Origin: Undaria pinnatifida
Taxonomy: Eukaryota > Sar > Phaeophyceae > Laminariales > Alariaceae
DNA length: 64,000 nucleotides
Direction: 5' to 3'
Assembly: GCA_012845835.1 (NCBI GenBank)
Contig: JABAKD010000029.1
Location: 6,227,905-6,291,904, forward strand
This document shows, in pieces, positions 1 through 64,000 of the stretch. The notes under the pieces are model-generated. The model saw only the letters and a program-made list of their open reading frames with translations. It did no database searches and was not told the origin of the DNA. How positions within the stretch are numbered: position 1 is the stretch's first letter; the number at the start of each line of letters is the position of its first letter. The position numbers were made by a program, and so were the translations under genes.

Positions 1-117
1 CTCTCAGTTCTTTTAAAGGCTGCAGCACATCTCCGGCAAGAAGAGGCGAGCCGACGGGGTCCTTCCTCTGCAAGGAAGCGTTGGATTAGCTTGCCATGTG
101 GTGCCGGGGGCAGCAGC

Positions 118-462
118 TCAGGCAGCAAACATTCTGGACATCTGGGTTATTGGATGAGGTCGAGAACAACGTTTCTGAGGGTTGACACCTCTGCGAGGGG
201 ATAGTGCTAAGGGTAGTTGTAGTTGAGAAACTCGTTGAGGGCAGTGGAGATTCCGAAGTGAAACAGGACGAGGAAGATCGTGTTGTTTTTGGGGACAAGG
301 ATATGCACGAACAGCAGCGGTGGCAAAATCTCGTATGGGAACAATTGAGGTGTGATAAGGTTCAGCAGCAGCAAAGCTCAGCGCGGGTAGTGAAAACTGC
401 AGCAAGAGCAAAGCCCATACCGTGGCATGCTGGAACCGCAGCCGCAGCAGCAGCTCCATCAT
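118..462 (-). CDS. Uncertain ORF with a signal-peptide-like N-terminus
   Basis: 114 codons. The N-terminus (MMELLLRLRFQ, then a Leu-rich core WALLLLQFSLPALSFAAA) looks like a secretory signal with a plausible cleavage site, followed by a Pro/Arg-rich tail with no known domain. An opposite-strand frame (204-515) is also open, rich in Gln and Ala. It could be a first exon or chance. Function not recognised. Confidence 0.2.
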   Translation of the reverse strand: MMELLLRLRFQHATVWALLLLQFSLPALSFAAAEPYHTSIVPIRDFATAAVRAYPCPQKQHDLPRPVSLRNLHCPQRVSQLQLPLALSPRRGVNPQKRCSRPHPITQMSRMFAA

Positions 463-660
463 TCAGAATCGATGCTCTTACTACCATGGCCCGCGCATGC
501 GCCTTCAAGGTTTGACGGAGGTAACAATGAGGTTGAGGTGATGTGCGCGGAGAGTAACGGGAAATCACATTTTTCGTTCGATGATGGGTGGATTTGGTTT
601 TGGCGGAGGCCGGGGTCTGGTACGCAGGACAGGGACATGTGAGAGCGAACTGGGATCAAC

Positions 661-1479
661 ACTGGGGAGTTATGCAGCCGCTTGGTTGGACTAGGGCAAA
701 ATGTGGCTGGACGACGTTTATCCCGGCCCAGACGGACTCGTGTCCGACAAAAGTAACTACCGACTTCAGGGGACCGTCTGTGGAGAGCATTCTTCCTGAC
801 AGACTATGATTTCGTGATCTCCCTTATTTGTTTTCACTCTCATGTAATCCAAAGTACGGGAAGTAAAGCAACTACTGCTGTAGACTAGTCCAACTGCTAT
901 GATACGACAATTGACACCAACCGAGCACCGTCACGACCGTATCATCGCACCTTCGTCTAGACTTACAGGCGATATATCGGTAAATCGAGCGAAACTGCTG
1001 TACGCTTAAAATCAGAAGCTCCATCTCACAACCCCAGCAATGAACTGTGGTCTGCAATTGATAAGATAGCAGGCAACAGACCCGCCGTCAGCCCGTTGTC
1101 AAAGCTCAAAGCTAGGTCGTACTTCGTACGAACTGCCACTCTGCTGATGATACCAACGTCTCGTACCAGGTGGCATTTGGGACAGAACAACCTACAAACG
1201 AGCTACTGAGCAAGGGCGAACTTGCGGCAAGCAGCTGAGAGCGTCGGGGGCTGGTGCAGTGGGCTGGAGGAATACATGGGACGAAGGTGCGGACCACCTA
1301 ACAAACTTGCCATTATTTTTGACTACAACAATTGTAGCACGCGCATAACATATTCCACACAAGGTATAGACTACACATGAATGTCGTGGATGTGCATTGC
1401 AACGGCATCACCGCCCTATAAAAATATATAAATATATATCAAATCATTCCATGGTGTCATGGACTTTGGTCAGAAGTGT
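661..1479. other. No gene seen
   Basis: Short frames only, on both strands; no repeat or motif recognised. Confidence 0.4.
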
Positions 1480-1650
1480 TTTGTCTCGGCCTAAGTATGC
1501 GATTCGCGGAACTGGAATTCTCGGTCGAATATAGCTTGGTTCGAGCGCCGCCTTCGGGGGGCGGCTCCAACGCCCCTCGCCCTGCCGTGTCCGTTCCGCA
1601 CATCGACGTGAACGCGGACGGGTGCCGAGCAAGACGAGCGAGAAGTTGAA
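1480..1650. repeat. Dispersed repeat D, copy 1 (shared with 58.9 kb)
   Basis: Shares TCTCGGCCT, GAACTGGAATTCT-GGTC, TTCGAGCGCCG, CCCCTCGCCCTGCCGT and GTTCCGCAC with 58887-59052, in the same orientation. The plus-frame translation of both copies keeps SNAPRPAVSVPH, so the peptide may be the conserved unit. Family unknown. Confidence 0.75.
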
Positions 1651-2031
1651 AAAATACCGCATGTCAAGGAGGAATTTTGGAAAAATTGTTGAATCTTAAT
1701 GGCTGCAACGCCTGAATTATGTACAATATTGGCATCATGTCCAAACGGTACGTGATAATGTTTAAAATTTTGCGGTGGCATACTCTCGAGCGTTAGTTTC
1801 TTTTCTGTACTTCTTCACTAGTTCGTTTGGTTTCTTGCCCGGCCTTTTTATTGCTTTTGTTTCTGCTCGTTTTGCCAGCTGGAAATTCACTTTTTTAGTG
1901 TGGGTTCACCTAAAACGTCACACAAGTTACCGACGATATCCAACAACTTCGCGACACAAATTACCGACGGCAAAACGTTTCGTGACGAAATAACTCCCAA
2001 ACCATGGAATCATGACATTTTCATGTAACAG

Positions 2032-2960
2032 AATCTCGAGACAAAACCGAGCAGGTAGAGCCGTCTCTTCGGCCTTTGACCCTGGCTTTAGCATGGCCGT
2101 TGACACTCCAAGCAGCCTCTGATGTAGGCATGAACGGGTGCGGTTGATTCGCAGCGAACCATCCCGCTGTGCTCGCTTCTATGTGGCCTTTGTCCACGCC
2201 ATTTCATGTCACCTCCCTTCTGTGTTGAGCTCGTCGTCGTCGTGCCGTCGAGGTACGAGGAAACCCTCACGTACTGGGTGAGAACAGCAGTATGTACGAC
2301 GAGCATGAACGGCAACTGACGACATTGGCAAACACACAACATCAGGTGCAGCAGCAGTAGCCGAAAGGCTAAACGTCTAGCACATACTGCAGCAACTAGT
2401 AGCAACCAGAACCACAGCAGATAGCTCAAAGTGCAGTACGAGTGCAGTTGGCAAGTTTAGTCGTACACGCATCACTCTGTCCAATATATATAACAAAATC
2501 TCGAGACAAAACCTAGCTGGTAGAAGAGCCGTCTCTTCGGCCTTTGGCCCTGGCTTTAGAGCGGCCGTTGACACTCCAGGCAGCCTCTGCAGTAGGCATG
2601 AACGAGTACGGTTGATTCGCAGCGAACTATCCCGCTGTGCTCGCTTCTATGTGGCCATTGTCCATGCCATTTCATGTCACCTCCCTTCTGTTTTGAGCTC
2701 GTCGTCGTGCCGTCGAGGTACCAGGAAACCCGTACGTACTGGGTGAGAACAGCAGTATGTACGACGAGCATGAACGCCAACTGACAACATTGGCAAACAC
2801 ACAACATCAGGTGCAGCAGCAGTAACAAAAGGGCGAAACTTCTAGCACATACTGCAGCAACTTGTAGCAACCAGAACCACAGCAGATAGCTCAAAGTGCA
2901 GAACGAGTGCCGTTGGCAAGTTGAGTCGTACACGCATCACTCTGTCCAATATATAACAAC
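2032..2960. repeat. Tandem duplication of a ~465 bp unit
   Basis: Units 2032-2496 and 2497-2960 both start AATCTCGAGACAAAACC and end in CACTCTGTCCAATATATA; they differ by scattered substitutions and small indels. Minus-strand frames are open in both copies (113 and 125 codons) and share Leu-rich and QKGGDMKW peptides. Those frames resemble no family I know and may be open by chance. Confidence 0.85.
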
Positions 2961-5410
2961 CGTTTTATGTTCATATTGATGGAGAAAAAATATTGCATTT
3001 CCTGTAAGAATGATACGTCGTACGAGCGGACGTTCTGATTCTGGTGTGTGCTGCTGCCGTGAGACCATCGAGCACACCGCATGCTTTACCCAAACAAGAG
3101 CCAACAAGAGGCAGCGCATAGGGGCCCCCAACACAGAGACACGTGACAACCACGGCCAGCTGTCGATCGCGTAATTCGCCGGTAGTCCGTGCTTCGGTGG
3201 GTGTATCGGAAGTCGTTCGTAGTACTGCTGTAGATCGTCGACAAACCACGTGGCATCGTTCTGGTGGCAGACTCGCCAGTAGACCCCCCAAAATTTATTT
3301 ACCTTTTCTTTTTCTTGGCCCCATGCACCCATTTCCTTTCCTTTCTCTTCATGTTTGTTTCTTTTTTCCAATTGACTTGCGTCTGTTGTGCGTATGCGTA
3401 GTGATAGATACCACGTGTATTATATACGTGGTAGTCTTGGGTGGTAAGCGGTGTAGTCGGTTTTTCCAGGCGCGAGTAATGAGACGTATGCACCGGTATG
3501 GACCTGGCACATCGTAGACTGTCTCCCGATTTCACTTTTATATGTTTCTGGTGGAGGCATGAATTGCGTCAGCTGTGATTTATGCGTGTACCACCTTTGG
3601 TTTGTGTTTTTCCCCTAGGGTATTCCTCAGCTCCAGAGCGACTGGAGCCTGTCCTGTGACCACGGACTTGATTATGCGAGTTATTGTGAGAATGACAACA
3701 ACAACAACAACTGAAATAATACTGCCTGCTTCTTGACCTTTCAGCTGCTTCCTGCAAATTTGGTTTTTCTGCCAACACGATTTTGAACTTTTTCGCGATT
3801 TTTCTTTTTTTTTTCTAGTAAGTTGAACTTCCCCACTATACCATTTGCCGCTATTTGCCGCCTTTGCGGAACGGTCCAGCTTTAGCTTTTCTTTGATTCG
3901 CACCATTTGTTTTGTACTTGACGAGGCTTCATCGGCTGAGATCTGGGCTTGGTTCATCAGCTCGACACCGCCCAGCACCCCATCGCAGTGCTATAGCTTA
4001 CAGCAACGAAGCGCCGTGCAGTGCCCTTCGATGCCCTGCGGCTCAGCTCAGCAGCTCACCGCAGCCCAGCGCTAGCTCAGCAGAGCGAAGCGCTATGCCT
4101 TGCCGTGCTCTGCCGTCGCGGTCGTTCGTTTTTCATGATATCTAAAACTCCGCGTACGCTGATATTTAGGTTTTTGGCGCTTTATTCTATACATATCGCG
4201 TCAACCATCGTAATATCATACAACATGGGGGAGGGAATGTAATCTCTGTGCAAAGGTCCTGTTTTTTTTTAATCATTTGTCAGCCGGCCGCCCCGGTGGT
4301 CTATTAATAATAGTGGTTTCACCCTCGAATGCTACTAACGTTTGGTTGTCCTTGAGTTCGACACCCGCCACGATGAGATTTGACTTTACTTGCAAAAATG
4401 CAAAAATAAAACAGGGATCAACTGCTGAGAGCGCCTACCAGCGTGGGTTGGTTCGACGCGAGTTGACGAGGGAAGAAAATGCTGGATTCTCCTCGCGGTA
4501 AAAATGAAAGCACGTGCCGAAGTGGGGATGGAGGAGGAGGGCCCGCTATGTGACCCCGGATCTGAGTTACTACTGGGAGGGAGCACGAGAGTGGTGCGGG
4601 GATAATAAATGGGATGAAGAAAAAAAAATGTTGCAAAGGTATATTATTATTACTACCAGTAAATAATATGTCAGTCTCTAGGAAATACGCACGGCATTAT
4701 CAGCAGTCGTCATGGTAGAGACACTCCGGATATTATGCATTGAGGGGACGCGTCCGATTTCGACAACGTGAAAGCCCCCACGAAGAAAAGACAGCAGACA
4801 CACATATCCCGCTTTCCCGAGAAGAACAGAGAAGAAGCGCTACGCCAACCTCCCGTACGAGCAAAGCCAACCCCGCCCCAATCTTAGACAACGCCGCCTC
4901 AACGAGAGATCGCCCTCCTCTTCTACGTTTTCCTCCTCGCCCGCGACCACGCAGACCAATCAATGAAAATGCCTTCCCTTAACAAACAAAGCAATCTTCT
5001 TCCAAAACCTCGCCGGCTGACATGTCCTCATGTCGACGTTTGATGCTAACCGACTTTGCATCCTGTCGACTTCGAACCTCCATTGCCACGGGGACAGCAG
5101 TGCAGTCTCTTCATTAATGCCAAGGCCTCTTTTGTTTCGCCTAGAGGCGACGCAGGTTCTCAATAATACCCTTTTCGGTATTTTTGTTTGATAGACGCCA
5201 ACTTTTATTTGACGGCGCATTTAACATAGTTTGTTTCGCCTATCCTTGCCTTCTTGATGTATAATTTATTACGTTTTTTCTTTTGTCAAAGCATGTCTTT
5301 CATAATCCCATCTTCGTATTAAACTCTTGGCATTACTCTAAAGTTTAATGCATGCCAAATCGGACAGCTACACCTTAAGTTGTCGAAGTGCTGCCCTGCC
5401 CTACCCGAAG
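2961..5410. other. Intergenic, no supported gene
   Basis: Many short overlapping frames on both strands, none with a recognisable domain. A simple CAGC/GCAGCTCA-rich stretch lies at about 4010-4090. A minus frame at 3580-3978 is Lys/Ser-rich low complexity. Confidence 0.4.
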
Positions 5411-5440
5411 CATGGGCGCCGGCGAATGCCGGCGCCCATG
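5411..5440. repeat. Perfect GC-rich hairpin, 13 bp stem
   Basis: CATGGGCGCCGGC, a four-base loop GAAT, then the exact complement, in an AT-rich surround about 290 bp before the LTR element. On either strand it would fold as a strong stem-loop. Confidence 0.85.
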
Positions 5441-5732
5441 CGGAGCCCTTGTATGTACCTAAAAAGTAGACCGGGGTAGATTTGTAGGCGTGGATGGTGG
5501 TAATCGCAGTATTCTGTATTTTGTTTTTTTAGGCCATGGGGGATCGCACTGGATAATTTTGGTTAGGAGATCGTGTGGAGGCATTTCGAGTACATGTAAA
5601 ACCACTTGAAAATAGTGTATGGCATCTGCAAACACAATCATTTTTTCGAAGTTTAAGAAAAAATGCGGCAAAGATCCATTCATACGGAGCTTTTCAGGCG
5701 CTTTTAGCCCTTTTTTGGACTCCGTAACTAAC

Positions 5733-6019
5733 TGTTGATTGTATGCTTGGATATAATGCGGATATAATGACGGTTGGGTATTGTAGGGGTTTCCAGTGAT
5801 AAGTTGGCTACATGATAGCGGGATATCGGGATGGTGGAAATCCTCCGCCTATTTATCCGCCTTTCTTCCTGGCGAGCGCACTCCACGCTGCGCCTTGGCT
5901 AGGAGCAACGTAATATATATTTGTACGTCTTATACTTGTCTTCATACCGGTGACTCCACTACCCCACTATTGTCAGCTCAACGGGTAAGCCCTCTACGCT
6001 TCGTAGGGATCAACAAACA
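5733..6019 (+). repeat. 5' LTR of the Copia-type element
   Basis: 287 bp, nearly identical to 10366-10654 over its whole length. Starts TGTTGATT and ends ATCAACAAACA, giving short inverted ends. The few differences from the 3' copy suggest a fairly recent insertion. The interior begins CGATAATTATCG, a small palindrome. Confidence 0.9.
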
Positions 6020-6172
6020 CGATAATTATCGCGTATCGTACGCGGTATTACCCCTGTTAGAAGCAAAGGGTGTTGAGTGACGTGGGCTCTTCTGTGGAAG
6101 AGAGCTAGCTGGAGATATCACAAAAACAGCCCTCCCAGTAAAAGGGAGCGAGCTGGGCGCCTTATTTGAACC

Positions 6173-7030
6173 ATGCCTGAGGGCGAGGTTAACATGGGCG
6201 TTGTGGACGTGAAGGCGTTGGCAGCGAGGGCGAGGAGCTCTCGGCTGGCAAAGATGCGGGAGCTGGAAGAGCTGCTCGCAATACGGGACCAACTTGAGAA
6301 AGAAATCGAGGGTGGTTTCTGTTATGGTTTCCGAACAATCGACCAGATTTCGGCTGGATGGCGCGAGTTCTACAGAATCGAAGGTCGTATGGAGGAAAGC
6401 GAACTCATCATTCGCGAGTACCCGCAACTTCTCCTCGAGCTCTCAAGCTTCTCTTTACGTCTGGAGCGAATGCGAGGCATTTTTCAGCCGTCTCAGGTAC
6501 CAGAGAGGGGAGCGGGCGTGGCCAGATGTGAGTCACAACTCGTAATTCCAGTACTTGAGACTGGGAATGAGAGCACTGCTCAGCAGCAGCAGCAGCAGCA
6601 GCAGTTCAAGACGGAGAAGAGTTTTATGGTGGAATTAGAGACGAGGAGGAAAGAGCAGGGGAAGCTCTTGCAGCTGCCATTGAAGCAGCAGCAGCTGCTG
6701 CAGCCTACGGCGGCACCATCCCCTGTGTGGACGTCACAGCTCGTATACCCAATGCTTGAGACTGGGAGCGAGCGCATTGCACAGCAGCAGCCGCAGGGGC
6801 AGCAGCAGCAGTTTGAGACGGGGGAGAATGGATGGCTCGTAGACTTGGTTGTGAAACCAAATTACGAGCAGTATCTGCCGTGCTCCGTGGGAGCGCCGGC
6901 TGCTGAGCCCGTTGATATGTGGGCCCGGGTTGGGGTCGGCACGAGGTGTCTGGTTGTGGTGGAGGACGCTGGGTGTGGGAGGCACGGACACCCAGGTGGA
7001 GAATCCTTTCTATTGTTTGCACCAGCCTGA
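6173..7030 (+). CDS. Glutamine-rich coiled-coil protein inside the LTR element (gag position)
   Basis: 285 codons, beginning 153 bp after the 5' LTR in a good context (ACCATGC). Residues about 20-125 are rich in charged and Leu residues and look helical or coiled-coil (MRELEELLAIRDQLEKEIEG). Two related segments follow, each reading SQLV-P-LETG-E--AQQQ, with polyglutamine runs (CAG repeat at about 6581-6604); this looks like an internal duplication of about 80 residues. There is no CCHC zinc knuckle and no recognisable Copia gag domain. Its position argues for a gag-like product; it could also be a captured host fragment. Function not recognised. The frame is intact although pol is destroyed. 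Confidence 0.55.
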   Translation: MPEGEVNMGVVDVKALAARARSSRLAKMRELEELLAIRDQLEKEIEGGFCYGFRTIDQISAGWREFYRIEGRMEESELIIREYPQLLLELSSFSLRLERMRGIFQPSQVPERGAGVARCESQLVIPVLETGNESTAQQQQQQQQFKTEKSFMVELETRRKEQGKLLQLPLKQQQLLQPTAAPSPVWTSQLVYPMLETGSERIAQQQPQGQQQQFETGENGWLVDLVVKPNYEQYLPCSVGAPAAEPVDMWARVGVGTRCLVVVEDAGCGRHGHPGGESFLLFAPA

Positions 7031-8682
7031 GGCAACAACCACAGGTCATGTTATGAAAAATTGTTTTTGTCTGGGCTTTGTCTTGAAGTCATGTTATGAA
7101 AAAGTGTTTTTGTCTGGGCTTTGTCTTGACTCTAGAGTAATACAGCAGGTAGTGGACTTAGTTTTATGAAAATACATACCTGGTACATGAACTGCTGTCG
7201 CGATGCTGTCTAGGCTTTGTCATGATTCTAGAGTGGTACAGCAGCAGTAGTTGACTGACGTAGCTATGCTCGAGCGATGACATGTTATCCTTTGCGGCTG
7301 AAACGATCATTTTCTTTCGCATTATTTGTTGTCAAGACTTTGTCTTTCGCGATGAATCTTCGCAAAGGACAGAGTAGCTTGGGCAGAGGGACAGGCAGGA
7401 TAAATGATTGTGCCTGACCCCCAGCCCCTCTTGCCCCAACCACCGGCGAATGTGATTGCGTGTGGTATGGTAGCTCTGCTGATCAACAGGTTACAAGGCG
7501 TAGGATGAAGGACGCTTGACGGGTTGATAATAGATTATGTCCGCAGTAGCTAGCGCTTGCTTGCTTGCGACAGCAGTTTGGTACTTTAGTTCATTTTCAA
7601 TCAACCATTTTTCCTCACGCACCAAAGAGGGAAGGAATTGAGAACGAAATCGCCATCTCCGAAACATAGTATTGGATTTCGGTTGTGTGCCGTGAATTTT
7701 CCGAACAACATCCCTGGTACGATATCGCACGTCATTCGGTTTTACAGATTAATTGGTGACGGCTGGTGGCTGTAGGGGTATGGTCAGTACCAGTAGTATT
7801 ATATTTCGGGTACGCACGAGAGATGATGACAACATACATACGTGGTATTTCATGTGTGTTACACAATGCGGGTTACTTCCAGAATAGGTGGTTGTCAACC
7901 TCACCAGCGATCTAGCATAGTGCGGTACACGAAATGAAGAAACCGGTAGTGGGGAAATATAGTGTTACTCACGTTTTATGATGCAATATGTGGTGGAATA
8001 CGAGTATGTGGTGGAAATATCGGGATATTTTTTTCTCGTTAGACTGAAGATTCCACCCGGATCTTGTCCCCGTTATGCCTCGTACTATGATATCTGTATC
8101 ATGAATATGATATTCTAGTCTGACATGCTTTGCTTGGCAATGATTGATGATATTAATAGGATTTTGATCATGTTCAAGCCTCTTTTGGTTAGCCCCCTCA
8201 ACTCCCCCCGCGCTTATCGTGCGCGTGTGCAGAGTGTTATGATAAGCGGTATCCGCTGTATGCCGGACCACAAAAATATTGAGCAGGGAGAATGGGGTAG
8301 ATTATAAGGGTCTTATAGTCCACAGTTAGGTGCTCAAACATTTTATGTACGTAGTATACTAACATTTTGAGTACAGACGAAGATAGTCAACATTCTTGCG
8401 TTTGTCATGGAGTTCGTACCTGATACCGTATCTTATATACATACCAGGTACGCGTTTCAATCAAGATTGCCAAACAGTTTAATGGATCGTTATTTCTTTA
8501 CCGCGGTAGCTTATCAAGTAGCAGCATGGACTAACACTCTTGCAGCACTGTGATACTACGTGTCGCTCTTCCGGGAAGGAACACGCGGAATAACTTTACC
8601 CTTGATATAACAACCTCGTCACGTGTAGCGAGGCGTTTGCGCTCTGATCTATCGGTACTCTAAAACAGAAATAAACACGCAG
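7031..8682 (+). other. Non-coding interior of the LTR element
   Basis: No protein homology seen. A two-copy 47 bp repeat (TCATGTTATGAAAAA... TCTGGGCTTTGTCTTGA) lies at about 7046-7130, with a diverged third part near 7200. The rest is AT-rich without long frames, standing where protease, integrase and RT should be. Confidence 0.6.
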
Positions 8683-9273
8683 TTGAAGTCGTGCCATACC
8701 GGCATCAAACAGTTGTCGAGTGAACTCTTAAATATAGTGACATATTGCGAGATTTATTATGTTTTTGCGGGGTTTGCGGTTAATGGTGATATATGCGTTA
8801 GTTCGGGTAGGACAAACCCGCTGGAGGAAGGTCTCAAACAGACTGGCCTTTTTCGCGAGCTGATCGGATGCTTGAGAGCTTTAGCCAAGTAAACCAACTC
8901 GCCCAGGGAGATACACTGGAAGACGGCGGTTGGTATTTTAGATTATGTCTTTTTCATGAGTGATTTTGGCATTACTTTTCAGAGAGGCAGTGGACTGGAG
9001 CTGGTTGCGTATGCGGATGCAGACTACGCCAGCAAGGCCACTGATAGGAGGTCGGTTTCCGGTGGGGCTGTCATGTGCGCAGGGGCATGCGTGCGCTGGT
9101 TTTCGAGAGCTCAAAAGCGCGTGACATTTTCGATCACAAAAGCTGAGTACGTAGCACTGGCAGACACCATAAGTTTGAGATTTTCGGGGCTCGAGGACGG
9201 TCACGATTTTTGGCAGAATACCCGGGGTCATCCCCGCGTAATCAGTCTGTGGTTTTCTCAACTAGCCCCGTAA
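8683..9273 (+). pseudogene. Ty1/copia pol relic: end of RT and RNase H, broken
   Basis: One frame is interrupted by a TAA at about 8890. Before it the relic reads GCLRALAK, after it TNSPREIHWKTAVGILDY, matching the RT-RNase H joining region of Copia pol. RNase H follows: YADADYASKATDRRSVSGG, then VRWFSRAQKRVTFSITKAEY, with the catalytic Asp and Glu in place. Homology stops after YVALADT (about 9168), where a tandem repeat begins; the rest of RNase H is lost. The part upstream of about 8840 is not clearly homologous. Confidence 0.85.
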
Positions 9274-9566
9274 TGAGACCCAGCTGAACCAAATCGTTCA
9301 GTTTATATTTTTTGGGGGGGGATTTGGGGACGGTGACGATTTTTGGTAAAATACCCGGGGTCATCCCCGCGTAATCAGTCTATGGTTTTCTCAACTAGCC
9401 CCGTAATGAGACCCAGCTGAGCCAAATCGTTCAGTATATATTTTTCGGGACTTGGGGACGGCAACGGTTTTTTGGTAAACTACCGGGGGTCATCCCTGCG
9501 TAATCAGTCTATGGGTTTCTCAACTAGCCCCGTAATGAGACCCAGCTGAGCCAAACCGTTTAGTTT
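9172..9566 (+). repeat. Three-copy ~130 bp tandem repeat cutting off RNase H
   Basis: Three copies at a spacing of 133 and 128 bp. Each carries GACGG-ACGATTTTTGG, then ACCCGGGGTCATCCC-GCGTAATCAGTCT, then CTCAACTAGCCCCGTAATGAGACC. The array sits exactly where the pol homology ends. Confidence 0.85.
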
Positions 9567-10365
9567 TCATCCTGCAAGGAGTGGTCGCGCCCACCTCTTA
9601 CTGCTTGTGCGGGGAGGGATTCGCTTGACCACTTGAGAGGATTATGGCTCGTCAAGTAGGAAAAAGGTCTCAAGCTCGACGAGTTCGATACGTCTGAGCC
9701 CGAGGGCGACTAACATTTTCGCGAGCTGATTTGAATTGTTTCTTGACGGATTATTCTGAATATATTAGCTGGATTTTTGTACTGTGAAGAGTGCACGGTA
9801 GTTGGGGAGGCAAGTAACTGTTTCTTGAATAATAAAATATTACTGTTTTCACGATTGCGTTGTCTAGTATGGCATTGTCTTTCTCGGGATTAGAGCGTTT
9901 GGAATTTAAATTAATTTTTAGTATGTACCCAGCCGGGAGGCGTTTGTCTCATTCGAAAGTGAGTTTTGAGACTGCTGTCTAATCACACTTGTTGGCACCC
10001 CTGTTCTATGGAGCTGACAACCGTTTTATAAGGAAAGCTGAATGCTGATTTTAAGGCCGATGTTTGGGTTTTCGGATTAAAGTTTTCGGTCTATGAATTT
10101 CGGATTTGAGTTTTTGTATTTGGACTTAGGATTTTACGACTTACCAGGTAGATCTTAGGTTCGTGAAGATTGATGTTGAATACTGTCCCTGAATTGTATC
10201 TCTAGATTTATGGAGTGCTTGTTAATGACTATGGTGTTGCAATCTTTCTTTCTTGTCATGGACGTACTGGGAGGATATTGATTGACCGTAATTTTCATTG
10301 AATCGTCTTACCCTGATGATATGACAATATAGCATCATACCGTATCATTTACGAAGCAGGGAGGC
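9567..10365 (+). other. 3' interior of the LTR element, no gene seen
   Basis: AT-rich sequence between the tandem repeat and the 3' LTR. A short stretch at 9570-9720 may be the remains of the pol 3' end or 3' UTR. It ends in a purine-rich tract before the LTR. Confidence 0.5.
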
Positions 10366-10654
10366 TGTTGATTGTATGCTTGGATATAATGCGGATATGA
10401 TGACGGTTGAGAGTTGTAGGGGTTTCCAGTGATAAGTTGGCTACATGATAGCGGGATATCGAGATGATGGAAATACCCCGCCTATTTATCCGCCTTTCTT
10501 CCTGGCGAGCGCACTCCACGCTGCGCCTTGGCTAGGAGCAACGTAATATATATTTGTACGTCTTATACTTGTCTTCATACCGGTGACTCTACTACCCCAC
10601 TATATTGTCAGCTCAACGGGTAAGCGCTCGACGCTTTGTAGGGATCAACGAACA
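10366..10654 (+). repeat. 3' LTR of the Copia-type element
   Basis: 289 bp copy of the 5' LTR with a handful of substitutions and a 2-base (TA) insertion in its CCCCACTATATTGTC stretch. Followed directly by the CTAAC target duplication. Confidence 0.9.
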
Positions 10655-10659
10655 CTAAC

Positions 10660-12289
10660 CACCCCTATAGTAGTGTCCGTCTATATTTTCTCCTAAGCCC
10701 TTGAACAGAGTTGTATCATGTGCCTGGTGAAAAGCAAGATTTGGTGAAAACCGTTTTTTCATCGGTGATGCACCCATTGTATTAGGCTCCCGCGCGTGAA
10801 TTGAAGTATTTCAGCGATTTCGGTAGCTTTTGGTGTTGCTGCTCGCAAGTTCAAACTCACGAACACATCTCGTGAGTCGCTTCTGGCTGCTCACGACTGC
10901 TGGCTGGCGCACCCGACGTCGCCATACGCCCCCGCCAGGATCGTCCCTCAATTTGGCGGGTCGTGATTGCTTGTGGGGACATGTAGCTGCCCCCTAGTTG
11001 AGTGCATACGTCCTGCTGGGGGTATTATTTTGTGTCGTTTGGTGTTATTACCCAGCAGAACGTATGCACTTAACTATATATGTACCCAAAATGTTGGTAT
11101 CGCATTGCACAACCTTAAAAATTATTGTTCAAAATGTTGGTATACGACGTAAGAACAATATTACCCAAAATGTTGGGAAATGTTTAGATACAAACTTAAC
11201 TTATGAACAATATTACCCAAAATGTTGATCACCGCATTGCCTCAAAGTAGTGGTTTGGATCTCTGATGATAACCACAGGGACACCGATCTGAAGAAGCTC
11301 ACAACATCTGTGGATTATGGCTATCTTTTCATGGATTTCCGGGTCTGTGTTCCACGAACCAGCCGAAGCTCTAAACACAGCGTGTTAACGTAGTCGTGTG
11401 TTTACCGTTCCGTCAAAACATATGGATATTAGAGTAACCGTAGAAGCCGGGGACCAGGAGACGCTTGGGTAGCCCTGTGGCCATACGAGGGGCGATACCT
11501 ACTTACAGCGGCATCGTGAAGGCCGGCTATTGGTCACTCGGAGTTTGTCGCACTTTCATCGAGGGTAAAAAACCCGGCAATATTTCACTGCGCTACGATA
11601 CCGGTTGCAGCTTCTGGCAATTCACAGTAATTCGGACTCTGACGGGGACTTCACGTATGGAGAATCCCCCCAGATGCTTTTGGAATGTCGGTGGTGCTAA
11701 ACAAGTTGCGTGAGTCTTTGATCAAGGTAGATTTTCATCTGGGTAAGGTAGTCTTGTTGTTTCTCCACCATTGTGTGTACGGGTCAGAGAGCTCCCGAAA
11801 TGAGAAGCCCCCTCAGAAAAAAAGAGGCGCACTCACCCCCATCCCGAAGCAGGTACCCGTGAAGTAAATTTACAAGCCCAGGTTTGAACCACCCAAGGGT
11901 CCCCCCCCCTAACAGAGGCGAAAAGGCACTTCTTATTACACCACGCACAACGTACAATCCATTCCGGTCGACACGGGCAGCGACGAGGAGAGAACGGGGA
12001 ATATCGATCTTGCAAGAGAGATCGTCGTCATCGAGATCCTCACCTCTTGCTCCGTCCCGACAGGGATGCGTGTGTAGTGGTCAAGTTGTACCTCAAGCAA
12101 CTAACGAGTACTCCCAACCCGCCACCCTCTACGTTATAGCTATGACCGGACGGACCGAACCTACATATTGTCATATAGGTCCCCCCCAGGTATACCACCA
12201 GGGGGGGAGAAGGGAACACACCTGTCACCTCGGTTTGACCTGAAGCGTAAAATACCAAAGCACTGGGCCGCCCTACTTCTGCAGTAGAC
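10660..12289. other. Intergenic between the LTR element and the MFS 3' end; hairpin and short tandem repeat
   Basis: Contains an inverted repeat (11001-11020 with 11051-11070, one mismatch, 30 nt loop) and a run of ACAATATTACCCAAAATGTTG units (about 11080-11226). No recognisable gene. The part next to 12290 is probably MFS 3' UTR. Confidence 0.5.
11001..11070. repeat. 20 bp stem hairpin
   Basis: AGTGCATACGTCCTGCTGGG pairs with 11051-11070 with one mismatch across a 30 nt loop. It could be a small foldback element or an RNA hairpin; nothing in the sequence decides which. Confidence 0.7.
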
Positions 12290-15200
12290 CTACTCCCCAT
12301 ACATGACAACATTTTCCCCCACGCCGCCGTTATCGCATATCCTATTCCATCCCATGTACGCAACCGTCAGTCTAACCAAGGCAAGGAAGCAAAAGGAGAA
12401 GTGGTAGTCGAATGGGAAAGGATGGTCGCCGTCGATGGAGTAGGCAAACAGCGCTGAAGAGAGGACCGGGGCTATCGACCTTGCGACAGAGCTGGTCGTC
12501 GTTGTAATGCCGTTGAGCTCCCCGCGTCGACCCGGTGCCGGGGAATTGTTGATGGCCAAACAAACTCCGACGGAAAACTGCGAAGGCGGCGAATGAGGAA
12601 AATTGTTCGGAAAGAAGCGACACCGGGAACCAAATACGACGGGGATGCGTTCAGATTTGAGGAAAGTCCGAGAGCGTCAATATTGACTTGCGTGCAGATC
12701 GGAACGTTTGTGTCTTTTTCTTCTTTGCTCGTGTTGCTTTTATTCCTTCATATCGGCATCGTCTGCCGCCCCACTGTCACTGCGTGTCCCTCTCGGAGAA
12801 GACGTTGGATATTAAAACAATCCAGGTGTCTTGGGACTCAGTAAGACTACGTGTTCCCGCTCAGGGACTTCCTGTGTGCACTGGCAGCGCTAGTCACGGT
12901 CGACGCAAAACAGAATATCACCATTGGCTAAACTGTGAGACACCTTTGGGCATTTCTATCCCTTCGCTACATGAACCAGTCAGGTCCTACTAGGCGCGGC
13001 CATCGTCTCCCTTTCTTGGGTTTACTTCTGTACTGCAGGAACACTTGTCGCAGATGCCTGCTACGCCAGGGAGCCGCCGATTAATTTTAACTGAGGCTTT
13101 CTCCGCGGTGTTTAGGGCTCTATACGTCACCGAAAAACGCGGCTTTTGATAAAATATGCGTGCTTCACGCGGCGAACAAACCAACGGCGCAAGTAATTAT
13201 GGAACAATTACCGTACGACAACATTGGGATTATGACTCGACATTGGCTAGTTTGTCGATTGAGGAGCTCCCGCCAACGATAACGTTGCTTTCGCTGAAAA
13301 CATGCCACCCCATCGTAGCAATCGGCAGCACCCACTGGGTCCCCGAGCATGCTAACAAACGCAAACAAAAGACTAAGCACCTACTGAATCTATCAATGGT
13401 ACGAGAGCGAACACAGAGATGGTAACCGCCGGATATAAGGACGTTGAGAAAGGGAACAGAAAAACACTAATCACTTCCGAGCACGCTAAGAACGTGCACA
13501 AGAAAACATCCACTGGATCTGAACCCGCTGAGAGCGCGAAGAGAAGGCACGCGAAAAGCTAAGAACATGGAAAGAAAAGTACACACGAGATCCGATCATG
13601 TCAAGATCGCCAACCGAAAGCGCCACCGCACGTGATCCGAGCACCGTAAGAACGCGAACAGAAAAGCACGCACCGGATCTGAACACGCTTAGAGCGCGAG
13701 CAGAAAATCAACCGTCGGATCTTGGAGCACAGCATCAAGGCGAACAGAATAGCACCCACTGGATCTGAACAAGCTTAGAACACTAACAGATACTCACCGC
13801 CGAATCTAAGCACGACTAGAAGGCCAGCAAAACATTCACCCACCGCATCTGAACGCGTTCAAGTCACGAACAGTAAAAACCTAACCGGATCAAAGCACGA
13901 TCTGAACGCAAGGTTAACAACCACCGACAGTGCCTCAACACGATAAGAAGGCGACAGTAAAAATCACCTCCCGGATTTAACCACCGGAATGACGCGTGTA
14001 TTGGAACCCACCTACCTGGTTCGAGCACGCTAAGAACGTGAACAACAGGACGGCCGCGATTACTTGAGCCGGCAGTCCGGTGTTACCCATTCGGGAGAGA
14101 AGAGGTATCGCGATGTATAAAGGGACCTCGACGACCGAGCCTAGTCTCTGGCAGAACCTGACGCCCAATCTAGGCGTGATGATCGGCACGGCACATAACT
14201 CGAACGCCAGCAACATCACCCCGCACGCGAAGAAAACCTTCTCAGCGGGGAAGGCAAACCGGAGGGACAGGAGTTATCCGACGCTCGATGTGCAGGGGAA
14301 TTTTCCGAGCGTTTAATATGAGGAGAGGCCAATATCGAACCAGAAACGTCCACTCCAAAAACACATTTGTTCGCGCAACCCGACCACTATACCCTGGCCG
14401 TAAAACATGTAGACTATAGAGTATGAAACTATCAAACTGACCAAACGTTTCCATAATTGATAATCCTAACCGGTGACAGCGTAACAACGTCAGAGAAACC
14501 GTTTTGGCCCAACAAGAACAACCGCTACGGTGGGATGACTCAAGGTTGCGTGTGTGCGTACCAAGGCAGGAGAATCGCCTGAATTGCGCCCGAAGACAAG
14601 CACGGTAATGGTACCACTACCTGTCGTCAGTCCACCAAGATGTCAATAGCTCGCCAAAAATGTGATCCCTCATCATGAACGATTGTCGTTCAGCCCCTGC
14701 AGAGAGACAGCGCTGACCAAAGATCGTCATGCGGTTCTACTCCTCGCCTCACGCGGCTAAGGATGACGAGTACGATGTATATATGACCACGGAGTTGGAT
14801 CTCTCCGGGATTGGGAATCGGGACGGACGTTGGATCTGGTGGACGTCAAGGGGTGGATATAACAGTTTTTTGTAAAGACCACGCACGGATAAACGAACCC
14901 AACAAACCAGCCGTAGGTGATATGGTACAAATGCCGCGCTGCAGCCCTATGACCGCTTGAAGCATAAGTCTCAATCATGCAAGCGCCTGTATTTCGACCT
15001 GCATTCGTTTGAATGCTTACTGGTCAAGCTACGGTCGTTGAAAGGCCTGAACTTCGAGCTGTGTCTGTTGAAAGGCATTTGAAGCTCAGAGATTACGATT
15101 CCACGTTGACTTTGAACCAAACGCTTAATTGACCCCGGGCTAAACGCAAGCCGTGAGGAGATCGTTTCATTCAGAGGGGGCAGGAATCTCGTGCTGAGAC

Positions 15201-18200
15201 AAGTGCAAACCGAGAAGAATACGACTTTCAAGACAAGCTAGAATTATTCAAGGAAACCCGAGGCCTGATGAGCGCTGGTCCCACCTGACCGATCTCGAGA
15301 ACTGACCAATGTAGGCCACCCTTGGCCATGCTGCTGAGGGCCCACAGGGTGAACACGTTTTCCAAGCCGGCGTATGTAATCTGCCCACAGCACGCCAAGG
15401 GGGTGGAAGGTAGGGAAATGTCTGCTAGGCCTTCTCATTCGGCTTCTGTCGACGACTTTCCGCGTCCATGGCCTCTACAACATACGCTGGCGGGTCTAGG
15501 CTGCTCCGTACGTCAGGATAGAACTGCAATTATCGTTTGGAACGTATTTACACTATAAATAGGGCACGGCAAACAAACGGGACACGGGTGTACAAATGGT
15601 GGGCAAACAGCCCAACTACACCGAACACAATCCACCGCAAAACTCTTCCGTTACAGAGGGGAATCGTCCTTCCGAGCCCAATCATTGCGCGGTTCAGGGA
15701 CTTATCAATCGAGGAGCCAAACAAAACTTAAAATGCACATGCGCTATGGTGGAGCTACGCCGATTTTGTTCTCTGAGCTTCATCACTTGAGGAGACCTAG
15801 GCCCGCGCACAAAAGAGGTGCTTATGACACATTGGAAACGCACAACCGGATTAACAACGCCACGGCCAATGTGTACAAAACCGTAATCATTTCGCGAAAC
15901 AAGAAATGACATTTCGGCGATTTTGTCGTTCAGAAATATTTTTTTCTCCAATAATAGTGGTCAACAGTGGTCACGCTTTCCTGCCAAACAGTTTTCAACA
16001 TTTCTGAGTCATCAACCACAGCAACAACCTATGTATCCATTACTCCTGGAAAAATTACTGTGCTTTACAAAAACGTTCGAAATATAAGTATTATACCCAG
16101 GCCGTGCATGGGCTCGTTTATTATCGAGTCAGCCGTTCAGTTTTCATCAAAGGTCAGCATAGCGCTTCTCAAGCCAGGGAGCCCAAATTAAACGACGACG
16201 TTCACGGCCGCTTGCGCTGTTAGGGTGGGAACGAGGGACGGCGGTATGGATAGCTCGCGCTGTTGCTACCAGGGACTACTGAGAGACACGCCAGCTAGTG
16301 CTCGATTGCGAATACAACTGGGCTAGACTGACTGACAACGCGTATGAAAATATATGGAAGTGCGGTGAGCTTTAGTTTTACCCTTCTCCGTCCGCCGAAG
16401 GATAAAGCAAAATAGAAGAATAAATAATTGCACCCCTACCATACCGAACGTCGCTAGGCCCGCCGACCCCTGGCCTCCAAGCCTCCCCCCCACCCCCCGC
16501 ATGATATGGCGAGTACCGATCCCCCCTGTCCTCACCAAACCACTTATGTGGCGCATGACGCCAAACCGCACATTTGGGGGGGGGGGCGGGGGCGGGAAAG
16601 CGAGTGGCCTGCACGCACCGCGTATAGCGCGTCGATAACCACAATAATGCGGATGTGTTGCTGCCACAGCAAGCTTTTTTGCATGGGATCTCTCGTGTCG
16701 TGCTCGAGATTCTCCGTATCGTAGCCCGGACCCTTGTGTGTACCAACCACCGGAGACGTTAGTTCTGACTGCATCCACGATGGCACCCTTGAACCTCCGT
16801 CAGCATCTGTCGGCAGGGGAGACGCCGGCTTAGACGCTGGCGCGCTATTGTTCTTGCCGTGGTACCTGTTATTCTTTCTGTCGTCGTTGGTATGTTTGTC
16901 ATGGCCAACCGACAAGTTTGCACCAAAGTCAAGTCCATGGGCACACGGTATTTGGTGTTACAAAAGCAGCAGCGGGGAAGGGGGTTGTCTTTAGGGTGCC
17001 ATTTAAACTGCTACTATATTTGCTGTCGAGGATCAAACGTCAGGGGTCGCTGTTCAACTTGCTATCGTCGTCGTCATCGTTTTTATCTTCCTTGTCGCCA
17101 CCGCCACTCTTGCACCAGGACCAACTACGTACACACGAGCTCTTGGTTCCTTGCGAACGTGGGAAAAGAGGACAGGGTGTTCGACAAAGAGTGGCGCCAT
17201 CGTCACGCGCGACGTCAGAAGATTCCCTCACTGGCATTATGGGCACTGCAAGCGTTTCGTTGCCGAACTAGAATCATTGCTTCTTAGGCATATACGATGA
17301 CGAAATCAGGGGGTAACTCGTGCAAGTTGTGCTGCCCGCACGTTTCGAAAAGTGGCTGATGGTCGGACTCCGGCGCCCACCAGATATGGTACGTACTTCG
17401 ATGGGGTGGCTCCTGCCAGTACAGCAACCCCAAAGGAAACCAAACGTCTGGAAAAAATGAAAGTGCTGAACCGAATTAACACCCCCATGGGCCCAATTTA
17501 GGTATATCACGAAATGTAGTGTTACAAAAAGCATGCTGCGGTCAAGATGCGCCTTGTTTCTTCTGTGGTTCCCCGCTTGAATAGCTCAATACATCACCCA
17601 AACATGGTTTCTAAGAAAAGTTGCTGTTGAGATAACTTGTTGTTGTAGTTGTAGTTGTAGTTGTTGTTGTCGGTGTCGATGCTGCTGCTAACCGCGACAT
17701 ACGTCCTCATGTAGCTCAACTAACACGTGCTCACGTCAAGTTCTCGCTCTTGACGTGCGTGGAGTCCTTGAGGAAACCGAGCACCAAAGGCAGCGATATA
17801 AGTGCCATTCCAGCCAAAACCACGTTGGGAAGAAGGTACGGATTCCTGTCCATCAAAGGTTCCGGCGGCGTGCAACAATTGCAGGTCAGTCCCTGATAGA
17901 GCCCGACCGCGGTTAGACCCAGCATGCGGGAGAGAGGGATACGGTTTCACAAAGGTTATCAGCGAGCACGAGACGCATGTAACGGCACGGATGCACATTT
18001 TTGCTATAGTATTTTGAAGTTAGGAGCCCTATACCAGAAAATATGGCTGATAATGGGAGAGAAAATAATGTACACAGCTCTGTGACTAGTGGCATGACCT
18101 AGGTGCGCACCAGGGATAAGAACACAGTTAAAAGCAAGGCGCCGTGCAAACGAAAAGGCGTAGTTACTCGCTTGGGGAGCCCAGGCAATTAGAAAAAGAA

Positions 18201-21200
18201 CGATGAAAAGCTTGCTGCCCCTTCTCGTGTGATTCACCATCGGCAACAAGCGTGAAAACACCTCATCATACAACCGAGAGCACCGCGTTGAAACACACAT
18301 ATTTTTTAGATGGGTGCACACATGCCTGAGAAATCGCGGGTAGGGGCTTTCCATCGAAGCCCACAGCGGTTGGAATCAGTAGAACAGGCTGTTAAAGCGG
18401 AGACATTTCAAAGATGGCGGGGGTTCCATGCCGTCGGACCGCCATGTCGTCGGACTCATAGTAGAGGCAGTCGGTGGGCACGATTGCTCTTGATCTGATC
18501 TCGAAATTCCGGCTGCGGCAGCACGGTTTTTCTTTATTGCTTCTGGCTGACGAGGTTCCTCGAAATTGAGATACTTTTGCAAATAGCTGGTAACCAAGTT
18601 CAATCGAGGCTACGGTATATGGTACCCCCCCGTTTTCATTACCGGGTCTGATCCATTCCCGAGCACGAGTGGCGCTGCACCTCACTTGCCAAACCACGTT
18701 GGGTGACTTGTTGGGGCATCGTAGATAACCAATTAGTTGGGGATCCCTATCGGCAACGTAAACCAGTACGAATGGCTGAGGCCGCAAGGAACGGGGGAGT
18801 CACTCGCACGCGTGACCCCCCAGCCACTGCAGAAAGAGGGCCCCAAAACGAAAAAAAAAAAACCCGCCCACCGTAGCCTTCGTCGTTGTTTCTTACAAAA
18901 TTTGCTACCCCAAGGAAGGGTTTGAAAATTTCTTTGATGACTTTGACAATGTCATCACTGCTGACAATGTATTGATAATGTTGAAAGTTTTGATGATGTT
19001 GGTAATGTTGATAATGTTGATAACGTTGATAAAATGTTGGCGCTTGTTTATAATGCGGACAGTGTTGATGATGTTGATAATGCTGACAAGACGCTTGCAA
19101 TAAACTAGGTATCACATTTCATGTGAAACTGTTCCAGAATGAAGGAAACCCTTGACCCATAATCGTCGGTAAACAGCAATTATTTTTCATGACGCTCGTC
19201 GAGTATCTAGGCCATGGGATTTTCTACCCGCCGGGGGCACAGTTTGGTTTTACTCCGAAATTTTTTTTAGGGGAGGCCTCAAGCTCCGCAATCCAGGAAC
19301 ATTAGAGAAAATTGTGGTGCGCCTATATCGTAGCACGCGCCACGCTGCTCATAATAATGGCTGAATTTAATTTGTCCGGTTGACCTCCTCGAGTGACAAA
19401 CTACCGGTTGTCCTGATCACTGTATGTCGCGAGGTATGCTTGTTTTAGGACTAGCGCACACAAAAAGTCTCGGTCGCATTTCGCGAGGAATGCCCTACGA
19501 AGTCACGTTTCGGGCGACGGTGATATTGAGCTCGTGGTGTTAGTAGCTGAGGAACTCCCGCGGCACCCCTACCTTATGATTGCTAACATACGGGTGCCTG
19601 CGTTGCTATACCTACAGATGCGTGCTACGATATACGTGTGCACGACTTTTTCTCAGGCTCCCCACTCTACGAGCTTGAAACATACCCTAAAATTGGTTCG
19701 GAGAAGAATCGAAACGGCGGCTGGATAAAAAACTCCCATGGCCTAGTTATATAACAAAAAATACTGGTAAAAATAACCTGTTTCCGACGAGTTTGGGTTA
19801 AGGAGTCCCCACCATTCAGAAAACATTACAGGCCAAAAATTTACTACCCACTTCGATTGTAGCACGCGTCAACAGTTCTTAGGCAATGACAGTGTTCATA
19901 TGGTTTAGCGCATTTTGGATTCTCTGAAGATTCAGTTTTTGGACAAGTTATAGAGATTTCCCTCCCTCAAATGAGCAGGCCATGAAAAAAATGTATATGA
20001 ATCATTCGTACACCACACCATGCGCAACCTTCCCAACGCCCCAAGGCGCTCGCCTCTGGGTGCAACCAATGCCTTCCCGGTCGGTTAAATCCCGACGGCC
20101 TCTGTCGCGGCATTGTAAGGGTCGTCCCTAACGAACGCGAAAAGTTGCGTGATTCCTGACAAGATATCACGATTTTTTCCCGACATTTGGACAGTCTGAA
20201 ATATTACGTACGTTTGAAAAAAAAAAAAAAAACACGTTTTCTTTTATCAGGAATTTTTACGCCAATACAAGTATTCTCATGGTGTCCGTCAAATCAACTC
20301 AAAGCCAGGGTTTCTTGCAAAATGTCACGATTCGTGCAAATGTAACATTTTTGTAACATGATTTCTAACGTTTTTTTGGTTTGTTCGGGGATAACCCTAA
20401 GGATGCGAGGTTGCATGGTCTAGCAGAATACGCCAATGCACGACAACGGTTATCCCCCCTCTCCTCCTCTCCCCTGCATAGCACATGCATCACCTCCCGA
20501 ATATTCCAGACTCTGAAAAAGTGCCAGGATGGTACGTGGCCGGCTCCGACAACACGCCTCCGATGCCTGGTCCGATCACCTGTCCCAATGAAAATGCAGC
20601 TGTGGCGGTCGTAGCGTATCGTCATACCGTAACGAGACGGGAAACCACGGGAACGGTGGCGAACAAGGGGCGAAGGGGCGACGGATGGAGATGAAGGAGG
20701 TCGCGGCGGAGGGGGGGCGGTTGCGTGCGTTGATAACATTCATGGCCGAAATCCTCTTGCTCCGTTTATTGATGATACCTCCATAGCCTTTGATCCACAT
20801 GCAACCATCAAATTATCCAAGGTATTACTGACCTAGCGAGACACTTCACGCACTGACGGGGGCGGTGGCTTGCTTGAATGCGACAATTTAATAATAATGA
20901 TGGTTTGGTGTCGGTTAGGGCTCTCCGCCTATGCTTGGGGTATTTTGTTTTGTGTTTTCCGGGCTTGCACGAAATAAACGACGTCCTGCATGAAGTTGCT
21001 CTTTCTGTCCTTACGTGCTGGGAGACAAATGCTAGAATTCTGAACCACCTATCTCGAATTGTAGGCCAAGGCTAGCCAACCATTGCCGCTAGATTCGTCT
21101 ATCTTTTGTTGGACCACATGAGCACAGCAGTGTATATATACGTTTTAAGCGAAAACTTTTGTTTTCCCTGCCATGACGCCCATGCACATACATTGACCCT

Positions 21201-24200
21201 GCTAATCCTCCATCCTAGGTATATACAACAAGGTTGATTAGGGTTGTCGGTGGCATACCAAATCTTAATTCGGGTGAAGCGTAAGGTCAAGGCGACGATA
21301 GAGAGGTACCCCCAATTTCCCTTACCGGGTCTTCAGCAGTCGCACGAGTGACCATGTACACCACACTGAAAAGATCACGACGGGCGACTATTTTGGTGCA
21401 GCGCGGGTAACCATCCCTTTTCGTGTTGATGCCAAGAATGTTACGCAGCATGAAAAGCCTGTGACCGCAAGGAACAAGGGTGTCACTCGCGCGAGTGACA
21501 CCGAACCACTGAAAAAGAAAGGGTGAAAACATCGAAATAACTCCCTTACCGTACCATTGGTCGTAGCGTGCCATCGCAAAAATAAAACAGCACGAACGCT
21601 TATGACCCCCAAGGAGCAGGGGGATCACTCGCGCCATTGACCCCGAACCACCGCAGATGAAGGCCCCAAGAAGCACCATGACGCCGTACCATAGCCTTGG
21701 TCAACCCTTGGTCATGAAACTGACCCCCGCAACCGCAGCGCTGGTTTAGGGGTAGCACATGTTTGGCCGACACATTTCTGACCGGTCGCAAGCGGCTCCG
21801 AGGGCGGACGAACAAACTACCCAGCGTGGTTAGATGTTTGACATCATGGACGCATGCCACTGATAGTACGGTATAGCCTGCGCCATTACCTTTCTCGACC
21901 TTCTCACACTCTCACAGACTGATTTACACACATCATTGAGGAGTGATTTGTACCCTCACTGAGGAGTGATTTATACCCCTCATTGAGGATTGATTTGTAC
22001 CCCTCATTGAGGAGGGATTTATACCCCTCCTCAAGGAGTGGTTTATATCCCTCATTAAGGGCCTCATTGAGGAGCGATTTATACCCCGCGCATTGAGGAG
22101 AGATTCATACCTCTCATTGAGGAGGGATATATACCCGGAATTGTAGAGCGATGCAAACTCCGCATTGAGGAATGATTTACACCTCGCACATGGGGGAGGG
22201 ATTTACACTCCTCACCCAGAAACCGATTTTTGGAGTACAGTTGAAAGTGCAACCTGACCAGACCAACCCGTAGCTCCGGTATACACAATCATTCTTAAGC
22301 AAAACCCAATGTTAAGAGCCAAGGCAGCAGCAACGTATTGTTGTGACAAATGTTCAGTAGCAACTACAACAGTGCAGAAATATCATTGTAGCTACCGCAG
22401 TCAATGCTCAGGCGCATAGAATGCTGCTAAAAAAGCACAAGTATTGTCGTCAACGTTGTGCGATTGTTCTACCTAACTAAGCCGTACCAGGTATTTCTTA
22501 CGAGCACTGCCGTGTAAATGGATACGGGTACCAATGCGGTTTAAATACCATATGTCTGAGTAACGTTCTGGGCATGGGATGTTGGTTCACTGTCGGGACG
22601 TTGCTGTACTTACGGTTTCACGAGCACAACACAGGGAACGCTTCCGTATGTACGGTAGACCACGACAAGCTTCAGGGATATCTGCAGTAGGTAGATCAGA
22701 CAACGACTGGTGAGGTACCAATATACGTAGCCGCACATGTGAGCTGGTCGAGGACGGTAGTGCAAGAACGCACACCCCCACTCCTCTTGTTTGATCCCCT
22801 CGGTTGTCTACCTTCTTCTTCTACGTTCTTGACTACCAGCAGCGGCTACCTTCGACATGAAACATCTCCTTTGCGATCCAAGCACCGGCCAAAACGTTTG
22901 ACCACTTACCAGCGCAAGCCTGTGCTTAACCTTGCCGACGGTACACCAAACCGATCATTGAACAGGTCATGAGCCCCGACATACGTGGTCTGCGCTGCAA
23001 AGGCCGTTGGGACAATATTCCATAGAGTCTAAAGCTGACTGGCATCATTTTGTTTCTCATATTTTAACCTCCGGCGGATGTGTAAATATATAGCTTAAGC
23101 TCACCACACTTCCACGTATTTTCATACGTGTCGTGTGTCAACTAAACTCAGTTGCTTTCGCAACCCAACGTTGGCTGGCGCACCCTTCGGATCCCACTGT
23201 GGCGATAGCGTGAGCTGTCCCTATTTGTGGTCCTCGTTAGAACCCCGGCAGCGCAAGCTGCCGTTGTATATGGATGCGTGTGTATGTCGACCCGGCCTGT
23301 CCCCTGAGGGTCAGGTTCGGAGGAGATAGCCACCCGGAATGTCATCTTTCCGGGTAGTGTGGGACTTGCGTAAGCTCACCCACTAACAAAAACCCCGGCC
23401 ACGAGAGATGGCCCTCCGCCGCACTTGGTCCATATACGGTCCACCCTACCCATTCGGGTGTTGGTCCTCAGTGGCATCTACTACAAAGCCAACAGCCGCA
23501 TCGTCGACGGGCGGCGAGCTATATACTAGGGGAAACTGCATGCCATGGGCCCAAAGGTGCCTCCCCTATCGCATCACGCGCCGGGTGGTAAATCGACGCA
23601 CCCGTTGCAATCACATCTCACCACTGACGACGCCCATGCCCACGGTGTCATGCTCCTTGCCGCACACATCGGAAACGATTGTCTTTCCCGCCAACAGCGT
23701 GCCGTTCACTAGCCCTAGCAGAAACCTGGGATGTCGAACCCAGATCGTAGCAGCGTGAATGGGCTTTTATTCGCGAGTTACTCCTCCTGCGGCCGAGCGT
23801 ATCATGTTGGGTCTCGCAGAGAGTGTTTCATAGCCTAATACTCCACGACTTTACTCTTGTATACGCAGCGTCGATTCCTCCGGGGATCACAAAGCTTCCA
23901 GGTTATGGGCGGTGAATATTATTATCCACCAGTAGCTAGCCATGTATCGAAATTTCTTCGCGAACTGAAGTTTTACGCAATTTTTGAGGCGGTGTTTCTG
24001 GACCGCTCGAACACAGCCGGCCTCCAGTATTCGTCGCGTCGTCAACGAGCAAAAGACGACCCCCGAAAACACTGGGATAGGGCAATCAATAACAACCTCT
24101 TGAACACGACCGACGTATGTTTCGCCGCTTCGAACGGGACCAATCGAAAGCGTTGTCTGGAGTCGGACTCTAAGCTCTTCGTTTCAACTCTTAACTTGAC

Positions 24201-26425
24201 CGATAGACGGTGGTGCTGCTTGGACAGTGAGTCCCAGTCGCGTCGTGTCTGGCACCTGACGAGCCCCTTCCCATGCAATATTCCCTCTTACGCACGATTG
24301 CAGGTGTGACAGAGCACCATCACACCGTGAAAATAAAGCGAGGTGGTGTATAGTAGCCCACCAGCGAGGCTACGGTAGTGTAGTATAATACACATTTTTT
24401 AACTACCGGGTTTTAGCTACCAGGTATATCATACTCACACGAGTGACTCTGTACTAGATACTGCCAGACATGCTGGAGGTGGTTCGGTCGGCGCAGCGTA
24501 GCCAACCATTTCGTTCCGGGTTCGTGTTTTAATACGTAAACAGTGCGAAAGCTTGAAACCGTAAGAAACAGGTGAGTTACATGCGCGAGGAACCCCGAGA
24601 CACAGCAAACAAAATGTCCCAAAAGCGACCTCCCTGCCGTAGCTTTAATTGTGCCGCAATAGCGACTGCAGATATATATCACGCATTTCTCGCACTATAC
24701 GCCCGATCTGTGCAATATTTGCACTCGCATTTCGTAATATATATGCTAAATTATCGCACGTACATTCCCACTGACACACACTATGCGCGGGGCACTAAGT
24801 TTGACAATGCCCCCGATGAACTAATTCGCGTACAGTCCGTCAGTGCGTGTGGCCTGCCGTGTTTGAGCGTCTACCGTTTGCTCCGCTAGAACCCCATATT
24901 ACACGGTCGAGTAATCCCCACCTGAGGGCAACGGCCCACGCGAACGTAGGTGAACACCCGAAGGCTACGGACAGGACCGCCGTCGCGGAGAGTCCGAAAG
25001 CCATAACAAAACGGCAGCCGTATCTGTCGGAGACCATACCCCAGAAGTGCGAGGAGACCGTGCGGCCTATCATAAAACTTGCACAAAGCAAACCAGCATT
25101 GTATCCTGTGACAAATATACAACACGTACGCCAAAAACAGAGGGGGGTAAATCGTCGTTTTGTACCACGCACGCGCTATCGTGCGGTGTTAGATATACTC
25201 CAATAAGTGAGATGCACGCACCGGTTGTATGGGTTGATCCATCTACGTCGTGACACACGCTCTGAAGACACACGAAACTTGTATTTTGTGTTCTACAGAT
25301 CAGACGTATAGGTAACCCTGCACCAGGTATCCAACCGGCGGTAAAGTTTGTGGAAATCGCTGACGCGGGCGAAACCAATCAACTTCTCCCCTCACCCTTC
25401 ATGCAACTCGCCCAACACCTCACGGTACTTCTTGCTTCATGCACTCAAAGTCTGCCTAGTCGATGTGCTCCGTTCCGGGGTAGTAGGGCTGCGAGGATCT
25501 GTGGTCATACGACTACACGGCAATGCATGAAATATGTACACTCCCTCAATCCCCAGCACCCCGGCGGACAAACACCGGCAAGTATTGAACCTCCAGAACA
25601 CAGGCAACGTTTCGCCGACTATACATATCTTGCCGCGATTTTGTCCTTGCCATCGACAACGCCACGATGTTCCACCTAAAAACCCGGTTTGCCCCCTCGA
25701 CATTCACCCGGACGACCAACACAGTTGACCAGACTAGCCATGATCGTGAGACCAACACTAATGGAAGATGTAGAAGCTGAACTGTATCTCCACTCGCGAC
25801 AACTTGCAAGCGCTGCATGCTAACACGACACGCGTGACGCCTAGTTATTCCGATGGTCCTCACTCGAGGAAGCTCTACACTTAAGCAAACTTGGCTGGCT
25901 TGAAAAAAAAAAAAAAATGCATGGCCTGAAGACACAAGATACTACTGCATCGGCACAACACCAATTTTCCTCCTGAAGCTTTTTTACGTGACGAGCTCTA
26001 TTCCCCTCCCAAAATTCGGTGTGTAGTGGACTGAGAACGCGATCTGATGAGAAAACATATAGGGGAACCAGGCACGCAAAAAACAGTGGCTGCGAAACAA
26101 GAGTGACATTATTGTTGACACTCGGACGACTATGGGTTAAGGATCTCCCATCTATCAGAAAATGGTCTGGCAAAAGCGTGCTACCTCCAACGTGTCACAC
26201 GTGTGTAAATAAACGTATATATATGTATACACGACACGAATTTTATGTAAACACGCTAACGAGCAAAGTTGCTGTGGGGGTCTCACCAGCTTTGTCTTTG
26301 TCGTCCACAACGCCCAGATACTCCACCATGAAGCCCGCGTAAGCTACGACATTCATGCGCAGGACCATATCGGTGACCAGAGAGGCCATGATCGCCGCCA
26401 TGGGGAGATATGGAAACCCCGGCAT
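12290..26425 (-). CDS. Ten-exon MFS transporter (DHA1 / zinc-induced-facilitator-like), 558 aa
   Basis: Secondary membrane carrier, probably a proton-coupled antiporter of 12 TM segments; substrate unknown. Exons, in transcript order: 26425-26287, 25105-24922, 23725-23622, 20599-20494, 17845-17735, 17226-17059, 16877-16619, 15380-15285, 14237-14016, 12577-12290. All introns are GT-AG, and exon lengths keep one open frame of 1677 nt ending in TAG. Exon 1 ends VVDDKDKA; exon 2 continues GYNAGLLCASFMIGR and holds motif A, GMVSDRYGCR (about residues 69-78). Exon 4 holds antiporter motif C, GQVIGPGIGG (148-157). Exon 5 has NPYLLPNVV. Exons 6-7 make an acidic cytoplasmic loop (about 215-338) before TM7. 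Exon 8 has FTLWALSSMAKGGL; exon 10 ends the C-terminal half with LFAYSIDGDHPFPFDY. Start: the ATG at 26425 directly follows an in-frame TAA and an acceptor-like CAG, so a 5'UTR intron is possible, or an upstream coding exon is missed. The least certain junctions are exon 5/6 (weak acceptor) and exon 6/7 (donor GTTGAA, 181 nt intron). Confidence 0.88.
13390..14010. repeat. Diverged minisatellite in MFS intron 9
   Basis: Repeated units built on CACGCTAAGAACGCGAACAG followed by AAAA-CAC and CCGGATCTGA, roughly 45-65 bp each and about ten to twelve copies. It ends next to the exon 9 donor at 14015. Confidence 0.75.
18605..18880. repeat. Dispersed repeat K (GGTACCCCC...CACTCG), copy 1
   Basis: Begins TATATGGTACCCCC, then TTACCGGGTCTGAT and GCACGAGTGGC, and ends CGCAAGGAAC-GGGGGAGTCACTCG-ACG-GTGACCCCC with CCACTGCAGAAAGAGGG. 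The same module order recurs at 21.3, 24.4 and 26.5 kb. Confidence 0.7.
18935..19090. repeat. GATGTTGATAAT short tandem repeat in MFS intron 4
   Basis: Imperfect TGATAATGT / TGATGATGT units over about 155 bp. Confidence 0.75.
21297..21720. repeat. Dispersed repeat K, copy 2 plus a repeated 3' part
   Basis: GGTACCCCC-ATTTCCCTTACCGGGTCTTC, GCACGAGTGACC, then CGCAAGGAACAAGGGTGTCACTCGCGCG. The 3' module occurs a second time at about 21600-21720. A perfect 20 bp palindrome (TGTCACTCGCGCGAGTGACA) lies at 21481-21500. Confidence 0.75.
21934..22220. repeat. ~31 bp minisatellite in MFS intron 3
   Basis: About nine diverged copies of CATTGAGGAGTGATTTATAC-CCCT. The units touch each other with no unique spacers, which rules out a CRISPR-like layout. 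Confidence 0.85.
23225..23395 (+). repeat. Inverted dispersed repeat, arm 1 (MFS intron 3)
   Basis: Reverse-complement match to 40370-40525: shared GTCGACC-GGCCTG, CCCGGAATG-CAT--TTCCGGGTAG and ACTTGCG-AAG modules. Each arm has an inner stem of ACCCGGAATG / CATTCCGGGT type. Confidence 0.7.
24355..24660. repeat. Dispersed repeat K, copy 3 (MFS intron 2)
   Basis: CTACCGGGTTTTAGC, CACACGAGTGACTCTGTAC, GGCGCAGCGTAGCCAACCAT, CCGTAAGAAACAGGTGAGTTAC-CGCGAGG in the same order as copy 2, more diverged. Confidence 0.6.
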
Positions 26426-28249
26426 TTAACTGCTATAGTGGTATCGGACACCGAAAAGGATCAGGAAAACAGAAAGGTAGTCTGCAGTTGGTGCAGGAAC
26501 ATTTGGGAATTCAGGACCTGCTATATATTAAATATATGGTACCCCCTATTCACTACCTGATTTGGGCCACTCACACTACACGATGGATTCCATACCTCAC
26601 GGACGAAAATACTTTTCAGGAGATTTTTTTTGGCGCAGCGTAGATCACCATTCGACTGCGGAAACATATCGGAATTGATAACGGCACGGCAAGCTTAACG
26701 CCGCAATGCGACGGGGAAGCCACTAGAGCAAGTGTGGCGAGCCACTGGACGTAATGTCCCATCAAATGATGCCTGTACCGTGGCTGTACTGCTCCTTTGC
26801 CTATTCAGTCCGGCGGAATCGGCGAAAACAGGTTGCAACAGCTGGTCGTTTCTCTGGTGTATACCCAAGAGAAACCCCTGGCGGAGGTTATGCAATGTGT
26901 CGGCGGCAATTGTCGTCCCACCGCGGGCGTGGTAGTCGCGAGAAGAGTCTGACATATTTCACAGTAGGCGAGTACGCTCTGATGGCTCGACTGTCCAGGC
27001 AGGGCAAGCATCCCAAGGTCATGATCACTTGGGCCGGATCGTGGCGTGCTGCCAACGACGACAAAGAGCACGTGCGTGCGGTGCACCTCTATGTCACAGA
27101 CGAGGATGCGGTTCTACGCTGATGATGAGCTCGAAATCACCGGCGAGCTCCCTAAGGTTTTTCAGCAATCGCAAGACAGGGCGATCACCACACTCGGATC
27201 GTCTCGGCTATTAAGCGGGCTGCAAGCGGCGACGAACTCGTTATCAAGGTGGTCTGACAAGGGCTGCAGGAGACGGAGAGCACGTTGGAGTCGGTATCAC
27301 GCGTGTTCCATGACGTGACGGCCGTGCTGCAAAAAATTGATCGAGGCGCTGCGGCTGAAGGCGGAGTAGACACGAGCCCTCGTACAGCGGTATGCACTCT
27401 GTTTGTGATCATATCGTGGTCTGGGGGTGAGTTCCGGTTTCTAAGTTGCTGATTTTAGCTGTTGGTTCTACATTTTGATGTTTTGTGCTTTTCGGACTTC
27501 GAGCTTTTGCGAAGGGTGCTGAGAAAGCCTGACGCGGCCTCAGCTGAGGGTTCATCGCCGAGGCTGCATGTGGACGGAGAATGTCCGGGGTTGACACTGC
27601 CGTTATGCGGGCGGCTATTGAACCGGAATAAACATTACCTGTGTTGCCCGGGTTTCGGAAAGTGGCACTTGCGCCATTGGAGGTGTGGCGCGTGATGCGT
27701 GGTTTGCTTGCAGATGAATTTGTGACGGCCCTGCTGCTGAACAATCGTTGTTCACGGTCGATAGGCGTGGTAGAGATATGTGTTCATGATGAACCAGGCC
27801 ATGCTATATTTGACTTGAACATTACACAACGTACGGACATCTACACTTATCAGTCTGGGCCAACCTGGTGTTGGTAGCCCGAGAGGGGTTCCTGGATGGT
27901 GCTATACCGCTGTGTTGGATTCATTGGGCATTGTTCCTTGCGTAGGATGTTTAGATACAATTTATCATGGAGTTCTGCTTTCACGTTTGCATTTCTGGTG
28001 GGTTCTTGAGGGGTGGACTACAAGGTTCATGGCCGATGGCTCGGCACTCCCCAAAGAGACAACGAACGAACTTTGGCATTGTGGGCAAAGACACTTGGAG
28101 TTTATCAGGGGAAATCCGCGGAGCTGACACCACCGGGCCCGCTGTCGCGAGCCGGTACACATAGGGAACGGACGGGTTCTATGTTGTATATCTTGCGTCG
28201 GCCCAATCCAAACACTTGCATCCTGCAAAAACCCCAATCATCGATCTTC
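26426..28249. other. Upstream region of the MFS gene; scattered coding-like fragments
   Basis: On the plus strand 26950-27120 is open and reads VMITWAGSWRAANDDKEHVR; 27230-27370 in another frame reads like a short coiled coil (LQETESTLESVSRVFHDV); 27640-27880 is open too. No family was recognised and the frames do not join obviously. This may be a decayed or multi-exon plus-strand gene. No promoter element could be placed. Confidence 0.3.
26530..26700. repeat. Dispersed repeat K, copy 4 (5' half)
   Basis: TATATGGTACCCCCTATTCACTACC followed by GGCGCAGCGTAGATCACCATT; the CACTCG module is absent. It lies just upstream of MFS exon 1. Confidence 0.5.
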
Positions 28250-28535
28250 CACAGGCATCCCCGGTGAAGTATTTGGTGAATGTCGTCACTAATGAGTCAA
28301 TGATGCAGGTTCAAACCCTCCTAAGTACTTCTTCGTGCTCAAAGGCACCTTTTCTTGGGCAAGAAGTCGCCTTGCGGAAAGCACGAGAGCGTGAATATCT
28401 GGTTTGGCAATTTCGAAGAAAGTCAAATAAATTGTAGGATGAAAATTGAAGACAATGCTGAACCCAATGCACGGTGAAAATGAAGGGCGCCACGTATGGG
28501 GGGCGAGAACGGAAGGAGACCTTGACCACAGTATG
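28250..28535 (+). mobile_element. tRNA-derived SINE, copy 1 (diverged)
   Basis: A B-box-like GGTTCAAACCCTCC lies at the head; then GCGGAAAGCACGAGAGCGTGA, GATGAAAATTGAAGAC and TGCTGAACCCAATGC follow in the same order as in the 42 kb copies. Confidence 0.6.
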
Positions 28536-29094
28536 ACGTTGCCCAGAAGGTCGCTTAGGGTAAAATCTCTTGATATTTGAGGTAGAACGTAAAACGTGAC
28601 GATCATATACAAAGCACAAGAGGATACTCTAATTTCGCTGACGAATAGGATACGCCGCCCACTTTGCACTAGACCAATCACATGCCTTCACCAACAAGTG
28701 TCAAGTAAGCCGTATGCGTACGCAACCATTCGGGCAATAGAGAAGACAACAAAGCGACGGCCGTTTGCAATCACGTGGTGCCAGCCAGTAGCAGCCAGAG
28801 GGCAACCTATTGGGTCGCAAACCAAACCCAGGTCGATATCGATAATTTGACAAAACAGAGGGACCACGCGGAGCAACGTGCAGACCTTGGACACTCGTTA
28901 ATACGTTTTTGATACTCAACGCTGAATGAGATTTATGAATATTTTTCCTTGTGACAATGTAGCGTCGACAAAGTTTCGATATAAATTGAGTATCCGTCCA
29001 AAAATAAGTACGTAGCAGTAGGTATATCCCCTGTGAATCCTTCGTATCTGCCAATCATTTCCCCTACATCACCGTTGAATTTTAGCTATATATA

Positions 29095-29565
29095 CCATGG
29101 AAAATGTATTCTCTTCCCCAGCAGCGTCCCATCTCTATAGAGGGCATTAGTCGCAGTCCTCCGGTTTTTTCGTTCCTGCACCTATCTGCCTGGCAGTCTC
29201 CTAGGGCTAGTTTGAAACCTGTACGTGTACACTGCCGGGGCGAAACCGCGACATGGGTGGTCACAGATATGGCCTGGGAAAGGTGTTCCTCGCAGAGGAC
29301 TTGCGGCGCTAACGACGACCCGTCCGTCGCTTCGACGATGTTTGCCGCTACCTGGTCGACCATGTTGCCGCCTTCTTTCCCTAGGCGCCCAATGCTTTCC
29401 TCCGCGAGGGTGGCGAGGATGTAGCTGCAACAGTATTCGAAGGAAACCTGCCCCGGACGAGCGTGGTGGCCGCGCTTGTGCGCCTCGTTGAAGAGTGAAG
29501 GCAGCCGACCTGTCTTTGTCAGCGCTGTCTGCACGTACGAGGACCCCCGGTTGTGGGTCCACAAA
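29095..29565 (-). CDS. Unrecognised helical ORF, possibly a mobile-element fragment
   Basis: About 157 codons open on the minus strand. The middle reads like a real protein: FNEAHKRGHHARPGQVSFEY, then a helical stretch (LATLAEESIGRLGKEGGNMV) and DQVAANIVEATDGSS. No catalytic motif was identified. The reverse frames are open too, so codon bias is the only support. It lies just downstream of a truncated SINE copy on the same strand, which suggests repetitive surroundings. It may be part of a brown-algal repeat ORF; I cannot name the family. Confidence 0.35.
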
Positions 29566-29639
29566 CGTGGCGTCGAGTGGTGTCGCTTTGGTTCGATACT
29601 CCGATGCGACCCTCGTGTTTGTTATATATTTCAAACCTC

Positions 29640-29800
29640 TCTCGTACTTCCCGGCGTCTGGACGAGGCGTGGTCACAGGTGTTGTTCGCTTCTCCCTCCC
29701 AGTAGGTGCCTGCATTTCTATCTCGCAGAAGGTTCAGTATTCCCAACGCTCATTTCATCGACCTAGGTTGATAACTCACGCTCTTGAGCTGTTCTTTTGG
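29640..29800 (-). mobile_element. tRNA-derived SINE, copy 2, head-truncated
   Basis: Minus strand reads AGAGCGTGAGTTATCAACC, GATGAAATGAGCGTTGGGAA, TACTGAACC, then ACACCTGTGACCACGCCTCG and TCCAGACGCCGGGAAGTA, the body and tail of the family. The tRNA-like head is missing. Confidence 0.7.
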
Positions 29801-30269
29801 GACACTACGATATAGACCAGATTATACATATAGCCTATGTCCGTCGTTATGGCATGGTGTCCGGCATCTTTCTGTGTACAGTAGTACGGATTAAGCGCAG
29901 CAATCATGCACCGCGGTAAGTCATTCAGATCATCCGTTTCTCACCCGGCAACGTGATCTACCGGCCATTCAGATCAAATATACCAGGGACCTTCACTGCC
30001 CCCAAAGACACCACTCCTATGGATCGTGAACAGAGATCTCACTTGCCTGTTCTACATCTGCAACGTTCGATCCGTCGGTGAATGGGGTATCCAACTATCA
30101 GGGATGAAAAATATGCCACAGACAATTGCCGCGGGCATGCCTCTCAAATGTCGCCATGGGATATCACAGCAAAATAAATGCAGAAGAACACGGTAGTGAG
30201 GATATTCGGCCATATAATATGCAATATTATTGCAAGGTTCTGTGTTCTGCAGGGTACGTACACAAATAT

Positions 30270-30620
30270 ATCTGGGGTACTTACCCCGGGTATTGCCCTA
30301 CAAAAGAACTGCTGTAAGTTATCACAGGTTATGTACGACCTTTGTACCCGTACCCGGAACTTCTGCAAGTTCTATACGCCAGTGCCACAACTACCCGGGG
30401 TATGTGTACATCATTTCTTTTTACCTGCCCGGAACTTCTGTAAGTTCTGTATGCCCGTGCCACTATACCCGGAAGTCCTGTAGGTTCTGTAAGACTTGCG
30501 CAGCCGTACCCGGATTTGCTGTGAGTTCTGTAGGACATCCATACCCGTTTAGTGAATATCTGTGAGGTATGTACGCCCCGTACCACAATACGGGTATACC
30601 TTTGTACAATACCCGGGGGA
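30270..30620. repeat. Minisatellite family M, locus 1
   Basis: Repeated CCCGGAACTTCTGTAAGTTCTGTA and CCCGTACC modules at about 40-60 bp spacing. Ends CCTTTGTACAATACCCGGGG and TTCAGGTTTA, the same end as locus 2. Confidence 0.75.
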
Positions 30621-31073
30621 GCTGTATTCGTTCAGGTTTAACACGAGGAGCGTATTATTCGTTATGATGGCATGCGTCGTCGGTCGCACAAACGGATCAC
30701 CGAATAGCAGCACTTATCATGTCATTCGATCAGTACAAGGGTGTGAGTGTGCATTTGCATTGCATCAGGAACAGAAGAGAGATCACTTGGGAACGGTAGC
30801 GATCGACGTCCACCGTGTGCTCCATCATGACTCGACAGCGCTAACAACCCGAGCATCAGGCCTGGGGTGGACCTCCGGTGGCCTGCAACATACACAGGGA
30901 GTACGAAAAAGCTTGCGTACGGGCCCGGCAGACCCAAGTAGCCGACTCCGAACGTTAAATCACACTATTATAACAATGATTGCTTCCTGCATGCTGAATT
31001 CCGAAGATGTCTAGTTTCGTCCTCCTCAACCCGGGTGATACAGGTTCCGTGCGCAGAACAAGGCTGCACGTCT
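30621..31073. other. No supported gene
   Basis: A plus frame (30562-31014) is open but starts inside the minisatellite and shows no domain; the opposite frame is open too. Confidence 0.35.
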
Positions 31074-31190
31074 TAGCCATGTTGACCCTGGCATTAGCAG
31101 GGGAGTCGCTGACCTGTATCCTTCACGAAGGTACACACACCCCGTAACACGCGCGATCGAAGTATGACATGCAGCTTGCAACGATGAGTT
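31074..31190 (-). repeat. TIR-family element end, fragment
   Basis: TGTTGACCCTG, GGGGAGTCGCTGACCTGTATCC, CACGCGCGATCGAAGTATGA and GCTTGCAACGATGAGTTTT match the inverted end of the TIR family in minus orientation. Confidence 0.7.
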
Positions 31191-32575
31191 TTGTTGTTAA
31201 CCCCCTTTTTGGTCGATCTCACACACACACAGCTCAAGTGTATTTTCCCATGTTTTTTTTCTTTATTTTTAGCACACCTGTTCAGATATTTCTTTCGTTT
31301 TTAAGTGTACGTATTCACGAAGGACACCGTCAATATCGAGAAACCTCGTTGTATATGACATCGTTTATGGTACCCCGATCCAGGTCGGAGATGTTCCTGG
31401 CAATCATCTTGCCGCCTAAATATCAATATGCCGGAGTAATATTGCAAACAGTGTGTATCGGTAAAACGAGTGTAGATGTAGAAGCTCAAAATGTTCAATA
31501 TGCCCGTTGGGCTTTTCAAGAGAGCTGGTGGTCCGATTTCGAAATCACGAAGCACACACAAAAGCGCCGCAGCGCCTCAACAGAGCCACAGACTAGATAA
31601 TAAATTAGCCGATGCGTTGTTGCGGGGGCACAACGTCTGGGTCAATACACCCGTTTAGAGTAGAAGTCGCCGCGAATTTGGTTGTGAAAAGCGCAACAAG
31701 CGACTTTGGGCGCGAAACGTTTTTCGCCGCAGACAAACTATTTTGTTGCACGTTTTTGTTCGCCGCTACGTAGCGACTTTTCTTTTGTGTGTGTTTTTTT
31801 TCATAACTCTCAATAATAGTCCAAATGTCGTTACCTGGTTATCAGGGGTATATTCGCGCATATATCACTTTTTTCGGCTTCGGCGGCCCTCCGGGAGCGG
31901 TCTAACCCGAGAAACCATCTGTATGTAAAAGAAATACCTCGTCCCAATCTCAGCCTGATATCGGGATAACACACCTTTTCAGCGTATTTTCCAATTTTCG
32001 GAACAGTCAGACCCAACATTTGTCTCTGCATGCAGTGTACACAGATCTTATTTTAACCCGTTAGAGCCCCGAAACCCCTCCCTATACTGAGTCCAAATAA
32101 GTTTGTTCCCAGAACGGGCTTCCAGCTGTTAAGGCGTTAAGCGTATCTTGTACAGATCGAAGTGTATGGCTTACGTCGGGGTACCATGAACGGTGGCCTT
32201 ATTAATAAAAAAGCTACAGTAGTAGCTGGATTCGAATCGGTTTGGTGGCAACATACGGATTTTCTCTCCAACGGGAAAACATGTATTCCGTGAATTGTCA
32301 AGAAAAAAATCGCGATCGGAAAAATGCATATTTAGAATCTAGCTCAACAGCCGACTGACAACCACGAATAATTGTGAGTGAGAGCGGTCGCGCGCGCGCC
32401 GCCGCACTCCTCTGGTTCGTTTGGCGGCGCAGGCTCTGAGACGATATCACTCTCACCCCCTCTGGGGGAGGCGGAAGAAGACTTTAAACGACACGCATGG
32501 AACAGCGACAGCGATCCAGCTATCATCGACGTCTTGAATTATCCTCTGTATTTTCAGTAGCGCCGCTTTATTACT
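31191..32575. other. No supported gene
   Basis: Short frames only, including a plus frame of 143 codons (31169-31600) with no recognisable domain. A GCGCGC stretch lies near 32390. Confidence 0.35.
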
Positions 32576-33455
32576 TGAATAGAAATACACTCCAGCTTTG
32601 AGATCGACGATCTTGTCCAAACTCATATTTGCAAGCTGTGTGTGATACTCCGATCGCGCGCATCACGAGTTGTTTGTCCTCATTAAGGATATAGGTCAGC
32701 GACTCCCCTTGCAACTACAGTGTAGATATCAGGGTCAACAGGGTGATGTTAGTCAGTCTGTGCGCAGAAACTATAAAACCCGTTTTTGAGGGGGACAAAT
32801 CTGACAGCTGTGTGGAAGAAAATGCATCAGTTTATCAAGTAAATGCTGGATATCGAATAACCAGTGAGGGGAGGACGGAGCTTTTAATGACGTGGGGGCC
32901 TGGGTTTTATCAACAGGGAGCGCGCGGGGGGAGACGGGCGGGACGGGCGGCGCAGCTCAATCCGTGCGTGGAATCTACAAATCCTATCCGGTAAGTCGTA
33001 CAACCAGTGAGGAGAGGGAAGAGTATTTGAGGGGGTGGGGGGGGGGCGGTGGGGGCGGAAGGGGGCGGGGCGGGGCGGGGGGAGGGGGCGAAAGGTTTTT
33101 TTTCTAAATTTCAGGTCACATAGGTGTAGGGGTTTGCTATACCCGTGGTGCTAGGTCGAGGCGATGGTGCGGGTGGTGGGGAAGGAAGAGGCGTTGGGGG
33201 GGGGGGGGTGGGGGGTGGCGGTGAATTGCAACAGCGGCATGGATGGCCCTAGGAAGAGAATGAGGCGACATCAAGTGCATGGAAGTTTTGATTACTTTGT
33301 CAGATTTCGATGATAGGTGGGGCGTTCGAGCAAGAGGGAACGCGGGAAAAGAAAAGGGGGAGGTAAGAAGTAGGGGGTAAAGGTGTTCGGAAAAGCAAAG
33401 GGGGAGGTGGGGAGTAGGGGGTAAAGGTGTTCAAGAGGTTTAGGTCACATACAGT
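32576..33455 (+). mobile_element. TIR-family element, copy at 32.6 kb (left end plus G-run interior)
   Basis: Starts AAATACACTCCAGCTTTGAGATC, continues through the conserved TGTGTGATACTCCGATCGCG and TATCAGGGTCAACAGGGTGA blocks to TATAAAACCCG-TTTTGAGGGGGAC, then G-runs at 33030-33095 and 33193-33225 around the GGTGTAGGGGTTTGCTATAC module. No right-hand inverted end was seen. No transposase. Confidence 0.75.
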
Positions 33456-33499
33456 AGAAAAATATATTGTCATGGCACTTAGGATTATCGACCTGAGGA

Positions 33500-34180
33500 A
33501 TACATTGGGCTTACGACCGCCATTACTCGTTTGGAGGCGCCACAGCCAGGGTACGCTATGGAGCGATCTCTTACATAAATGTAGCCGTGACCGCGCCTGT
33601 TGTCACGGTCGCCCCTCGTCGAGGTTCACTATTTAACGCCTGGGTGGTGCTTGTCGATAATGGCCCACCGCTACAACGGATTGCCTCGGCGACGTTGGCC
33701 CAATGAGAACATGCCATGCAAGTTGACTAAACTCTTCCCTCAGGGGGTGCATTTCCCCGGCGGTATTACCCGTACCCGGATCTTCCGTGAGTTCTACAGG
33801 CCATTCACACCCGTACTTAGAACTTTTGTAAGTTCTGAGGTAACTTTCATACTTGTAACCGGAACGTCTGTAAGTTACGTCAAAATTGCATACCCGTATT
33901 CGAAACTTCTGTGAGTTCTGTAGGACTTTCACACCGGTACCGGGAATTCTTGTGATTTCTGAATGCACGTGCCACAAAACCCGGAACTGCTGTGATTTCT
34001 GTAGCACTTCTTCGGTACCCGTGTAGCCAGAACTTCATATCCGCAAGATTCCCATACACCCTTAACCCGAACTTCATGAATTATGTGCCACAATACCCGG
34101 GGAACGGGTATGCCTTTGTTACAATACTCGGGGGGCCCGGTATCCATTCAGGTTTAGCCCTCAGGGTGCATTTTATGTTT
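33500..34180. repeat. Minisatellite family M, locus 2, with ~250 bp leader
   Basis: The leader 33530-33760 matches 39250-39490 (CACAGCC-GGGTACGCTATGG, GAGGTTCAC-ATTTA-CGCC, AACGGATTGCCTCGG). The array of CCCGTAC--GGAACTTCTGTGAGTTCTG units follows to about 34135, then the shared end TTTGTTACAATACTCGGGGG and TTCAGGTTTA. Confidence 0.75.
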
Positions 34181-35784
34181 TATGTTGTCGGATTTGGCCA
34201 GTTACACAAACCGACCACCAAAAAGCGGTACGTATCATATAAAAGCCCCGCCTAAAACTAAAATCCACCACGTGAATATATCTGCTACCCGACAGGTGAT
34301 ATACCTCTCAAACAATCCATGCAATACCTCCCACAATACGAATTGCAGTAGGGGGGCTTGACAAGGCGATCATTCGAGATAAGGTGGTCAAAATCGGCTT
34401 GGCACGACAGAAGATGTGAATGAGGTGGCTACTGCCCTATACAGCAACAGATCGTTTATAAGGCGGTATACGCCATATTTAGGGCGGTTACCGCCCTATT
34501 CACGGCCCCACAACCCAGTGCACAGCCCACGTTCGCTTCCACATCAGTCTAAAACCTCGTTTTGGTCCTGCTTTTGAGTGAGAGGTACGATAGGGAGTAT
34601 CACAACGCTACATAGGCAGTGTCACACCCCCACATAGATAGGCAGTATAAGCACCCCCCCAAAAAAAATGCAGTATCACACCCTTACTGCTGCTGCTGTT
34701 GTTGGTGCGAGAACACACGCACCCCTAGCGCACAACGAACAGAGGGAGGGGATACGTACGATACCCTGTACAGCAGGCGATATGTGCTTGGTTCCATTCT
34801 CACCCCCGAGCGCCATGACGGTCATTAATGTCGCGGACAAGGCGGTGGTCGACTGCATGGAGTCTGTGGTGGAGCCGGCCCGGACTGCGACAACGCAACG
34901 CAGCTCGTCTCGATGCGGTAGACGACATGACCAAAACGTTGAAAGGCACTCACATCGACGAGGTGAACGTTGATGAGATCGAAGAAAGCGATGGTGACAC
35001 AACGGGGCACAGGGACGGTGCCCCACCGCCTAGCTAACGTGGAACGTTCGTCGCACTTTGTTTCTCTGAAGAGCGAGGATGAGGCGTACGGCAATGACGA
35101 CGCCCTCTTCCATCTGCAGAAAGCCAGGGTGTCGTTCATCGAAGCGCATGCATGCCTCTAAGCCAGCGCAACAGGCGGGCATGAGACCATTTGGTGAACC
35201 TTATCAAGTACGGCAAAGGGGGGGGGGGGGGGGCAGCGGAGGACTGCAGTGCATAGCAGCAGTCGGTACAGTCGTAGGTTGGAGCTCTGTGTGGGTGTGC
35301 AGTAAAGCGAAGAGCCCTCTCCGTTCAACGGTACGGCGGTGTGTGTCTTCAACGGGTTGTGTGTGCCTTCGACGGGCTTGTCAACCGCAGCTCAATAACA
35401 GTGTACTGTAATATTATATTTCTCTGTGCGCACCCTTCTGCTCTGTCGTGATTTTTTCCCGTCTCATCTTCTGCGCTTTTTGGTGTGTGTTTGACATCAC
35501 ACATGTTCAGTGGGCTCAGCACTGGTACTGCTTTAACGCTTTTCCAAGGACGCGTATGATATCTATCGTCGTAAGGCTCTCTTCTTTGTCATCTTTTCGG
35601 TCAGGAGCACTGTGTGCCGTGGCTTGAAAACGATGTGTATCCTCAGTACGGCGGGTACCGCCGTATGTAGAGATACCACCAAAAGCGCAACAGGGAGGTC
35701 ACCCGCTTAAACTACACAGTCCAATACGGGGGTCGTTCGAGATAGGGCGGTCAAATTCTCGGTGAACTACACCACTGCTGTATA
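34181..35784. other. Intergenic; possible exon fragments at 34.8-35.16 kb
   Basis: Plus-strand frames at 34815-34900 (MTVINVADKAVVDCMES), about 34890-35036 (DDMTKTLKGTHIDEVNVDEI) and 35035-35161 (FVSLKSEDEAYGNDDALF, ending in a stop) look like pieces of one acidic protein joined by small introns or broken by frameshifts. Family not recognised. A 16-base G-run is at 35219-35234. Confidence 0.3.
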
Positions 35785-36080
35785 TACCCGGTCGCACCGG
35801 AGGCGTATCAGGTTATCCTCGAGCCTGTCATAGATACGTGAGTTCAAATCCCCCCGAGTGCATGCTCATTTTAATATCGTGGGTACTTTTTCTTGTGCAC
35901 AAATTGATTTTTGGAAAACGCGAAGGCGTGAGTTAAAACAAAAAGCAAAATGACGAGCAGTGGGATTGCTGAACCGTATGCGCGATAAAACGTGAAGGCA
36001 AGAACCGCAGGAGAGAAGGGACGACACCTGTGACCACGGCTTGCCCAAAAGCTGGAAAGTACAATTGTAAAAAAATCAAG
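35785..36080 (+). mobile_element. tRNA-derived SINE, copy 3
   Basis: The head CGGTCGCACCGGAGGCGTATC has an A-box-like region, and GTGAGTTCAAATCCC is a B-box match about 60 bp on. The body has TTGTGCACAAATT, GGCGTGAGTTA and GCTGAACCGTATGCGCGATA; the tail has CGACACCTGTGACCACGGC and GCTGGAAAGT, then an A-rich end. The RNA polymerase III promoter is inferred from the boxes. Confidence 0.75.
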
Positions 36081-36307
36081 AAATACCTCTACTACAAGGC
36101 AAAAAACAACACCGAAGAACAACTTTGCTCCCATCAATTTATGATAGGTTAAAAACACGTTAAAAACAACACCATGCAAAAAAAATTATAATGCTCCCGA
36201 CCACGTCACAGTCTTTGTCCTTGAACCATGAAAGTTTGGGCTGCTGCAATTGGCACGCAGGTTGAATACTTTGCTCGCACTCCCTCCCAACCCCCTATTA
36301 ATATTTA

Positions 36308-37880
36308 TATAAAAAAAACACACTCTAGCTGAGAAATCGAAGCTTTTGTCGAATATCATCTCTGCAAGCTGTGTTTGATACTCCGATCGCGCGTATTACG
36401 GGTTGTGCGTCCTCATGGCGGATATAGGTCGGCGTCTCCCCTTGCACGCACAGTGCAGCTATCAGGGTCAACAGGGTGATGTTAGTCAGTCTGTGCGCGG
36501 AAACTATAAACCTGTTTCTGAGGGGGACAAAATCTGACAGCTGTGGAAGGAAATGCATCAGTTTATCAAGTGTATCCTGTAAGTCGTATAACCTACGAGG
36601 GGAGGCCGGAGTTTTTAAGCGCGTGGTGGCACGGGTTTAAACAAGAGGGAGCGGGGGGGGGGGGCGGGGGGGGGTTGGACGAACGGGGCAACTTAATCTG
36701 TTCGTGGACACTATAAATCCGTTAAGGAGGTAAATCCGACTTTTTCGGAAGGAATGCACCGCTTTATCATGTATATCCTGAAAGTCGTACAACCAGTGAG
36801 GAGAGGGCGGGGTGTTTGAGGGGGTTGGTGCGGGGGGCGGGGGGGGGCAGAATTGGGCAATAGGGCTTTTAACAGCTTTAGGTCCCATAGATGTAGGGAT
36901 TCGCTATACGCCTGATACCAGGTCCTCTAGGCAATGGTGCGTGTGGTGGCGCGTTGGGGGGGATGGAGCAGCGGCATGGATAGCTCTACAAAGAAAATGA
37001 GGTGATTACGATGTTAGTTGAGGCGTTGGGGTGGGGGGTGGATATATTTAAGCTACATCATGGATGGCTAAGAATCGTATGACGAGCCATCCGTCGGTAG
37101 GGATGCACATCACCAGAAAGTCCCTGGGATCCTCACATGAGGAACTCAATATCTCACTCGAAAAATGACTTCGAAGGTATTCGTTCGCGCAACCCGACCA
37201 AGCTTCTATGCTACGGTGCTTAAAGACAATGTACTCGTGAAATCGCCCAGGGACCTCTTGGCGCAATCATACAACTGCAACACCTACCGTGCGATGACTC
37301 CCTGATGCGATGTCAACTGCGTAGAAGTTTTTTTAGTCCGGCCGATTTCGATCTCAGGTGGGTCGTTTGAGTAAGAGAAAACGTGGAAAAGAAGAAGCGG
37401 GGGGGGGGGGGGGGGGCGGAAATGAATTGGACCTACGGCATGGATAGCCGAAATGATAATGAGGTTATATCAGCTGGCTGGTGTTGGTACTTTCTATGGC
37501 AGGTTTTGATTTGAGGTTGGGCGTTTGTACAAGAGGGATCGAGGGGGGCGGGGGACGGATGGCGGGCTGGACATTTCAATATGTGCGTGGAAACAGTATT
37601 ATCCTTGATGGGGACAAATCTGGCGTTTGTAGCAAGACTACGTCACAATCTACCGCCTGCCTGGTATTGTTTATTATTCTAGCAGATTTGATGTTATAAC
37701 TTCATAATTTTATATTGTATGTGATCGTGAGATATAATATTTTAGTTCATAGGTTGTTGTTTTGTTGCTGTTTTCTCACATTATACGCGCGGTCGGAGTA
37801 GCACACATAGCTGGCCAGCAAGGGTGAGTTTCGACGAAATCTTGGAATCGTCAATCTCGCAGCTGGAATGTAATATATTT
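36308..37880 (+). mobile_element. TIR-family element with both ends, 1.57 kb
   Basis: Left end ACACTCTAGCTGAGAAATCG (36318 on). The right end is the inverted match GGTGAGTTTCGACGAAATC to GCAGCTGGAATGTAATAT (37790-37875). The interior carries several G-runs (36650-36680, 37400-37420) and the TAGGG-TT-GCTATACGC module. The layout is that of a non-autonomous DNA element; no transposase frame is present. Confidence 0.72.
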
Positions 37881-37887
37881 TTTGAAG

Positions 37888-38395
37888 AATGAAAATACAC
37901 TCCAGCTGTGAGATCAAAGATTTAGTCGAAACTCATCTTTGCAAGCTGTGTGTGATACTCCGATCGCGCGTATTACGGGTTGTGTGTCCTCATTAAGGAT
38001 ATAGGTCGGCGACTCCCCTCACAACTACAGTGTAGCTATCAGGGTCAACAGGGTGATGTTAGTCAGTCTGTGCGCAGTAACTATAAAACCCGTTTTCGAG
38101 GGGGACCAAATCTGACAGCTGTGCAGAAAAATGTATGCGTTTAACAAGTGAATCATGTAAGTGGAATAACCGGTGAGGGGGGGGCGGAGTTTTCAAGGAC
38201 GTGGGGGCCTGGTTTTGATCAAAAGCGAGCGGGGTTGGATGGGGGAGGGGAGGGCGGGGGGGGGGACGGGCGGGGAATTAGTGCGTGGAAGCTATAAATC
38301 CTTTAAGGGGATAAATATGACGGTTTTGGAGAAAAAAAAAAATATATATATATATTGTGTCACGGCTAGAGTGTATTATATTTTTTCACAATATT
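37888..38395 (+). mobile_element. TIR-family element, short copy
   Basis: Left end AAAATACACTCCAGCTGTGAG; right end the inverted GTCACGGCTAGAGTGTATTAT (38357-38377). It abuts the previous element after less than 10 bp. Confidence 0.7.
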
Positions 38396-38603
38396 AAATA
38401 AATAGACTACTTGTAGCACCTTTTCACATGTTTATTTCGTTTGTACAGGGTACACGTATTATCAAAAGACACTTTTGAGCGACAAACAGTCCTTCTTATT
38501 GAATGGAATTGAATTAAATTCGATGTGTTTTGTGGAAAGATACGAATGGGAAACCACGTATCATGTAATGTCAACGATATTTTTCTGATCGGAATAACGC
38601 GTT

Positions 38604-38626
38604 AGCAGTAGTAGTAGTAGTGGTAA

Positions 38627-38665
<39 letters not shown>

Positions 38666-38835
38666 CAGCAGTAGTAGTAGTAGTAGCAGTAGTAGTCGCA
38701 GTAGTCGCAGTAGTAGTAGAAGTAGTAGTAGTAGTGGAAGTAGTAGTACTAGTTGTAGTAGAAGTAGTAGTAGTAGTTAGCAGCAGCAGTAGTAGTAGTA
38801 GTAGTAGTAGTTGTAGAATAAGTAGTAGTAGTAGT

Positions 38836-38880
<45 letters not shown>
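38604..38880. repeat. (AGT)n microsatellite, ~275 bp
   Basis: AGT/AGTAGC units with few interruptions. The open frames across it (poly-Val, poly-Ser) are artefacts. Confidence 0.95.
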
Positions 38881-38881
<1 letters not shown>

Positions 38882-39189
38882 CAGCGTTCGCTGCCGGGGT
38901 AGTTGTCACGAGGACCGCCGACAGGGACAGCGTCACGCCAGCTAGCGCTGAATTGCGAAGGCAGTTGAATTAAATGGATACACGACGTGTAAGAAAAGAC
39001 GTGCAAGTGTATTTTTTCTCCATCCGCCGAGGGTTTAAAAAAAAAAGAAAAAAGTAGTACGACTCGATTAGTACTAGTATTAGCAGAGTATATCGGAAGA
39101 AGCCCACAAACGCCACGGACGGAACAGCGACGGCAATGCAGCTTTCATCTGAAGAAGTCTGGAACTAAATGTTCATTTCAGTAGCTTCC

Positions 39190-40020
39190 CTTGTTTGTCT
39201 TGGCACTGCTAAGCCGATCGAGCTGGTGGCTTCTCTTGCGACCGCTGTTATTGTTTTGTGGCGGCACAGCCTGGGCACGCTATGGTATGACCTGCTGCAG
39301 AACAACAGTAGCCGTGAGACCGGCCGTTGCCTCAATCGCCACCCGTTGAGGTTCACGATTTATCGCCCTGGTGGCGGTTGTCAATAACGCCCTTGCAGCA
39401 GCAACGGATTGCCTCGGGGAAGGTGGCCCAGGGAGAACATGCCCTCAAATTCAGACCGAATCTTCCACTTCAATTCGAACTCCTCCCCCCAGAGGGCGTG
39501 TATTTACCCGGGTTTCACCCGTCCCCAGAACGTTTGTGAGTTTTTCACAACATCCGAACCCATACAAACTTTTGTGAGTTATTTACAACATCCAAACCCG
39601 TACCCGGACTTCTGCAACATCTGTGCGACCGTGCGGGCACAGCAGTGCCCGGGTTACAAGTACAGCATTTTTATGCCTGTCCTGAAATTCGGTATGTTCT
39701 GTACGCCCGTGCCACAATGCCACTTGTGTAACTTCTACAACACTTTCATACCCGTACGCTGAACTTCTGTGAGTTCTGTAACAGATTTATACATTCAAAC
39801 CCGTACCCGAATATTTTAGGTTTTGAACGCGCCCTTGTGCCACCATACCCGCGTCACGGGGCACATCATTTTTTGTACCCGCCCGGAACTGCTGTGAGTT
39901 CTGCACGCCCGCGCTATAGCACCCGCAACTTATTCGAGTTCTGTGTAATACTTCCATACCCGTGTACCCGAACTTCTGGAAGATCTGTAAGACTTCCCCT
40001 ACCCTTACCCGAAGTAATCA
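39190..40020. repeat. Minisatellite family M, locus 3, with leader
   Basis: Same leader, then the longest array (about 39510-40015) of CCCGTACCCGAACTTCTGTGAG-TTCTGTA units. The leader-plus-array order, shared with locus 2, suggests one dispersed element carrying an internal minisatellite. Confidence 0.75.
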
Positions 40021-40369
40021 AACCTTAAGAGAACACAACCTTGGATAGTTCCACCCCATGTACATCCGCGGCACAACCAGTTTACGTGCCGCTACCTGCA
40101 TGAGCGACGAGCCCTGATGCCACAAGCTATGAGACAGAAATCCACATGCATCATACATGCACGGAAGATAGAGCAACAAGGCGATTTGGTCATGCGATGC
40201 CACACCTGCAATCAGCACGAGGGGAAAACATATGAAAGCCAGCACGCAAGCCTAATGATAAAAAAGTATTGCTTGCTCATTGTGTGCACACCAATTCCCG
40301 ACGACCAACGCCCGAATGGGTAGAGCCGACCTTAGCTGGACCAACTCTGGCGAAACGCTGATTTTTCGT

Positions 40370-40525
40370 GGCCCGGAGTTTCGTCAGGGGCTTAACTTGC
40401 GCAAGTCCCGCACTCTACCCGGAATGACGACATTCCGGGTGACTACGAGTATCTCCGCCGCACTGGATCACCAGGGTTCAGGTCTGGTCGACATACTCCA
40501 GCATCCGTGTACAACGGACCCTTGA
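40370..40525 (-). repeat. Inverted dispersed repeat, arm 2
   Basis: Holds the hairpin ACCCGGAATG-ACGA-CATTCCGGGT (40417-40440) and matches 23225-23395 on the opposite strand. Confidence 0.7.
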
Positions 40526-41350
40526 GTCATCCCCCGTTAGGGGATGCAGTTGTTGGATTCACTAAAAATATTTGTGCTCGATTTTTTCGTGAGAGCGTCC
40601 TTCAAGTGAGGAACTACCAGTTAGTCATTGATCGTCTGATTGTACGATAGCCCCCCCCTCCAAACAAGCTTATTTTTAAACGAACGTTTCATGGCTGCTC
40701 GACACCAGAAACGATACGGTAAAAAAAACATCTTATGTTTTTTTTTTTTGTTTGCAAAGGGCTATCGAACGATGACGATCGGGTGGCAACAGGCGACGTA
40801 TTTAAGGAGATACGGCCGGGGGTTGGTTTGAAAATCGACGACTTCATTGAAGAAAAGTTGGGGGGGGCTACCCTAGAACGACTCGATCAAGTCGAGAAAT
40901 TTCACGAGTGTGCTTTGTTTTAGGGCTATCAGGACAAGAAGCGTGGTCGAGGGTCTTACGAACGAATGCCTCGCAAATATTTGTATTTACCCCGTGCTAC
41001 ACGGAGTTGTAACGGGGACCGCCGGTAGCGATAGATCATCATGATTCTCATTGAAGATGCACCATGATTTGGCCATGCAATGCCATCTGCAATCTGCAAT
41101 GGACACGAGGGAAACATATACCGATACGGAAGCCAGCGCACAGAGGCCAACTGGTTTGGTGTATAAGCGCTCAAATACGTTTGTTTGGCCAGCATACGTG
41201 GGGTGGCGACCATGAAGACAGTAGTGTCCAACGCACTAGTTTTATGTGGTAGGTTGGTGTCCCGTTTACACAATGTTACTGTCGTTGTTTGGAAGTGCAT
41301 GGAGTCGAAGATGTTGTGAGCCTGTAGCCTGTAGATGCCGCGTCAGGTCT
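40526..41350. other. No supported gene
   Basis: Short frames; nothing recognised on either strand. Confidence 0.35.
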
Positions 41351-41545
<195 letters not shown>

Positions 41546-42061
41546 AATATCACATTCAATCGCATAAACAAGTCACAAGACAGGCTCCAATCACTCTGTC
41601 TGGAGCAATACCCCACGAAAAAACGCAATATATATGCAACAAAAACGCTCTATCGAAAATGACAATAAAACTCTCTCACTCACACACCTGATATAGATGA
41701 GACACGGTCCGTAGATTGCTCTGTATACCGCCCAACGGTCTGGATGATGTTATCGTGCAGTTCACTTTGGTTTTTTACTACCACCGCTCCTTGATCCACC
41801 TTAAGACTATACAAGCTTGCGTGGGAGGCTGTTCTTCGATGTCCTAAACCAAATGGATGGAGGTGGTATGATGGGTGGATGCTGTAATGAAATACGTTGC
41901 ATTCGATCGCCAACGTGTCTCTCGGTCCGTTTGTTCTTGCGTTCGACTGTATTGTACGCCATTTTTTCGATTAGCGCAGAAATCACAACGCTCCGACATT
42001 TTTTCGCTTTGACGTTTTAGGAAGCGTGACCCCGCTTCTTGTTTTTTGCGTGGTTAATCAC

Positions 42062-42382
42062 ATTTTTTTTTTTTTCTTTTCTTTCGCACGCTTCTACTTT
42101 CCAGCTTCTGGACAAGCCGTGGTCACAGGTGTCGTCCCTTCTCCCCCCCGGTTATTGCATTCAATTCTTATCGCGCATAGGGTTCAGCACTCCCACTGCA
42201 CGTCGATTTTTCATCGAGTGTTGCTAACTCACGCTCTCGCGCTTTCCGCAAGTGAATTTGTGCACATATAATATGTCCCAATGAATTTGTACGAGTATGC
42301 ACTCGGCGGGGCTCGAACTCACGAAACTGACCTATACCAGGCTCGAGGTTAACCTGATACGGCACCGGGCCGACCGGCATTA
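42062..42382 (-). mobile_element. tRNA-derived SINE, copy 4, with poly(A) tail
   Basis: Minus strand: head GGTCGGCCCGGTGCCGTATC, B box GTGAGTTCGAGCCCC, body AGCGCGAGAGCGTGAGTTAG and GCTGAACCCTATGCGCGATA, tail ACACCTGTGACCACGGCTTG, and a run of about 13 A at the 3' end. This is the clearest full-length copy (about 320 bp). Confidence 0.82.
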
Positions 42383-42449
42383 TAAAACATTACGTCCAGA
42401 TACGTACGTATTCGAAAACGACACTTCAAACCCACCCCACATAAGAGTT

Positions 42450-42770
42450 TATTTTTTTATTTCGTTGTTTCACACTTCTACTTTCTAGCGTCTGGACAAG
42501 CCGCGGTCACAGGTGTCGTCCCTTTTCCCCCCTGTTCTTGACTTCAATTTTTGTTGCGCATAGGGTTCAGCAATCCCACTCCTCGTCAATTTTTCATCGA
42601 GCGTTGCTAACTCACGCTCCCGCGCGTTTCGCAAGTTACTTTGTGCACAAAGGAAAAGAACCTACGAATTTACCAGTTACAGTATGCCCTCGGGGGGATC
42701 CGAACTCACGGAGCTGACCTATAGTACCAGGCTCGAAGATAACCTTGACATGCCACCAGCGCGACCAGCC
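42450..42770 (-). mobile_element. tRNA-derived SINE, copy 5
   Basis: Same order as copy 4: GGCTGGTCGCGCTGGTGGCA head, GTGAGTTCGGATCCC B box, GGGAGCGTGAGTTAGCAACG, CTGAACCCTATGCGCAACA, ACACCTGTGACCGCGGCTTG, A-rich end. It lies head-to-tail with copy 4, about 70 bp apart. Confidence 0.82.
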
Positions 42771-42799
42771 ATATATTATGATATAATTTTTAAACAAAT

Positions 42800-43128
42800 C
42801 ACTCCACCAATCCAGCTCTATGATCGAAAGTTTTCCTGAAACTCATCTCTGCAAGCTGTGTGTGATTCTTCGATCACGCGTATTACGGGTTGTATGTCCT
42901 CATTAAGGATAGGATGCAATACGTTATAAAAAACATGTACTATACTTCGAACTGGTTCCAGGAAAAAAATATTGATCTTACAGCAGTTCAGAACGGAATA
43001 CGTTGAATACGTCAAAACTCAAGATATCGAAATGACCGCGTAAACTAGGCGATCGGAGTATCACACACAGCTTGCAAAGATGAGTTTCGACAAAATATTC
43101 GATCTCACGGCTGGAGTGTATTTAAAAT
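42800..43128 (+). mobile_element. TIR-family deletion derivative, ~330 bp
   Basis: Left end ACTCCACCAATCCAGCTCTATG through TACGGGTTGTATGTCCTCATTA, about 130 bp of unrelated middle, then the inverted right end GATCGGAGTATCACACACAG, GATGAGTTTCGAC, CTCACGGCTGGAGTGTATTT. This is the clearest proof that the family has long inverted ends (about 85-100 bp). Confidence 0.82.
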
Positions 43129-43309
43129 TTGTACAAATAGACTAGCAGAGGAGCATATCGTCGATTCCGCGAAGATATTTTGGGCATGCGAGCTGTACCT
43201 CGTGAGTTATGGGCATTATTCGTATTCCTTAGGGGAGGCGTTATTTCGTAGGGTGTTTAAGATTCCTTTATTTAGTGAAAAAAAAGTATACAGTCTATAT
43301 ATACAAATA

Positions 43310-45000
43310 AATATACACTTTTGGAAGCTGTGTGTGATACTTCGACCGCGCGTATTGCGGGTTGTGTGTCCTCCTTAAGGATATAGATCGGCGACTTCCC
43401 TTGCAACTGCAGTACAGCTATCGGGGTCAACATGGTGATTTTAGTCAGTCTGTGCGCAGAAACTATAAAACCCGTTTCTGAGGGGGACAAAATCTGACAG
43501 CTTTGAAAGGAAATTCATCAGTTTACCAAGTGACTCCCGTAAGTGGATTAACATGTGAGGGGAGGGCGGAGTTTTCAAGGACGTGCGGGCCTAGGTTTGA
43601 TCAAGAGGGTGGGGAGCGGGGAACGGGTGGGGCAGCTCAATCTGGTCGTGGAAACTTGAATTCCTATCCTGTAAGTCGTGCAACCAGTAGGGAGAGGGCG
43701 GAGCGTTCGAGGGGGTGGGGGTGGGGGTGGGTGTGGAGGTGAAAAGGGGGTGTGGAAGGGACGGGGGGGGCGTGCAGAAAGGATTTTTTAAACCAATATC
43801 TTTAGGTCGCATGGATACAGGGGTTTGCTATACGCATGGTCGTAGGTCTAGGCGATGGTGGGGGTGGTGGCGAAGGAGGGGGCGTTGGGGGCAGGGGCGG
43901 TGCAGAATAAAAGCTACGTAATGGATGGCTAGAAAGATAGTGACGTGATATCAACTTCGTCGAAGTGTTTCTTACTGTGGCCGATTTCGATTGGAGGTGG
44001 GACGCTTGAACTGAAGAGCGGTGAAAAAAGGGCGGGGTTCTTAAGGACGTGGAGGCCTCGGTTTGATCAACATGGGTGCGGGGGAGAACGGGCGGGGCAG
44101 CTCAATCTGTGCGTGGAAACTATAAATCCTATCCTGTCGTCGTGCAACCAGCGAGTAGAGGGCGGAGCGTTTGAGTGGGTGGGTGCGGGGGCGGGGGGGG
44201 TGAGGCGGGGGCGGGGGGGTGCAGAAAGGCTTTTAAAAACCAACATCTTTAGGTCGCATAGATACAGGGGTTTTCTATACGCGTGGTACGAGGTCTAGGC
44301 GAAGGTGCGGGTGGTGGGGAAGGAGGGGGCGTTGGGGGGGGGGGAAGGGGGGGGGGGGGGGGGATGGAAGCTGCGTCATGGATGGCTAGAAAGATAATGA
44401 GGTGATATTAACTGCGTAGAAGTGCGTATTGCTCTGGCCGATTTAGATAGTAGGTGGGGCATTCACACTTACTTGAGGACGGAAAAAAATGAATAAAAGA
44501 GGGGCGATGAATTGTACTTACGGTGTGGATAGCTACAAAGATGATGAGGTGATATCTGCTGGCTTGTAGTGTTTGCTACTCTTAGTCAGGGTTTGATTTA
44601 GGCGAGGCGTTTGAACAAGAGGGATCGGGAGAGAAGAGGGGGGCGGGCGGGACATTTCCATATGTGCGCGGAACCTGAAAACCATTAATGGGACCAAATC
44701 TGACGGTTGTAGCAAGAATGCGTCCTTTCATATCACCTGCCTGGTATTGTTATTTATTCTACAGATTGGATGTTAGATGGACAGGAAGAGAATGAGGTGA
44801 TTTCACCCCGCTGGTAGTGTTTACTACTCTCTGGGCAGATTTTGAATATAAACAAGAGGGATCTGAGGAGGGGGCGGGGGGGGGTCGGGAAACTTTAACA
44901 CGCGCGCGGAAACTTGAAACTATTTAATGGGACAAATCTGACGATTGTAGCATGAAGACATCGCTTTATATCACCTGCCTGATATTGTAATTTTTCTATA
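43310..45000 (+). mobile_element. TIR-family element, compound copy with repeated interior
   Basis: The left end is truncated (starts at GAAGCTGTGTGTGATACTTCG). The interior module (AATC-GTGCGTGGAAACTATAAATCC ... GGTCGCAT-GATACAGGGGTTT ... GATGGCTAGAAAGATA-TGA) occurs twice, at 43600-43960 and 44080-44410, with further part-copies to about 45000. G-runs are at 43715-43770, 44185-44220 and 44335-44365. Confidence 0.7.
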
Positions 45001-45004
45001 AGAT

Positions 45005-45307
45005 TTGATTTTAGATGTGGTATGTAACACAGTCTTTAGGTGTGGTCAAGAACGTGTTGAAGCTTTAAATGTGTTGTACGTGGATCGCAAGATGGAATAT
45101 ACAACCATGCAAAGTTACCTACGGGCATGCGTTGGACCCAGTTCCCTGATGCTCAAAACCAATTGCAACGAAGGTGATGTGGAGGGCGAATGCTACAACG
45201 ACTTGCGCTGCTCTGATTACACCGTATCTCGTTCTGTTTGTTCTTGCGCTCATGATAAACCTGTTATCTGGCAACAAGCAGTTTTGACCCATTTTAGGTT
45301 TGTGTAA
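45005..45307 (+). CDS. Unrecognised 100-codon ORF
   Basis: Reads like protein (CGQERVEALNVLYVDRKMEY; a Cys-containing tail ending CSCAHDKPVIW), with mixed composition unlike the G-rich surround. A related but broken stretch lies at about 41870-41945 (shared TCTCG-TC-GTTTGTTCTTGCG), so it may belong to a repeat. No family recognised. Confidence 0.25.
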   Translation: MILDVVCNTVFRCGQERVEALNVLYVDRKMEYTTMQSYLRACVGPSSLMLKTNCNEGDVEGECYNDLRCSDYTVSRSVCSCAHDKPVIWQQAVLTHFRFV

Positions 45308-45412
45308 ACATTATATGTAGACTGCTGTGTGATGTTTCTGACTCGTATGTATGGACCTCTAGTTAGGAACCGAGGGTATACCGGTTCCGTCGTTCGGCTG
45401 GATTTCGTGTAT

Positions 45413-45890
45413 GAACGTAAGTGTATGCGGGATTAGTGTGCGGACATCCTCAAGATTTGAAAATGTTGTGTCCGCGTGGTTGTTGCTACACGTGTATTTT
45501 TGGTTGATGTTCTCGACTTCGTTATCCTGTTGTTCCAGAGTGCTGTTTTCGAATACATATTGGTTTACAGTGGTTAGGGGGGGGGGGGGGCAGTTGTGTA
45601 TATCTGCCAAACTTATTTCTGCACGCCGTGAGAACTGGTTCGGGGAGGTACGTATATATATGTGGTTTAGGTATCGGACATCGTTAAGATTTGAGAATGT
45701 TGAGTGCGCGTAGTTGTTGTTACACGCGTATGTTTTGATTGATATTCTAGATTTCGTTATCGTGTTATTCCAGTGTGGTATTTTGGAATACATATTTGTT
45801 TACAGTGAGTGGTTTGGGGGGGGGGGGGGGGGGGGCTGTTGTGCATATCTGTAAAACATATGTGTGTACGGCGAGAAAACTGCTTCGGGG
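45413..45890. repeat. Two tandem ~245 bp units, each with a long G-run
   Basis: Both units share GACATC-T-AAGATTTGA-AATGTTG, TTCGTTATC-TGTT-TTCCAG, GAATACATATT-GTTTACAGTG, then a run of 12-20 G, then GTTGTG-ATATCTG. Minus frames run through both copies only because of the duplication. Confidence 0.8.
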
Positions 45891-46171
45891 GCCTAAGAAC
45901 GAAGTTGCGAGGGAAGGTTGGGAATTTCAATGTGGCTTTTGTCCAAATGTGGTTAAATGCATGTTTGTCTCTGAAGATGAGCATGCAATAACCAACATTG
46001 ACAACTATGGGTTATAGCGGTATCATTATACACATCTAATACCGTTACTGCTCGAAGTTTGACCCAGTGTGAATTCATTTTTTTGCTAAACGGTGTTGGT
46101 TGCGTACAAATACTGAGCGAGGCTAGGGTTAAAGCCTTAAAATGAAAGTTGACTAGAAGTTTTCGTATATA

Positions 46172-47335
46172 TTATAAAAAGTGAAAATTCACTCCATCCA
46201 TCTGTGAGATCGAGGATTTTGTCGAAATTCATTTTTGCAAGCTGTGTGTGGTACTTCGATCGCGCGTATTACGGGTTGTGTGTCCTCATTAAAGAAATAG
46301 GTCGGCGACTCCCCTTGCAACTACAGTGTAGCTATCAGGGTCAACAGGGTAGTGTTAGTCAGTCTGTGCGCAAAAACTATAAAACCCGTTTCTGAGGGGG
46401 ACAAAATCTGACAGCTGTGGAAGGAAATGCATCCGCTTATCAAGTGAATCCTGTAAGTCGAATATCCGGTGAGGGTGAGGGCGGAGGTTTGAAGGACGTG
46501 GGGGCCTGGTTTTATTCAAAAGGGAGCGGGGTTGGAGGGGGAGGGGGGGGCGGACGGGCGGGCGGGTGGGCAATTTGTGCGTGGCAACGACAAATTTTTC
46601 GAGGGGATAAATATGACAGTTTTGGGAAAAGCACCAGTTTATCGTGAAGGGGGGAGGGATGGGGCGGGGTTGGGGTGGGTGGGGCAGCTCAATATGTGCG
46701 TGGAAACCATACATTCTTTCAAGGGGAAAAATGTGACGGTTTAGGAAAAAATGCATCACTTTGTCATGTATATCCTGGGGTAGGTAGTAAAATAAATGAG
46801 TAGAGGGCGGAGTGTTTCAGGGGTGGAGGTTGGATGGGGGGGGGGGGTTGGGAGGCACGGGGTGGGGGCGGGGCGGGAAGGGGTGGGGGGTTGGGGGCGG
46901 GGGGTGGAAGGGGCGGGAGGGGGGGGGGGGGGGGGGAGGGCTTTAGGTGGCATAGATGTAGGGGTTTGTTGTACGTGTGGTACTAGGTCCAGGCGATACT
47001 GCGGGTGGTGGGGAAAGAGGGGGCGTTCGAGGCGGGGGACGGGGGGGGTGAAAAGCAGCGGCATTGATGGCTCTAGAAAGATTATGAGGTGATATCCAGT
47101 GGGTGAAGTGTTTATTAATCTGGCGAATTTCGATATTTGGTGGGGCGTTTGAGCAAGGGAGAGCGAGAAGAGGGGGGGGGGGGGGGGGGGTTGGAGGTTT
47201 GGGTCACATATAAAATTCAAATACACTCCGGCTGTAAGATCAAAGATATGTAGGGGCTTGTTATACGCGTGGTGCTAGGTGTAGGCGATCGTGCGGGTGG
47301 TGGGAAAAAAAGGGGCGTTGGAGGGGGGGGGTAAT
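46172..47335 (+). mobile_element. TIR-family element, copy at 46.2 kb, plus partial second module
   Basis: Left end GAAAATTCACTCCATCCATCTGTG, full conserved left block, several AATATGTGCGTGGAAAC modules, and an extreme G-tract belt (46845-46940). A second left end without its flank (ATACACTCCGGCTGTAAGATC) appears at about 47220, followed by another short interior module to 47335. Confidence 0.72.
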
Positions 47336-48994
47336 TAGTCTGATTTTTGAATGCATTGATGTGGACAAAGTAGTAGGTGATTCATCAGTTCGATCGCTGG
47401 ATCCCGACAATTTTGCGGGTGACATGTGATGGGCTGTGAAAGGTTTCAACACGACGGATATATATGAAATACGTGCGGATAAAGCCTGCGACTAGTTCTT
47501 GCATTTGGGCGCGATGTTAACTTAGAAACGTTCGTTGTTTCTGTTGACCTACCATGTCTTGGCACGATTGTCGGCGTTGCTAATTTTTCAAAATACTTCG
47601 GTCCTAGGTAGCATGTTTGATGTGTATATCATAAATGCATGTTTTGGGTTATTGTAATTGAGAGTCTCGGTTGCAAGTTTCATTCCTCAATGGACTTCGT
47701 CGAGAGGACAAAACATCCCATGGAGATAACAATATTAAGAGCCAACATTACATATAGCTAACGTTGTTGTAAGTCTCAGATGTATCGTAACGTCTTTGGT
47801 CACGTTCGTTGATGAAGACGTTGCAACCTACGTACGTAGCTTGGACACCTCCATGCTCATATGCACCCCCTTTTCAACCCACAATTTCCCAGTAATCGAC
47901 GTGCAGAGTCTATATATGTCACATACACCTGCTTCCCAACCAAAAAAATCCAAACGTAGCATGCGTAATTTACACACATTTTCCGGTTAACTCGAATTCA
48001 CGAGTCCATGGCATCAATTTACCCACACGTAACTCATATCTCAACGTGCCCACACACATAGTTTAGTCAGGTACGACAGTGCATTAGAATCTTGTACTCT
48101 ATGGCTACAGCTAGGCCTACGTCACTACGTTTCCAGTTATATAAGCCAACACCCTGCCCCCCCCCCCCCTTCCCCACTCTTGTATCGATATATTCCCACA
48201 AACGGCGGTTGCTCATTTCTCTATATGACACTTTGTAACAATATAAATTTGAGGACAGGCGAAGTGACCATTCCCATAAATCATGTATAGCTTCCGTAAT
48301 TCAATCGATCGTTCTTAAAGATAATGAAACGTACAAAGACGTACCCCAATCATCACTTAGTAGTTTTTCATACCAGGGTGCTTGACCTTCTGCTTCGATA
48401 CATCTTCAAACCACCATAGTGACCAACCACCAATACTTGTCACCTACAACCGGGTCATGCACTCTATATATGGTCGGCTTTATCGCCGTGTTTTTTCAGT
48501 ATATAAATAAATGGCTTAAATGTTGGAGTTTGCTCGGCAAACGATCCTTGACATAGCCATATCGAAGCATGTCCATCATCAAGTTAGCTGCTGCTACCTG
48601 GAAGAAATGAACTTCCGAGCACCAAATTTCAAATCGACAAAGTTGGCTATGAATGGTGGGTTGCATACAAACACTCCTTTGAAAACCGTGTTTCAATGTG
48701 GGGGTATCTACGGTACTGTTTCAGTGTCTCCATGTGGTCCCATTTATCATACATTCGAATTTGCGACGCTCCAGGCGTACTTTGAAGAATCTCCGTATCG
48801 AGGAAAGGCACTGTTTGCTCTCTTTGTTCGTTGGTGATAGATACAGGGTTCGTAAATATCTCAACCTCGTCATCGAGGATGTGTTCCGGATACAGTCTAC
48901 CATAACCCCTCCCCCCTCCTCACTTTCTCGATTATCAACTTGTTAAAAAATAGAACCTTTCCTATTTCAAATTTCGGTAGGTCTGGTCCTACCG
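47336..48994. other. No firmly supported gene; one open frame
   Basis: AT-rich non-repeat DNA. A plus frame 48520-48837 (105 codons, MLEFARQTILDIAISKHVHH..., ending LFALFVRW) looks moderately protein-like, but no domain is known to me and a minus frame overlaps it. Otherwise nothing. Confidence 0.3.
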
Positions 48995-49185
48995 TAGTAA
49001 TTTAAAAATTAAAATTCACTCCTCCAGCTGTGAGATCGAATATTTTGTCGAATGTCATCTTTGCAAGCTGTGTGTGATACTTCGATCGCGCGTATTACGG
49101 GTTGTGTGTCCTCATTAGAGATATAGGGTCGTCGACTCGCCTTGCAACACTACAGTGTAGCTATCAGGGTCAACAGGGTGATACC
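48995..49185 (+). repeat. TIR-family left-end fragment
   Basis: AAAATTCACTCCTCCAGCTGTGAG through TATCAGGGTCAACAGGGTGA, then breaks off. Confidence 0.75.
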
Positions 49186-49443
49186 GTAGTTATTATGTTA
49201 TTTATTAATCTCTGAGTGTTACTGCCGTACTGTTCAATAAACTCTTAAGGGGGTAAAGAGGTTCAATGTCGTTCCTCGTACGGATTTTATTTTAGGCAAT
49301 TGAGTTCATGAATGAACGCAAAATCGTTCGCTAAATCGGGTGTGGGTGCAGTGCCCATGAATATGCCTGATAATTGCGTATATACCACTCGTCAAACATC
49401 GTACAAACCCTTCGTCTAGTACGAAGTTAATCCATTATCACAG

Positions 49444-49649
49444 TTTGGTCTCCTCTTCACGATAATATGCGTGTTCATTAATATCATGTTGCTCCCCCGC
49501 CCCGCGGGGGAGGGTGACGGGGGTGGAAACTGACGGCTCACCCTCGTCCGGTTTTCTTCTCGTCCCTCCCCCTCCCTCGCTCCCTCTCCCAGCTATTGTA
49601 CGCGGCTGACCTGTCGCCTACCAGACAGATAACCTCAACAACCAGAAGC
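49444..49649 (-). repeat. Split direct repeat B2 of the YR element (outer end)
   Basis: 206 bp copy of B1. The element boundary is put at its outer edge; 145 bp of unrelated C-rich sequence separates it from A2. Confidence 0.85.
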
Positions 49650-49794
49650 CCCCTCCCCCTTCCGGAAGGACCTACACACACCGGAAGATGAAGGAATCAA
49701 TCCTTGCCCTTCCTTCTTTTCCTCCTCTCGCCCCCCTCCCACTCCCCTCCGCTTGAGCTCTCCTGCTCGTGAAGCAATCGGGTGGGAGGGTGGG

Positions 49795-50074
49795 AGATTG
49801 CGATTGGTGTCTCCCCGTGCCGCCTCTCTACCCCTATGCTCCTGCCGACGTCTTCTACCTACTGATACTGCTGCTGCTGTCGCTGCTGCGTGGGCGCCAC
49901 TCCCTTCTTCCTCTGCCGGTTGTTGTGTCCGATACTCGCTGCTGGTGTGCTGCTGCTGTGCTACGTTGATGCGGCTGAGGTCCTTCTATTTTTCCCGCTA
50001 TTCCTCGCCCATGCTACCCGGTTCTCCGATATTTCCTCTTCGTCCCGCCAAACTCCAGACTGTTCCAACATTCT
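49795..50074 (-). repeat. Split direct repeat A2 of the YR element
   Basis: 280 bp copy of A1, lying directly beside B1 (6 bp apart). Confidence 0.88.
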
Positions 50075-50080
50075 AAACAT

Positions 50081-50287
50081 TTTGGTCTCCTCTTCACGAA
50101 AAATATGCATGCGTATAAATATTATGGAGTTCCCCCGCCCCGCGGGGAAGAGTGGGAGGGGTGGAAACTGACGGCTCACCCTCGTTCGGTTTTCCTTGCC
50201 CCCCTTCCCCTCCCTAGCTTCCTCTCCCAGCTATTGTACGCGGCTGACCTGCCGCCTACCCGACAGATAACCTCACCAACCAGAAGC
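50081..50287 (-). repeat. Split direct repeat B1 of the YR element
   Basis: 207 bp, aligned with 49444-49649: TTTGGTCTCCTCTTCACGA, CCCCCGCCCCGCGGGG, GGTGGAAACTGACGGCTCAC, CAGCTATTGTACGCGGCTGA, CAACCAGAAG. Confidence 0.88.
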
Positions 50288-50329
50288 TCATTCGGAAGCC
50301 GCGTTCTAAGCCCGCGCCTACCCTATTCT

Positions 50330-50356
50330 ACCCCCCCCCCCCCCCCCCCCCCCCCC
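50330..50356. repeat. 27-base poly(C) run at the recombinase 3' end
   Basis: Uninterrupted C-run on the plus strand (poly-G on the coding strand) directly after the recombinase stop. Confidence 0.9.
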
Positions 50357-51463
50357 TATCTCGTCCCTTGTCCCGGCTGTCTGCCCGGGGCTCCTGACCT
50401 CCCTACCAATATCCTCGACAACCAAAGGGAGTCTTCCATATTCGATCTCACGTACCCCTTGCTTGCCTGCGACGCCTACCTTCCTTCCTTCTGGACCACC
50501 CACGGCTGTGCTCCCATCTCCGCCAGCCTTGTCACTCCCTCTATCCTTCCGGAGTGCAGCGCGAACCAGCTCTCCCACTGCCCTCTTCGCTCGCTTCTTG
50601 CATTTCCTCTCCACTCGCTCTAGCCCGCTCCTTAGCAAAACGTCGCTTGACCTTTCGTCCAGACCTTTCATCTTCCCCCGCTCCTGTATGTCATCAGCGG
50701 GGCGTTTTCCCCCCTGGAACCGTCTTCCCGTAGTAGCCTACTAGCTCCACCATCAGGTCCACTACGTTCCCTTCCGCCCCGCCCCCGACCCCCCCGGATC
50801 CTTTTGTTCTCACGGCTACCGCGCCTTTTCTCCCCTGATCTCCCTTCCCCGCCTTGAAACGGGTCTCCACCATATTCGCGGCTTTCCTCCTTCCCGGTCC
50901 CAGCTGCACCCCTTTCTCGACGAAGGCCACATCTCCCCTCACCAAGCAGTGAACTCCATGCACCTTTCATCCTTCCTCCGCGAATAGTTCCGAGGCCCTC
51001 AGGAGCATTTAATATGTCAGTGCCAGCCCGATCCACACGATGCTCCCCCCTACCCCTCACGCGCCGATACTCTCCTCCATCACTCTGATCATCTCCCACG
51101 TCAGCGGCCTCCTTACTTGTGCCTGGTTCCCCGCCTCCGCATGGGCCCTTCTGATCCTTTCTTCACTGCCTGAATCCTGAGGTGCTTTAGCGGCAGAGGC
51201 AGCCCCCCCCACTGCTAGTGATGAAAGTTAACCGCCATCAACTTCCCTGCCACTGTCGCCTCATTCCTTTCCGCGCAGCAGTATGCCACAAACTCTCTCA
51301 GCTCCTCCACCAGCTCCCACTCGCCCAGTTCCTTCCCTGACCAGTTCCCTTTTCCCCTCATCATTCTGCAACTTACCCACATTCTCCAACCTTGCGCATA
51401 ATTCTTTTTTGTCAACTTCGCAACCCGCCCAAGTCCGTAGCCGCGTGAAAAATCTCCGAACAC
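50356..51463 (-). pseudogene. YR element tyrosine recombinase, frameshifted with an internal stop
   Basis: N-terminal SAM-like domain: LTKKNYAQGWRMWVSC ... FVAYCCAERNEATVAGKL (51430-51240). Catalytic part: LLRASELFAEEG (box A Arg, about 51000), VRGDVAFVEKGVQL, FKAGKGDQGRKGAV, then FALHSGRIEGVTRLAEMG (His and Arg of H-x-x-R, about 50550), and KGYVR with the nucleophilic Tyr (about 50455). The box usually reading GRW is GR-stop: TAG for TGG. At least two frameshifts lie between 51220 and 50960. All catalytic residues but that Trp position are visible. Integrates the circular cDNA in intact relatives. Confidence 0.82.
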
Positions 51464-52535
51464 ATCTCCTTTCCTTCCGATCTAAGCTCCTGGGCCTGCC
51501 ACGGGACGGGGAGGCATTCTTTGGTCAGCCTCGATTGGATTTCGTCTTCCTTCCACCTCGTTATCTCGTCTGCTAACCCGTTCTCCACCCCCCGCACGTG
51601 CTTTGCCTGGAAGCACCACCCTCATCTCTGCTCCAACACCCCCACAATTCTCATCACCCCTTCCGATATCAGTTCCCCGTTTCCTCCTTGCAATTCTTTA
51701 CCCACTGAACCGCGGACGAGCTATCCCCCCTCCTCAGTACTGGCTCTCCCACCCTCCCCGGCCTATCCTTCCTGACAACGATCATCACGAATGCCGTCAT
51801 CACCATCTCGAGCACCTCCAGAACATTGATGGATATCCTGTTCACGTGCTCCCTTCTCCTTGTCCTGACTGTCCCCGCTCTCTCTTCCTCGATCAGGTGG
51901 TACCTCCAATATCCCCCCGTCTCCAGCCATAGCTCCCCTATTGCCTCGAATGATGCGTCGGAAAACCAGGTCCTTTTATGAGGCTGTTTCACGAACCGGA
52001 AGAACGGTGGCGCCAACTCCTCCCCCCGCCCGGCCAAGCCCTCCGTCATGCACCATCTCCACCACTCCACGCCCGCCATGAAATCTTCCGTCAGATATAT
52101 CACCCTCCCTGCCTCTGCCTTCTTCCTGTCCCTTCCCCAGCCCCCCCCCATTTTCTCCTGCCCATTCAGATGCAGCTTGCTCAGCTGCAGAAGCCGCCGC
52201 ACGAAACACCGCCCTGGTCTGATCACGTACGCCACGTGGTGCAGTTTACCTGCCAGCACGAGGACCTCCCGTACAATCGCCCTGCTCCTCTCCTCGGGCC
52301 ACTCCTGAAGCATCTCCCGTAGCCCGATGATCTTCCTTCCCGGTAAGGATATCGTCATTCTCTCCGTGTCTAAGTCAAAACCCAGCACCTCCTGCCGGGG
52401 GGCCCAATCCGTCACCTTTTTATGTGACAGCAGAGGCTCCTCTCCCACTGCCCTCTCTCCCATCGTTTGATGGTGATTCAACGCCAGTGCCTGTGACATC
52501 ACTAAGCACCTCTCCCCGCCTGCTTCCCGCTTCAA
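51412..52535 (-). pseudogene. YR element RT thumb and RNase H
   Basis: Frame 52535-51669 (288 codons) starts after the broken YxDD box: LGFDLDT, then GKLHHVAYVIRPGRCFVRRL (thumb), then RNase H with WFSDASFEAIGEL (first Asp), SINVLEVLEM (Glu) and RGDSSSAVQWVKN (Asp). A frameshift near 51665 leads to VENGLADEITRW (last Asp) in 51597-51412. All four RNase H acidic residues are kept although the frame is broken. The start is not a true initiation site; the segment belongs to one pol polyprotein. Confidence 0.82.
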
Positions 52536-53560
52536 ACCTCCACCGAAACCGCATTATCCATGAAAAAACTACCCACGCTGGGTCCTCCTCCCCTCCCCCT
52601 TCCACCTACTCGACTATGCAGCCCGGTGGCAGCGGTTCTACCGCTACTCCCGTATGCCCCGCTTTGGACATGTGCTGTGGCCTCTTTGCCAGCGGCTAGG
52701 ATTGTCGCCGATGCCTTCGTCGTCTGCCGCTGTTCCCGCTGTCTGCCTGCTGGATCGCGCTGGCGATCACACCCCACCACCCTGGGATCCCCCTCCATCC
52801 GAACAGCAACCGCAAGTCTATAAACAAATACCCTCCCAGCACGTACCCGAAGTTTGCTGCACCTGCTGGACGCACTCTTCACGCCCATTTTCTGTATCAG
52901 GATCCTTTTACCTGTCCCGAATTTGTCCCGCAGCCCCATCAACCCTCTTGATAATTTGGCCCATCACACCCGCCAGGTGGCATTCTGGAATCTGGTCCCA
53001 GTACGTCGTCTCGTTCACCGGCTGTCTCCCATCCCCCCGGTTTGCTCCGGTTCTCTGCTGAACGTCGAATCATGGACTATCCTCTTCTTAACTTTTTCTT
53101 CCACCACCTCGACAGGATTAGTCCGCAAACCTCGCACGCCCCGCGCTACTTTCACCGGCATCACGATCGCTCTCCTTTTCTTGACGTCTCCCACTGCATT
53201 CCCCCACACGTCGGCCACGTGCTTTCAGGCGCTGCTATGATTCCCGTATGCCAGTTCCCGCTCGAGATTACCTCCGGGTCCCACATCCACCGGCACGCCT
53301 ACCCTCGCCATCTGTTCCAGCAGTGCGAACGGGTCGACCTTGTGTCGTTCGCGGAACAATTTTCTTCACGCGCTCTGGCGTCAATATGTGGTGCGCGCAG
53401 CTCTCCACCTAACGCCCACACCACCTTCCTTACGTTCTTTACTTTCCTTAGTGGCATCTCTTCTCCCAACCGAGCCACGACTCCCAGCAGTCGATCTCTT
53501 TCGACTGCGTCTTCCCCTGTCTTCCCGACGAGCCCCATTACGCTCCTCCACCTTAGGACC
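52440..53560 (-). pseudogene. YR element reverse transcriptase, catalytic sites lost
   Basis: Upstream conserved part (53580-53350): GEDAVERDRLLGVVARLGEE and MPLRKVKNVRKVVWALGGEL. Fingers: VKKRIVHDSTFS (about 53075). Palm: motif A reads KMGVKSA where DIRS-order RTs have K-D-V-A, so the catalytic Asp is Gly. The YxDD site reads FFMDNAVSVEV (about 52540-52570), the second Asp being Asn. After it come WAPRQEVLGFDLDTERMTIS and the thumb. Frame changes near 53300, 52950, 52800 and 52535. RNA-dependent DNA synthesis is not possible for this copy. Confidence 0.8.
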
Positions 53561-53689
53561 ACCTCCCGTTCCTCGCCCTTGAACTCGTGCGCCGACCCGT
53601 GGCTACGCCCTGTCCCGCCCCCCCCGTGGGTAGCTCCTTCTCTACGCCCCGCTCCTTCGGCCCCGTTACCGAAATCTCCCCGTTGCTGA

Positions 53690-54320
53690 GCGTGTACGGC
53701 CTCATTGTCGTCCGCTCCCCCTTTGTCTTTGCGGAGCCCCGTCGTCGCGCTCCCTCCCAGCCTGGTTTTGTACGGCCCCGTTGCCGCCCGCCCTTCACCC
53801 CCTTTTCCCCGCAAGGCCCCGTTGCCAAGCCCCTCCCCCCCCTTGGTCTTGTACGGCCCCATCGCCGCCCACTCCCGCCCCTTTTATTTTCGCGGCCCCG
53901 TTGCCGCGTTCTGCTCAGGCCTGGACGTGTGCGAGCCCGTTGCCGCCGCCCCCCCCCCCCCCCCTATCTTTGCGCGGCCCCTTTGCCGCGCTCCCCCCGG
54001 CCGGGTCGTGTACGGTCTCGTTGCCGTACAGCCCCCCCCCCTTTTTTCGCGACCCCTTTGTCGCGTACCCCGCGTTTGTTTGATCCCGCGGCCTGGCCGC
54101 CGTCGCTCTGCGCGGCCTCGTTGCCGCGTCCCCTCCCGGCCTGATCTGCGTGTGCGACCCGGTTGTTGCACCCCTCCCCCCCATTTATTTGCGCGGCCCC
54201 GTTACCGCGCTTCCCCCCGGCCGGGTCGTGTACGGTTCCGTTACCGCACCCCCCCCCCAACCTTGTGCGTGGCGTCTTTGCGTCGCACCCCTCATTTTTT
54301 TGAGCTCGCGGCCTCGCCGC
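53690..54320 (-). repeat. ~60 bp GC-rich minisatellite inside the YR element
   Basis: About ten units, on the plus strand GCGGCCCCGTTGCCGCGC with a C-run and CGGCC-GGTCGTGTACGG; on the coding strand it encodes Gly-rich GNGA/ATGP repeats. It separates the gag-like part from the RT. Confidence 0.8.
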
Positions 54321-54850
54321 CATCGCTCCCCCCTTTTTCCAGTTCGGTACTTATTACTCCCGGCCTTCCCGCCTCGATACCACTAGCTTCTCCTTCCTGT
54401 TCCTGTACAGTTCGTTTCCTGTACCCTCCTGCCCCCCTTCCTCTCGCGCGCCCTAACCCCCGTGTTCCTATATTTTCTTTGCAACCCACTGCCTTTCCCT
54501 TTCCTTTCCTTTCCTTATGTCTCACCTTCCTGTTCCTGTTCCCCTCTGGTTCCCCACCACTACCTCCTCCCCCCTTCGAGCCCCTCATTTTCTTCACCTG
54601 GGTTGACTGGTCTGACCGACCTCGGTGTCGGCCCTCCCGCGTTGTTGGTCTCCCAACCTGTCTGGTTCGCCCGGTGGCCCTCTCTGTGCTTGCATTCGCC
54701 CCCCGGTCCCCGTTGGTCCGTGGCTTGCCCTGCGTTCTGGCAGGGCCCGTACCTTCATTCGTCCTTCTTGCCCTTCTTCTCCCTCGCCCCCTCCCCCCCC
54801 CAGGGCAGCTCGCTTCTCACCCCTTCCCCCCGCCACCCGCTCATATTTCC

Positions 54851-55600
54851 TTATTTCTCGCCCCTGTGCTCGAACTTGCAGTCCCCCCACTTTTCCATGT
54901 GCGGAAAGGGCTTGCCGATCTTAAAGGAGTAACACTCCCTGCTTCCCCCCCCGTCCTTCCTTTCTTCACCCTTGCGTTTTCCTGCTACACCCCTCTCCCC
55001 CCGCCTGGCTTCCCACCGCCGGTTGCCCTCTTCGTACTCCCCCACCCCCCCCCTTTCCTCCCTACCCTAGCCCTCCACTCACCCCCCCCCCTCATGTATA
55101 GCGGCGCCACGTCCAGCCACGCCCGTGTTGCTTTAAACTCCGGGACTGGTAGAGGCCGGGCCTCGTCTGCCGTCGGCCACGTGCTCTCCCTCCACTTCAG
55201 CCCCAGCACTTGCGTCCGCACCTCTTCCCCCAACTCCGCTAAGTCCATATTGAATCGCGTCACGAACTCATCCTGGAAGAACTCCGACTCTACCACCCTC
55301 CTGTTCGTCACGAAAAAATGATTTAGCCCTTCCTTCATGCTGTGGAATGGTCTCCCTCATTGACTCCCCACCCGTCCCAACGCTTCCCGCCCCATCTTCG
55401 TGTGCACGTCCGTCGCGAGCCTTGCCATGTACAGAATCACCCCCAGAGTAGCCTCCACCCTGTGTGGCAAGGCTGTCCCCCCCGCTCTCCAGCGCAACCC
55501 CGACTTCTTTGTCCTCGAATACATGGTCATGTCTAGGTCGGAAAAACGCATCAGGTCCCCTTCTCCTTTCCTGTTCATAAAGAACCCTCACTGCACAACG
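54851..55600 (-). pseudogene. YR element gag-like middle segment with a zinc-finger-like motif, frameshifted
   Basis: Successive minus frames: 55578-55357 (FSDLDMTMYSRTKKSGLRWR), 55338-54985 (FFVTNRRVVESEFFQDEFVT), then 54945-54865, where a Cys, a second Cys 18 residues on and a His in CKFEH recall a CCCH finger lacking its middle Cys. Two frame changes separate the pieces, so this copy cannot make one protein. The role is inferred: nucleic-acid-binding gag-like protein. Confidence 0.5.
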
Positions 55601-56099
55601 AAGATATCGCCCGTTTCATCACCGAACCCAATGGCGGTAGTCCCCCGTCTGCCCTGATTACCCCCCACATGACCATCCCCATGTCCATCACCTCTTCTCA
55701 TTATGATGGTTCCGGCTCCCTGAAGTACCTGCTGGGCCCTGGGCCCCTGTCCGCTCGCGTTTCTCCCCACTTCCGCCCTTCGCCTCCGACCCTTGCTCAT
55801 TTTTCCCACCACGGTGCCGCCTCCTTGTCCTCCCATCCTCGCTTCCCATTAGCCCTTCCTCTCGTCGTCGCCCAGTAGCCGTCTTCGGCCATTTGCCCCG
55901 TCCATGCGCCTCTACCCTTTCGTCACTAAACTACCGGCCTTCCTCAGCTGCTCTAACCCTGTGCTGGCATTTCCCTTTTCCCCCCTCTATATCCGCCCTC
56001 CTTGTTCCGGTCCCCCCCTCCTGCGTCCCCAATAGCCGCCCTCGGCTGTAGGTTTTGTGATCGGATCTCCACCCCTTCCTTCCCACCCTCTCATGTCTT

Positions 56100-56783
56100 T
56101 CAGTCCCAAATGCTTCCAGTAGCCGTCCTCCGCTGTGGGTTCTTTTTGCGGGCCCCTGCTTCCTGCTTCCCATCTTCCGACCTTTTGGCTGTGCCTTCGT
56201 CGTTCGGCGGCATTATTTGAGAGTAAAATTTGTCTCGTTCTTCCCCTAACCACCCTGGCCTCCGTGTCATATGAAATCCCCTGCGTTCGTGGGGGTGGCC
56301 CATGTTTTTATGTTCCTCCGGCTGGCGGTCGCGGTCCTGCCTCCTCGGCTCTTCGTACCGCTCCTGCTGTTGTTTGTTACTCACAAGTTCATCCATTTCG
56401 TTGGTCATGTCCTTACTCGTTTCTCGGGCGCGCATCCTTCTACCAACCTCCTTTTCGAACTCGCTCTTAAGTATTGTCTTCCACCTCTCTCCCGCTCCTC
56501 TACTTTCACTTTCATCTCTCTCCTTTCCCAGGTCTTCATGAATTTGGTTCTTACCGTTGCCCTCCTTCCGGGAGCCCGCTGTTTGGTCCCCTGGCTTTCG
56601 TATCTCCCGCACGCCCTCGACGCTCCCCTTTGATCTCCTTGCTTCTTCCCTCCTCTCCAGCTCTTCTTTCCTCATGCACTCCGTCTCTTCCAGCTCCTTC
56701 CGCAGCTTTCTGATCTTCGCCTGGAAACCTGCTTCCCGTTCCTGTGAAAATGACATATCCTCGTAAACCTCTCTCCCAGCCAT
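56100..56783 (-). CDS. YR element ORF1: coiled-coil protein
   Basis: 227 codons, starting 5 bp inside repeat A1. Very rich in Glu, Lys and Arg with heptad-like spacing (FQAKIRKLRKELEETECMRK at about residues 20-40), so a long coiled coil is likely for the first half; the C-terminal half is Pro/Arg/Lys-rich. It occupies the gag/ORF1 place. Further minus frames (55870-56250) repeat a TAE-GYW motif three times (PTAEDGYW, PTAEGGYW, MAEDGYW), suggesting that the original ORF went on past this stop. Not similar to a domain I can name. Confidence 0.6.
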   Translation of the reverse strand: MAGREVYEDMSFSQEREAGFQAKIRKLRKELEETECMRKEELERREEARRSKGSVEGVREIRKPGDQTAGSRKEGNGKNQIHEDLGKERDESESRGAGERWKTILKSEFEKEVGRRMRARETSKDMTNEMDELVSNKQQQERYEEPRRQDRDRQPEEHKNMGHPHERRGFHMTRRPGWLGEERDKFYSQIMPPNDEGTAKRSEDGKQEAGARKKNPQRRTATGSIWD

Positions 56784-56788
56784 TATTC

Positions 56789-57087
56789 AGATTGCGATTG
56801 GTGTCTCCCCGTGCCGCCTCTCTACCCCTATGCGCTCCTGCCGACGTCTTCTCCCTACAGCTACTGCTGCTGCTGTCGCTGCTGCGTGGGCGCTACTCCC
56901 TTCTTCCTCTACCGGTTGTTGTGTCCGATACTCGCTGCTGGTGTGCTGCTGCTGTGCTACGTTGTTGCTGCTGAAATCCTCCTATTTTTCACGCTATTCT
57001 TCCCCCTGGAACCATCCCCCCCTGTGCTACCCGGTTCTCCGATATTTCCTCTTCGTTCCGCCAAGCTCCAGACTCTTCTGACATTCT
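56789..57087 (-). repeat. Split direct repeat A1 of the YR element
   Basis: 299 bp, aligns to 49795-50074 from AGATTGCGATTGGTGTCTCC to GACATTCT with about 20 bp of extra sequence (CCCTGGAACCATCCCCCC). It ends 5 bp before the ORF1 start codon. Confidence 0.88.
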
Positions 57088-57196
57088 TACGTCTCAGCTC
57101 GACCGACATTCAACACCTTTTATTGTTGGTCATTTCGTTAGTATTACAGGAAGTCTGAGAGACCAGTGTATTATGATGGTGTTTGGTTCCTGTTCA

Positions 57197-57970
57197 TCAT
57201 GTATGTTTAAACCTATAATTAATGTACATCGATGTGGAGCCATCTTTTGCTTCTTGGTACTGGAATACTAAGTCCAGTAACTCGCCATTGATACGTTTAA
57301 GACATTTGACCTGAATGTTAAGGTACATGGCTACAAAATCGAAAGTTTCCAGGTGGTGAGGCAGTCCGTTTTTTGCCATCGCTGCTTTGTGGTCCAAATC
57401 ACTCATAACATTCACTATCTCAGCCCAACCAGACGTAATAAAAACTTGTTTGCAATCGAGCCGATACGAATGCATCCTTCACGCCACAAGGCATCTTGTA
57501 CTGGTCTGATGCCAACGAGTACTGAATCCACTATCTTCGATACTCCTTTTGTGGTTGTGCCGCAACACGCTGTGATACCCTGGAAAGCTGGGATCGCCTT
57601 GTGTAAATTTACCATGAATGAAGTATCTAACCGGTATGTATTTTTTGACAAAATTGTGTTTGTGTGGATTTTGATGGTCTTGGATTTTGACCATGACTAT
57701 AGGTACCGGTAAATGTTCCTTAAGCGAATATGAACTTTGCCTCGTCGTTATTTTCCCTGGAAGGTCTGGGAACAATTCACTCTGGACTAGTGTGTATCCT
57801 GGACCACTCAACTCTGCTGTGGTTACTCCCGCATAACAGGGTTTGCGCATGACGCTCAGGCAGTTTTCTGTTTTATCCTCTTTGGTGAGAACCACATTCT
57901 TATGCGCCTGATTGAATGCGCGTCTGGCTGCAGAAATGTCGATGTTGTCTGCTACTGGACGTGTTTCAGC
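57197..57970 (-). pseudogene. Penelope-like reverse transcriptase fragment, frameshifted
   Basis: From 57970: AARRAFNQAHKNVVLTKEDK, then CYAGVTTAELSGPGYTLV, then KKYIPVRYF (lysine-rich box before the RT core). A frame change near 57640 leads to GTTTKGVSKIVDSVLVGIRP (57600 on); a second near 57430 leads to MSDLDHKAAMAKNGLPHHLE and TFDFVAMYLNIQ, where the Asp of RT motif A is kept. Homology ends before the YxDD box. The order (Lys-box, T-T-K-V-S, T-DF--MY) fits Penelope-like elements. It is cut off and cannot be active. It lies about 110 bp outside repeat A1 of the YR element. Confidence 0.7.
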
Positions 57971-58111
57971 AGCATCTTCTGCGTATTCTAAACACCTACA
58001 TATTACTTTAAATAACGTGTTCCTTCAGTCTAACTTATCCACGTAGAGCTGATTGCTAGAGTGCTGCAAATCTCGGCTACATGTTCCTCGATGGCCGTGA
58101 CCAGTTATATT

Positions 58112-58840
58112 TGAAATGTTGAAATACACTCCAGCTGTGAGATCAAATATTTTGTCGAAACTCATATTTGCACCCTGTGTGTGATACTTCGATCGCGCGT
58201 ATTACGGATTTGTGTCCTCATAAAAGGTATAGGTCGGCGACTCCCCTTGCAACTACAGTGTAGCTATCAGGGTCAACAGGGTTTGAGATGTTAGGCAGTC
58301 TGTGCGCGGAAAAAAGGAAAAACGTTTCTCAGGAGGACAAAATGTGACAGCTAACTGTGGAAGGAAATGCATCAGTTTATGAAGTGAATCCTGCAAGTCG
58401 AATAACCTGCGAGGGGAGGGCGGAGGTTTTAAGAACGCGGGGGCCTGATTTTGATCAAAAGGGGGCGGGACGGGGGGAGCAGGGGAAGGATAGGTGAGGC
58501 AGCTAAATTTGTTCGTAGAAACTACAAATCCTTCTTGTGGGGGAGGGAGGGTGTGTGTGTGGGTGGGGGGGGGGCTTCAGGTCGCATGGAGGTAGGGGTT
58601 TTCTATACACGTGGTCTAGGTGATGGTGCGGGTGGTGGGGAAGGATGGGGCGTTGGGGGCGAGGGGGGTGGGAATTGTAGCAGCGGCATGGACGGCTCTG
58701 AAACGAGAATGAGGTGATATCCAGGGCGTGGAAGTGTTTATTACTCTGGCGGATTTCGATATTATTAGGTAAATCGATTGAGCAAGAGAGAGCGAGGAAA
58801 AAATACTAACGGGCGGGGGGGCGGGGGGGAAAGGGTTTTC
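58112..58840 (+). mobile_element. TIR-family element, copy at 58.1 kb
   Basis: GAAATACACTCCAGCTGTGAG left end, the conserved left block with small changes, then the GGTCGCATGGAGGTAGGGG module and G-runs (58540-58575, 58660-58680, 58815-58830). No right end seen. Confidence 0.72.
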
Positions 58841-58886
58841 AAGAGGTATGATCATTCTTTTTGGGGGGATTATGTTAGGAGAATTT

Positions 58887-59052
58887 CCGTCTCGGCCTCA
58901 ATGTGCGCTTCTCCGAACTGGAATTCTTGGTCTAATTGTATCGTTCGAGCGCCGTCTCCGGGGGGCGACTCAAACGCCCCTCGCCCTGCCGTATCTGTTC
59001 CGCACCTGGACGGGATCGGGTACGTGGGCTGAGCGAGACAAGCCAGAAGTAC
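58887..59052. repeat. Dispersed repeat D, copy 2 (shared with 1.5 kb)
   Basis: See copy 1; the plus frame keeps IVRAPSPGGDSNAPRPAVSV against LVRAPPSGGGSNAPRPAVSV. It directly follows a TIR-family copy. Confidence 0.75.
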
Positions 59053-60059
59053 GTGCGCAATTTTTTGTATTTTGGGCGGTGTACGCCCGAGCTATTGTTG
59101 GATTTTGGCATATATATGCGGAGCTTCAAGGAAAAAAGCAAACCAGGTATGAGAAAACATTTATTTCCAAGTTGGCATTTTTTCCAAATTGGCTTCTTGC
59201 TTCGTGCCCATCACACTTTTTTTCATGGTCACACCTCGAAGCGTTTGGCCAATTGTGCACATCGTACGACTGACTGCAGTGTCGTTGCTTTGTTCGAGCG
59301 TTCGTTGTCTTCGAAAGGGGCCGTTCGCTACCTAACAACATGTTTACACTCAGTGTCCGTGCTGATTCTCCGTCCTAGAGAGATACCTGGTGTGTCCGTG
59401 CTGATTCTTCGTCCTAGAGCGAGACCCGGTACAACAGCTCAATGTGTTGTGGTCAAAGACTGTGAGACAGAGCAAACCAATCAATCGCGGTTAATCAAGG
59501 TATAACGCAAGTGAAATGCTAGCGGCGTACCGGAGGCGAGAACACAACAAAACAGGCCAGACCATAAAACGAGTAGAAGAAAACGAACACAACGAACGGA
59601 GTCGCTATTAAAAAATCGCAGTACGAGAAACAATGTTTTGTCAGTCTTTTCAATCGCCGCTTCAAAGAGTCCTTCCGCATGTATTGGTCCACGATCCACC
59701 ATCATCCATGTTTCAGGATCGCAAAATGAGCGTTGGGTTGCGGAAGTAACTGAGTTGAATCGACACACGACGCGTATGAAAATACGTGGAAGTGTGGTAA
59801 GCTTAAGCTATAGTTTAACCCATCTGCCGGAGGATAACAAGAATAAAAAAAAAACATAACAAATATTCTACACTAATTCCATGTAAATTTATCCCCACAA
59901 ACGAAACGTGGATGCACTTCTGAATATAGGTGTGATTATCAAGGTAGTAGTGTTTGTATCGCGTTGTTGTGTGGTTGCAATAATTGCGCTGGCTATTGCC
60001 GTATCTTAACAAATGCTGTTGTTGTTGTTGCTGGTCAATACATCGTGTGCGCCAGCGAT
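59053..60059. other. No supported gene
   Basis: A plus frame 58936-59505 (189 codons) is open, but its start lies within repeat D and no domain is seen. A 34 bp phrase containing GTGTCCGTGCTGATTCT-CGTCCTAGAG occurs twice in tandem at 59357-59422. The AACAACAACAACAGC stretch at about 60015 is simple sequence. Confidence 0.35.
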
Positions 60060-60672
60060 TAATTAGGGACAGCTCGAACGCCCCCTTCTTCCCCATCACC
60101 CGCACCTTCGCCCAGACCTAGCACCACACGTACAACAAACCCCTCACCTAAAGCCCTCCCCCCCCCCCCCCCCAGCCCAACCCCCCCCCCCCCCCCCCCC
60201 CCCTCCCCCCCCCCCGCCCAAACCCCCCCCCCCCCCCCCCCCGCCCCAACCCCCCCCCCCAGCCCCCGCCCCCAATAATATGCTGGTGCCAAAACCGTCA
60301 GATTTATCCCCTCGAAAGGATTTATAGCTTACATGCACAAATTGCCCCTTCCCCCCCCCCCCCCCCCCCCGCCCCCTTCCAAACCCGCTCGCTTTTGATC
60401 AAAACCAGGCCCCCCTTTCCCTCCACAGCTGTCAGATTTTGTCCCCCTCAGAAACGGGTTTTATAGTGTCCGCGCACAGACTGACTAAAATCATCTTGTT
60501 GACCCTGATAGCTACACTTTAGTTCTAAGAGGAGTCGAGGACCTATATCCTTAATGAGGACACACAACTCGTAATGCGCGCGATCGGAGTATCACACACA
60601 GCTTGCAAAGATGAGTTTCGACGAAATCTTCGATCTCACAGCTGGAGGAGTGTATTTTAATTTTTATAATAA
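60060..60672 (-). mobile_element. TIR-family element, minus copy with C-runs
   Basis: Ends GATCTCACAGCTGGAGGAGTGTATTTT. The conserved left block is in reverse; C-runs at 60148-60285 and 60350-60372 (poly-G on the element's own strand). Confidence 0.75.
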
Positions 60673-62144
60673 AATATATAAGGATCTTCTTGAAAATGTC
60701 ATCTCGTTCGCCCGGAAATAACCGATGATACAGATAAACAGGGAACTTCTTGACAATATCTCCTTTGCGCCACAGCAGTCAACACCTTGGCAGTATCACG
60801 AAAATTAGGGATCTTCTGCACAAATACCTCGTGGTACCCATCACTACGCACACACACGTCAGACGCTCAAGTCAATAAAAAAAGTACACAAGTAGAAAAG
60901 ACAGAGAAGAAAGGCAAGGGGTATTATATTCCGAATCAAGATCACCCGGCGTCGAGCCGAAGCGGGCGCTCATAGCTCTTACCTGTTGTGGGTAAAATAT
61001 AGACCTGTTAGTATGCCGGGACATACATACATGGCGATTTGAACGCTCTTCTTATCAACCCGAACGGCTTATCGTGACGCTCTGGGCACCAACGGCCTCG
61101 ATTCATCCCGAGGTCGAGCGTTTGCTACGAATTGCTACTCGCGTAGGGCAATATTTTGCCCTAGTAGTACGCGAGTAGTATGCAAGAAAACCCGCGACAA
61201 TATTAGCGAGCTTAGTTGGGTTTCTGACCCAATAAGCGAATGAAATCCGATTTTTCAGCGATTTTCTTCGGTGGCGCATGAAGCGGCAAAGAGGTGATTA
61301 TTCGGGCACAGCAAGTATTCGATGATTATTCGACCATTATGCCATTGAGTGAAACTCGCACTTTTCTTGTTTTGTCCTAATTTCAGTTTTTTTTCCACAG
61401 TTGGTTGTTATTCTCGGGTCGTGCCAGCCTTAGTTCCACATACTATTATGTAGGCTTTCTTTTACCACCCCATTTTTGTTAGAAATTAAATGTGCTAAAA
61501 ACCGGAGGGGCCTGAATGCTCCATACGAATGGCTCTTACTCGTCCATTTTAATCGCGTTTGGTGCTGTTGCTGCTGTTTAAGATTTTTTCATAGTCATGA
61601 CACCTCATTTTGAGTGTGCTTGCTCATCACGCCAACCTGATACAGGCTCAATATCGTTTTTTTGGTGCGACCTTCCATGCAAATAACTCATTGAACTGCG
61701 CTCGCATTGCAAATGCATCCCGTACGCGAGAAGTATGCTAGAAAACCCGACTCGGTAGAAAAAATTGTGGGTTTATTGGGTCAAAGCCTACCAGCCAATC
61801 ACGAGAAATAAGCCAATGGAGTCGGGGTTGACACGCCGGGCGAGGAGGTATATCGACTCGGAGATAGTCGTTATCGTTCCCGTGTTGCTGGGGCTGTAGA
61901 AATTCAAAGGATTTCTTAACCGGGAACGGGAGCCTATCTCTCCCGTAACGGAACTGGAGCCTTTATCATCCTCCTACTAAGGTAGAGGGCCGCTGTCGAG
62001 CTCGAACCAATCAGCGATTCTAGCCAATGAAACTGGGGTTTCCACACCGTGGGGGGCGGTTTCGACCCGAGAAAACTCGGTTTTCTTCCCCAGTTTGTCA
62101 ATTTTTGACATGTATGGAATGACCCTTGGACCGTGGATGATACC
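60673..62144. other. No supported gene
   Basis: Moderately AT-rich. A phrase around ACGCGAGTAGTATGCAAGAAAACCCG (61165-61195) recurs diverged at 61720-61760. CCAATCA/CCAATG phrases near 61795, 62010 and 62600 are weakly alike. Confidence 0.35.
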
Positions 62145-62578
62145 TTATATTCCCCCCCCTTCCCCCGCCCCAACCCCCCCCCCCCCCCCCCCCCCCCGCC
62201 CCCAATAATATTTATCCCCTCGAAAGGATTTATAGCTTACATGCACAAATTGCCCCTTCCCCCCCCCCCCCCCCCCCGCCCCCCTCCAAACCCGCTCGCT
62301 TTTGATCAAAACCAGGCCCCCCCTTTCCCTTCACAGCTGTCAGATTTTGTCCCCCTCAGAAACGGGTTTTATAGTTTCCGCGCACAGACTGACTAAAATC
62401 ATCCTGTTGACCCTTATAGCTACACTGTAGCTGTAAGGGGAGTCGCCGACCTATATCCTTAATGAGGACACACAACTCGTAATGCGCGCGATCGGAGTAT
62501 CACACACAGCTTGCAAAGATGAGTTTCGACGAAATCTTCGATCTCACAGCTGGAGTGTATTTTAATTTTTATAATATT
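62145..62578 (-). mobile_element. TIR-family element, minus copy, nearly identical to the 60.1 kb copy
   Basis: Shares long identical stretches with 60270-60660 (TTTATCCCCTCGAAAGGATT, AGAAACGGGTTTTATAG, CACACAACTCGTAATGCGCG). It ends in the same GGAGTGTATTTTAATTTTTATAATA, which fixes the outer end of the family. Confidence 0.8.
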
Positions 62579-63237
62579 CCCCGTGTGGAGCTGGCTCTAA
62601 AATACACGAACCCCAGCCAATTAGAGATCGGCCGGTCGGCGGCATTGGGGACTGACTGGCACACAGCGCGGGGAGGTGTCAATCCTGGTGGTATATCAGT
62701 GTTCGTTCCCAGGTCGTCGGAGTTGTATATGTGAATGGATTATGATTCTGGCAATGGACCCTATCGTCCCCAGATAGATGACGATTATTTTATGTGCGAT
62801 CTCCGGCCAATGAGCGACCAGCAATCAGACAAAAATGTCATACGAGGAGTATTTGTGTTTATTTTTTTTCTAAAACTCGATCGAGCTTGAAAATATTTAG
62901 TACCAAACTCTTTGTTCAGTGCTATCGCGTACTACTAATGTTCCATCGACGTGACGAGAGCAGTCTACAGCAACAAATAGCAACGACTCTATCTAATATA
63001 ATAGCATTTAAAATTTGAGAAATTGAATGACGAAGGCATCGACACTGCTGTTTTTCACGCCTAGAATACCGTCAGCAAGTCTTTACACGACCACTATGCA
63101 CAGAGACACAGTCGGTCTGCAAGCCTCGGATCTAGAAAATATATTAAAAAAAAAACACTCCAGCTGCTGTGAGATCAAATTTGCCGACACTCATCTTTCT
63201 TTGCGAGCTGTGTGTGATACTCCGATTGCGCGTAATA
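62579..63237. other. No supported gene; ends in a TIR-family left end
   Basis: Unique DNA to about 63140, then AAAACACTCCAGCTGCTGTGAGATC to TGTGTGATACTCCGATTGCG, a TIR-family end. Confidence 0.5.
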
Positions 63238-63843
63238 TTTTATCATGTGTAGTAGCAGAAGCTGGCTCAGTGCGCGCCTGTCAGTTGAGACGTAGCGAAC
63301 ATACGACAAACCTTTGGCCATCCCTCTGCTGGCCTTGGATGCTTGGTTGAGTCGAAAAGTAAGTCAACAAACGCACCATAAATGTCTCTTAGTGGCCAGA
63401 CTGGAATGTCAGCTTGTATGGGCTCGGATTCATCCGATCGAGATATTATTAAATAAATGAAAAACTACTCCAGCTGTGAGATCGGGGATTTTGTCGAAAC
63501 TCATGTAGTTGCAAGCTGTGTGTGATACTCCGACCGCGCGTTTTATCATGTGTAGTAGCAGAAGCTGGCTCAGTGCGCGCCTGTCAGTTGAGACGTAGCG
63601 AACATACAACAAAAATTTATCCATCCCTCTGCTGGCCTTGGATGCTTGGTTGAGTCGAAAAGTAAGTCAACAAACGCACCATAAATGTCTCTTAGTGGCC
63701 AGACTGGAAGGTCAGCTTGTATGGGCTCGGATTCATCCGATCGAGATATTATTAAATAAATGAAAAACTACTCCAGCTGTGAGATCGGGGATTTTGTCGA
63801 AACTCATCTAGTTGCAAGCTGTGTGTGATACTCCGACCGCGCG
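63238..63843. repeat. Tandem duplication, 2 x 303 bp, each with a TIR-family end
   Basis: Units 63238-63540 and 63541-63843 start TTTTATCATGTGTAGTAGC and differ at only a few bases. Each contains a full CTACTCCAGCTGTGAGATC ... TGTGTGATACTCCGACCGCG end, so a TIR module was amplified with its flank. The last unit runs on into the usual TACGGGTTGTATGTCCTC. Confidence 0.88.
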
Positions 63844-64000
63844 TAGTACGGGTTGTATGTCCTCGTTAAGGCCATTTCTCATACGGTAGGATTTGTCTGT
63901 CGAAAACAGACGTTTTCGATTGAAGCTCAAATCGGGCCTTCTTACACAAGCAGTCGAAAAAGGGCTTTTTCGACTCAACTTGTCAAAACTGAGTTTTACG

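What the first reader, a model, noticed from the sequence alone, without database searches (positions are those of the whole stretch)
12290..26425. A 14 kb, ten-exon MFS transporter gene hidden among short ORFs
Ten separate minus-strand segments each match a successive part of one MFS protein, are bounded by GT and AG, and join in phase to 558 codons without a stop. Split codons at the junctions give the expected residues (G47, R108, A143, R178). Motif A (GMVSDRYGCR) and motif C (GQVIGPGIGG) are complete. Only about 12% of the locus is coding.
Basis: partly seen in the sequence, partly recalled or inferred. Interest (0 to 1): 0.8.

Follow-up and report, generated by a model that had tools for sequence, protein, structure and literature searches.

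The report
Ordinary ten-exon kelp membrane transporter gene

Summary
The gene is real. Ten minus-strand exons between 26425 and 12290 join in phase to one major facilitator superfamily (MFS) protein (Pfam MFS_1, 86 bits, E 3e-24, on the 415-residue core). The window is Undaria pinnatifida: public model Undpi1 g12967.m1 matches exons 1-3, part of 7, 8 and 9 letter for letter, but skips exons 4-6 and 10. Two paralogues about 34 and 87 kb away show GT or AG at the same codon and phase at 13 of 13 tested splice sites each; a third at 10 of 10. Those two span about 26 and 25 kb.

Two corrections. My model starts exon 6 at 17124 (524 residues); exon 6 could also be skipped (502). Motif A is not quite complete: GMVSDRYGCR has Cys for Arg.

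Most likely function: a proton-coupled DHA1-type antiporter, resembling but not meeting the signatures of plant ZIFL transporters; substrate unknown. The only mildly new point is an intron inside the loop exon that three neighbouring paralogues lack. Ordinary; low interest.

The parts
26287..26425 (-). Exon 1 (ATG at 26425; ends in split codon G47, phase 1); start of TM1
   Evidence: 100% to P0001 residues 1-47; donor at the same place in copies A and B
24922..25105 (-). Exon 2 (phase 1 to 2); holds GMVSDRYGCR (motif A with Cys for Arg)
   Evidence: both splice sites at the same codons in copies A and B
23622..23725 (-). Exon 3 (phase 2 to 1)
   Evidence: identical to P0001 within the exon; both sites as in A, B and g12969
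20494..20599 (-). Exon 4 (phase 1 to 2); holds most of motif C
   Evidence: absent from P0001, but 56-65% identical to P0002, P0003, P0004 and P0011; both sites as in A, B and g12969
17735..17845 (-). Exon 5 (phase 2 to 2); TM6
   Evidence: 55-64% to P0002, P0003 and P0012; acceptor as in A, B and g12969; phase-2 GTGAG donor also in g12969 and copy A
17059..17124 (-).
   Evidence: 80-86% identity and one in-frame 6-base gap against L030-L032; AG at 17126-17125 in all four loci aligned; joins in frame
16878..17058 (-). Intron 6 (181 nt), weak donor GTTGAA; not found in three neighbouring paralogues, related stretch at three loci of contig C27
   Evidence: 73-74% identity with gaps of 1, 2 and 10 bases against L030-L032; contiguous loop exon in g12969 and copies A and B; DNA matches
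16619..16877 (-). Exon 7 (phase 2 to 0); variable cytoplasmic loop and start of TM7
   Evidence: its later part is identical to P0001; 82-83% identity and a 21-base in-frame gap against L030-L032, plus a one-base gap in L031
15285..15380 (-). Exon 8 (phase 0)
   Evidence: 100% to P0001; both sites as in A, B and g12969
14016..14237 (-). Exon 9 (phase 0)
   Evidence: 75 of 76 aligned residues to P0001, the odd one outside the exon; both sites as in A, B and g12969
12290..12577 (-). Exon 10 with stop codon TAG at 12292-12290
   Evidence: 63% to P0009 residues 245-339, missing from P0001; acceptor as in A, B and g12969

Best explanation
A nuclear gene of the kelp Undaria pinnatifida for a 12-helix MFS transporter of the DHA1 kind. 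It is read from the minus strand, and nine introns averaging about 1.4 kb are removed (eight if exon 6 is skipped), giving a protein of about 524 (or 502) residues. The protein most likely works as a proton-coupled antiporter by alternating access, moving a small organic solute or a metal chelate out of the cytosol across the plasma or a vacuolar membrane. Shown here: exon chain, intron conservation, family, motif C, predicted fold of a paralogue. Inferred: transcription, protein level, proton coupling, direction, membrane and substrate.
For: Pfam MFS_1 E 3e-24, 86 bits against a cut-off of 33.4. Kelp relatives down to E 8e-152, one being the same gene. GT or AG at the same codon and phase at 13 of 13 tested sites in copy A, 13 of 13 in copy B and 10 of 10 in g12969. 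Motif C complete. Paralogue P0002 is predicted with 12 long helices and a low-confidence stretch at 208-318, mean pLDDT 74.9, pTM 0.72, and matches NorA, MFSD10, VMAT2 and MdfA in the PDB. NorA is also the best PDB match by sequence to the window core, E 6e-12.
Against: No RNA evidence was available. The public model of this locus joins exon 3 to the middle of exon 7 and leaves exon 9 for an unrelated end, so a skipped or truncated transcript cannot be excluded. Motif A lacks one Arg. The C-terminal part alone (exons 8-10) reached no Pfam family. Pairwise dN/dS on short exons against the C27 loci is only moderately below 1: exon 5 0.30, 0.76 and 0.76; exon 8 0.33 (one locus); exon 7 0.61-0.93. 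The structure is of a paralogue, not of the window protein.
Confidence: 0.93

Rival explanations
1. The public model g12967.m1 is right: the real product is a 336-residue protein without exons 4-6 and 10, an exon-skipped isoform or a decaying gene.
For: It is the only model of this locus that I saw, and its junction from exon 3 to 16806 is GT-AG and in phase.
Against: It would lack motif C, TM5-6 and the last helices; the skipped exons 4, 5 and 10 are open and similar to those of full-length kelp proteins, and their splice sites recur in three paralogues. Its last 24 residues come from 13849-13778, which aligned to no other family member shown (that output was cut).
Confidence: 0.05
2. Exon 6 is not used: exon 5 splices to 16877, giving nine exons and 502 residues; exon 6 would be a remnant of a duplicated loop-exon segment.
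For: Exons 5 and 6 both end in phase 2, so skipping keeps the frame; three neighbouring paralogues have one loop exon; the donor GTTGAA is weak.
Against: Exon 6 keeps its frame in the four loci aligned (6-base gap), while intron 6 does not.
Confidence: 0.3
3. A plant-type ZIFL transporter (zinc and iron homeostasis).
For: ZIFL motifs 1, 2, 4 and 6 as printed in PMC3041735 (passages read) look alike by eye; not scored.
Against: None of the three ZIFL-specific signatures is present, and both shared signatures deviate.
Confidence: 0.15

Closest known systems
Undaria pinnatifida g12967.m1 (P0001) and paralogues g12958, g12937, g12969, g02654, g02655, g08255, g05679
   Same: P0001 is the same locus; P0009/g12958 is the sister on the tree (100/100, 56% identity over 330 columns); intron positions are shared with copies A, B and g12969
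   Different: P0001 is mis-modelled; g12969 and copies A and B have a single loop exon where this gene has exon 6, intron 6 and exon 7
Ectocarpus, Pylaiella and Ascophyllum MFS proteins (P0043-P0045, P0008, P0006)
   Same: One clade with the Undaria proteins, 100/99
   Different: Ascophyllum keeps Arg-Arg at the end of motif A; Ectocarpus siliculosus and Pylaiella read GRL there
Bacterial DHA1 drug:H+ antiporters (NorA, TetA class)
   Same: Predicted fold of a paralogue, motif C; NorA top PDB sequence match; NCBIfam Tet(A)/Tet(B)/Tet(C) E 2.4e-12
   Different: 46.4 bits against a curated cut-off of 475, so not a Tet protein; long variable loop
Plant ZIFL (zinc-induced facilitator-like) family
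   Same: Trp before motif A; a variable loop between TM6 and TM7
   Different: Lacks the Cys, His and TM8-9 motifs; Gly, not Ser, opens the antiporter signature

Membership tests
MFS_1 (PF07690) | Score above Pfam's gathering cut-off | tested here: met
   86 bits against 33.4 on the joined core; 82.1 on exons 1-5 alone; exons 8-10 alone gave no family at E 0.01
MFS_1 (PF07690) | 12 transmembrane helices in two halves | tested here: inconclusive
   Predicted for paralogue P0002 only; the window protein was not folded, and a hydropathy scan gave 19 overlapping segments that do not count helices
DHA1 drug:H+ antiporters | Motif A G-x3-D-[RK]-x-G-R-[RK] | tested here: not met
   GMVSDRYGCR: Cys for Arg, the other fixed positions kept
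DHA1 drug:H+ antiporters | Motif C G-x8-G-x3-G-P-x2-G-G | tested here: met
   GVVSAAFSLGQVIGPGIGG
DHA1 drug:H+ antiporters | Proton-coupled export of a substrate | not testable with these tools
   needs a transport assay
Plant ZIFL | Cys motif C-[PS]-G-C | tested here: not met
   absent; definition from passages of PMC3041735, which reports it in 58 of 68 ZIFL proteins
Plant ZIFL | His motif [PQ]-E-[TS]-[LI]-H-x-[HKLRD] | tested here: not met
   absent; by eye the position reads KDSTHVK
Plant ZIFL | TM8-9 motif [RK]-x2-G-P-[IV]-x3-R | tested here: not met
   absent
Plant ZIFL | Antiporter signature opening with Ser; W-G-x3-D-[RK]-x-G-R-[RK] | tested here: not met
   Gly in place of Ser; WGMVSDRYGCR

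The most novel reading that the evidence does not exclude
Intron 6 is a recently gained spliceosomal intron, made by a small tandem duplication inside the loop exon in the subclade that holds this gene and three loci on contig C27, and it turned part of the loop exon into a frame-neutral cassette exon.
Probability: 0.2. Interest if true: 0.4.

Novelty: new member of a known kind. Interest (0 to 1): 0.15.

Why it matters
It corrects a wrong public gene model in a farmed kelp and shows that a long-intron kelp gene can be read from raw sequence. The clustered paralogues with shared intron positions, one with an extra intron, are a small test bed for intron gain. Nothing here changes the view of MFS transporters.

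Tried and rejected
Chance ORF chaining: rejected, because database proteins and paralogues share the exons and edges. Two or more genes stitched together: rejected, because full-length kelp paralogues (P0002, P0003) run through the same exons in the same order. Filing as ZIFL: rejected on signatures. Exon 6 from 17226: rejected on comparison. A start at 17139 remains possible, but a 2-base gap just downstream breaks the frame against the related loci. Exon 7 from 16865 or 16844: less likely, because the AG at 16879-16878 is shared by the four loci aligned.

The tandem-duplication origin of intron 6 is only suggestive: exon 6 with its upstream flank against the following stretch scored above mononucleotide shuffles at L030, L031 and L032 (3, 0 and 0 of 300 reached it) but not clearly in the window itself (19 of 300). 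A literature search with five joint terms on brown algal MFS transporters and tandem duplication found no paper, which says little. The NCBIfam scan gave only matches far below their cut-offs (best 25 of 38 shown for the window core). Rfam and tRNA scans of the window found nothing. Eight other ORFs of the window reached no Pfam family at E 0.05. The protein searches scored only the 7998 and 7996 candidates sharing most words, so relatives may be missing.

Full report
What the window is. It lies in a 511,146,479-base genome in 68 contigs, at C36:6227905-6291904. That size is close to the published Undaria pinnatifida assembly (511,280,173 bases in 114 scaffolds; PMC7058681, passages read); the number of pieces differs. 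A protein of that species (P0001, jgi Undpi1 HiC_scaffold_29.g12967.m1) matches exons 1, 2, 3, part of 7, 8 and 9 of this window without a difference inside the exons. G+C is 49.8% against 50.14% printed for the genome.

The exon chain. Exons 1-5 and 8-10 were found by reading the minus strand for MFS-like stretches and joining at GT and AG. Exons 6 and 7, in the variable loop between TM6 and TM7, were found with P0001 and P0009. Phases fit throughout. The joined 415-residue core, which leaves out exons 6 and 7, matches Pfam MFS_1 at E 3e-24.

Independent proof of the edges. I took 100 kb on each side of the window and found three more family members by tblastn: copy A (+, 6180269-6206387), copy B (+, 6341436-6366125) and the g12969 gene (-, 6383255-6375599 for exons 3-10; its exons 1-2 gave no match in the stretch). 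At the homologous positions I looked at the dinucleotides: both sides of the four split codons 47, 108, 143 and 178, both ends of exons 8 and 9, and the start of exon 10. Copies A and B have GT or AG at 13 of 13 sites each, g12969 at 10 of 10 sites covered. The exon 5 donor is phase 2 in copy A and g12969 too. So the reading rests on conserved gene structure, not only on open frames. Copies A and B span about 26 and 25 kb, longer than the window gene; exons 3-10 of g12969 take 7.7 kb against 11.4 kb here.

The loop. A DNA search with 17055-16845 (intron 6 and the first bases of exon 7) found, besides itself, three loci on contig C27 at 71-72%, related over 17202-16590 at about 74%. This supports coding for 17124-17059 and 16877-16619 and speaks against 17226-17125. 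The result is 524 residues, 11.1% of the span. Exon 6 is in phase 2 at both ends, so leaving it out also keeps the frame (502 residues).

An extra intron. In g12969 and copies A and B the loop is one contiguous exon, so intron 6 is either gained in the lineage of the window gene and the C27 loci or lost in the others. The tree sister, g12958 (P0009), has a model without a break there, but I did not have its DNA. A local repeat between exon 6 and the end of intron 6 hints at a tandem duplication at the C27 loci, not clearly so in the window. Such an origin of introns has been described (PMC4974935; search listing and start of abstract only). L031 has a one-base gap in exon 7 that shifts the frame, so at least one C27 copy may be broken.

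Family and function. On a tree of 21 rows (the window in a 518-residue version and 20 of the 72 proteins found) the window groups with P0009 (100/100), inside a set of eight Undaria rows (94/94), next to Ascophyllum and then Ectocarpus and Pylaiella. Paralogue P0002 is predicted with 12 long helices and a low-confidence central stretch; 432 PDB chains match at E 0.001 or better, led by NorA, with MFSD10 fourth. Motif C is complete, motif A lacks one Arg. Plant ZIFL signatures, as defined in PMC3041735 (passages read), are absent. I therefore call it DHA1-type and ZIFL-like in looks, without filing it as ZIFL; transport, coupling and substrate are inference from the family.

How unusual. The nine introns average 1396 bases. 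Saccharina japonica introns average 1203 and Ectocarpus siliculosus 703.8 bases, with 4.63 and 6.98 introns per gene (PMC6507550, passages read), and PMC12116465 speaks of long intronic regions often seen in Laminariales (passage read). Against 'ordinary length': average gene lengths are printed as 5591 bp for S. japonica and 6859 bp for E. siliculosus, and as 2,089 bp for Undaria (without saying whether introns are counted in what I saw). So the intron lengths are ordinary, the gene is two to three times longer than the two former averages, and two close paralogues are longer still. What is useful is the correction of the public model, which lacks exons 4, 5, 6 and 10 and ends in 24 residues from 13849-13778.

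Noticed in passing
window 26425-12290 and P0001: Public gene model g12967.m1 skips exons 4-6 and 10 and adds 24 residues from 13849-13778.
   Followed up: yes
motif A in P0001 (same locus as the window), P0002, P0003, P0004, P0005, P0007, P0012, P0042: In the 8 Undaria records in which the pattern was found, the penultimate Arg of motif A is Cys, Ser, Gln, Asn or Thr, while both Ascophyllum records keep Arg (18 database records scanned).
   Followed up: partly
L030, L031, L032 (contig C27, about 300 kb apart end to end): Three related loci that share the intron 6 stretch; L031 has a frame-shifting one-base gap in exon 7, so it may be a pseudogene.
   Followed up: partly
L002, L003 (contig C50, 200,775 bases): Two MFS_1 matches lie in unbroken single frames of 403 and 419 residues on a short contig, which may be a bacterial contaminant in the assembly.
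   Followed up: no
window 50000-56000: G+C rises to 57-61% with strong strand skew and several overlapping long ORFs; the ORFs at 51669-52535 and 56100-56783 matched no Pfam family at E 0.05.
   Followed up: no
window 2026-2955 and 63201-63844: Tandem repeats of about two copies with units of 465 and 303 bases, 92% and 95% matches.
   Followed up: no
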